Virus record (IMG/VR): IMGVR_UViG_3300028829_004147
Location: 1-25,423 of that record
From: a virus
DNA length: 25,423 nt
Reading direction: 5' to 3' (one strand)
In this document: in pieces, positions 1 to 25,423 of the stretch
Position numbering within the stretch: the first letter of the stretch is position 1
How the letters are laid out: the number at the start of each line of letters is the position of its first letter
Translations under genes and position numbers: made by a program
Notes under the pieces: generated by a model
Database searches by the model: none
Seen by the model: the letters and a program-made list of their open reading frames with translations, nothing else
What the model was told of the DNA's origin: nothing

Positions 1-7
1 ATCAGAT

Positions 8-163
8 ATGAAAAACAATAAATATGATAAGTTTGACTTAGTCAGAAGTATCAAAGACGGAAACATTAAAGATTCAAGTTTTTCTAAAAGAGGTGTATTA
101 AAACAATTATACTATGATTTAAGAGATAGATTTAACAAATATGGAAGACGAAAAAAGAATTAA
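8..163 (+). CDS. Small basic protein, unknown; possibly the 3' end of a longer gene
   Basis: An open frame of 51 codons starts at ATG 8 and ends at TAA 161-163. The product is Lys/Arg-rich, with the segment KRGVLKQLYYDLRDRF and the C-terminus NKYGRRKKN. The frame is also open upstream of the ATG to the window edge (Ser-Asp before Met), and no SD is visible in the few bases available. It may therefore be the tail of a longer protein. Codon use resembles its neighbours. It ends just before a promoter-like motif and the next gene. I do not recognise the family. Confidence 0.5.
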   Translation: MKNNKYDKFDLVRSIKDGNIKDSSFSKRGVLKQLYYDLRDRFNKYGRRKKN

Positions 164-164
164 C

Positions 165-177
165 TTATATTTATTAA
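165..177 (+). promoter_or_regulatory. Late-promoter-like motif 1
   Basis: The core ATATTTATTA lies at 167-176, immediately after the stop of the first small gene and 16 nt before the next ATG (193). It belongs to a set of ten near-identical intergenic motifs in this window that resemble phage late promoters. The AAGGAG SD at 179-184 follows directly. Confidence 0.5.
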
Positions 178-192
178 CAAGGAGAATATAAA

Positions 193-858
193 ATGGCAAA
201 GTTAAAAGATTTAGTAAAAGAGAATTTCTCAATAGTTGGTGGGGTAGTTTCTACACCAGCAATTAATCAAGGATATAGTTCTTTATCTAAAATAGTAAAA
301 GAAAAATATGGTGAACAAACACAAAAAGTATCACCAAACCAAGTTAAAGAAGCTTTACAAAACTACAACAAGTTAGGGGAAGCTCTTTATCAACAACAAT
401 CATTAAAAGAAACTGCAAAATCTCTATCTAAGATAGCAGAAATGGCAGCAACACATACGGTTCAAGAAACTGAAGATTGGTTTGACAAAGTTACGGTAAG
501 TCGTAATATGAAAGAATTAACAAATCACTCAAAATCATTTTCAAAAATCGCTGAAGAAGCATCATCAGTTCAACAAAGATTAGCTGGATTGTATGAAGAT
601 ATGGGTAGTATCTTAAATCGTTACTATGATATTCCTGAAACACATATTCCAGGACACGATGACAACGATAGAGATGTTCGTGATAAAGAAGAATATGGTT
701 CAACAATTAAAGAAGGTGATTATGAAGAGTTCTTCCAAAAAGCAATGAAGAAATTTGGAATTTCATCACCAGACGAATTAGGTTCTGATGAAAAGAAAAA
801 GAAATTCTTCAACTATGTAGATAAAAACTACAAAGCAAAAGCTGAAGGTAAAAGATAA
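193..858 (+). CDS. Unknown virion-associated protein (221 aa)
   Basis: ATG at 193 follows AAGGAG (179-184) at 8 nt, so the start is well supported. The product is 221 residues, hydrophilic and mostly helical by eye. Its N-terminus is MAKLKDLVKENFSIVGGVVS, followed by a Gln/Ala/Lys-rich middle and a very charged C-terminal third (about residues 155-221). The N-terminal KLKDLVKE resembles the KLKSLLKE that opens the next gene. Its stop overlaps the next ATG by 1 nt (TAATG), so the two are translationally linked. Position upstream of scaffold and capsid suggests a head-related protein, but that is inference. No catalytic motif is seen. Confidence 0.75.
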   Translation: MAKLKDLVKENFSIVGGVVSTPAINQGYSSLSKIVKEKYGEQTQKVSPNQVKEALQNYNKLGEALYQQQSLKETAKSLSKIAEMAATHTVQETEDWFDKVTVSRNMKELTNHSKSFSKIAEEASSVQQRLAGLYEDMGSILNRYYDIPETHIPGHDDNDRDVRDKEEYGSTIKEGDYEEFFQKAMKKFGISSPDELGSDEKKKKFFNYVDKNYKAKAEGKR

Positions 859-1184
859 TGAAACTTAAATCACTATTAAAAGAATCAAAAGTATGGGACA
901 GAAAGTTTGGTGAGCCATTACCAACACTTGAAGATACCAGAAAAGCATACGCATTAAAACAAGAAAACTTAAATGAAAATGATTTAAATAAAGTATCAGG
1001 TATACTTGGTAAATCATCAAATGATGTTAATAAGTTTCTAAAAAAACATAAACTTGACGCAGACGATTTATTAGATGTGATAGAAGCTGGAGACAGAAGA
1101 AGAAGTTCATTAATGATTATTGCAGCTATGAATGGTAGAAGTAAAGCATTAAGACAATTAGACGATTTATTAGGATTTTTATAA
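858..1184 (+). CDS. Unknown small protein with KLKSLLKE N-terminus (108 aa)
   Basis: It starts at the ATG overlapping the previous stop (TAATG). The 108-residue product opens with MKLKSLLKES, then RKFGEPLPTLEDTRKAY, then a helical C-terminus rich in Leu, Asp and Arg (ALRQLDDLLGFL). The short amphipathic N-terminus ending in LKE could be a prohead protease/capsid-targeting site like those of T4 internal proteins (L/I-x-E cleavage), but this is inference from one pattern. No membrane segment or enzyme motif is visible. It is followed after 1 nt by the next ORF, within a tight small-gene operon. Confidence 0.7.
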   Translation: MKLKSLLKESKVWDRKFGEPLPTLEDTRKAYALKQENLNENDLNKVSGILGKSSNDVNKFLKKHKLDADDLLDVIEAGDRRRSSLMIIAAMNGRSKALRQLDDLLGFL

Positions 1185-1185
1185 A

Positions 1186-1455
1186 ATGGAAAACTTAAAA
1201 AAACAATACAAAAGATATTTTCGTGAAGAAGTAAAACCCGTAAAAGAAATCTCTTATTCATTTAACACTAATGATAAAAGAGACCAGGTTTCACCTATGG
1301 GATACAACTTGTTAAGAAAAGATGTTATACTTTTAAAAGATGCGGTAAAGTCATTAGAAAGGTCAGTTAAAAAACAAGACCAAGCAGATACTCACCACGA
1401 CTTAATATATTTACTAACAAGAGCACACGAAGCTTACAAAAATTCAAAAAAATAA
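1186..1455 (+). CDS. Unknown small helical protein (89 aa)
   Basis: ATG 1186 lies one base after the previous TAA. No good SD sits directly upstream, so translation probably depends on coupling. The 89-residue product is basic and helical: residues 40-89 read as a charged amphipathic helix (LLKDAVKSLERSVKKQDQAD) ending in HEAYKNSKK. No family is recognised. It closes the three-gene run of unknown small proteins and precedes the bS21 gene by 17 nt. Confidence 0.65.
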   Translation: MENLKKQYKRYFREEVKPVKEISYSFNTNDKRDQVSPMGYNLLRKDVILLKDAVKSLERSVKKQDQADTHHDLIYLLTRAHEAYKNSKK

Positions 1456-1472
1456 AAGAAAGAGAGTAAAGG

Positions 1473-1673
1473 TTGTTAAAAGTACACATCCGTAAAGGAC
1501 AATCAGTAGAACAAGCACTAAAAATATTCAAACGTAAAGTTAAAGACAGCAATATAATGTTTGAATTAAGAGAACGTTCCTTTTACAAAAAGCCATCGGC
1601 AATTAAAAGAGAACTAAAGAATAAAACAAAGTTAAGAGCTAAATACGAAAAATTAAAAAATCAAGAAGATTAA
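1473..1673 (+). CDS. rpsU-like: Phage-encoded ribosomal protein bS21
   Basis: The 66-residue product matches bS21 in length and pattern: an N-terminal beta strand (LKVHIRKGQSVEQALKIFKR), a helix with ELRERSFYKKPS, and a Lys/Arg-rich C-terminal helix (AIKRELKNKTKLRAKYEKLK). The RER/R-x-FY-x-KPS core is the family hallmark. bS21 sits on the 30S platform near the anti-SD and helps translation initiation. Phage-borne bS21 copies are known from marine phages, including pelagiphages. The best start is TTG 1473, since no ATG lies in frame upstream; a purine-rich AGAGAG at 1461-1466 serves as SD. It is followed at once by a terminator. The likely role is to alter host ribosomes toward phage mRNAs (inference). 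Confidence 0.88.
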   Translation: MLKVHIRKGQSVEQALKIFKRKVKDSNIMFELRERSFYKKPSAIKRELKNKTKLRAKYEKLKNQED

Positions 1674-1702
1674 AAAATATACACACTTTGTATGTTTTTT
1701 TT
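1672..1702 (+). terminator. Rho-independent terminator after bS21
   Basis: The stem AAAAAATATAC (1672-1682) pairs with GTATGTTTTTT (1690-1700), including one T-G wobble, across a 7-nt loop. The T run continues to 1702. The stem is AT-rich and so weaker than the other terminators here, but its position directly after a stop codon supports it. Confidence 0.55.
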
Positions 1703-1710
1703 CTACTTAC

Positions 1711-1724
1711 TTGATACTTATTAT
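1711..1724 (+). promoter_or_regulatory. Late-promoter-like motif 2 (scaffold-capsid)
   Basis: The core ATACTTATTA is at 1714-1723, just after the bS21 terminator and about 110 nt before the scaffold ATG. This placement implies a 5' leader of roughly 100 nt holding a hairpin. It matches the ATAYTTATWW motif set. Confidence 0.5.
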
Positions 1725-1733
1725 TAAATAAAT

Positions 1734-1766
1734 ACACTATCGTACTTATCGTACATCATATAGTGT
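1734..1766 (+). other. Leader hairpin upstream of scaffold gene
   Basis: ACACTAT (1734-1740) pairs with ATAGTGT (1760-1766). Inside, GTAC (1742-1745) can pair with GTAC (1751-1754). It lies in the presumed 5' leader of the scaffold-capsid mRNA. It could stabilise the mRNA or affect translation; no function is demonstrated. Confidence 0.4.
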
Positions 1767-1832
1767 AACCGATTAAAACTAATCTAATTATAGTTCTCAA
1801 TAACTATATTGAATCCAAAAGAGGAAAACATA

Positions 1833-2996
1833 ATGGATGATTTATTAAAAGACGCTATTGCTGACGCAAAAGCAGTTAGAGAAACTGCACTTGCAAACGC
1901 TAAAATAGCACTTGAAGAAGCATTCACACCACGTTTGAAATCAATGCTATCTCGTAAAATCGAATCGGAAATGGACCAAGAAGAAGAAATGGAAGATGAA
2001 GATGAAATGAGAGAAGAAGAAGATACTGAAGAAGAAATGATGGACAAGGATGAAATGGAAGACGCAGAAGAAATGAAAATGGACGCTGAGGAAGAAATGG
2101 ATGCCGAGGAAATGATGGACAAAGAAGAAGGTGAAATGGACGCTGAGGAAGAAATGGAAATGGACAAAGAAGAGGAAATGGACGCTGACGAAATGAGAAT
2201 GGACGCAGATGAAATGGAAATGGACAAAGAAGAAGAAATGGACGCTGAAGAAGAAGATGAACTTGATTTAGAATCAGTATTAGCTGAATTAGAAGCAGAC
2301 CTTGAAAAATCAGAAGAAGATGACTTAGATGAAGTCGAAGACAAAGACGAAGAAGAAAAAGTCGATGAAAATGACGTATCATCAGAAATTGGAAAAGCTG
2401 ACAACAAGGTTGCTGATAAAGCAAATGACTCATCATCAGTAGGACAAGGTCCTGAATCTGAAGGTTCAGATAAGAAAGCAGGAGACGAACTTGGCGACCA
2501 CGACGTTGTTAAGGAAGTTGAAGACAAAGACGAAATGGAAGACAAGGATGAAGAAGACCTTGACTTAGACGAAGTCTTAAAAGCACTATCTGAAGAAGAA
2601 GACGCTGAAGAAGAAGCAGACAAAGTGGATGAACTTAAAAAAGAAATACAAGAAACTCGTAGTGTAGTAAAATTCATGCGAGCAAAATTAAACGAAGTTA
2701 ATTTATTGAACGCTAAACTATTGTTCTCGAACAAATTGTTTAGGGCATTTGGATTGAACAACGAACAAAAACTCAAAGTTGTCGAAAACTTTGACAGAAC
2801 TTCAAACTTAAGAGAGGTTAAATTGGTTTACGCTACATTAGCAGAATCATTTAAAAGACCTTCTAAATTAAGTGAGGCAGTTTCTAAAGGTTCAAGTTCA
2901 AAACCAGTTGCTTCTACAAAGCCAGCAAAAGCTGAAGTTTTGTCAGAAGGAGCTGAAATGAAAGCAAGATTCAAGAAATTAGCAAACATACTTTAA
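1833..2996 (+). CDS. 22: Prohead core scaffold protein, gp22-like
   Basis: The start is ATG 1833, preceded by GAGGA (1821-1825) at 7 nt. The frame also opens eight codons upstream at TTG 1809, but that start lacks an SD. The 387-residue product has a helical N-terminus (about 1-45), then a long Glu/Asp/Met tract (about 46-260) with repeats of the type MDxEEEM. A conserved C-terminal part holds LNEVNLLNAKLLFSNKLFRA, FDRTSNLREVKLVYATLAES and a final basic helix. The C-terminal pattern matches T4-type gp22, the internal prohead scaffold that guides gp23 assembly and is later degraded by the gp21 protease. Its place directly before the capsid gene agrees. The 13-nt gap to the capsid ATG suggests co-translation. 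Confidence 0.85.
   Translation: MDDLLKDAIADAKAVRETALANAKIALEEAFTPRLKSMLSRKIESEMDQEEEMEDEDEMREEEDTEEEMMDKDEMEDAEEMKMDAEEEMDAEEMMDKEEGEMDAEEEMEMDKEEEMDADEMRMDADEMEMDKEEEMDAEEEDELDLESVLAELEADLEKSEEDDLDEVEDKDEEEKVDENDVSSEIGKADNKVADKANDSSSVGQGPESEGSDKKAGDELGDHDVVKEVEDKDEMEDKDEEDLDLDEVLKALSEEEDAEEEADKVDELKKEIQETRSVVKFMRAKLNEVNLLNAKLLFSNKLFRAFGLNNEQKLKVVENFDRTSNLREVKLVYATLAESFKRPSKLSEAVSKGSSSKPVASTKPAKAEVLSEGAEMKARFKKLANIL
1975..2260 (+). repeat. Low-complexity acidic repeat tract in scaffold gene
   Basis: Imperfect, in-frame reiterations of GAAGAAGAAATGGACGC-type units encode runs such as EEEMDAEE and EMEMDKEE. The reverse strand reads as a long Ser-rich open frame purely as a by-product. Such tracts can change length by slippage. 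Confidence 0.8.
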
Positions 2997-3009
2997 GGAG
3001 TAGACTAAA

Positions 3010-4677
3010 ATGAGTAAATTAAATTCAATAGAGTCATTAATGGACGGATATAATCCACAAAGACAACTATTAGAACAAACTCGTCAGTTAGTATCAAAAT
3101 GGGAACCAACAGGTCTTTTAGAAGGTTTAGAAGACGAAACTAAAGTTCACGGAATGGCAGTATTGCTTGAAAATCAAGCAGGACAGTTAATCCAAGAAGC
3201 TTCAGTTACTGGTGGACAGAATGCAGAAGAATGGTCAGGTGTAGCCTTACCATTAGTAAGAAGAATATTTGGTGAATTAGCAGCACAAGAATTTGTGTCA
3301 GTTCAACCAATGAACTTACCTTCTGGTCTGATTTTCTATCTTGATTTTAAATATGGTACAACCCAAACAGGTAACCATACTAAAGCAAGTGACGTATATG
3401 GTAACACATCAGGTTCTAATGTTGACGCAAGTGGTGGTTTATATGGAGCCGGTAAATTCGGATATTCTATAAATGACGCTACAACAGGCGATACATTACG
3501 TATTCACGCATCTAACACAGATGCTGACCAGTACACAACTGGTTCAGTTTCTTGGTCAGATGTTGATTTCGAACCAGACCTTTCAGCATCAGTAGCATTA
3601 GGTACATCAGCTGACAATGGTTTAGTTAAAATTACAACTGGTATTGAAGCATACACAAACCCAGATAAAGAGGGAGTGAGAGCATTCTCAATCTCAGGTT
3701 CTGGTTTTGATGAATTCTTCCCAGCTTACACAAAGATAAATTCAGCAGAAACTGAAATTAGCTTTATTGTTAAAAAATCAGTAGCAACAGCACCATTAAG
3801 TGCTTCAGTCGCTTACCACAAACAGCCGGTAACCAACTATACAAGAACTGATTTTGAAGCAACAAATGCACAAGTAGACGCAAACCCTGAAACTGATATC
3901 GATATACCAGAATTAGACATTGCGTTAAAGAGCATTCCAATCATAGCCAAAACTCGTAAGTTAAAAGCAGTCTGGACTCCAGAACTTGCTCAAGACTTAA
4001 ATGCATACCATTCAGTTGATGCCGAAGCAGAACTAACATCACTATTAAGTGAGTACATTTCAATGGAAATTGACTTAGAAATTCTTGATATGTTGATGTC
4101 AAACGCTTCAGCTAAAACAGAAAACTGGTCAGCAAGAGTTGGTTTTGAATACGATTCAAGCGCAAATTCATCAAATGGTGGATTCGTAGAATCAAGTGGT
4201 GCTTCAAATGCTTACACTAAGAATGAATGGTTCCAAACACTTGGAAACAAAATTCAAAGCGTAAGTAATGCAATTCATCAGAAAACACTAAGAGGTGGAG
4301 CTAACTTTATTGTAGTATCACCAGAAACTGCAACAATCCTTGAATCAATTCCAGGATATGCAACAGGTGCTGATGGCGACGCTAACACAAATCAATTCGC
4401 TATGGGTGTACAAAAAGTAGGGGCAATTAACAACAGATACACTGTTTATAAAAACCCTTATATGTTAGAGAATCAAATCCTTGTAGGATTTAGAGGCGCT
4501 AACTTCCTTGAAACAGGTGCGGTTTACGCTCCATATGTTCCAATGATTATGACACCGTTAGTATATGACCCTAAAAACTTCACGCCAAGAAAAGGTGTGA
4601 TGACTAGATACGCCAAGAAAATGGTTCGTCCAGAATTCTATGGTAAAGTCATAGTTGCAGATGTAAACTTCGTGTAA
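3010..4677 (+). CDS. 23: Major capsid protein, gp23-like
   Basis: ATG 3010 follows AAGGAG (2995-3000), which overlaps the scaffold stop. The 555-residue product has clear T4-type gp23 features: LPLVRRIFGELAAQEFVSVQ, QPMNLPSGLIFYLDFKYG (residues about 100-118), RKLKAVWTPELAQDL, ISMEIDLEILDML, and the C-terminal PYVPMIMTPLVYDPKNFTPR. It forms the hexamers of the HK97-fold head. LIQE-A at residues 60-64 fits the (L/I)-x-E cleavage rule of the gp21 prohead protease and sits almost where T4 gp23 is cut (after Glu65). Mature protein would start near Ala64. The gene is followed by a terminator, so scaffold plus capsid form a unit. The protease gene is not in this window. Confidence 0.97.
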   Translation: MSKLNSIESLMDGYNPQRQLLEQTRQLVSKWEPTGLLEGLEDETKVHGMAVLLENQAGQLIQEASVTGGQNAEEWSGVALPLVRRIFGELAAQEFVSVQPMNLPSGLIFYLDFKYGTTQTGNHTKASDVYGNTSGSNVDASGGLYGAGKFGYSINDATTGDTLRIHASNTDADQYTTGSVSWSDVDFEPDLSASVALGTSADNGLVKITTGIEAYTNPDKEGVRAFSISGSGFDEFFPAYTKINSAETEISFIVKKSVATAPLSASVAYHKQPVTNYTRTDFEATNAQVDANPETDIDIPELDIALKSIPIIAKTRKLKAVWTPELAQDLNAYHSVDAEAELTSLLSEYISMEIDLEILDMLMSNASAKTENWSARVGFEYDSSANSSNGGFVESSGASNAYTKNEWFQTLGNKIQSVSNAIHQKTLRGGANFIVVSPETATILESIPGYATGADGDANTNQFAMGVQKVGAINNRYTVYKNPYMLENQILVGFRGANFLETGAVYAPYVPMIMTPLVYDPKNFTPRKGVMTRYAKKMVRPEFYGKVIVADVNFV

Positions 4678-4720
4678 GTTAACATTTTCAATTAATACTA
4701 AAAGCTGAATAAGCATACGA

Positions 4721-4749
4721 AAAACCCCTATTAAGTTAGGGGTTTTTTG
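4721..4749 (+). terminator. Rho-independent terminator after capsid gene
   Basis: A perfect 10-bp stem AAAACCCCTA (4721-4730) / TAGGGGTTTT (4737-4746) with a 6-nt loop continues into a T run. It is symmetrical enough to act in both directions. Confidence 0.9.
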
Positions 4750-4754
4750 TTTAT

Positions 4755-4768
4755 ATGATACTTATATA
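4755..4768 (+). promoter_or_regulatory. Late-promoter-like motif 3
   Basis: The core ATACTTATAT (4758-4767) lies directly after the capsid terminator and about 103 nt before ATG 4871. It shares TGATAYTTATATAC with the motif upstream of the sheath gene (12801-12814). Confidence 0.5.
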
Positions 4769-4771
4769 CAG

Positions 4772-4870
4772 AGATTATTTCCAGCCCTGGCGACGGATGA
4801 CGTGGGTATTGTAATCTACAATTAAAGGTTGAGGGAAGCAGGAAATCCCCTTGACGCATGGAGAAAAAAA
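4772..4870 (+). other. G+C-richer leader of unknown origin, possible mobile-element relic
   Basis: This roughly 100-nt stretch is visibly richer in G and C than the rest of the window. It holds a perfect ATTGTA/TACAAT hairpin (4808-4822) and GAGGGAAGCAGGAAATCCCC (4831-4850). The GAAGCAGGAA..CCCC pattern recalls the right ends / omega-RNA ends of IS200/IS605 TnpB elements, from memory only. One frame reads PALATDDVGIVIYN-stop and then REAGNPLDAW. It may equally be a cis-acting leader of the downstream gene. GGAG at 4860-4863 is the SD for ATG 4871. Confidence 0.3.
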
Positions 4871-5425
4871 ATGGCAAATCAAGCAAAAGTAAGTTTGAAA
4901 AGTAAACTAAGAGAATCAAATGCAAATTATATGGATAATTTATGTGATTCAATCGTAACTTTATCAGACGCCCAAACACTATCAGGTGTTAACACATTTA
5001 GTTCTGCACCACTTATGACAGGAATTCAAAGAATAACTGTTGACGCAGCTACAGAAATTTTAGCAGCAACAAGTCTTGTAGACTTTGCAGTTAATGCAGC
5101 ATCAAGTAGAGTAGTGACTATGCCCGCAGCAACAGCTGGAAGACACATTAGAGTATTGTGGACAGTTGAACAAGCAGGTAGTGATAGAGTATTCACAAAA
5201 GCAGGAAGTGATAGTTTCGTTGGTAATATATCAACTAAAGTTGCAGGTAATGCAGCCGGTGATGGTGATGTTGTATCAGTAACAGCAGCAACAGCAGCTA
5301 TTACAGTTGTGGATGATGTTAACATTGGAAGTTACTTAGACTTTCATTGTGCAGTAGACGCAGTTTGGATAGTATCAGGCGAGTTAATCGTTGACGCAGT
5401 TGGTAGTGTACCGACATTAGCATAA
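4871..5425 (+). CDS. Possible head-decoration or fibre-like structural protein
   Basis: ATG 4871 has GGAG at 4860-4863. The frame is open 14 codons further to TTG 4829, but that extension (REAGNPLDAWRKK) lies in the odd leader and is probably not translated. The 184-residue product has a short charged N-terminal helix (KVSLKSKLRESNANYMDNLC). A Val/Ala/Thr/Gly-rich, beta-type body follows, with TMPAATAGRHIRVLWTVEQA and a final YLDFHCAVDAVWIVSGELIV. This resembles small beta-sandwich surface proteins. It stands between capsid and neck genes as its own unit, with its own promoter motif and terminator. A capsid-decoration role is therefore reasonable but unproven. Confidence 0.7.
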   Translation: MANQAKVSLKSKLRESNANYMDNLCDSIVTLSDAQTLSGVNTFSSAPLMTGIQRITVDAATEILAATSLVDFAVNAASSRVVTMPAATAGRHIRVLWTVEQAGSDRVFTKAGSDSFVGNISTKVAGNAAGDGDVVSVTAATAAITVVDDVNIGSYLDFHCAVDAVWIVSGELIVDAVGSVPTLA

Positions 5426-5433
5426 TAACTAAT

Positions 5434-5455
5434 TAATCAGTCCTGAAACTGATTA
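5434..5455 (+). other. Hairpin preceding terminator
   Basis: A perfect 8-bp stem TAATCAGT (5434-5441) / ACTGATTA (5448-5455) with a 6-nt loop lies 11 nt before the terminator hairpin. It may protect the mRNA 3' end. Confidence 0.5.
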
Positions 5456-5465
5456 CATAGTAATG

Positions 5466-5497
5466 AAAAGCCCCCTATTTTTATAGGGGGTTTTTTT
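5466..5497 (+). terminator. Rho-independent terminator
   Basis: The stem CCCCCTAT (5471-5478) / ATAGGGGG (5483-5490), with a TTTT loop and flanking A and T runs (seven T at 5491-5497), is a strong intrinsic terminator that may work in both directions. Confidence 0.92.
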
Positions 5498-5514
5498 ATA
5501 CAAAATATGAAAAA

Positions 5515-5529
5515 ATGATATTTATTAAT
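5515..5529 (+). promoter_or_regulatory. Late-promoter-like motif 4 (neck genes)
   Basis: The core ATATTTATTA (5518-5527) lies 36 nt before ATG 5564, right after the terminator. The flank TGATATTTATTAATGTA is close to the motif upstream of the tail tube. Confidence 0.55.
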
Positions 5530-5563
5530 GTATATACAATTACACTATTAATAGGAGATTTAA

Positions 5564-6718
5564 ATGGCTCAAGAAGCAATATGGCCAGGAAGTGGTTCTG
5601 CGGCAAGTGGTTCCACACCATTTGGGTTATACGATACTGATTCAGACTTTCAAACAGAAGCACCAAAAGTTGCAAAATGGTGTGCGCAAAGACTTGGTTA
5701 TCCAATAACCGCAGTTGAAATGCAAGATACGCAATTTTATGCTTGTTTAGAAGAATCAATATCAGAATATTCTGCACAAGTTAATCAATTTAACATTCGT
5801 GACAACTTATTAAATCTAAGAGGACAAGCAACAAGTTCAAACTTTACTCACAAAAGAGTTAAATCAACTTTATCTGAGGTAATTTTTATCTCGGAAGAAT
5901 ATGGACAAGAAGCACAAGTTGGTGGTACGGTAGATTTTAAAAGAACCGCAGTATCTATAAATTCTGGAAGTCAAGTTTATGATTTAAATAATGTAATTAG
6001 TGAAGTAAGTCATTCTGGACAATCAATTGAAGTTAAAAGAGTTCATTATGAAGCAAGTCCAGCAGTAACGAGATACTTTGACCCGTACGCGGGTACAGGT
6101 CAAGGAACATATAATATGTTGGATGGATTTGGTTTTGGAAATCAATCACCAGCAATTACTTTCGTATTACAGCCAATTTTTGCAGACTTACTGAGAGTCC
6201 AAGCAATTGAATTTAATGACCAGATTAGAAAATCTGCTTATTCATTTGAAATTCGTAATAATCAATTAAGAGTATTTCCAGTTCCAACCCAATCAGGTTC
6301 ATTATGGGTAGAATATATACTAACAGATGATAGAGATAATCCTTTAAGAACACGATATAGTGGTTCTGCGGATGTAGTATCTGATTATTCTAATGTAAGA
6401 TATGATAATATGGTTTACAATAAAATCAATGATGTTGGTAAACAATGGATAAGAAAATACTCATTAGCATTATCAAAAGAACTATTGGGTATTGTTCGTT
6501 CTAAATACGGAACTATTCCAATTCCAAACTCTGAAGTTTCATTGGATGGGGATACATTGAGAGCTGAGGCAGCAGCGGAAAAAGAACAATTAATAGAACA
6601 ATTGAGAGAGAATCTTGAACAAACAAGTCGTAAAGCACTTATGGAAGCTAAGCGAGATGAGAGTGAATTTGAACAAGAAACATTGAAGAAAGTTCCTTAC
6701 CCAATTTATATAGGATAA
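5564..6718 (+). CDS. 13: Neck protein, gp13-like head-completion protein
   Basis: ATG 5564 has AGGAG at 5553-5557. The 384-residue product contains KWCAQRLGYPITAVEMQDTQ followed by FYACLEESISEYS, the connector-type helical pattern (RLGxP-x-VEMxDxQ-x-x-x-x-x-EEAI) seen in gp13-type neck proteins. A beta-rich middle follows, with LRVFPVPTQSGSLWVEYIL. The C-terminal helix region reads SKYGTIPIPNSEVSLDGDTL, then EAAAEKEQLIEQLRENLEQ, again typical. T4 gp13 (309 aa) is somewhat shorter. It joins the portal to the tail in the neck. The next gene starts 5 nt after the stop codon, forming an operon with the gp14- and gp15-like genes. Confidence 0.78.
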   Translation: MAQEAIWPGSGSAASGSTPFGLYDTDSDFQTEAPKVAKWCAQRLGYPITAVEMQDTQFYACLEESISEYSAQVNQFNIRDNLLNLRGQATSSNFTHKRVKSTLSEVIFISEEYGQEAQVGGTVDFKRTAVSINSGSQVYDLNNVISEVSHSGQSIEVKRVHYEASPAVTRYFDPYAGTGQGTYNMLDGFGFGNQSPAITFVLQPIFADLLRVQAIEFNDQIRKSAYSFEIRNNQLRVFPVPTQSGSLWVEYILTDDRDNPLRTRYSGSADVVSDYSNVRYDNMVYNKINDVGKQWIRKYSLALSKELLGIVRSKYGTIPIPNSEVSLDGDTLRAEAAAEKEQLIEQLRENLEQTSRKALMEAKRDESEFEQETLKKVPYPIYIG

Positions 6719-6722
6719 ATAA

Positions 6723-7208
6723 ATGGCAAGTCGTTATTACCCACAGAAAGACTTGGACACCATAGATAAATTTAATAGAGAATTATTAGGTGAACCAAAT
6801 TTAAGTAAAGATGGAATTATAAACCAAACCGTAATTGTATATAAGGTTTCAGTTTATGATACCGAATCCAATATGTATGGAGAATCAGCTGAAGGCAAAG
6901 TTTATAAGCCAGGTGTTCAATTACCTTGTCTTGTAGACGCAGAAGACTTTGACTTCAATACGGATGAGTTTGGACCAGATAAAAGACAAAACGTCGTATT
7001 TGCATTCCAAAGAGATTATTTGGTTGAAGTAGACCTTAGACCAGAAATTGGTGATATAGTAAATTGGAATGATGGTTATTTTGAAATCAATGCGTTCAAC
7101 GAAAACCAATTAGTAGGTGGAAACACAGACAACAATCACTCTATTATAGCAACTGCACATCTAACAAGATTATCAATAACAAATATTGAACAACAACGAG
7201 GTTTCTAA
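6723..7208 (+). CDS. 14: Neck protein, gp14-like head-completion protein
   Basis: ATG 6723 is preceded by AGGATAA as a weak SD and lies just after the gp13-like stop, so coupling is likely. The 161-residue product has beta-rich signatures of gp14/head-tail connector proteins: LVEVDLRPEIGDIVNWNDGY, then FEINAFNENQLVGGNTDNNH, and a C-terminal HLTRLSITNIEQQRGF. The 'PEIGD...Y/FEI' stretch matches the gp14 pattern. It is shorter than T4 gp14 (256 aa). It probably forms the ring between the gp13-like protein and the tail terminator. Its stop overlaps the next ATG by 1 nt. Confidence 0.62.
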   Translation: MASRYYPQKDLDTIDKFNRELLGEPNLSKDGIINQTVIVYKVSVYDTESNMYGESAEGKVYKPGVQLPCLVDAEDFDFNTDEFGPDKRQNVVFAFQRDYLVEVDLRPEIGDIVNWNDGYFEINAFNENQLVGGNTDNNHSIIATAHLTRLSITNIEQQRGF

Positions 7209-8899
7209 TGGCAAGAAATAAACCAATACCAAGAAGTCAACGATTGGAATTTAATCGTGGGACCAAAGTCAGTCGTAATTCGCCTGCCGTAAAGGATGAT
7301 GTAAAAAATGTATCAGTTGGTCTTATGGATATGGATAGTTCTATCTTGTTCTATTTTAATAATGTAATCAAGCCAGAAGTAGAGGAAAACAAAGAAAAGG
7401 TAAAGGTCCCTTGTTTATACGCATCACCAGAAAGATGGGTATCAATTCAAAAGAATGGATTTATAAGGGATAAACAGAATCAAGTTATTGTTCCATTAAT
7501 TGCATTTAAGAGAACAGCAATGGAAAAAAATCAAGACATTCCAATTGACAAGTTAGATGCGAACAAACCAAGAAACTTCTACTCATTTCAGAAAAAATAC
7601 TCACAAGTTAATCGTTACGACAAATTCAGTATCCAACAAGGTCTATCACCAGGTAGAGAATATTACAATGTAACAATGCCAGACTACGTAACTTTGACTT
7701 ATGAGTTTACAATTTGGACTTCATACATTGAGCAAATGAATAAAATTATTGAAAAGATAATGTATTCTGAGGGTTCTTATTGGGGTGAACCAGGTAAGAT
7801 GAGATTTAGAACTCAAATAGAAAGTTATACAGACGCTTCTGAAATGGAAGCAGAAAGACTTATAAAAACAACATTTACAGTAAATTTATTCGGATATATT
7901 TTACCTGAATCATACAACAATTATACGACAACACAAAAGTATCTTACACCTAAAAAAATTATAATGAGAGAAAATGCCGATACCACATTGGTAGATGAAA
8001 CAGGTAGAGTTTCATTGGCAGACAATTCAGCAGTTGAGGGTGGAGCCCCAACAAAAGATTTATTTTCAATATCCGTAACTGAGGGATTAACATTTACACA
8101 AGGAACGGGTGTAACGATATCCAATACGGGTGTTTCATTTGATGGCTCAAACGCACTAACGCAGGCAATATCTATTGGACAACCAGTAGGAACTACCGAT
8201 AGTGTTACATTTAATCAAGTAACAGCAAGTAGTGCTTTACAAATTGGAGATTCATCAACAAAATACACTACAACGGGTATAAGTGGTAGTATAGATATTA
8301 CGGGTTCATTAGTTACTACGGGTAATTTAACCGTAGCAGGAAATGCCACAATCAACGGAACACTAACCGCCAATGAATTCCATACCGTAATGACTTCTGC
8401 TTCAATATTGTTTGAAAGTGGTTCAACAAAGTTTGGTAATTCAACAGATGATAAACACGAATTTACAGGTAGTGCACAGACAACGGGTTCATTTAAGTTA
8501 AATGGATATAGTGTAGACGAGATATCAAACGACACAAGTTTAACAGATGGAAGTGCAACTGCATTAGTAACGGAGAATGCAGTAAAAACTTATGTTGAAG
8601 CAAACACAACAACCGTTTCAGGATATTTAAGAAAACAATTTGTAAAAGTATCATCCGGTGTTTCTAATGCTTCAACGGCAAGTTTTAGTAGTGTTGCAAG
8701 CGCATCCGCACCAACAGGATATACAGCAACAAGTGAAAATGATTTTATATTTTTTATTAATGGGCAATATATGGAACACGATGCTTTAACAATACAGCAA
8801 GCAGGTTCCAACTTTTTATTAAAGGTTAACACAAGTGGTATAGGATATACATTAGAAAGTGATGACGAAATTTTAGCAATTGGTAAATTTAATTCATAG
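7208..8899 (+). CDS. 15: Tail terminator (gp15-like) fused to a C-terminal fibre
   Basis: ATG 7208 overlaps the previous stop. The 563-residue product has two parts. Residues about 1-250 look like a gp15-type tail terminator/sheath stabiliser: VPCLYASPERWVSIQKNGF, then IVPLIAFKRTAM, then VTLTYEFTIWTSYIEQMNKI with IIEKIMYSEGSYWGE, then FTVNLFGYILPES. This parallels T4 gp15 (272 aa) motif by motif. Residues about 265-563 are Thr/Ser/Gly-rich fibre repeats (TGSLVTTGNLTVAGNATING, FESGSTKFGNSTDDKHEFTG). They end in a compact domain (about 435-563: VDEISNDTSL ... LESDDEILAIGKFNS) that is paralogous to the whole C-terminus of the next gene. T4 gp15 carries no such fibre, so this is an unusual fusion. 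It would place fibres at the neck. Confidence 0.8.
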   Translation: MARNKPIPRSQRLEFNRGTKVSRNSPAVKDDVKNVSVGLMDMDSSILFYFNNVIKPEVEENKEKVKVPCLYASPERWVSIQKNGFIRDKQNQVIVPLIAFKRTAMEKNQDIPIDKLDANKPRNFYSFQKKYSQVNRYDKFSIQQGLSPGREYYNVTMPDYVTLTYEFTIWTSYIEQMNKIIEKIMYSEGSYWGEPGKMRFRTQIESYTDASEMEAERLIKTTFTVNLFGYILPESYNNYTTTQKYLTPKKIIMRENADTTLVDETGRVSLADNSAVEGGAPTKDLFSISVTEGLTFTQGTGVTISNTGVSFDGSNALTQAISIGQPVGTTDSVTFNQVTASSALQIGDSSTKYTTTGISGSIDITGSLVTTGNLTVAGNATINGTLTANEFHTVMTSASILFESGSTKFGNSTDDKHEFTGSAQTTGSFKLNGYSVDEISNDTSLTDGSATALVTENAVKTYVEANTTTVSGYLRKQFVKVSSGVSNASTASFSSVASASAPTGYTATSENDFIFFINGQYMEHDALTIQQAGSNFLLKVNTSGIGYTLESDDEILAIGKFNS

Positions 8900-8907
8900 G
8901 GACGATA

Positions 8908-9771
8908 ATGAGTGTTCCTAAATTTATACTTAAAAACCCAATAACAATCGAAACACCAACAGGTGTTACAGGAAGTATTGATAGTAATGTTTTTGAATCA
9001 CAAGACTTTTTTTTAAAGAACTCAAGAAATGTTGTATTGAGAATTGGACAAGCAGTTTCTACGAGTTCAAATGTTCAGTTCTCAAATGTAACGAGTTCAA
9101 ATGTAGTAAAAATTGGTAACTTATTTTTGGGTGATGGATTCATTAGTAGTTCAGCAAGTTTAGTTTCACACACAGGTAGTATAGTCGTAACGAATCAACT
9201 AACTGGTAGTGGAAATATGACACTAAACGGAACACTAAATGCAACAAAGATTGAAGCAAGTGTTAGTGAATCTTTCACATTGTTTGAAAGTGGTTCAAGT
9301 ATATTCGGAGACACTACAGACGATAAACATATGTTGACAGGTAGTGTTGATATAACGGGTTCATTTAAATTAAATGGGTATCAAGTAGATGAAATATCAA
9401 ATGATACTTCATTGGCTGGCAGTAGTACAACTTCTTTACCAACTGAAAATGCGGCAAAACAATACTTTATATCTACTGGTGCTTTTGATAAAAACACTTA
9501 CATTAGAAAGTCATTTGCACATACAGGAAGTATTACAAATTCTGCAACTGCAAGTTTTACCGCGATAACAGCATCAGCACCAAGTGGACTAACAACTACA
9601 AGTGAAGAAGATTTTATGTTTTTTGTAAATGGTATGTTGATTGAGGGAGACGCATTAACAATACAACAAAAAACATCAACTAATTTAGAGTTAAGATTAA
9701 ACACATCAGGTTTAGGATACTCATTAGAATCAGATGATGAGGTCGTAGGATTTGGTAAATTTAATAGTTAG
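8908..9771 (+). CDS. Short fibre/whisker-like protein, paralogue of the upstream fibre domain
   Basis: ATG 8908 follows GGGA at 8899-8902, 8 nt after the previous stop. The 287-residue product lacks the terminator domain. It begins MSVPKFILKNPITIETPTGV, and then carries the same fibre modules as the preceding protein: IGQAVSTSSNVQFSNVTSS, FESGSSIFGDTTDDKHMLTG, SFKLNGYQVDEISNDTSL (from about residue 152) and the ending GLGYSLESDDEVVGFGKFNS. The near-identical C-terminal domain suggests gene duplication and perhaps co-assembly with its neighbour. Receptor or neck-fibre function is inferred from repeat type and position. Confidence 0.75.
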   Translation: MSVPKFILKNPITIETPTGVTGSIDSNVFESQDFFLKNSRNVVLRIGQAVSTSSNVQFSNVTSSNVVKIGNLFLGDGFISSSASLVSHTGSIVVTNQLTGSGNMTLNGTLNATKIEASVSESFTLFESGSSIFGDTTDDKHMLTGSVDITGSFKLNGYQVDEISNDTSLAGSSTTSLPTENAAKQYFISTGAFDKNTYIRKSFAHTGSITNSATASFTAITASAPSGLTTTSEEDFMFFVNGMLIEGDALTIQQKTSTNLELRLNTSGLGYSLESDDEVVGFGKFNS

Positions 9772-9783
9772 ATATTTATAAGT
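9770..9783 (+). promoter_or_regulatory. Late-promoter-like motif 5 (large fibre)
   Basis: The core ATATTTATAA (9772-9781) starts one base after the TAG of the previous gene and lies 22 nt before ATG 9804. Confidence 0.5.
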
Positions 9784-9803
9784 AGGAAAAATATAAGAGA
9801 ATT

Positions 9804-12449
9804 ATGGCAAATATTAAGGGAAAACAACTATCGGGTAATTTAGCAGTAACTAATGTTACGGCAAGTGGACACATTAGTGGAAGTAATACTTCTACGGGTT
9901 CATTTGGTAACGTGCAAGTCGTTAGAAGTATGACAGCAGCAAATGTTTCAGCATCAGTTATTCAAGCTACTCAAGGAACAATCGATATCCACTCATTGAG
10001 TGGTTACGTGGCCAACGAAAACATAGACCATACATCAGTAACACTAACAGCAGGAGATGGATTATCAGGCGGTGGAACGATAGCTGCAAATAGAAGTTTT
10101 GCAGTAGATTCTACGGTTTTAAGAACCACAGGTGATAATGTAGTCTCGAGTTCAGCTCAAATCGCATCAAATATTAGTGGTTCATTTACTGCACCAAGTG
10201 CGAGTTTCTCTACAAGGGTAACTACTGCAGAATCAGAACTAAGTAATACTTTATTTAGTAGTTCCGCACAAGTAGACCACGACTCTACAACAAATTTCGT
10301 AGCAAACGAACACATAGACCACACATCAGTTAGTATTACTGCAGGAGCAGGTTTAACGGGTGGTGGAACAATAGCATCCACAAGAGATATCGCAGTCGGC
10401 GCTGGAACAGGTTCAAATATTAGTGGTTCAAGTTTATTAGGTGTGGTTGGAACAGCAACACAAGGAACAATTGATATTCATTCATTGAGTGGATATGTGG
10501 CAAATGAGAACATAGACCATACAAGTGTAACAATTACCGCAGGTGCCGGACTAACAGGTGGCGGAACAATTGCTGCAACAAGAACTCTTGCAGTAGGAGC
10601 CGGAACAGGTGTTACCGTTAATGCAAATGATGTAGCAATCGGACAGGCAGTAGCGGCATCAAGCACACCAACATTCGCAGGACTTACCTTAACGGGTAAT
10701 TTAATATCAGATTCAATAATTAGTGGTAGTAGAGTGGCCACATTAGGAGCGATTACTGGTTCTACAATCTCCGCATCAATTCTTATAGGAACACAAATTA
10801 CTGGTTCCGAAATTTCCGCATCGGTTGCTCAGGCAACACAAGGAACGATTGATATACATTCTTTAAGTGGATATGTAGCAAATGAGAACATCGACCACAC
10901 CTCAGTAAGTGTTATAGCAGGAACTGGTTTAACAGGTGGTGGAACGATAGCTGCAAACAGAACTTTAAATGTGATAGGCGGTGATGGTATAACGGCTAAT
11001 GCAAATGATATAGCAATTACAGCAGCCCAAACAACCATTACATCTTTATTAGCAACTGATATTAAAATCGGTGAAGATGACCAAACAAAAATAGATTTTG
11101 AAACACCAAACGAAATACATTTCTACGCAGATAATACTGAACAGGTTTACTTGGGTGACAATATTTTTGGACCAGAATCCGATAGTGATGTAGATTTAGG
11201 TGCAACAGGTGTTAGATGGAAAGATGCTTTTGTAGATAGTGTAACTGCAACTGGTAATGTAGCAGCAGCTACCATTACAGCAACAGGCGATATCACCACA
11301 GAGGGCGATGTTATAGCAAAAAATTATATCGTAAGTTCTTCAGTAACCCATATGACTCAGTCATTCTTAAGTGGTTCAACTATATTTGGTGATGATACAC
11401 TCGATACACATATATTTACAGGTTCATTACTAATTACTGGTAGTGCACCGACCGACATCACAACAACAAATAGTATATTTGTAGGAAATGATATAACGGG
11501 TTCAATTATTAGTGGTTCAAGTTTATTGGGTGTGGTTGGAACAGCAACACAAGGAACAATTGACCACGATAGTTTAGCAAACTTCGTCGCAGATGAACAC
11601 GTTGCTCACGGCGATGTAAGTATCATAGCAGGTGCCGGATTAACAGGTGGTGGAACAATCGCAGCAAACAGAACTATCAATGTTGTTGGTGGAACAGGTA
11701 TAACTGCAAACGCCAATGAAATAACAACCACAGATGGTGAGATTGTTCACGATAGCTTAAGTGGATTTGTAGCAAACGAACACATAGACCATAGTGGAGT
11801 AAGTGTAACAGCAGGAACAGGATTAACTGGTGGTGGAACAATTGCCGCAACAAGAACCTTAAATGTTATTGGTGGTGATGGAATTACAGCTAACGCAAAC
11901 GACATAGCAATCACCGCAGCTCAAACAACTATTACTTCTTTAATCAATTCAAGTTTAACAAAAATCGGAACAGCAACAGACCAAGAATATATTAAATTTG
12001 ATACATCAAATGAAGTCAATACACACATTAACAATACCGAAAGATTAAGTGTAACAGCAGTTGGAGTAGAGATTACAGGACACGTATCAGCTAGTGGAAA
12101 TATAACGGGTTCAATAATTGAAGCAAGTGGTGATGTTATCGCATTTGGTTCATCAGATAGAAGACTTAAAGACAATATTACACCTATTGAGAATCCATTA
12201 GAAAAAATGGACAAAATTGGTGGTTATACATTTGTATGGAACGATAATCAATCAACATATACAGGAAAAGATGTTGGTGTGGTTGCACAAGAAATTGAAG
12301 AGATTTTACCAGAATTGGTAACAACAAGGGGAACGGGATATAAAGCAGTTAAATATGAAAAGATTGTTCCGTTGTTGATAGAATCAATAAAAGAATTACA
12401 GAAAAAAGTTCAAAAAATAGAAGAGAATTGTGATTGTTTGAACAAATAG
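9804..12449 (+). CDS. Large tail-fibre protein with C-terminal peptidase-S74 chaperone
   Basis: ATG 9804 has only a weak purine SD (AAGAGA, 9795-9800). The 881-residue product is a Thr/Ser/Gly/Ala-rich fibre. Six copies of a roughly 50-residue module (IDHTSVTITAGAGLTGGGTI type) alternate with shorter IxGSxISGS strands. Around residue 510-550 it shares the FLSGSTIFGDDTLDTHIFTG module with both preceding fibres. From Ser784, SDRRLKDNITPIENPLEKMD, then FVWNDNQS, DVGVVAQEIEEILPELV and VKYEKIVPLLIESIKELQKK are the hallmarks of the endosialidase-type intramolecular chaperone (peptidase S74). That domain trimerises the fibre and then cuts itself off near the Ser before DRRLKDN. The mature fibre would be about 784 residues. 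Confidence 0.9.
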   Translation: MANIKGKQLSGNLAVTNVTASGHISGSNTSTGSFGNVQVVRSMTAANVSASVIQATQGTIDIHSLSGYVANENIDHTSVTLTAGDGLSGGGTIAANRSFAVDSTVLRTTGDNVVSSSAQIASNISGSFTAPSASFSTRVTTAESELSNTLFSSSAQVDHDSTTNFVANEHIDHTSVSITAGAGLTGGGTIASTRDIAVGAGTGSNISGSSLLGVVGTATQGTIDIHSLSGYVANENIDHTSVTITAGAGLTGGGTIAATRTLAVGAGTGVTVNANDVAIGQAVAASSTPTFAGLTLTGNLISDSIISGSRVATLGAITGSTISASILIGTQITGSEISASVAQATQGTIDIHSLSGYVANENIDHTSVSVIAGTGLTGGGTIAANRTLNVIGGDGITANANDIAITAAQTTITSLLATDIKIGEDDQTKIDFETPNEIHFYADNTEQVYLGDNIFGPESDSDVDLGATGVRWKDAFVDSVTATGNVAAATITATGDITTEGDVIAKNYIVSSSVTHMTQSFLSGSTIFGDDTLDTHIFTGSLLITGSAPTDITTTNSIFVGNDITGSIISGSSLLGVVGTATQGTIDHDSLANFVADEHVAHGDVSIIAGAGLTGGGTIAANRTINVVGGTGITANANEITTTDGEIVHDSLSGFVANEHIDHSGVSVTAGTGLTGGGTIAATRTLNVIGGDGITANANDIAITAAQTTITSLINSSLTKIGTATDQEYIKFDTSNEVNTHINNTERLSVTAVGVEITGHVSASGNITGSIIEASGDVIAFGSSDRRLKDNITPIENPLEKMDKIGGYTFVWNDNQSTYTGKDVGVVAQEIEEILPELVTTRGTGYKAVKYEKIVPLLIESIKELQKKVQKIEENCDCLNK
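9970..11900 (+). repeat. Six in-frame fibre repeats
   Basis: Related units begin near 9972, 10264, 10452, 10832, 11542 and 11735. Each encodes the H-x-S-L-x-x-[YF]-V-A-x-E-[NH]-[IV]-x-H series and then GLTGGGTIAAxRT. Units 3 and 5 share the VVGTATQGTID lead-in, and units 4 and 6 share the VIGGDGITANANDIAIT ending, indicating duplication or homologous exchange within the gene. The unit spacing is irregular. Confidence 0.85.
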
Positions 12450-12450
12450 T

Positions 12451-12465
12451 TTTATATTTATTACT
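12451..12465 (+). promoter_or_regulatory. Late-promoter-like motif 6
   Basis: The core ATATTTATTA (12454-12463) starts 5 nt after the fibre stop and 32 nt before ATG 12486. Confidence 0.55.
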
Positions 12466-12485
12466 AAACCAAAATAGGAGTTATA

Positions 12486-12767
12486 ATGGCAAAGAAAAAA
12501 GAAATTAAATTCACACAAGAAGAATTAAGTTCATTACAGAGTTTAAAAGATTCTTATTCCAATACTGAGTTAATGTTAGGTAAACTTGAAGTTGCTCGTA
12601 TGCAAACCGAACAACGATTGGAACAGATTGAAAATGACAAACTTCGTTTAGAAACCGAGTATGTTCAAATACAATCACAAGAAACTGAGCTAGTAAGTGA
12701 ACTAAATGAAAAGTATGGAGCAGGTAATCTTAATCCAGAAACCGGCGTCTTCACACCAACAAAATAG
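12486..12767 (+). CDS. Small coiled-coil protein, unknown
   Basis: ATG 12486 has AGGAG at 12476-12480. The 93-residue product is almost one long coiled coil (about residues 8-75: FTQEELSSLQSLKDSYSNTE, then LRLETEYVQIQSQETELVSE). It ends with KYGAGNLNPETGVFTPTK. It has no Cys or membrane segment. It has its own promoter motif and lies between the fibre and sheath genes. A tail assembly or structural accessory role is plausible, but I recognise no named family. Confidence 0.75.
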   Translation: MAKKKEIKFTQEELSSLQSLKDSYSNTELMLGKLEVARMQTEQRLEQIENDKLRLETEYVQIQSQETELVSELNEKYGAGNLNPETGVFTPTK

Positions 12768-12798
12768 TTAGTCTTGGTAGTGAATTTTGAGATTTGTA

Positions 12799-12814
12799 TA
12801 TGATATTTATATAC
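12799..12814 (+). promoter_or_regulatory. Late-promoter-like motif 7 (sheath)
   Basis: The core ATATTTATAT (12803-12812) lies 30 nt before the sheath ATG. The flank TGATATTTATATACA is nearly the same as motif 3. Confidence 0.55.
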
Positions 12815-12842
12815 AACGATTAACACATTTAGGAGAAATCGA

Positions 12843-15251
12843 ATGGCAGAGAGAATAGTAAGTCCTGGTGTATTTACCAGAGAAAAAGATTTATCTTTCT
12901 TACCACAAGGAATTTCAGAAATTGGAGCAGCATTAATTGGACGAACAGAAGAAGGTCCAGCATTTGTTCCAACACAAGTAAGAAATTTTGCGGAGTTTGA
13001 AGAGATATTTGGTAGCGAAAACCAGAATTTTTATGTTCCTTTTACAGCAAAGGAATACTTACGAAGCGCAGGAACGGTAACAATCGTTCGTGTACTAGGA
13101 CTTGGCGGATATCAAAATGACTTTATAGCATTGGGATTGTCGGGTTCATTTGGTGGTTCAACAAATCAACACCAAATAGCAGCAGTATTAAAGCCGTCAG
13201 CAGGCGGTCTTACACTTGATTTAGATGGGGCATCCAGTGCTTCATTTTCAGTAAGTAGTAGTTGGAGTTCATCCACATTAAAAGTAACAAATGGTTCAGG
13301 TGGATTCGATACCCACTCGTTCTCATTTAACACAGGTTCAGCAGAATATATTGACAAAGTATTTAGTTCAGACCCATTAACTACCGAAAAGGGCGTATAT
13401 TTATATAAAAATTATATGGATGTTCAAACAATGGGTGGTATGGATTTAAATGTATCTGCAAGTATAGCTAGTGGTAGTACAAATAGTTTCTTATTTGACT
13501 ACAAGGTAGCTACAACACCTTCAATACAATCACAATTAGTTGGTGGTTCAAGAACAAGTTTATTTAAAGTAAATACTCGTTCACACGGAGACGCTCAAAA
13601 TTCAAAATTTAAATTAGCAATACGTGATATTAGAGAGCCAGTAGATGTAGCAGGAAGTGATTATGGTGACTTTGCTATTGAACTTAGAAGAAACAATCCA
13701 GGTCAAAACAACGATAATGAAGTCTTAGAAAGCTTCCAAAATTGTAATTTTGATGAGGATTCAGTAAACTATTTACCAAGAAAAATTGGTGATAGATATG
13801 TAACTATTGATTCAAATGGAAAATTAACCACTAATGGTGATTATCCAAATCAATCTAAGTTTATTTACATTAGTGATTATACTAGCTTAGTTGGAATTTC
13901 AAAAGGATTAGTTCCTATGGGATTCGGAGCAGTATCATCACCACACAACTCAACATTAGCACTTGACGATAGATTTAAACCATCACTTGATTCATTAGCA
14001 ACAATTCCTTCAGCTTCATTTAAAGGAAACTTCAACGAAGGACAATTAAATAAGTCTGGAAATTTTGATGCGAATGTATTCTATGGTTTTGATTTTGATA
14101 GAGAAACTAACAAACAATATTTAGCACCATTACCATTGAGTATTAGTAATACAACAGGTAATGTTACTATGAGTTTAGAAAATCAATTAGGACACGCAGA
14201 CGCTTCCACATTAGGAACAACATTTTCTGACGCAAGTGAGAAAATTACATTAGCACTTTCTCACAAAGACCAGAGAAAGTTCGTTGTACCGTTTCAAGGT
14301 GGTTTTGATGGATTAAATCCAGCAGTAACAGCATCAGTTGGTTCAGCAATAACTGCAGCTAATTCACAAGGATTTGATTTTACTACATCACTTTCAAGTG
14401 GTTCAGTAGCATTTAAACGAGCAATCAATGCAGTATCCAATCCAGATGAGTTCGATATTAACTTGTTGGTAACACCAGGTATTATCCACTCAATACATCC
14501 AAGCGTAACAAATCACGCTATTTCAAAAGTAGAAGATAGAGCAGATTGTTTCTATATTATGGACGGGTCAGTATATGGTCGTTCAATAGACAATGCAGTA
14601 GCTGATGTTAAAACATTGGATAGTAATTATGTAGCAACATATTATCCTTGGGTTAAAGTAATTGATGAAGTTAAAAACAAACCAACTTGGGTTCCACCAT
14701 CAGTAGTATTGCCAGGTGTATATGCAAATACTGATAGAGTAGCTCACGAATGGTTCGCACCAGCAGGTCTGAATCGTGGTGGTTTACAAAATGTAACAGA
14801 AGCTCAAACAAGGCTAACGCATGCGGAAAGAGATGAATTATACGAAAATCGTATTAATCCTATCGCAACTTTCCCAGGTCAAGGTGTAGTAGTGTTTGGA
14901 CAGAAAACTCTACAAGGAAAACCAAGTGCATTAGATAGAATCAATGTAAGAAGATTGTTGATTAGACTTCGTAAGTTTATCGCATCTACTTCAAGATTCT
15001 TAGTGTTTGAACAAAACAACAATGCAACAAGAAATCGTTTCTTGAATCTTGTAAATCCTTTCTTAGAGCAAGTTCAAGCAAACTCAGGATTGACAGCGTT
15101 TAGGATTGTAATGGACGAAAGTAATAATGGTCCAGATGTTGTGGATAGAAACCAATTAGTTGGTCAGATATTCATACAACCAACCAGAACAGCTGAATTC
15201 ATAGTCTTAGATTTCGTAGTTCAACCAACAGGAGCAGCATTTGCAGACTAA
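12843..15251 (+). CDS. 18: Contractile tail sheath protein, gp18-like
   Basis: ATG 12843 has AGGAG at 12831-12835. The 802-residue product starts with the sheath hallmark MAERIVSPGVFTREKDLSFL, then AALIGRTEEGPAFVPTQVRN and YLRSAGTVTIVRVLGLGGY. The C-terminal sheath domain is clear: LNRGGLQNVTEAQTRLTHAE, DELYENRINPIATFPGQGVV, FGQKTLQGKPSALDRINVRR, and the terminal FIQPTRTAEFIVLDFVVQPT. It polymerises around the tube and contracts at infection. It is longer than T4 gp18 (659 aa); the extra length lies in the middle (about residues 100-480), probably surface-exposed insertion domains. It has its own promoter motif and a strong terminator, so it is expressed as a single-gene unit. Confidence 0.96.
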   Translation: MAERIVSPGVFTREKDLSFLPQGISEIGAALIGRTEEGPAFVPTQVRNFAEFEEIFGSENQNFYVPFTAKEYLRSAGTVTIVRVLGLGGYQNDFIALGLSGSFGGSTNQHQIAAVLKPSAGGLTLDLDGASSASFSVSSSWSSSTLKVTNGSGGFDTHSFSFNTGSAEYIDKVFSSDPLTTEKGVYLYKNYMDVQTMGGMDLNVSASIASGSTNSFLFDYKVATTPSIQSQLVGGSRTSLFKVNTRSHGDAQNSKFKLAIRDIREPVDVAGSDYGDFAIELRRNNPGQNNDNEVLESFQNCNFDEDSVNYLPRKIGDRYVTIDSNGKLTTNGDYPNQSKFIYISDYTSLVGISKGLVPMGFGAVSSPHNSTLALDDRFKPSLDSLATIPSASFKGNFNEGQLNKSGNFDANVFYGFDFDRETNKQYLAPLPLSISNTTGNVTMSLENQLGHADASTLGTTFSDASEKITLALSHKDQRKFVVPFQGGFDGLNPAVTASVGSAITAANSQGFDFTTSLSSGSVAFKRAINAVSNPDEFDINLLVTPGIIHSIHPSVTNHAISKVEDRADCFYIMDGSVYGRSIDNAVADVKTLDSNYVATYYPWVKVIDEVKNKPTWVPPSVVLPGVYANTDRVAHEWFAPAGLNRGGLQNVTEAQTRLTHAERDELYENRINPIATFPGQGVVVFGQKTLQGKPSALDRINVRRLLIRLRKFIASTSRFLVFEQNNNATRNRFLNLVNPFLEQVQANSGLTAFRIVMDESNNGPDVVDRNQLVGQIFIQPTRTAEFIVLDFVVQPTGAAFAD

Positions 15252-15280
15252 GGTTAGATTATAAAATCAACACAAGATAA

Positions 15281-15315
15281 GAAAAACCCCCGGTTCGACA
15301 TCGGGGGTTTTTTGT
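15281..15315. terminator. Strong bidirectional terminator after sheath
   Basis: A perfect 11-bp stem AAAAACCCCCG (15282-15292) / CGGGGGTTTTT (15302-15312) encloses a 9-nt loop. It ends the sheath transcript on the + strand and can also stop the minus-strand island transcripts. Confidence 0.93.
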
Positions 15316-15333
15316 GTAATGAAAGGAGACAAA

Positions 15334-15434
15334 ATGCGAAACAAAATCTGCAGGTGATTTACGCCAAATCACCAAAGGTTGTTTCTAATATCGTGAAACA
15401 CTACATAACCCAATTCGGTTCCAAATTATCGTAG
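15334..15434 (+). pseudogene. Possible broken or frameshifted micro-ORF
   Basis: An excellent SD (AAAGGAG, 15322-15328) precedes ATG 15334, but this frame stops after seven codons (TGA 15355-15357). In the -1 frame an open stretch runs from the A tract at 15343-15346 to TAG 15432-15434. A single -1 slip or a missing A would give a 33-residue peptide, MRNKNLQVIYAKSPKVVSNI onward. It may be a degraded gene, a -1 frameshift or chance. No family is recognised. It lies downstream of a strong terminator with no promoter motif. Confidence 0.25.
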
Positions 15435-15442
15435 TCACCGAA
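15353..15442. other. Cluster of three hairpins, possible structured RNA
   Basis: Three consecutive inverted repeats are present: GGTGATTT/AAATCACC (15353-15373, perfect 8 bp), TGTTTC/GAAACA (15380-15400) and TTCGGT/ACCGAA (15414-15442). On the minus strand they lie in the 3' untranslated part of the 131-aa gene. They could be a 3' stabilising structure, a small RNA or remnants of mobile DNA. It is not a tRNA: no acceptor or T-loop geometry fits. Confidence 0.35.
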
Positions 15443-15457
15443 AACCCACGAATCTAA

Positions 15458-15853
15458 TTACTTAGGATAAATAGCAAAGGTATCGGCGTATTCAGCCAAA
15501 CAATAACCTTGAGCTCTTACATAGCCGTAATGTGTTTTGCTACAACCCCTATACTTAATTCTATAATTGCCAGTCTTCATCATAGTTCTAACCACAGCAT
15601 TCCATCTATACATCATAGGAATACCCTTATATAAAGCTTGTTCAAAGTAAGGAGCTTCATAGTCTTCCAACCTAACAGCCGGTTGATTAGTATTAGCTTC
15701 ATACAATTCCATAGGATTGTGTGCATATTGATAGACATTCATAGTAAATGTCCTATTGTCAAAACCAAAAGCTCTTGGAACTTTCGTATCAGCAAAATCT
15801 CTCATATAAATACCTTCGGTATCAGTTGTAATCGTTTCATTATTTTCAATCAT
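15458..15853 (-). CDS. Unknown 131-aa protein on the opposite strand
   Basis: On the minus strand the start is ATG at 15853-15851, with AAAGGA 7 nt upstream. The frame opens eight codons further, but that start lacks an SD. The 131-residue product begins MIENNETITTDTEGIYMRDF and includes VPRAFGFDNRTFTMNVYQYA, GIPMMYRWNAVVRTMMKTGN and two cysteines near the C-terminus (YRGCSKTH and GYCLAEY). It is rich in Tyr and aromatic residues, with no membrane segment. I do not recognise it. A TTGACA-17-TATATT promoter stands upstream. It interrupts the sheath-tube order on the opposite strand, so it looks like inserted cargo, probably expressed early (inference). Confidence 0.75.
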   Translation of the reverse strand: MIENNETITTDTEGIYMRDFADTKVPRAFGFDNRTFTMNVYQYAHNPMELYEANTNQPAVRLEDYEAPYFEQALYKGIPMMYRWNAVVRTMMKTGNYRIKYRGCSKTHYGYVRAQGYCLAEYADTFAIYPK

Positions 15854-15885
15854 TTCGTTTTCCTTTATCATTATCATAACACTAT

Positions 15886-15914
15886 AATATACAAATACTA
15901 TTTGTAAATGTCAA
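15886..15914 (-). promoter_or_regulatory. Sigma70-type promoter for the 131-aa gene, with palindromic operator
   Basis: Read on the minus strand: -35 TTGACA (15914-15909), a 17-nt spacer, and -10 TATATT (15891-15886), a near-consensus host promoter. Between them lies a perfect 15-bp palindrome ACAAATACTATTTGT (15891-15905), well placed for a repressor or activator site. The promoter shares AAGCTTGAC and TATATTATAGT with the second island promoter. Confidence 0.75.
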
Positions 15915-15922
15915 GCTTTTTT

Positions 15923-15997
15923 TTAATTATTTTCTTCAAAGAGTTCTTCTTCACAATCATCACAAAGGAAAAAGCCGTCTATTTCAACGCCACTCAT
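15923..15997 (-). CDS. 24-residue CxxC micro-ORF
   Basis: On the minus strand ATG 15997-15995 begins 25 codons ending in TAA at 15923. The product starts MSGVEIDGFFLCDDCEEELF and ends EENN. Cys12 and Cys15 form a CxxC pair in a highly acidic peptide, which suggests metal or redox binding or a truncated zinc-knuckle. The start lies about where the transcript of the second sigma70-like promoter should begin, so it would be leaderless (no SD). It could also be a chance frame; the well-placed promoter is the main support. Confidence 0.45.
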   Translation of the reverse strand: MSGVEIDGFFLCDDCEEELFEENN

Positions 15998-16002
15998 ACT
16001 AT

Positions 16003-16031
16003 AATATAGTTATTCCTAATGACAAAGTCAA
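16003..16031 (-). promoter_or_regulatory. Second sigma70-type promoter on the minus strand
   Basis: Minus strand: TTGACT (16031-16026), a 17-nt spacer, TATATT (16008-16003). Upstream AAAAAGC and downstream ATAGT match the promoter at 15886-15914, so the two look duplicated. This copy lacks the palindrome in its spacer. It faces away from the tail-tube promoter. Confidence 0.7.
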
Positions 16032-16102
16032 GCTTTTTATTATAAAACTTCAATAAAACTTCTAAAACTATATCTTATTTGTCATACACTTTTTTCAGTT
16101 TC

Positions 16103-16117
16103 GTTATATTTATTAAT
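16103..16117 (+). promoter_or_regulatory. Late-promoter-like motif 8 (tail tube)
   Basis: The core ATATTTATTA (16106-16115) lies 36 nt before GTG 16152, the same distance as motif 4 from its gene. The bases 16032-16100, between it and the divergent minus-strand promoter, are AT-rich and hold nothing I can identify. Confidence 0.55.
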
Positions 16118-16151
16118 GTAATAGAAAAGAAATCTTTATAGGAGAAGAAAA

Positions 16152-16640
16152 GTGGCAGATTTTATAGACCCAAATGAAATGTTTTTTACACCATTTGAAC
16201 CAAAGTTATCAAATAGGTTTATTATGAACATTGAGGGTATTCCAGCATTTTTGGTTAAAACAACAGGAAGACCTAATTTAAATTTAAACGAAGTTGCACT
16301 TGACCATATTAATGTTAAAAGATATGTTAAAGGTAAAGCTGAGTGGCAAGCACTTACAGTAACTCTTTATGACCCAATCGTTCCAAGTGGAGCACAAGCA
16401 GTTATGGAGTGGGTAAGATTACATCACGAATCAGTAACAGGTCGTGACGGATACTCAGACTTCTATAAAAAAGATATTACATTTAATGTATTAGGACCAG
16501 TTGGTGATAAAGTAGAAGAGTGGACTTTAAAAGGTGCATTCATCACTGCAGCTAACTTTAGTGATATGGATTATTCAGCAACTAATGTTTCTGATATTTC
16601 ATTAACACTAAGATACGATTACGCAATCTTACAATTCTAA
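16152..16640 (+). CDS. 19: Tail tube protein, gp19-like
   Basis: GTG start at 16152 with AGGAG at 16140-16144; no ATG fits in frame nearby. The 162-residue product is the size of T4 gp19 (163 aa). It has FEPKLSNRFIMNIEGIPAFL, VKTTGRPNLNLNEVALDHIN, ALTVTLYDPIVPSGAQAVME and the ending VSDISLTLRYDYAILQF, all typical of the tube fold. It forms the stacked hexamer rings inside the sheath, around the tape measure. It is split from the sheath gene by the minus-strand island; in T4, 18 and 19 are adjacent. Confidence 0.95.
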   Translation: MADFIDPNEMFFTPFEPKLSNRFIMNIEGIPAFLVKTTGRPNLNLNEVALDHINVKRYVKGKAEWQALTVTLYDPIVPSGAQAVMEWVRLHHESVTGRDGYSDFYKKDITFNVLGPVGDKVEEWTLKGAFITAANFSDMDYSATNVSDISLTLRYDYAILQF

Positions 16641-16652
16641 CGGAGAAAAATT

Positions 16653-16868
16653 ATGTGGGCAATATTCAAAGACAACAATGAATACAACGAGAAATCAATA
16701 ATTGGTTTCGGAGCGTTTACGATAATGGTTTTGTTTGCAATGGCAGATGTTGTAACTGGACTTATGGGTAAAGATTTAGTAATCAACGATGTTGTTTACA
16801 ATTCATTCCTATTCACTACATTAGGTAGTTTCGGTATCGCAGGTGCTGAAAAAGTTTTAAAAAAATAA
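16653..16868 (+). CDS. Small two-helix membrane protein, possible holin
   Basis: ATG 16653 has GGAG at 16642-16645. The 71-residue product has a short charged N-terminus (MWAIFKDNNEYNEK). Hydrophobic helix one follows (about 16-37, IIGFGAFTIMVLFAMADVV), then a polar loop, helix two (about 49-64, YNSFLFTTLGSFGIAG) and a basic tail EKVLKK. Size and topology are like class II/III holins, but no lysin is present in the window, so holin is only a candidate. It is co-transcribed with the tail tube gene, 12 nt downstream. Confidence 0.7.
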   Translation: MWAIFKDNNEYNEKSIIGFGAFTIMVLFAMADVVTGLMGKDLVINDVVYNSFLFTTLGSFGIAGAEKVLKK

Positions 16869-16907
16869 TAAGTTATTAATTCTTAATTAATCAAGGAGTA
16901 ACACAAA

Positions 16908-17678
16908 ATGGCTGAAAATCAGTATGGATTTCCTACTGAAGTTCTATCTTTACCATCAAAGGGAATATTATATCCCGAAGATAGTCCTTTGCGTAGTGGA
17001 ACAATCGATGTCAAATATATGACAGCAAAAGAGGAAGATATCTTAACTTCCACAAATCTAATTCAACAAGGTAAAGTAATTGAAAGACTACTGGAAAGTG
17101 TAATTGCTAACCCACAGGTTAAAATAAATGATATGTTAATCGGTGATAAAAATGCACTTATGGTTGGAACTCGTATTTTAGGGTATGGAAAGGATTACAA
17201 TTGTGTAATCTCTGACCCAGATACTAATGAAAAAGTTGATGTAGTCGTAGACTTAACAGAATTAGAACACAAAAAAATAGACGAAAAACTATATGAAAAT
17301 GGTAATAGCTTTACATTTGAATTACCAAATTCAAAAAGAGTCGTTGAGTTCAAACTACTAACTCAGAGTGATGAAACTAAAATTGATGAAATTCTTAAAG
17401 ACTATGAAAAATTAACAAAACTAACTGGTATTGATAAAACTTTAACTACAAGATTAAAGTATCAAATAGAGTCAATAGACGGAGATAAAGACCAGAAAAA
17501 GATTGATAGTTTCGTAGATAATGAATTTTTGGCAATGGACGCAAAAGCATTTAGAGTTTATAGAGAGTCGATTGAACCAGACATTATCTTGAAATTTGAC
17601 TATGTAAGTCAAACTGGTGGGAATCATAAAGTTGATATTCCGCTTGGGGTCGAATTTTTTTGGCCAGCCGCCGAGTAA
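16908..17678 (+). CDS. 26: Baseplate hub / tail assembly chaperone, gp26-like (zero frame)
   Basis: ATG 16908 has AAGGAG at 16893-16898. The 256-residue product opens with VLSLPSKGILYPEDSPLRSG and MTAKEEDILTSTNLIQQGKV, the pattern of the T4 baseplate/gp26 family (SLPSKG-x-x-YP, then MTAKEE-x-IL). It ends in DIPLGVEFFWPAAE. Such proteins act in hub and tape-measure assembly. Just before the stop lie a T7 run (17655-17661) and a stem-loop (17666-17688) with the TAA in its loop. A +1 shift would extend the product into the next ORF, giving about 323 residues. Both the short and long forms are probably made (inference). Confidence 0.85.
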   Translation: MAENQYGFPTEVLSLPSKGILYPEDSPLRSGTIDVKYMTAKEEDILTSTNLIQQGKVIERLLESVIANPQVKINDMLIGDKNALMVGTRILGYGKDYNCVISDPDTNEKVDVVVDLTELEHKKIDEKLYENGNSFTFELPNSKRVVEFKLLTQSDETKIDEILKDYEKLTKLTGIDKTLTTRLKYQIESIDGDKDQKKIDSFVDNEFLAMDAKAFRVYRESIEPDIILKFDYVSQTGGNHKVDIPLGVEFFWPAAE

Positions 17679-17880
17679 TAGGGCGGCTATTCACGAAGAA
17701 ATCTTTAACATAGCATATTATGGAAATGGGTTCAACCACAACGAACTCTACAATATGCCAATACCTTTGAGAAGATTTTATGCTCAAAAATTAGTTGATG
17801 CCAAAACAAAGGAAGCGAAACAAATTGATGAAATTAGAACTAATAACGGACAACCAGATAACTTTGGTCCAACTCAATGA
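17617..17880 (+). CDS. 51: gp51-like C-terminal chaperone domain, probably expressed by +1 frameshift
   Basis: This +1-frame ORF overlaps the gp26-like gene. Its earliest start, GTG 17617, has no good SD, and the first segment is simply the other frame of the upstream gene. The meaningful part begins near 17662. It reads NRAAIHEEIFNIAYYGNGFN, then HNELYNMPIPLRRFYAQKLV and a charged helix ending in QPDNFGPTQ. The IHEEIF..YYG.GF...LYNMP..LRRFY pattern is that of conserved phage tail chaperone C-terminal domains. With slippage on TTTTTTT the domain is joined after residue 251 of the upstream protein. It lies just before the tape measure region, as G/GT does in lambda. Confidence 0.75.
   Translation: MGIIKLIFRLGSNFFGQPPSNRAAIHEEIFNIAYYGNGFNHNELYNMPIPLRRFYAQKLVDAKTKEAKQIDEIRTNNGQPDNFGPTQ
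17655..17688 (+). promoter_or_regulatory. Probable programmed +1 ribosomal frameshift signal
   Basis: Zero-frame codons TTT TTT TGG contain T7 (17655-17661). Moving one base forward lets tRNA-Phe re-pair with TTT perfectly. Four nt later comes a perfect 7-bp GC-rich stem AGCCGCC (17666-17672) / GGCGGCT (17682-17688), striking in this AT-rich DNA. The zero-frame stop TAA (17676-17678) lies in its loop. A -2 slip would reach the same frame. Confidence 0.7.
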
Positions 17881-17892
17881 AAATCTTAAAAC

Positions 17893-17907
17893 TTGATATT
17901 TATTATT
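17893..17907 (+). promoter_or_regulatory. Late-promoter-like motif 9, directly abutting a start codon
   Basis: The core ATATTTATTA (17896-17905) ends three bases before ATG 17909. There is no room for an SD, so a transcript from it would be leaderless or nearly so. Confidence 0.5.
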
Positions 17908-17908
17908 G

Positions 17909-18151
17909 ATGAAAAGTAAACTCACAGAACAACAAAAAATCAACGAAATTTTAACCAAAATTTTCTCTAATTTGATTAAAAAGAAAATGGGTAAAACCAC
18001 ACGAGATATAATTACAAAGAATCCTGAAATTAAAAAGTCAGTTGACCAAGTAAATAAAGCTATCGATGACTTTAATACAAGTTTTAGAAAACGTGTAGGT
18101 AAAGAGAAAGCTGACCAGATTTCACGTGAAGTAGACCGATTATTCAAATAA
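17909..18151 (+). CDS. Small basic helical protein, unknown (80 aa)
   Basis: The start is taken as ATG 17909; a TTG one codon upstream (17906) is also in frame. No SD exists; the late motif ends 3 nt before the ATG. The 80-residue product is basic and all-helical: MKSKLTEQQKINEILTKIFS, then KKKMGKTTRDIITKNPEIKK, then a coiled-coil-like VDQVNKAIDDFNTSFRKRVG ending in REVDRLFK. It lies between the tail chaperones and the tape measure, so an assembly role is possible. No family is recognised. Confidence 0.65.
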   Translation: MKSKLTEQQKINEILTKIFSNLIKKKMGKTTRDIITKNPEIKKSVDQVNKAIDDFNTSFRKRVGKEKADQISREVDRLFK

Positions 18152-18178
18152 TATAATTCCTTAATAAAAAAAACAAAT

Positions 18179-20038
18179 ATGGCAAAATCAAAATCAATAC
18201 TTCAAATAGAGGCGTTGGCCTCAAATTTAGAAAAACTAAATAGTAGGGTAGAGAATGCCTCTGCAGTATTACAACAACTTGAACTTGATGGTAAAGATAC
18301 TACTCAAGCAAAAATTGATGAAAAGAACGCCAAAAATAAAGCCAAACTTGTTCAAAAAGAATACAATGATATTGTCGGTGAATCAGCTCAAACATTTAAA
18401 ACCTTAGCAGAAGATTTAAGAAATTTTTCATTTGAAGTAAATAAAAATAAAGATGCACTTGGAGCTTTTGGAATAAAGTCAAATGATTTAGGACAAATAT
18501 TTTCCCAACTAACAGACACACAATCTACCTTAACGACTGAAATAGAACAAAGAAAAAAAGTAATTGATGAAACTGCAAATTTATCCAAGGAAAGAAGAGA
18601 TGTATTAGAAGAAGAAATAAGAGAAAGGGAACACGCTAATACATTATATAAAGGGATAAATACAGGTTTATCTGATGCAGTCAAAAGTATTGAAAAGATA
18701 GGTATGGGTGGAAATACCACGATAGATTATCGGGCGAGAGCATTACAAAGACAACAAGCTGGAGGAGATGCAGATTTAAATACTGCACTTGATGCACAAT
18801 TTGGTTTGGAAGACGCAGTCGTTGGTGCAAATAAATCATTTCAAGAAACAGTAGGTGTTGTTGGTAAAGTAAAAGACGGAATCACGGACATTACTGATAA
18901 AATTCCACTAATTGGTGGACGAGTTTCAAAGTTTATAAATGGACAATTTGATAAAGCAGTTTCAATAATAGAAGGAGACCTTCAAGAATCACTTGACGGA
19001 ACAGAAGAAGGACTAAAAAAGACAGGGATACAGGGAAGAATTTTAAATATGATTATGAAAGCTAATCCACTTTTAATCTTCGCTAGTGTAGTGATAGGAA
19101 TTGCACTGGCTTTTAGAGGTTTAAACAAAGCTGCAAGAGATTTATCAAATGAATTAAGTATGGGTAAAGACCAACTTGACGGACAATTAGCATCATTAAA
19201 AATGCAACAACTTCAATTTGAATTGATTGGACTTGACGCTGAAAAAATAAAAACAACACTCACAACCTTATCCACAGAATTTAAAGATTTAGAATTAGTT
19301 ACTGCAGAAAACGCAGCAAACATTGAAAGGTTTGCACAGAACTCTGGTGTTGGTGGTGACGAAGTTGCAAAACTAACCAAACAATTAATGATTACGGAAG
19401 GTATTTCATTTGATATGGCGTTGAGTATGCAGGAACAGGCAGCAGCAATGGCCAAAACAGCCGGTATTGCAAAGGGTAGTATTCTATCTGATATGGCGTC
19501 AAACGCCGAGTCCTTTGCAAGATTCTCACAACAAGGTGCAGAGGGATTAGCTGAAGCCGCAGTTGCAGCAAATCAAATGGGATTAAACTTAGAAAAAGTA
19601 TTAAAAGTTGCTGGAGATTTATTAGACTTTGAGGGTAGTATAACGAAAGAATTTGAAGCACAAGTTTTAACTGGTAGAGCTATAAACTTAGAAAAGGCCA
19701 GACAGGCAGCATTATCTGGTGACCAAGATTCATTAATGAGAGAAATTAAATCCGTCGCAATGGGTGTTAATTTAGAAACTATGAATGTAGTTCAAAAAGA
19801 TGCAATTGCAGGAGCGATTGGATTATCAGTATCGGACTTAATGAGAGTAAGTCGTGGTGAATCATTGGATAAACAAGAAACACAAATAGATTTACAAAAG
19901 AAAACAAATGATATATTAATCGCAGGGTTCAATGAAGAATCAGATGTATTAGACAAAATCGCAAACAACACAGAAAAATCAGCAGGTGGACCTAATATGT
20001 ATGGTGGTATAGTAGACTCAAATGTGAATATGGGATAA
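18179..20038 (+). CDS. 29: Tape measure protein, gp29-like
   Basis: ATG 18179 lies in an A-rich stretch with no clear SD; coupling or the A-rich leader may help. The 619-residue product has an N-terminal coiled coil (about 1-170), a hydrophobic segment NPLLIFASVVIGIALAFRGL (about 296-315) and a long helical region with EGISFDMALSMQEQAAAMAK. Ala/Gly-rich helices follow: AEGLAEAAVAANQMGLNLEK and ITKEFEAQVLTGRAINLEKA. Tape measures set tail length; at about 0.15 nm per residue this predicts roughly 90 nm, near the T4 tail (gp29 is 590 aa). It sits just after the chaperone pair, as in other tailed phages. Confidence 0.85.
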   Translation: MAKSKSILQIEALASNLEKLNSRVENASAVLQQLELDGKDTTQAKIDEKNAKNKAKLVQKEYNDIVGESAQTFKTLAEDLRNFSFEVNKNKDALGAFGIKSNDLGQIFSQLTDTQSTLTTEIEQRKKVIDETANLSKERRDVLEEEIREREHANTLYKGINTGLSDAVKSIEKIGMGGNTTIDYRARALQRQQAGGDADLNTALDAQFGLEDAVVGANKSFQETVGVVGKVKDGITDITDKIPLIGGRVSKFINGQFDKAVSIIEGDLQESLDGTEEGLKKTGIQGRILNMIMKANPLLIFASVVIGIALAFRGLNKAARDLSNELSMGKDQLDGQLASLKMQQLQFELIGLDAEKIKTTLTTLSTEFKDLELVTAENAANIERFAQNSGVGGDEVAKLTKQLMITEGISFDMALSMQEQAAAMAKTAGIAKGSILSDMASNAESFARFSQQGAEGLAEAAVAANQMGLNLEKVLKVAGDLLDFEGSITKEFEAQVLTGRAINLEKARQAALSGDQDSLMREIKSVAMGVNLETMNVVQKDAIAGAIGLSVSDLMRVSRGESLDKQETQIDLQKKTNDILIAGFNEESDVLDKIANNTEKSAGGPNMYGGIVDSNVNMG

Positions 20039-20042
20039 TTAA

Positions 20043-21536
20043 ATGGCATTAATAGAATTAAAATCAAATCTATCAAGTAAAGGTAAAACCGTTGATTACT
20101 TTGATAATGAGAATCAAACAGGATTCACATCAGGTAGAGAACAAGGTGATTCTACTGAATTTAACAGACCGGTAAATTCATTGTTCTCAACCAAAGGAAA
20201 GGTTGTGGATTACTTTGATAATAAGAATCAAACAGGATTTACACCAAATAGACAACCAGGTGATTCTACTGAATTTAAAGAACCAGCTAAGTCATTATTC
20301 AATGATAATATAGGTGGAACCAACACTACTGAAACTGGGACTTTTAGTGTCAATCAAAGAGATAACACAGAAAGAAAAACTCAATTTACAGATAACCAAG
20401 TAAATGCACAACACAAAAAATTTAAACCAGACGACGACCAACTAATCACACACGACATAGGTGACAAATATAAAGGAACAAGTAAAGATGGTGGTTTTGT
20501 TCGTGGTGGTTTTGTATTGAATACCGATAGACAAATAGAGGACGCAAAAAGACTAACTAAATTTTTAGCAACACCAAAAGGATTTTTATTCAAAGAAAAA
20601 CAATCGGTTTTACAAAAGAAAAATGCAAGACCAGAAACACGGGAATATGATAGAACATCAATTATTAGAAATATAGACTCCGTAACTGAAGTTCTTAATG
20701 GAGATGTATCAGAAGCAGGACAAAATCGTCATACTGGTAATAATTATGAAAATAATCCACAGACTTTTCAAGGAAAAGTAAATTCAGCAGCAGTTTCTTA
20801 CTTTTCAACCACACAAAATGTAGGAGTATCAGGTAGTAAAAAACTTCAAGTTTTATATGGTGGTGAATTTGGTTCAATAAATAAAGTTCCAGGTTCTACA
20901 ATAAACGATAAAAAAGAAACAACACTTGATACCAAAGGTTCAGATGACTTTATTAAATTTAAAATCCGAGATGCAGTCAATGGTAAATGGATTATATTTC
21001 CAGCATTGATTACAGGTATTACGGATAATTCACAAGCGAGTTACAACAAAATACAATACATAGGAAGACCAGATTCAGTTCACGTTTATCAAAACTTTAA
21101 TCGTAGTATTTCATTTAGTTTAAAAGTATTAGCTACGAACGAAAATGAATTAGGTATAGTGTGGCAAAAAGTAAGTGCATTAAAAGGTTTAACACAACCT
21201 TCATTTAAACCATTTTTCTATGAAAATAATGATAGTAGAGTGGGAGAAAAATTTACAAGACCAACAGCACCCTATGTCTACTTAACTATTGGTGATATGT
21301 TTAAAAACACACCAGGTTATTTTGAATCAGTCAATGTAACGATTCCTGAAGCTTCATCTTGGGAAATCATAGACGGAGCACAATTTCCACATATGTGTGA
21401 TATAAGTTGCACTTTCCAATACATTGGAAGAGAATTACCATCAACACGAAGTCTTAATTATGATGGACTTAAAGAGGGTATTCGTGGACAAAATAAATTA
21501 ATAAAAGACAAAATACCAACAGCTGAATTTGTATAG
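20043..21536 (+). CDS. 48/54: Baseplate / tail tube cap protein, gp48/gp54-like
   Basis: ATG 20043 lies 4 nt after the tape measure stop. The 497-residue product has a C-terminal core that fits T4 gp48/gp54-type tube-initiator proteins: KWIIFPALITGITDNSQASY, NKIQYIGRPDSVHVYQNFNR, SISFSLKVLATNENELGIVW, then APYVYLTIGDMFKNTPGYFE and CDISCTFQYIGRELPSTRSL. This cap sits on the hub and nucleates the tube. The first 90 residues hold two tandem 36-residue repeats (13-48 and 51-86) with KGKxVDYFDNxNQTGFT. The middle (90-260) is polar and Gln/Asn-rich, without recognised domains. The N-terminal part is an addition relative to T4 proteins of 320-364 aa. Confidence 0.75.
   Translation: MALIELKSNLSSKGKTVDYFDNENQTGFTSGREQGDSTEFNRPVNSLFSTKGKVVDYFDNKNQTGFTPNRQPGDSTEFKEPAKSLFNDNIGGTNTTETGTFSVNQRDNTERKTQFTDNQVNAQHKKFKPDDDQLITHDIGDKYKGTSKDGGFVRGGFVLNTDRQIEDAKRLTKFLATPKGFLFKEKQSVLQKKNARPETREYDRTSIIRNIDSVTEVLNGDVSEAGQNRHTGNNYENNPQTFQGKVNSAAVSYFSTTQNVGVSGSKKLQVLYGGEFGSINKVPGSTINDKKETTLDTKGSDDFIKFKIRDAVNGKWIIFPALITGITDNSQASYNKIQYIGRPDSVHVYQNFNRSISFSLKVLATNENELGIVWQKVSALKGLTQPSFKPFFYENNDSRVGEKFTRPTAPYVYLTIGDMFKNTPGYFESVNVTIPEASSWEIIDGAQFPHMCDISCTFQYIGRELPSTRSLNYDGLKEGIRGQNKLIKDKIPTAEFV
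20079..20300 (+). repeat. Tandem 114-nt coding repeat
   Basis: Two in-frame copies at 20079-20186 and 20193-20300 (period 114 nt, 38 residues) encode KGK[TV]VDYFDN[EK]NQTGFT, then GDSTEF and SLF. The high similarity indicates a fairly recent internal duplication. Confidence 0.9.
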
Positions 21537-21544
21537 GAGTTACA

Positions 21545-21850
21545 ATGTCAAGATACGATAATCAAACAATTTTAAAAGATGAAAACGGAACAAGATATTT
21601 AGGTCAAACTCAGTATCCTAAAATCCCCATTAGAGATTCTGATATTTTTATTCAAGGACAATATGGTAAAAGGTTGGATAGTTTAGCTTATGATTATTAT
21701 GGTGATGTTCAATTGTGGTGGGTAATCGCTAAGTCAAATCCAGAAAATCAATCCAATGGTAGTTCTATGTATATGAACCCAAATAAACAATATAGAATAC
21801 CTACCAGTATTGGTCAGATATTAGCTGACTATGAGGCTTTGAACGACTAA
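21545..21850 (+). CDS. 53: Baseplate wedge protein with LysM-like domain, gp53-like
   Basis: ATG 21545 has AGGAG at 21535-21539, overlapping the previous stop. The 101-residue product includes YGKRLDSLAYDYYGDVQLWW followed by VIAKSNPENQ, and later QYRIPTSIGQILADYEAL. The D-x-LAYxxYGDxQLWWVIAxxN pattern matches the LysM-like fold of T4 gp53 and P2 gpX-type baseplate proteins, which hold wedge components together. It is about half the length of T4 gp53 (196 aa), keeping mainly that domain. Its stop overlaps the next ATG by 1 nt, so it is coupled to the hub gene. Confidence 0.75.
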   Translation: MSRYDNQTILKDENGTRYLGQTQYPKIPIRDSDIFIQGQYGKRLDSLAYDYYGDVQLWWVIAKSNPENQSNGSSMYMNPNKQYRIPTSIGQILADYEALND

Positions 21851-22830
21851 TGAGTGCTTTTGAAGCAAAACACATCAAACCAAGTGTTAAAAGAGCAATC
21901 TTTAAAAAAATAGAGGCACTTAACAAAGTAGGGCTTACCGACGATAATCCAACTTTGAACCCAAATCGTGATACTAAAAACTCAATACCAAGTTTTGATA
22001 CTTCAGCATTGGAACCAAGAAGTAATAGAGATGGTTTAGAACAAACTAATGCACTTTCATATCAATTGGTTCGTAATACTTTCGTCAGACTAAGTGTGGA
22101 TATACCACTTGAGAATGAAGAAGGTGAAACATCAACTGGAGTATTAAATTTTGCAAGTTATATTAAACCAACGGAGTCTGAAAATAGACTCGGAACTAAA
22201 ATTCAAACAAACACACCATTAGCTTTTAATAAAAGTCCTTTCACCAATGATAAAAAATTTATATGGAGAGGACATACTGGAATTACGAGTGTGTCAGTTA
22301 CACAGAAAACATTTTTCATTAAAGAAATTCAAGTAGGTTGGGAGTGTCCAGACCCAATAGATTTTGAAGAAAGAGTATTACCTTTCTTTTTACAACACGG
22401 AAGACTTATGGTAGTGGAATTTGGTTGGGGACTTGATAGTGATTTAGGAAATTTAAAAGTTCCACCATTGACAAAAAACAATATGAATAAGTTTTTGAAA
22501 AACTTACAAGAGAGAAATAACAAATCAGTAGATTCATATCAAGCGGAGGCAGGAGTTGTAACATCATATAATTATAGTATTACAGACGAAGGTGGATACA
22601 AAGGAACTTTAAAAATTACTTCAAGAGGAGAAAATCCACTCTATACACCAATTCCAAATCTTGATGATACAGAAGAACCAAACCCATATGTAAAGTCATA
22701 TACAAGAAGCACTGGTAGTCTATCAGTCGAACGAGCAGTTAACCAAACCATAACATTTCGTGCAACGATTAATAATTTAGAAGACTTCATTACTGATTAT
22801 TTGAAGAAGACTTCATTACTGATTATTTGA
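21850..22830 (+). CDS. N-terminal part of a split large baseplate hub-like protein
   Basis: ATG 21850 overlaps the previous stop. The 326-residue product includes TFFIKEIQVGWECPDPIDFE, then VLPFFLQHGRLMVVEFGWGL, and YNYSITDEGGYKGTLKITSR with GENPLY. This is a pattern I associate with gp27/VgrG-like hub proteins of environmental phages. It ends EDFITDYLKKTSLLII at TGA 22828-22830. The ending is caused by a 26-bp tandem duplication (22780-22831). Removing one copy joins it in frame to the next ORF, giving one protein of about 1,101 residues. Confidence 0.75.
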   Translation: MSAFEAKHIKPSVKRAIFKKIEALNKVGLTDDNPTLNPNRDTKNSIPSFDTSALEPRSNRDGLEQTNALSYQLVRNTFVRLSVDIPLENEEGETSTGVLNFASYIKPTESENRLGTKIQTNTPLAFNKSPFTNDKKFIWRGHTGITSVSVTQKTFFIKEIQVGWECPDPIDFEERVLPFFLQHGRLMVVEFGWGLDSDLGNLKVPPLTKNNMNKFLKNLQERNNKSVDSYQAEAGVVTSYNYSITDEGGYKGTLKITSRGENPLYTPIPNLDDTEEPNPYVKSYTRSTGSLSVERAVNQTITFRATINNLEDFITDYLKKTSLLII

Positions 22831-22831
22831 A
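22780..22831 (+). repeat. 26-bp perfect tandem duplication, frame-breaking
   Basis: The two copies occupy 22780-22805 and 22806-22831; each begins GAAGACTTCATTACTG and ends in TTATTTGAA. 26 is not a multiple of three, so the second copy shifts the frame and creates the TGA at 22828. The second copy in turn creates the TTGA start/stop overlap. Confidence 0.95.
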
Positions 22832-25181
22832 CGAACCAAACTCAGAAGGTATACGCACTAACACCCTTTCCGAAAAACGAGTTGACTTGGTAGGACAAAG
22901 TAAACAAGATAGTCGGAAAAACCGAGGATTCAGAATACAACATATCTTTAAAAAAGGTGCACTATCAACCAACTTTAAATACATAATAGGTTCCGATGCT
23001 GGTGGTAGAAGAGAAGCAGGTACGGGAACCTCGAGTAAATTGTTACCAAAATTAGAAAGTTCAAATAATCTATATTGTAGTTGGGGTTGGTTTGAAGATG
23101 TGATTTTAAATTCATTTTTTAAAATAGATATCATCGATGACAATGACGGGAAATTTCCATTTCAAGAAATAAGAAGTGTTCACTCACCTTATAGATATGA
23201 ACTAAACAAAACTGAACTTGACAAAGTAAGCTTTAAAGCTTTCAATGATAGTGAACCTACACCAACAGACATAATTGATAGTAAAGAATTATTTTCAAAT
23301 CGTTGTAATAACAATCCAAATTTATATTCATTAGGATTTGATGATATTATTCTACCAGGACAATATTATAACATAGCTGGTAATACAAGAAATACCATAG
23401 AAAAAGATTTAAAAAAAGGTGTTCGTCCAGATGAAAAAAGTAGTGGAAATATTAAATTAAAAAGAAAAGATAAAATAGATTTAAATAAAAGATTAAACCA
23501 AATAATTTATTTTGAAAAACTTTCTGAACTCATTGATGAGAAATTTAAACCATTCGGTAAACCAAATGAATATTATGGTAATATAAGAAATATGGTATTT
23601 TCAGTAGATTATTTAAAAAGTCATTTTGAAAATATAAATTCCGTAGAAGAAGGATTGAGAAGTTTATGGTCAGATGTATCTTCAAAATATGGTGGATTTT
23701 TTAACTTTACAATATATCCAGATGAAAAAAATAACGGAACCATTGGTATCAATGACCAATACTATATGAATCCAATAGAAAGAGATGAGGGATTATTAGA
23801 TGAATCAAACGTAATAAATTACGAAAAATACATTGAGGGTAAAAAATCTTTGTCAAATCCAAATGATATGATGCAATTTAGTGTTTTTTCAAAAGATAGT
23901 ATTATATCATCATACGATTTAAATTTACAACTAACAAAAGAAGCCGCAACATTAGCATTGTATGGTGGACAACAAAAACTTGCAAATGGTAATTTTACAA
24001 ACTCATCAACAATATACGATAAAGGAATAGAGGGATATACTGCATTACAAAATGCAATTATTCCTGACTTTAAAAAATCAAATAAAAACTTAAAGTTAGG
24101 AAAAGACAAAAGAATTGTAGACCCAATTGTTATTAAAGAGTTTTCAACACCAATTACAGATGATGGAGTGGGATTAGATTTAGTAGATTACAACAAAGAC
24201 TCAAATTTTATTAGTGAACCAACAGGTTCAGTTTCTCTTGGATTTAAAGATGTATTTTCTATAAGTAAAGATTTTAAAAAACTTAAAGATGAGGTAGAAA
24301 AAAAACTAAAAGAAAGTAAAGAACTATCTGAGGGAGAGTCAGCTGACGAAAGTGCTCCAGAACCAACATCATTAGATTTGGCATACCCATTAAATTATGA
24401 TAATAATGGTGGTTTAAGTGATGAATCAACGAAAAGATTTTTATCAAAATTAAATCACTCTAATTATTTAGGTGATAAATCCAATTGGACAATACAAAAA
24501 ACGATTATACCGATTGATTTAGATTTAACGATTGATGGAATAGGTGGTTTAGTGCCGGGTAATTTATTCAGAATAGACTTTTTACCTGAAACTTATCGTA
24601 AATATACATACTTTATAATAATGTCAATCAATCATTCAATCACTACTTCTGGTTGGTCCACATCAATTAATGCAAAAATGAAATTAGACTTTCCAAAAAT
24701 GATTAAAGATAAGTTAGTTGTAACTGAAGTGGGAACATCAGAACCAAAAACAACAATAGAAAGTTCGGAACCAATTAATCCAAATATATCTTCAGATGTT
24801 CTTAAAGAAAATGAAACTCAAATAACTGCAGTAGGTGGTATAACTGAATCATCATCAGTTCCAGCAAATTCATATAGAGTTCCAGACGAAGCTGCTGGTT
24901 TAACATTAAGAGAGGCTACAGATGAAGGGATTATATCTGCAGAACAATTAGACAAAATAGACAAACTTAGAAAATTCCATAGAAAATTAAGAAAGCGTTA
25001 CAATATTCCTTTCAATGTTGTATTTATAAAAAGAACTATTGAGGGGGAAACCTATTACGACGCACTACCAGGACCTGGATTTTCAACGGATTGGGAAAAG
25101 TCAGGACAGGTTAGATATCTTGAAGGTGAAAGAGTTGTTCCCCCAAGTAACGCTGGTGGAGGTGGAGGCGGAGCCGGATAA
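22827..25181 (+). CDS. C-terminal part of the split large baseplate hub-like protein
   Basis: The frame opens at TTG 22827, overlapping the upstream stop (TTGA), without an SD; it could be reached by re-initiation. It reads NEPNSEGIRTNTLSEKRVDL onward for 784 codons. It contains NLYCSWGWFEDVILNSFFKI and a region at about 566-625 with LTIDGIGGLVPGNLFRIDFL, YFIIMSINHSITTSGWSTSI, a pattern typical of phage hub/gp27-like domains. It closes with a helical segment (EQLDKIDKLRKFHRKLRKRY) and a glycine-rich tail GGGGGGAG. It was very probably part of one gene with the preceding ORF. The hub anchors the central spike and caps the baseplate centre. Confidence 0.75.
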   Translation: MNEPNSEGIRTNTLSEKRVDLVGQSKQDSRKNRGFRIQHIFKKGALSTNFKYIIGSDAGGRREAGTGTSSKLLPKLESSNNLYCSWGWFEDVILNSFFKIDIIDDNDGKFPFQEIRSVHSPYRYELNKTELDKVSFKAFNDSEPTPTDIIDSKELFSNRCNNNPNLYSLGFDDIILPGQYYNIAGNTRNTIEKDLKKGVRPDEKSSGNIKLKRKDKIDLNKRLNQIIYFEKLSELIDEKFKPFGKPNEYYGNIRNMVFSVDYLKSHFENINSVEEGLRSLWSDVSSKYGGFFNFTIYPDEKNNGTIGINDQYYMNPIERDEGLLDESNVINYEKYIEGKKSLSNPNDMMQFSVFSKDSIISSYDLNLQLTKEAATLALYGGQQKLANGNFTNSSTIYDKGIEGYTALQNAIIPDFKKSNKNLKLGKDKRIVDPIVIKEFSTPITDDGVGLDLVDYNKDSNFISEPTGSVSLGFKDVFSISKDFKKLKDEVEKKLKESKELSEGESADESAPEPTSLDLAYPLNYDNNGGLSDESTKRFLSKLNHSNYLGDKSNWTIQKTIIPIDLDLTIDGIGGLVPGNLFRIDFLPETYRKYTYFIIMSINHSITTSGWSTSINAKMKLDFPKMIKDKLVVTEVGTSEPKTTIESSEPINPNISSDVLKENETQITAVGGITESSSVPANSYRVPDEAAGLTLREATDEGIISAEQLDKIDKLRKFHRKLRKRYNIPFNVVFIKRTIEGETYYDALPGPGFSTDWEKSGQVRYLEGERVVPPSNAGGGGGGAG

Positions 25182-25206
25182 AAAAATTACATTTTGATGT
25201 TATAAA

Positions 25207-25221
25207 TCAATACTTATAATA
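25207..25221 (+). promoter_or_regulatory. Late-promoter-like motif 10, directly abutting a start codon
   Basis: The core ATACTTATAA (25210-25219) ends three bases before ATG 25223, the same geometry as at 17896-17909, again with no SD. Confidence 0.45.
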
Positions 25222-25222
25222 A

Positions 25223-25423
25223 ATGGTTATAGTAAATACAGATATTCTATTCAACCAACTTAAACAACAAATACAATCTAAACCATTTGTATTATTGCAA
25301 ATGTATTCAGATGTTCAACAACATCCACAAGAGAATCGTATTAGTTGTTATTGGGTTGACTTTCAAGACGAACAATATATTGTTCCAATTCACCATACAG
25401 AAAAATTCCAAGACAATTTAGAA
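25223..25423 (+). CDS. 5' part of an unknown gene, truncated by the window end
   Basis: ATG 25223 opens 67 codons to the window edge without a stop. The N-terminus is MVIVNTDILFNQLKQQIQSK, then VLLQMYSDVQQHPQENRISC and YWVDFQDEQYIVPIHHTEKF. The position after the hub suggests another baseplate protein, but nothing in it is diagnostic. It lacks an SD and has the late motif directly upstream. Confidence 0.65.
   Translation, partial: MVIVNTDILFNQLKQQIQSKPFVLLQMYSDVQQHPQENRISCYWVDFQDEQYIVPIHHTEKFQDNLE

Follow-up and report, generated by a model that had tools for sequence, protein, structure and literature searches.

A fibre-bearing gp15-type tail terminator recurs in T4-like phages and may form neck fibres

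Results

A terminator-fibre gene in T4 gene order

The DNA analysed here (the window) is a 25,423-base virus contig from a T4-like phage whose major capsid protein is Gp23 by Pfam; the named phages nearest to it by capsid, among the matches listed, are uncultured phage LR756508, Microcystis phage Mel-JY01 and the Flavobacterium phages immuto. Compared with T4's own gene order, the window presents the same succession of gp13, the gp14 position and gp15, followed further on by sheath and then tube (Table 1). In the gp15 place lies an uninterrupted open reading frame (7208-8899) that begins with an ATG overlapping the stop codon of the upstream gene and encodes 563 aa, as against 272 aa for T4 gp15, which has no fibre. 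The 161-aa protein encoded immediately upstream gave no match in a PDB search and nothing significant in a Pfam search. Small ORFs resembling the one directly 5' of the sheath gene lie between a plain gp15 and the sheath in two relatives (L201, L084) and 3' of the sheath in another (L085). The window is tightly packed apart from the sheath-tube interval (15252-16151), where about 900 bases hold short ORFs only, on both strands. The stretches 18179-22830 and 22827-25181 contain long tail-region ORFs (619, 497, 326 and 784 aa) with no PHROG match at E 0.01.

Table 1. Features of the neck and tail region of the window
Feature	Position	Strand	Basis
gp13-type neck protein	5564..6718	+	phrog_211, 9.7e-14; profile matches T4 gp13 chains, E 5.7e-8
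Small protein (161 aa) in the T4 gp14 place	6723..7208	+	identity by position only; same upstream neighbour in 8 aligned loci
gp15-type tail terminator + fibre + C-terminal domain (563 aa)	7208..8899	+	ORF, fold, family
gp15 core, residues 32-239	7301..7924	+	VIA-align to 4huh_F, Z 13.2; mean pairwise identity 0.64 (37 full-length rows)
Conserved KYLTPKK stretch, then variable low-confidence linker, residues 240-287	7925..8068	+	pLDDT <50; identity 0.35
Fibre segment, residues 288-475, S/T/G/N-rich	8069..8632	+	composition; beta strands in models
C-terminal domain (CTD), residues 476-563	8633..8896	+	mean pairwise identity 0.71; pLDDT mostly 75-94
Free fibre + CTD copy without gp15 part (287 aa)	8908..9771	+	50% identity over 268 columns
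Third fibre gene (881 aa), Peptidase_S74 chaperone end	9804..12449	+	PF13884, 1.6e-16; PHROG tail fibre families
Small protein (93 aa), directly 5' of sheath gene	12486..12767	+	similar small ORFs in L201, L084, L085
Tail sheath (802 aa)	12843..15251	+	phrog_23, 5.7e-76
Tail tube	16152..16640	+	phrog_4542, 4.1e-30

The N-terminal part is homologous to T4 gp15

An earlier note on this DNA had proposed that the first 250 residues follow T4 gp15 motif by motif and that the remainder is a fibre. The identity of the protein as a gp15-type terminator is firm. The Pfam family PF16724 (T4-gp15_tss) matches the window protein at E 1.2e-4 with 21.8 bits, short of the gathering score of 25; of 47 family members it matches 43 at E 0.01 or better (best E 3.1e-9). 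A PDB search with a profile built from 12 family sequences found the T4 gp15 chains 4huh (E 5e-4) and 3j2m (E 6e-4) and nothing else up to E 10. Smith-Waterman alignment of the window protein with T4 gp15 scored 93, against a mean of 35 and a maximum of 69 in 500 shuffles. We modelled the single chain with AlphaFold2 from 47 sequences (mean pLDDT 64.9, with much of the core at 75-87 and values below 50 for residues 112-155 and in the linker). The gp15-like fold that the earlier note had asked structure prediction to find was recovered: the six best Foldseek matches of the model were all T4 gp15 (best E 2.6e-7), as were the two best in VIA-align (Z 13.2 and 12.8 over 156-157 residues; rmsd 4.5 over 156), and many of the other chains listed by VIA-align come from the tail terminators or necks of other phages. 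Profile match, fold matches and shuffle scores together rule out a chance resemblance. Sequence and model thus place residues 32-239, approximately, in homology with T4 gp15, and the relationship is real yet distant: identity in the structure alignments is 15-19%, too low for the motif-by-motif likeness first described. On the tail, the gp15 part modelled here as one chain would form a hexameric ring.

Directly after the core comes, in most plain gp15 copies, a conserved stretch like TTQKYLTPKK, and no more than about 75 residues separate the core match from their C-terminus. Fused proteins have the stretch as well, with the fibre starting past it. The terminators of Vibrio phage XM1 (PMC10457771) and Staphylococcus phage 812 (PMC12886913) are described, in the excerpts of these reports, as ending in a strand shared with the sheath and buried there. 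By analogy, the KYLTPKK stretch is possibly a sheath-binding arm, past which the fibre would continue by way of a flexible linker.

A fibre segment and a conserved C-terminal domain

The segment that follows the linker differs sharply in composition from the gp15 part, with 51% S/T/G/N and 13% charged residues or His against 24% and 27%. Its single-chain models contain short beta strands. The "fibre repeats" of the earlier note did not materialise, as no pair of 15-residue windows in this part shares at least 8 identities. Foldseek returned no PDB match for the fibre model at E 0.001 or better and five matches, mostly uncharacterised, in a viral structure library. From its sequence and models the fibre part may be an elongated trimer. 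Fibritin_C (PF07921) is not among the Pfam matches of the window protein, and Laminin_G_3 (PF13385) is absent from both the fused and the free protein of the window.

The 88-residue CTD is the better-predicted domain and the most conserved section of the fused protein, ahead of the gp15 core and the linker. It aligns with the CTD of the immuto-type gp15 and has no sequence relatives in the phage collection, where the immuto CTD itself finds immuto phages only; its sequence has no convincing match in PDB sequences or PHROGs. The best fold match, a chain of the cyanophage A4 portal-tail complex (9k09_U; Z 7.3, rmsd 2.0 over 68 residues), and the remaining ones at Z 4-6 fall below a telling level; some of the chains matched are presumably fibre domains (T7-type fibre N-terminal domain).

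A free copy of the fibre lies next door

Eight bases past the stop codon of the fused gene begins a second gene that repeats its 3' part (DNA repeat offset about 872 nt). The earlier note had seen a C-terminal domain common to the two genes, which holds, and the sharing is wider than that: the whole fibre and CTD align with nearly the whole of the next protein at 50% identity over 268 columns (score 598; shuffled maximum 112). This arrangement is general among relatives. Among the 82 fused loci whose downstream sequence runs to 1100 bases or more, 74 have a CTD gene next door, directly adjacent in all but 3 of the 74, where it is 467-491 nt off. The other 8 lack one, and so do all 47 loci with gp15 and CTD without a fibre. 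Of 75 pairs compared, 72 show collinearity between the free copy and the entire fused fibre, at 39-57% identity; the 3 exceptions have a short fused extension of 203-205 residues.

Two predictions of close coupling between the genes failed. Joint length variation was not seen, as the lengths of fused and free fibres are uncorrelated (Spearman -0.18, p 0.12), and neither was concerted evolution of the two CTDs, whose identity is 0.535 within a locus and 0.532 between loci. In seven pairs the partner is longer, at 489-512 aa, and all seven carry a Laminin_G_3 domain 3' of the CTD (L042, L124, L235, L236, L238, L246 and L250).

The fusion recurs among relatives

We collected 289 distinct loci from seven viral-contig scans (best 80 or fewer matches each) and named records, so that the counts below are not natural frequencies. 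Copies of the window (L081, L082) and T4 (L265) were left out beforehand, and duplicates were merged by gp15-domain sequence. Loci were classed mechanically by the number of residues after the gp15 match: plain below 100, intermediate at 100-179 and long at 180 or more. Among the matches listed, the gp15-fibre-CTD gene is found in 79 of the 289 loci, 68 of them alone and 11 behind a plain copy. A further 89 have plain gp15 only, 59 have an extension of 100-179 residues (55 with CTD), 11 have a long extension without a CTD match, unrelated ones (L270, L390, L400) included, and 40 have truncated copies. The sheath gene is visible in 52 of the 289, so the gp15-sheath gap rests on few. The same fusion was thus borne out in related phages, and because it recurs in 79 loci from many samples, assembly artefact and frameshift are ruled out as its source.

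In a tree of 175 of 259 rows (18 random long and 18 intermediate rows from the earlier scans plus all others), a single clade of 56 rows, with support 99, holds the fused and tandem copies sampled; elsewhere in the tree plain gp15 is common. The gp15 open frames of T4, P-SSM2, S-PM2 and HTVC008M are plain, at 268-282 aa against 563 aa here. Since most distant relatives are plain, as in the 89 loci above, the extension is not required for gp15 function. Within the immuto set, copies with gp15 and CTD are mixed with plain copies from very close relatives; one of these (L201) is 89% identical, and its 293-aa gp15 is plain, with an 83-aa gene and then the sheath downstream. The extension is therefore accessory and can come or go while the terminator gene stays. 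The deposited annotation of immuto, a phage isolated on Flavobacterium sp. LMO8, labels the gp15-CTD protein "hypothetical protein" and some nearby genes "structural protein"; a single-sequence scan with the Microcystis phage protein found no relatives.

The earlier note had looked to relatives with the two parts as separate genes for evidence against the fusion. Many relatives do have a plain gp15, one locus is split and free fibre copies lie 3' of fused genes, but a free CTD gene beside a plain gp15 was found in none of 82 plain-only loci from the two later scans and in one of 8 from the earlier scans (L185). In that locus (1748-3007) an in-frame stop cuts a gp15-CTD gene in two, with a plain gp15 on one side and a CTD frame of 92 residues on the other, which could reflect decay, read-through or a sequencing error.

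Single and doubled terminators

In contigs of 58-132 kb with one fused copy, that copy is the single gp15 match in 9 of 9 (G001-G007, G010, G014), although the contigs may be partial in completeness. As these long contigs show no second gp15, the terminator is probably the fused protein. Tandem loci, with a plain gp15 ahead of a second copy, make up 22 of the 289 among the matches listed: the second copy is fused in 12, truncated in 8 and plain in 2. In the tree, plain copies are nested at several places in the fused clade, where well-supported branches force at least four label changes, which indicates from sequence that plain copies arose repeatedly. The two tandem copies hardly differ in closeness to the outgroup (0.41-0.47; the fused one closer in 11 of 17), so neither looks decayed. 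Measured against single fused copies, the plain tandem copy is farther than its fused partner in 17 of 17 pairs. Fibre dosage or a division of labour could explain the tandem loci.

Lectins and other extensions on gp15

The fibre is one of several extensions found on gp15. In L400 the protein ends in a lectin (Laminin_G_3, E 8.4e-18), and this part matches positions 124-390 of the 394 of PHROG 347, "tail terminator", at 6e-29. PHROG 347 has no match to the window protein. A search for phrog_347 in T4, P-SSM2, HTVC008M, S-PM2, RM378 and six other records found it in L400's own record only, and no annotated phage with the L400 lectin part was found; the match itself suggests that the annotated terminators may include a family extended in a similar way. 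The gp15 of L270 ends in a region matching phrog_26223. L388, L390 and L396 form one tree set, whose extensions, where read (L388, L390), are W/Y-rich, with two repeats seen by eye in L390; L415 and L345 carry other extensions without a match. Given this variety, the terminator seems to be a recurrent attachment point.

Discussion

Our analysis leads us to favor a model in which the window phage, a contractile phage of the T4 type, carries neck fibres that are covalently anchored as part of the terminator ring, and we consider this model likely. In this model the N-terminal gp15 domain would form a hexameric ring atop the tail, and each chain would run on past the likely sheath-binding arm into a flexible linker, the fibre and a compact end domain. 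With a gp15 ring from whose C-termini fibres extend, neck fibres are the natural reading, and the position of the fibre in the virion and its function follow by analogy. Such fibres would probably work like the whiskers of T4 or the collar spikes of XM1, in extra contact with the host surface or glycans or in control of the tail fibres; of these roles, surface contact is probably one they serve. One structural point argues against the model: if the terminators of XM1 and phage 812 are a guide, the fibre must leave the ring where the C-terminus is buried in the sheath. Also on the negative side are the "hypothetical protein" label of the immuto gp15-CTD protein, the absence of a lectin from the window's fused and free proteins, and the many distant relatives with a plain gp15. 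By extension to the relatives, a large group of marine T4-like phages probably has a tail-top ring with a long built-on fibre, so that neck fibres would come as part of the ring and not be added later as in T4.

In lactococcal 936 phages, the neck structure is separate and not fused to the terminator. These siphophages bear carbohydrate-binding modules in the neck passage structure, so the likeness to the window phage lies in glycan-binding parts at the neck (PMC6669499, in excerpt). T4 gp15 is the closest counterpart of the window protein in fold (residues 32-239), PF16724 membership and gene-order place, and the T4 whiskers offer an analogy for fibres at the neck. The whiskers consist of fibritin (gp wac), described as a coiled-coil protein in its own right that binds to the neck (PMC3004832, PMC12270204) and, in the excerpted newer neck work, as sitting on gp13 (PMC12270204); a fibre attached covalently to gp15 would therefore be a different placement at the neck. 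Fibritin_C has a match in T4, the positive control, and in none of 14 related records, a set that lies outside the window record and whose metagenomic members may be incomplete. XM1 offers a nearer parallel in its collar spike gp40, reported to form neck-borne fibres that touch the tail terminator and proposed to sense the host; gp40 is a protein of its own, 839 residues long, that attaches through its N-terminal domain, whereas the fibre here is fused to the terminator (PMC10457771, in excerpt). The terminator gp99 of phage 812 resembles the window protein in bearing an added domain, but the addition there is a beta-sandwich serving as a clamp on the sheath, not a fibre (PMC12886913, in excerpt). 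No terminator-fibre fusion was recognised in titles and abstract starts of a literature search that left subscription journals mostly outside its scope. The known neck fibres described above are separate proteins bolted on, and a fibre built on the terminator would fix their number and place by genetics.

How many fibres the ring would bear depends on the partners of each chain. The earlier note had predicted six, from the hexameric ring, a number that our results do not support. If the fibres are trimeric, the six chains of a ring would make two homotrimers; pairing of each fused chain with two free copies would raise the number to six and would resolve the mismatch between six-fold and three-fold symmetry. 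We regard such mixed trimers as a tentative possibility. The collinearity of the free copy with the fused fibre and its presence in nearly all fused loci, against none of the loci with gp15 and CTD alone, speak for them, but eight fused loci lack the CTD gene, so that the partner is not always needed, and neither the fibre lengths nor the CTDs of the two genes track each other within a locus. The number could also be set on the other side of the linker if plain and fused terminators shared one hexamer, with the recurring plain copy tuning how many subunits bear fibres. The 22 tandem loci, the repeated nesting of plain copies within the fused clade and the lack of decay in either copy are consistent with a mixed ring. 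We find it doubtful, as most fused loci, the window included, have no plain copy next door, and the greater distance of the plain tandem copies from single fused ones could mean another role, such as a second ring. Against the favored model, plain copies in the tandem loci could make the ring itself with the fused protein as an accessory. A further reading makes the fused gp15 domain a mere dock for a whisker on the neck, with another protein as the true terminator. The plain copy kept in tandem loci speaks for that reading; we think it distinctly improbable, since the long contigs with one fused copy, incomplete as they may be, hold no other gp15 match and the fused gene occupies the normal gp15 place after gp13.

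It is also conceivable that the fibre part is not displayed at all and instead wraps the neck as a collar or clamps the sheath, making no contact with the host. The CTD is more conserved than the gp15 core (0.71 against 0.64 over 37 rows), which would be unusual for a host-range tip; the collar of Milano is described, in the excerpt of its report, as carrying no fibres (PMC10491603), and the clamp of the phage 812 terminator provides a precedent. The lectins on free copies and on the L400 terminator point the other way, to surface binding, and we judge a purely stabilising role rather unlikely. Of the covalently anchored neck fibres that we favor, the lectin-bearing versions further suggest glycan contact well away from the baseplate. 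One could go beyond the single phage and envision the terminator ring as a covalent display platform, with fibres, lectins and other binding domains grafted on gp15 and their number set both by free copies that complete trimers and by plain paralogues that dilute the fibre-bearing subunits. We offer this broad version as a speculation that is quite unlikely to hold in full. Whatever its fate, plain, fused and doubled terminators constitute a natural series for testing the purpose of neck fibres.

Several mobile-looking or small genes accompany the terminator in relatives. A small conserved ORF with an MRKR start and four cysteines lies downstream of the gp15 and fibre genes in five loci (L017 6621-6902, L040 6597-6875, L052 5692-5985, L050 7888-8175 and L241 8168-8446) and by eye looks like a zinc-finger protein or a relative of homing endonucleases. 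Endonuclease-like ORFs, again by eye, occur among the tail genes of L241 (7588-8193, GIY-YIG type) and L201 (8989-9615, HNH type), and in L085, a 484-kb phage record, an ORF that appears TnpB-like by eye (2646-3968) lies directly upstream of the gp13-type gene.

Follow-up and report, generated by a model that had tools for sequence, protein, structure and literature searches.

The gap between the tail sheath and tail tube genes in an uncultured clade of T4-like phages probably serves as a landing site for small early genes and usually also holds a structured RNA. It was identified in a 25.4-kb piece of the genome of an uncultured T4-like phage (hereafter the window, meaning the whole stretch of DNA analysed), where the island extends from ~15287 to 16031 and takes in the RNA (Table 1). 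A preliminary description of this DNA held that two small minus-strand genes separate sheath and tube. Both ORFs were recovered between plus-strand flanks; the 105-nt RNA had been missed, and the truncation of the micro-ORF was not visible without relatives.

We propose that most of the genes move as units, each together with a strong sigma70-type promoter, and enter the slot oriented opposite to the late genes. Transcription by the host RNA polymerase would begin as soon as infection starts, before the phage late system becomes active, and would stop at a bidirectional terminator common to the sheath gene. The predicted minus-strand transcript would encode X131 and, in this copy, a truncated zinc-ribbon-like microprotein, and its last part would be an RNA built from hairpin modules. 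The short homology for recombination between co-infecting phages may come from shared promoters, gene ends and the terminator, a putative route to the mosaic pattern observed below. The island proteins would most likely serve to take over particular hosts early in infection or to counter their defences.

Table 1 Features of the island and its flanks in the window.
Feature	Position	Strand	Basis and remarks
Tail sheath gene	12843..15251	+	Resembles annotated tail sheath of Microcystis phage Mel-JY01 and Flavobacterium phage immuto; left flank
Bidirectional intrinsic terminator	15287..15313	both	Hairpin 15287-15307, T run on each side
Structured non-coding RNA	15345..15449	-	Covariance model (CM), covariation, conservation
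X131, gene for 131-aa protein	15458..15853	-	ORF; Shine-Dalgarno AAAGGAAA ahead of ATG
X131 promoter, TTGACA-17-TATATT	15886..15914	-	Sigma70-type
24-aa micro-ORF	15923..15997	-	Truncated copy of CxxC microprotein
Micro-ORF promoter, TTGACT-17-TATATT	16003..16031	-	Sigma70-type
Late-type motif of tube gene, TATATTTATTA	16105..16115	+	Placement; oriented away from island
Tail tube gene	16152..16640	+	PHROG 4542 tail tube, E = 4e-30; right flank

Occupancy of the sheath-tube gap and shuffling of its genes

Relatives of X131 were detected in 115 stretches of IMG/VR viral contigs (146 with the alignment as query), and all relatives found were virus contigs with T4-type genes. L-numbers below denote the loci retrieved from these related contigs. 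X131 lay on the minus strand of the sheath-tube gap in every retrieved relative that had both flanks. Among 68 tube relatives lacking X131, the gap measured only 39-199 bp in 61 and 325-1002 bp in seven, most of the latter enclosing unrelated genes. Other gap genes in these X131-free relatives were found on the minus strand (L089, L105) or the plus strand (L094, L097, L107, L160). The nearest named relatives, Microcystis phage Mel-JY01 and Flavobacterium phage immuto, had no annotated gene in the gap. The suggestion that the locus holds cargo was borne out by this comparison, with mostly near-empty gaps, other genes in a few and X131 in at least 115 contigs. A limited literature search found no published insertion between genes 18 and 19.

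The minus-strand gene sets varied across 110 distinct islands, with at least eight small genes occurring in differing combinations. This repertoire included a CxxC microprotein of 32-39 aa (Zn), proteins of 48, 62/74, 72, 91, 82, 81 and 104 aa, and X131. Gene orders included Zn-X131-RNA, p48-X131-RNA, p74-X131-RNA and p91-Zn-p72-p74-X131-RNA, as well as the X131-free orders p81-p82-RNA, p72-RNA and RNA alone.

Mosaicism was also apparent at the sequence level. L050 and L174 encoded a tube protein identical to that of the window and an X131 only 65% and 59% identical, respectively, and L003 combined 97% identity in X131 with 77% in the tube and 69% in the sheath. Across 86 loci, the similarities of X131, tube and sheath were uncorrelated. 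The borders of DNA matches clustered near 15450, 15840-15850, 15920-15930, 15990 and 16040, i.e. near the ends of X131 and the promoters. The sheath-tube gap is thus very probably an exchangeable cassette island.

Proteins encoded in the island

Comparison of X131 with 40 relatives gave dN/dS values of 0.21-0.46, and this purifying selection marks it as a working gene. An upstream in-frame ATG would extend its product to 139 aa. A search of 50,697 named phage records recovered no homologue, not even when the C-terminal half was used as query at E = 10, and searches of Pfam, PHROGs and PDB sequences gave no credible match. One match to a 76-aa viral protein (A0A7D7JKE7, E = 1.9e-3) was unnamed and uninformative. 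The AlphaFold2 model was weak (pLDDT 70.9, pTM 0.60) and matched no fold in the PDB. A host-directed early role is our best guess for X131 from genomic context alone, and we put it at slightly under an even chance. Host takeover, anti-defence or exclusion, as put forward in the preliminary description, are candidate functions. The X131 alignment showed two exchangeable versions of the N-terminal third, VPRAFGFDNRTFTMNVYQY and VTREIPNHYGYYNDAGEYVENGTHTITHYRY, which suggests recombination within the gene.

The micro-ORF product is a truncated copy of a CxxC...CxxC microprotein (MIDEIICEECGVEIDGFFLCDDCEEE...) in which the first CEEC was lost. The full-length form was matched in 98 retrieved loci, counted from contigs that may repeat, and the truncated form occurred only in the window among the retrieved loci. 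The full-length relatives share paired CxxC knuckles with the Gin family (PF10764) and similar zinc-ribbon microproteins, whereas the window copy retains one CxxC fewer and scored 16.9 bits against Gin, under the curated cut-off of 27. Its ATG begins 6 nt behind the -10 box, and several island genes have a start codon ~5 bases after theirs. This short spacing suggests leaderless mRNAs, and the micro-ORF message is possibly one of them.

Promoters, terminator and expected timing of expression

Exact matches to TTGACW-N17-TATATT occurred only twice in the window, one ahead of each minus-strand gene, and both had the common flanks AAAAAGCTTGAC...TATATTATAGT. Shuffled sequences gave a mean of 0.01 matches and none reached two, in agreement with the promoter pair first noted here. 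The label host-type fits in so far as the pattern is of the sigma70 type; a match to the sigma factor of the host is assumed. Promoters of this type lay within 80 nt upstream of 91/100 X131 copies and accompanied all Zn genes in relatives (73/73), and p48 (9/9), p72 (9/9) and p91 (3/3) each had a promoter directly upstream. Some copies of p74 and p82 had no promoter of their own, so parts of the islands are operons.

On the plus strand, a (T/G)ATATTTATWA motif was found upstream of several genes, the tube gene among them. As the bare motif was no more frequent than expected from shuffles, its standing as a late motif derives from placement only. The proposed difference between a plus-strand late motif and the island promoters was therefore upheld for placement and not for enrichment.

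The terminator, which one scan had not reported, contains a hairpin that folded at -17.4 kcal/mol on the plus strand (z = -2.9) and -15.4 kcal/mol on the minus strand (z = -2.6). Given this strength on both strands, both the sheath mRNA and the minus-strand transcript could be closed there, consistent with the proposal that the sheath terminator insulates the island on one side. Relatives carried equivalent GC hairpins. It was the sole terminator of the island in the window, with none between the cassettes.

The same promoter type was found ahead of a handful of genes in four large related contigs, including non-structural genes. In three of the four, it preceded the gene for an 834-aa protein whose best match was the family-B DNA polymerase of Mel-JY01. 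Furthermore, p74 preceded gp32 and/or uvsX in the same orientation in L339, L340, L342, L343, L353 and L358; in the L342 contig, the sheath-tube gap measured only 325 bp. In L322, an X131 homologue and p74 were found among a series of tiny genes close to five tRNA genes. These contexts indicate that the island draws on a gene pool found elsewhere with replication and small accessory genes. Judging from promoter class and companion genes, the island is very probably expressed early. The term 'early cargo or moron' used in the preliminary description can accordingly be kept for early cargo. Like a moron, the island has its own promoter and terminator and is autonomous of the flanking genes; the strict meaning of the word, a gene carried by a prophage, would hardly suit a T4-like virus. 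Rfam manA RNA (RF01745) was observed upstream of gp32 in L342 (6122-6322) and L358 (4954-5152).

A structured RNA at the end of the island

The RNA occupies 105 nt of the minus strand between X131 and the terminator. Hairpin P1 pairs 15442-15437 with 15419-15414, and P4 pairs 15373-15366 with 15360-15353. P3 pairs 15399-15395 with 15385-15381 and is enclosed by a GGGUU/AACC(U/C) helix, in which 15380-15376 pairs with 15411-15407 or, alternatively, 15447-15443. As GGGUU is present twice, the exact arrangement is uncertain. The window copy, itself part of the model, scored 105.6 bits, and the exact core was found in 109 stretches of viral contigs. No Rfam 15 family matched above its gathering score. 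Across 31 distinct sequences, many of them closely related, the loops and the 11-nt core were invariant (GGGUUAUGUAG being an invariant stretch), and loop sequences were conserved more strongly than stems. In P1, compensatory changes were seen at three pairs, one of which occurred as four pair types; the signal vanished when the P1 partners were slid against each other. P4 folded as a hairpin in sequence variants with little in common. P0/P2 and P3 were invariant or nearly so, confining covariation to one helix and P4. This is, in all likelihood, a real structured RNA.

Nearly all retrieved copies adjoined the end of the sheath gene, including those in phages without X131. The exceptions were L210, which is a fragment of 748 bases, and L216 and L222, where the RNA neighbours gp32-uvsX. 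The hairpins also varied as modules, with two copies of the P1 module and no P3 in L008 and L017, and P3-P4 without P1 in L186 and L248. In L065, L076, L080 and L089, the main RNA was replaced or preceded by a different 3' hairpin, in which the loop was GTTAATATCGTAATCGTAAGA and the stem varied. On the plus strand, a 7-codon ORF (MRNKICR, 15323-15357) with a Shine-Dalgarno sequence and ATG overlaps the 3' end of the RNA.

Several further readings of the RNA were considered. A scan of bacterial genomes with the core alone gave two exact matches, one within a coding gene and one without P1, and both were judged chance. A CUAC/GUAG pseudoknot was plausible; it showed no covariation, was broken in L021, and L186 and L248 had the 3' module without the 5' one. 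The invariant GUUAUGUA corresponds to the core of the ligand selected by T4 RegA (PMC3014915), a match noticed post hoc. A search for RegA (PF01818) in six related virus contigs and two reference phages returned nothing, with no positive control giving a signal either. A CRISPR-repeat mimic, prompted by a GUUUC/GAAAC hairpin, had no contextual support.

Most likely, the RNA would either stabilise the 3' end of the message or be released as a small regulatory RNA. The first option, that the modules are cis-acting 3'-UTR elements shielding early mRNAs from exonucleases, is a serious contender that falls somewhat short of an even chance. The RNA usually lies close behind a stop codon; in some phages that have no gene ahead of it, a promoter, Shine-Dalgarno sequence and ATG-TTT-TAA stand there instead (L184, L186, L229, L248). 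Translating a two-codon ORF reportedly raises expression in cis, possibly through mRNA stabilisation, and such ORFs can also be toxic (PMC8708949). However, simple protection would not need loops more conserved than stems, and in L017 a promoter stands immediately before the RNA with no evident ORF between them. Action in trans is possible and likewise falls somewhat short of an even chance. A two-codon ORF, ATG-AAT-TAA, was also seen upstream of the RNA in L216, and L089 had a promoter, Shine-Dalgarno sequence and ATG-TTT-TAA ahead of the structured RNA or a short alternative.

We tentatively put forward a new small-RNA family with interchangeable hairpins and fixed loops. Its members would be transcribed immediately from host-like promoters, sometimes led by a two-codon ORF, and could have RNAs or proteins of host or phage as targets in trans. 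Their main home would be the tail-gene slot, in which the neighbouring protein genes come and go.

Comparison with known systems and less probable readings

Promoter-early stem-loops (PeSLs) consist of an early promoter fused to a stem-loop terminator. Those of RB49/phi1 and other T4-like phages are, by second-hand description, the closest known arrangement, in which host-type early promoters, small accessory genes and modular shuffling are combined much as in the island (PMC4503421). As far as that description goes, the island differs in having one main slot within the late tail cluster, in its opposite strand, and in usually ending in a conserved structured RNA. Strong sigma70-like promoters at the cassette borders and mosaic shuffling there would fit true membership of the PeSL system. 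However, no terminator is coupled to each promoter: the micro-ORF stop (15923-15925) abuts the X131 promoter, whose -35 box ends 8 nt away at 15914. Since no stem-loop separates the cassettes, we regard the island as similar in working principle and unlikely to be a PeSL member.

The nearest known variable site in a structural cluster is the g15-g18 hyperplastic region of cyanomyoviruses, which likewise places variable accessory genes within the T4-like structural genes (PMC2984593). That region holds 4 to 14 genes with predicted metabolic functions (PMC2984593), in contrast to the few tiny reversed genes found here between sheath (g18) and tube (g19). Non-coding RNAs of unknown or partly known function have been described in T4-like phages, namely CfrI of S-PM2 and RNAC/RNAD of T4 (PMC2984593, PMC3014915). 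CfrI is antisense to a homing endonuclease gene and psbA (PMC2984593), and RNAC/RNAD lie in the tRNA region (PMC3014915), whereas the island RNA has exchangeable hairpins and no Rfam family match. According to a 2010 review, no small trans-acting regulatory RNA from T4 had been functionally characterised (PMC3014915). The structured RNA is probably previously undescribed. The slot would represent a constant place of exchange for probable early genes within a conserved late cluster of T4-like phages, with gene exchange traceable in more than 100 natural variants. Its small proteins form a candidate list for host takeover or counter-defence, and its RNA adds a candidate phage RNA family.

That the RNA region is functionless in itself, being either what is left of a coding gene or a group of terminator hairpins, is improbable. 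The single-sequence fold was unremarkable (z = -1.24), the RNA was absent or replaced by a shorter element in some X131 islands, and a 25-codon GTG ORF spans some copies, all of which would suit such a reading. Against this stand the invariant loops and core, the compensatory changes in P1, a promoter belonging to the RNA itself in some phages and the separate terminator downstream. Indels of 1-2 nt also break the frame, arguing against a conserved reading frame.

Finally, the location within the structural cluster, with X131 between sheath and tube in all retrieved copies that have both flanks, could point to late genes in inverted orientation that act in virion structure or assembly or as a tail chaperone, a reading we consider very improbable because the island genes lack the late motif and have the promoter class of the DNA polymerase, the gaps of most wider relatives are too short to hold them, companions occur upstream of gp32-uvsX and one X131 copy in a tiny-gene array outside the tail cluster, and X131 matched no tail family.

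Other features of the window were noted beyond the island. Upstream of the sheath gene, 7208-12449 contains large fibre-like genes with repeats, and the C-terminal end of an 881-aa fibre-like protein resembles, by eye, an intramolecular-chaperone (S74-type) domain. Behind the tube gene, 16653-16868 encodes a 71-aa predicted membrane protein whose identity in relatives was two-humped, mostly 65-79% or 95-100%, suggesting two exchanged alleles.

Follow-up and report, generated by a model that had tools for sequence, protein, structure and literature searches.

How does a virus express a conserved protein segment that lies in the +1 frame across the end of the gene preceding it? The question is raised by a stretch of 25,423 nucleotides (IMG/VR virus record IMGVR_UViG_3300028829_004147, positions 1 to 25,423; hereafter the window), in which an open reading frame ending ..GVEFFWPAAE-TAA contains TTTTTTTGG just upstream of its end, with a seven-base T run at 17655-17661 read in frame as TTT TTT TGG. 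The +1 frame is open from GGC at 17662 through 17880 and carries IHEEIFNIAYYGNGF..YNMPIPLRRFY. A preliminary description of this DNA had noted both the FFWPAAE-stop ending and the open, conserved-looking +1 domain, which is indeed kept in relatives, and had proposed a programmed +1 frameshift in a T4-type chaperone before the tape measure gene, a reading that comparative evidence now bears out, with +1 favoured over -2.

The gene, its neighbours and its products

The relevant features of the window are as follows.

12843..15251, plus strand: tail sheath protein (PHROG 23, 6e-76; Pfam Phage_sheath_1, 8e-16)
16152..16640, plus strand: tail tube protein (PHROG 4542, 4e-30)
16908..17678, plus strand: zero-frame ORF, short form, gp26-like tail assembly chaperone (TAC-N), 256 aa (PF12322, PHROG 150, AlphaFold)
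17655..17663, plus strand: T-run slip site TTT TTT TGG (invariant in 71 distinct close relatives)
17676..17678, plus strand: zero-frame stop TAA, within the hairpin loop (sequence)
17662..17880, plus strand: +1-frame extension, 72 aa, beginning GQPPSNRAAIHEE (conservation; profile matches to the gp51 C-terminal part)
16908..17880, plus strand: predicted long product, gp51-like (TAC-NC), 323 aa, via +1 frameshift (PHROG 150 match)
18179..20038, plus strand: probable tail tape measure gene, 619 aa (by synteny; in Flavobacterium phage immuto the gene in the same place is annotated as tail tape measure protein)

The zero-frame protein matches the Pfam family PF12322 (T4_baseplate) at 6e-9, with 36.3 bits against a cut-off of 24.5, and PHROG 150 at 1.4e-10. 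With the extension included the PHROG 150 match reaches position 281 of 282 and scores 50.6 bits instead of 42.1, and the same group is matched by all 67 of 67 long-form relatives. On this similarity the short and long products of the one gene are assigned as a T4-type tail assembly chaperone pair. The gene order of the window (sheath, tube, chaperone gene, large ORF) agrees with the annotation of immuto, and it is on this synteny that the large ORF is probably the tape measure gene.

The two parts of the long product were modelled separately with AlphaFold. In BFVD the zero-frame model (pLDDT 91.9) finds phage proteins of the gp26/gp51 kind. The best PDB matches of its N-terminal fold (residues 3-95) are YqbN, an XkdN-type tail chaperone (3klu, Z 5.5), and the tail assembly chaperone of HK97 (2ob9, Z 5.0), ahead of a next score of 3.9 and a remainder at or below 2.7; Foldseek alone gave no significant match in the PDB for this model. 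These scores are modest, and in the same modest measure the predicted fold agrees with the chaperone reading. The extension is modelled as three helices (pLDDT 82), and a fold search with it returned no significant match.

Two further peculiarities of the window lie outside the chaperone gene. A minus-strand ORF of 139 aa (15458-15877), opposing the operon direction in the sheath-tube interval, has no Pfam match. At 22780-22831 a perfect 26-bp tandem duplication, of a length not divisible by 3, divides an apparent single hub-type gene into ORFs at 21850-22830 and 22827-25181, and is probably an assembly artefact or a mutation, not a programmed event.

Conservation of the overlapping frames

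Relatives drawn from IMG/VR (80 of the zero-frame protein, 73 of the extension) gave 138 loci, 71 of them distinct. All loci extending past the junction (138; 71 distinct) have TTTTTTTGGCC, the +1 extension and a loop that holds the zero-frame stop, and T7GGCC is invariant across the 71. Variability at codon positions 1, 2 and 3 is 0.31, 0.23 and 0.49 upstream of the run, counted in the zero frame, and 0.15, 0.08 and 0.38 downstream, counted in the +1 frame, the third-position peak moving from one frame to the other at the T run in these 71 relatives. By this pattern both frames are under purifying selection. An alignment of homologues, earlier put forward as a check, thus finds frames, T run and stem-loop kept throughout the close relatives, although the stem-loop is limited to this clade and a few neighbours. 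Both slip-site Phe codons are TTT in all close relatives, other Phe codons of the gene being TTC about one time in five; a conserved UUU by itself is weak proof, because about 80% of Phe codons in these genes are TTT.

Wider-family scans with the alignment and distant members, blind to the slip site in their selection, yielded 129 distinct junctions, a few of which overlap the first set; the two sets combined amount to 201. A -1 shift on an X_XXY_YYZ heptamer would place the extension in the -1 frame, whereas in the window and at 126 of the 129 junctions it lies in +1 (equivalent to -2). Of the three exceptions, L338 (TTC TTG) and L343 (TTC CTT T) have, at about 2690-2800 in each, an altered site and an ATG-led extension in a different frame, so that a separate start has apparently replaced frameshifting naturally, while in L270 (about 2720-2790) the extension follows TTC TTT TGG in the -1 frame, by error or as a real switch.

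Site types across the 201 junctions are TTTTTTTGG (140), TTTCTTTGG (38), TTCTTTTGG (10), TTTTTTTAC (8), TTTCTATGG (3) and two singletons, a count made with the slip-site pattern, which on its own therefore cannot prove other sites absent; a T or C after TTT is also partly expected, Phe being mostly TTT in these genes. The FF/FL pair is followed by TGG in 191 cases and by TAC or TAT in ten, and in the UUU_C group the would-be A-site codon is CTT or CTA. The same +1 offset occurs in the isolates Mel-JY01, immuto, GXN1, SP-15, RM378 and LIS04, whose records have no joined gene at the locus and present the long product only half annotated or divided into two. Judging from these sequences, the arrangement appears to be kept in hundreds of related viruses, a large and mostly uncultured group.

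Direction of the shift

Cognate +1 re-pairing of tRNA-Phe at TTT TTT TGG, from UUU to UUU or UUC, had been pointed out for the window and is possible in every site group. The same frame would be reached by a -2 shift as in phage Mu, which adds one Phe, the predicted junction peptide of the window being VDIPLGVEFFGQPPSNR for +1 and VDIPLGVEFFFGQPPSNR for -2. Re-pairing at -2 is permitted in the P site by the U7 of the window just as well as at +1, and is possible also at TTT CTT T sites; furthermore, an altered spacer turns HIV U_UUU_UUA to -2, and Mu gpGT is naturally -2 (PMC3498833). However, at TTC TTT TGG (10 distinct), at TTT CTA TGG (3 distinct) and at the TTC TTT CGT of phage GXN1 a -2 shift needs a mismatch where +1 pairs. 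Because of the mismatches at the TTC TTT T and TTT CTA sites, -2 is an unlikely route to the long product, and the slip is likely, by a wide preference, to be +1. A +1 site of the UUU_C kind has been demonstrated by mass spectrometry in influenza PA-X (PMC3498833). There, on UCC_UUU_CGU, the P-site tRNA-Phe likewise moves from UUU to UUC; UUC_UUU_CGU of the Streptococcus phage GXN1 resembles this site and shares UUU_CGU with it, although PA-X belongs to a eukaryotic virus and is unrelated to the window gene.

Signals around the slip site

Two elements flank the run in the window.

17646..17648 (GGGG at 17646-17649), plus strand: GGG Gly codon, SD-like upstream element, 6 nt upstream of the T run
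17666..17688, plus strand: stem-loop, perfect 7-bp stem with the zero-frame stop in its loop (covariation, folding z)

Where Gly is encoded at -9 from the run, its codon is GGG in 112 of 147 junctions (76%) and in 61 of 64 within the window clade, against 7% of 2500 other Gly codons in the gene, counts that, like related ones, are not independent events because the sequences are related. No reading-frame cause for this preference was found. We infer that the selected GGG is an SD-like pairing element that would aid the shift, the use of SD pairing in the host being uncertain; the element is short and missing from some groups of +1 junctions.

The perfect 7-bp stem-loop described earlier as following the run after 4 nt and enclosing the TAA stands at the coordinates given for it. 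Its arms, AGCCGCC (17666-17672) and GGCGGCT (17682-17688), are separated by a 9-nt loop (17673-17681) that holds the stop, and the stem begins four bases (GGCC) past the run. Compensatory changes are seen at two of the seven pairs, and the covariation score of 0.182 (0.058 when shuffled) is reached in 0 of 500 shuffles. Folding z averages -3.4 over 72 sequences of the window clade and is near 0 on average elsewhere; outside this clade only a few neighbours have the hairpin, most of the family being without it. As a stimulator for the entire family it was rejected on this z of about 0 beyond the window clade, and its start only 2 nt past the A-site codon, closer than stimulators usually lie, is a point against it. 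By comparison across groups, the deeper features of the family are the UUU_U/UUU_C slip site and the upstream GGG.

Relation to T4 gp26 and gp51

The frameshift had been described as joining gp26-like and gp51-like chaperones, a view that has to be revised. T4 gp26 and gp51 both belong to PF12322, gp51 carrying an additional C-terminal part, and are encoded by divergently oriented paralogous genes; gp26 is the counterpart of the short product and gp51 of the whole long one, so that in T4 the two forms come from two genes. What was called gp51 in the +1 frame matches only the C-terminal extension of that protein. T4 and the window thus have in common the N-terminal family, a short and a long form and the same type of C-terminal extension, but T4 uses two paralogous genes and the window one gene with a frameshift. 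Hub assembly chaperones is the heading under which both T4 proteins are listed, with gp51 given as essential and of unknown function (PMC3004832).

The connection runs through cyanophages. In profile comparisons the long form of the cyanophages aligns with gp51 along its length (98.9%, 1e-17) and with gp26 only up to the slip site (98.5%), and the cyanophage extension matches the gp51 C-terminus (98.1%, 8e-14). The match of the window-type long form to the cyanophage long form in turn spans 282 columns and takes in the extension (97%, 1e-10), and the window-type extension matches the cyanophage extension (93.5%, E 2e-7). Compared directly with T4 gp51, the long-form profile gave no significant match and the extension a weak one (28%), so that these intermediates are needed. 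By way of them, and of the match with PHROG 150 that reaches position 281, the extension is homologous to the gp51 C-terminus.

A probable -1 counterpart in cyanophages

In T4-like cyanophage homologues T_TTT_TTC stands directly before the stop in 50 of 50 distinct junctions, and the extension lies in the -1 frame wherever the contig is long enough to show it. Upstream, the Glu codon at -14 is GAG in 35 cases to 4 (GAG being 26% elsewhere) and forms GGAGG, whose last G is 9 nt upstream of the heptamer, its duplex with the anti-SD having an energy of -7.5 kcal/mol on average; the dnaX -1 site has a similar SD spacing. The GGG of the +1 clade is nearer its slip site, at 6 nt. The invariant heptamer and the GGAGG were seen in loci L167-L246, the cyanophage gp26 homologues. 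In Synechococcus phage Sf-CH11 the extension is annotated separately, as a baseplate hub assembly catalyst. Two large phages, Atu_ph07 and PA5oct, have T_TTT_TTC at the end of a gp26-like gene with an open -1 frame beyond (L165 and L166), and there the annotated gene does not include the extension.

Window and cyanophages therefore share a homologous gene and extension, the same FF position and a short product that stops just past the site, but differ in that the cyanophage shift would be -1 on U_UUU_UUC behind a GGAGG, and that of the window +1 on UUU_U/UUU_C behind a GGG. It is conceivable, at somewhat below even chances, that homologous chaperones shift oppositely at one U-rich FF site, that SD-like spacing sets the direction and that the window-clade hairpin sequesters the stop. 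That spacing determines direction is put forward here as a hypothesis, not as a result.

Alternative explanations

The extension might be a coupled but separate gene, translated from a start codon of its own. In many cyanophages an ATG of the extension lies immediately 3' of the stop, L338 and L343 have ATG-led extensions, and in the window GTG and TTG codons precede the run in the +1 frame, so that the earlier remark that the domain lacks a usable start has to be refined for the window itself. It does hold for 32 of 74 distinct close relatives, which have no ATG, GTG or TTG between the last +1-frame stop, only 12-18 nt upstream of the GGC codon, and the domain. Across the combined set no such codon precedes the domain in the extension frame at 79 of 201 junctions, where the extension is expressible only via a change of frame, nor is one in reach at 9 of 48 cyanophage -1 junctions; moreover, the +1-frame residues directly past the slip site are conserved. 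An independent start is rejected for many junctions because no start codon exists there, and as a general account it is very improbable.

Slightly less probable still is transcriptional slippage at the T run, by which some mRNAs would carry one U fewer or two more. Homopolymer runs can cause such slippage, but the same architecture is found at 52 of 201 junctions where the T run is four or shorter (TTTCTTTGG, TTCTTTTGG, TTTCTATGG, TTTCTTTAC), and a covarying hairpin lying downstream would be unable to act on polymerase at the run. Transcriptional slippage is rejected because a quarter of the junctions lack a long homopolymer. A homopolymer sequencing or assembly error, or a decayed gene, was earlier considered the main alternative, and a single metagenomic contig with a homopolymer does invite that suspicion. 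However, the 138 loci (71 distinct), which come from many metagenomes, have the same T7 and offset, as do the isolated phages Mel-JY01 and RM378, and purifying selection acts in both frames; with so many independent contigs and isolates in agreement, error is rejected and its likelihood is negligible. That the frame change is an evolved feature is, on this comparative evidence, near certain.

Proposed mechanism and its meaning

In the mechanism we favour, most ribosomes would translate 16908-17678 into the short gp26-like chaperone, and a fraction would shift +1 at GGG..TTT TTT TGG, the P-site tRNA-Phe leaving UUU at 17658-17660 to re-pair with UUU at 17659-17661 as UGG occupies the A site. 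Shifted ribosomes would read on to 17880, giving the long gp51-like chaperone with its 72-aa extension, predicted to be helical. The SD-like GGG and, in the window clade only, the hairpin enclosing the zero-frame stop would each probably raise or tune the rate. As in lambda G/GT, the short form may coat the tape measure and the long form recruit tube protein. Taken as a whole, this model is highly probable.

The likeness to lambda G/GT is one of arrangement: the gene follows the tube gene and precedes the probable tape measure gene, its frames overlap at a conserved slip site, the downstream frame lacks its own start in many relatives, and a long form would be made by frameshifting. Lambda, however, shifts -1 and the window gene would shift +1, and no sequence relation to G/GT was shown. 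With prfB (RF2) it would share +1 P-site slippage and perhaps an SD-like G run upstream, but its A-site codon is UGG and not a stop, the SD spacing is longer and a hairpin lies downstream. A +1 shift has been proposed for haloarchaeal HSTV-2 (PMC5009743), and +1 cases are present in SEA-PHAGES data (PMC10885494).

A 2016 recoding review treated T4 as an exception to conserved G/T frameshifting (PMC5009743). Vladimirov 2022 is cited in the PRFect paper for the two-gene short and long forms of T4 (PMC10885494) and in the Adele paper for T4-like chaperone genes with -1 poly-T sites (PMC12846349), so both of these were already known; as far as those citing papers convey its content, the +1 version, its signals and the switch of direction appear to be new. 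T4-type relatives would use frameshifting widely and in both directions, T4 itself having two gene copies. One homologous site used in both directions may serve as a natural experiment on what determines the direction of slippage, and for T4 gp51 the comparison offers a concrete idea, namely that it would be the long, GT-like chaperone.

Follow-up and report, generated by a model that had tools for sequence, protein, structure and literature searches.

Is the putative baseplate hub of this virus encoded by two genes, or by one gene that has been broken by a short duplication? The window, that is, the whole stretch of DNA analysed here, is a linear virus record of 25,423 bp with T4-like tailed phage genes. 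It contains genes for a gp23-type capsid protein (PF07068), a tail sheath (profile match), a T4 baseplate protein (Pfam match), and a gp19-like tube, whose match is below Pfam's cut-off. A presumed tape-measure gene is located ahead of a gp53-like baseplate wedge gene. The gp53-like gene is at 21545..21850 on the plus strand (PHROG 7145, E 7.8e-15), and it precedes the hub gene also in the relatives. The locus in question begins directly behind it and is read as two overlapping open reading frames (ORFs).

Two further observations concern the genes upstream. An ORF for 139 aa is situated on the opposite strand (15458-15877, minus) between the sheath and tube genes. It has no Pfam match, and it is 57-69% conserved in four related contigs (L011, L012, L020, and L043) and partly in L022. 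This conservation shows that it is a real gene. The 497-aa protein encoded upstream of gp53 contains an in-frame tandem repeat of ~114 bp (VDYFDN..TKGK; 20094-20300, plus). The same repeat is present in the corresponding protein of L003 and absent from that of L005.

The 26-bp duplication and the frame break

The 26-bp unit AGAAGACTTCATTACTGATTATTTGA stands at 22779-22804 on the plus strand and is repeated perfectly at 22805-22830. The two perfect adjacent copies reported in the initial annotation are thus confirmed. The identity between the copies extends one base further, to 22831, which corresponds to 27 matching offsets at period 26. At periods 4-300, no other perfect tandem run in the window reaches 10 matches. 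Five Markov-shuffled copies, analysed at periods up to 60, showed at most 10 matches, against the 27 observed, and a chance origin of the repeat is excluded.

Read in the frame of the first ORF, the first copy encodes ..EDFITDYL, a peptide also present in the homologue L003. The second, identical copy shifts the frame, since 26 is 2 modulo 3, and the first ORF thus ends with KKTSLLII and a stop codon. This out-of-frame tail is simply the translated second copy. The first ORF, which represents the N-terminal part of the hub gene, occupies 21850..22830 (plus strand) and encodes 326 aa as read, of which the first 318 are homologous to the relatives. Its TGA stop at 22828..22830 overlaps the TTG start of the second ORF at 22827-22829 as TTGA. 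The second ORF, the C-terminal part of the hub gene, occupies 22827..25181 (plus strand) and encodes 784 aa from the TTG, with no further stop inside. Upstream of the TTG, its frame stays open as far back as 22797, with the reading EDFITDYLNEPNSEG, which includes the peptide EDFITDYLNEP.

These coordinates agree with the initial annotation, in which the first part ended with LKKTSLLII and the second started at TTG in a TTGA overlap. It was also claimed there that the loss of one copy would give a peptide fused across the junction and a rejoined protein of about 1,101 residues. Both statements hold: the frame is open from 22797, and 318 plus 784 residues, less the shared one, give this length. 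The rejoining of the frame upon the loss of one copy is, by itself, uninformative on the real state of the population.

The gene in related viruses

No match was found among GenBank phages by nucleotide search with the region or by protein searches with each half, and no relative was found in bacterial and archaeal genome contigs. Closer homologues, L003 and L005, were found by protein search of viral contigs. L003 encodes a single ORF of 1,045 aa with one copy of the unit, TINKLEDFITDYLEEPKRKEG, and the matching peptide EDFITDYL. The first 318 residues from the window show 75% identity to L003, and residues 37-715 of the second part show 55% identity to residues 365-1010 of L003. L003 is the closest homologue. 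In L005, a single ORF runs off the contig and comprises 1,093 aa or more.

The comparison with L003 also gives a relative age of the duplication. Four differences from the L003 unit are common to both copies in the window, three of them being synonymous codon changes. The duplication must therefore have arisen after the lineage of the window separated from that of L003. Decay is not apparent, given that the two copies have remained identical and that the second part contains no additional stop.

For a wider comparison, 80 contigs were fetched via the neighbouring tail-tube protein, and all their stop-free frames were searched with profiles of the N-terminal part and the C-terminal domain. In 12 of the 12 loci holding both domains, the two domains are in the same stop-free frame, directly downstream of a gp53-like gene. 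The cultured Flavobacterium phage immuto (Immutovirus) is among the 12. Only in the window are the domains in different frames, compared with the 12 loci in which both ends were recognised. A conserved two-gene boundary of a split hub is rejected, as none of the 12 homologous loci is split there. The exact junction pattern was not found in the other viral contigs searched. None of the other genes common to the window and its relatives is broken.

The claim that one gene has been split in two is supported by the continuous ORFs of L003 and L005 and by the 12 loci holding both domains, each of which has them in a single frame. The homologues were also inspected for a shared two-protein boundary and for a general absence of the second frame; neither pattern was seen, and the split-gene reading stands. 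On this comparison, the ancestral hub gene was continuous.

Origin of the break and alternative readings

The following explanation is preferred. The virus lineage would have a single long baseplate-hub gene of about 1,100 codons, and in this one record the perfect 26-bp tandem duplication, whose length is not a multiple of three, breaks it into two ORFs. It is highly probable that the frame break is confined to this record and without function, either as a technical product or as a recent mutation that is not fixed. Presumably, a hub consisting of its first 326 residues alone would not function, and most of the population carries one copy. A null hub allele is not expected to remain the prevalent form among the phages, which favours a technical or non-fixed origin. 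The chance of a technical origin, either an assembly join or a library chimera, is put at roughly one half. Alternatively, and with a distinctly smaller share, slippage may have produced a real duplication very recently, without its becoming fixed in the population. Both weightings are a judgement. Two points are counted against the preferred explanation. The flanks of the repeat are clean and otherwise free of signs of poor assembly, and the break borders the least conserved, length-variable linker, where the protein would most readily tolerate a split.

Frame-breaking repeats are rare in such records, as mutation or artefact alike. In 85 related stretches (891,459 bp), seven perfect tandem arrays with a period of at least 12 were found, and all their periods are multiples of three. 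Under uniform phase, the probability that seven of seven arrays are in-frame is 0.0005, although five are of low complexity and three of those are in one protein, so that they are non-independent. Perfect in-frame arrays with units of 45-69 bp are observed in coding regions of related phages (L048, 9483-9632; L028, 15075-15190; and L064, 1328-2097), some of them in long proteins. Among the relatives, one frame break was seen in 402 gene-by-locus comparisons. It is in a gp26-like baseplate gene of L078 (~11109) and is apparently a small indel. Because L078 shows one, frame breaks do occur at a low rate in these assembled records.

The ends of the repeat share only one base of microhomology, which is at the level of chance (p about 0.28). 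Thus, the microhomology expected of slippage is missing. An untrimmed join at k = 27 would leave a duplicated overlap of 26 bp (k-1); its application to this record is conjecture. A literature search returned nothing that decides between artefact and mutation.

It is unlikely that the split is real, fixed, and tolerated. If it were, ribosomes terminating at TGA 22828-22830 would restart at the overlapping TTG 22827, and both chains would form a working hub because the break is in a flexible linker. The stop-start overlap is present, and the remainder of the second part is intact. The break site is just after a low-confidence predicted helix, bordering the most variable linker, which makes tolerance thinkable; local conservation is within the lowest 16% of the protein at residue 318 and within the lowest 3% at residue 330, 12 residues on. 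Other genes of the window also start within an overlap, though with ATG (858, 7208, and 21850). However, no Shine-Dalgarno-like site precedes TTG 22827, whereas most genes in the window have one, and the next in-frame ATG of the second ORF is at residue 256. The gene is split in no relative, and the tail of the first ORF has no origin other than the second copy. Among the four causes proposed in the initial annotation (slippage, polymorphism, artefact, and re-initiation), re-initiation is the least supported because there is no start signal. A newborn gene fission, in which the virus carries two copies and makes a two-chain hub by re-initiation at TTGA, possibly reversible by copy loss, is harder still to credit. 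If both copies were real and fixed, this locus would represent a core tail protein that has only recently undergone fission.

Two other readings were considered. One is a reversible switch, where the 26-bp copies are often gained and lost by slippage and a fraction of virions has an intact hub gene. The frame is restored when one copy is lost, and perfect tandem copies can collapse precisely. Yet no relative has a repeat at this place, there are two copies only and no repeat array, and the gene is assigned to a hub, not to a receptor-binding protein; such a switch is very improbable. The other is programmed ribosomal frameshifting. The two frames share the interval 22797 to 22830, and they would be joined by a -1 shift. 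By inspection, no X XXY YYZ slippery heptamer is present in this overlap, and local RNA folding does not stand out (z -1.07). Moreover, the homologues need no shift, and the product would gain extra residues from the second copy. Programmed frameshifting has the slightest chance of the readings considered here and is rejected, as there is no slippery site.

Under the preferred explanation, a single gene broken in this record only, the locus calls for caution in annotation. A gene caller would report two proteins at this locus instead of the one typical of the family, and a hub of ~1,100 residues would be hidden. From the homologues, a large family of hubs emerges in T4-like phages; most of it is unannotated, and Immutovirus, whose host is Flavobacterium, provides a cultured relative.

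Identity of the gene and comparison with known systems

The gene is located in the tail operon, beside the wedge gene gp53 and after the presumed tape-measure gene, and the same order is seen in the relatives. "Baseplate hub" is a fair label, considering the gp53-like neighbour, a weak fold likeness of the predicted N-terminal part, and the hydrolase ends in some relatives. The initial annotation had called it a baseplate gene, which is supported by the gene order and the weak fold match, without a database family match. Searches of Pfam, PHROG, and PDB sequences with both halves and the homologues returned no hub family match. Hub sequences diverge fast, and therefore a missing profile match does not exclude a hub. 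By analogy with T4 biology, the gene may be considered essential.

The model of the N-terminal part has a mean pLDDT of 50 and is best at residues ~73-267, where a tail-hub beta-barrel is predicted, followed by a low-confidence predicted helix at 290-317. The best structural matches of this low-confidence model are mostly baseplate, hub, or VgrG chains with Z of 5-6.6, values that may reflect a common fold. They include phage 80alpha (Z 6.6), VgrG1 (Z 6.5), the T5 tail tip (Z 6.5), and E217 (Z 6.2). Foldseek with the same model found nothing significant. The whole-protein model of the L003 homologue has a mean pLDDT of 34 and was excluded from fold claims.

Some distant homologues have enzymatic ends. 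The homologue at 3120-6701 of L016 ends in a C-terminal amidase (PF01510), and that at 8935-11751 of L018 (Immutovirus immuto) is annotated as "carboxypeptidase". These two suggest one hub family with swapped wall-hydrolase ends. Hydrolase ends are expected of a wall-piercing tip.

Most likely, the broken hub gene is not a new kind of gene. Short out-of-frame tandem duplications made by slipped-strand or microhomology mutation are alike in having two perfect adjacent copies, a length that is not a multiple of three, and a gene that is otherwise intact. The repeat in the window differs from them in the single base of microhomology at its ends, a weak signature of slippage. Unmerged overlaps and chimeric short-read joins are alike in the perfect direct repeat at the join, with identity beyond the 26 bp at chance level. 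As for the protein, the gene is much longer than that of T4 gp27 and differs also in having no Pfam, PHROG, or PDB sequence match. It resembles the gp27/gp5 or VgrG hub of contractile tails in its gp53-like neighbour and in the weakly matching beta-barrel predicted for the N-terminal part, and the amidase and "carboxypeptidase" ends of some relatives add to this likeness.
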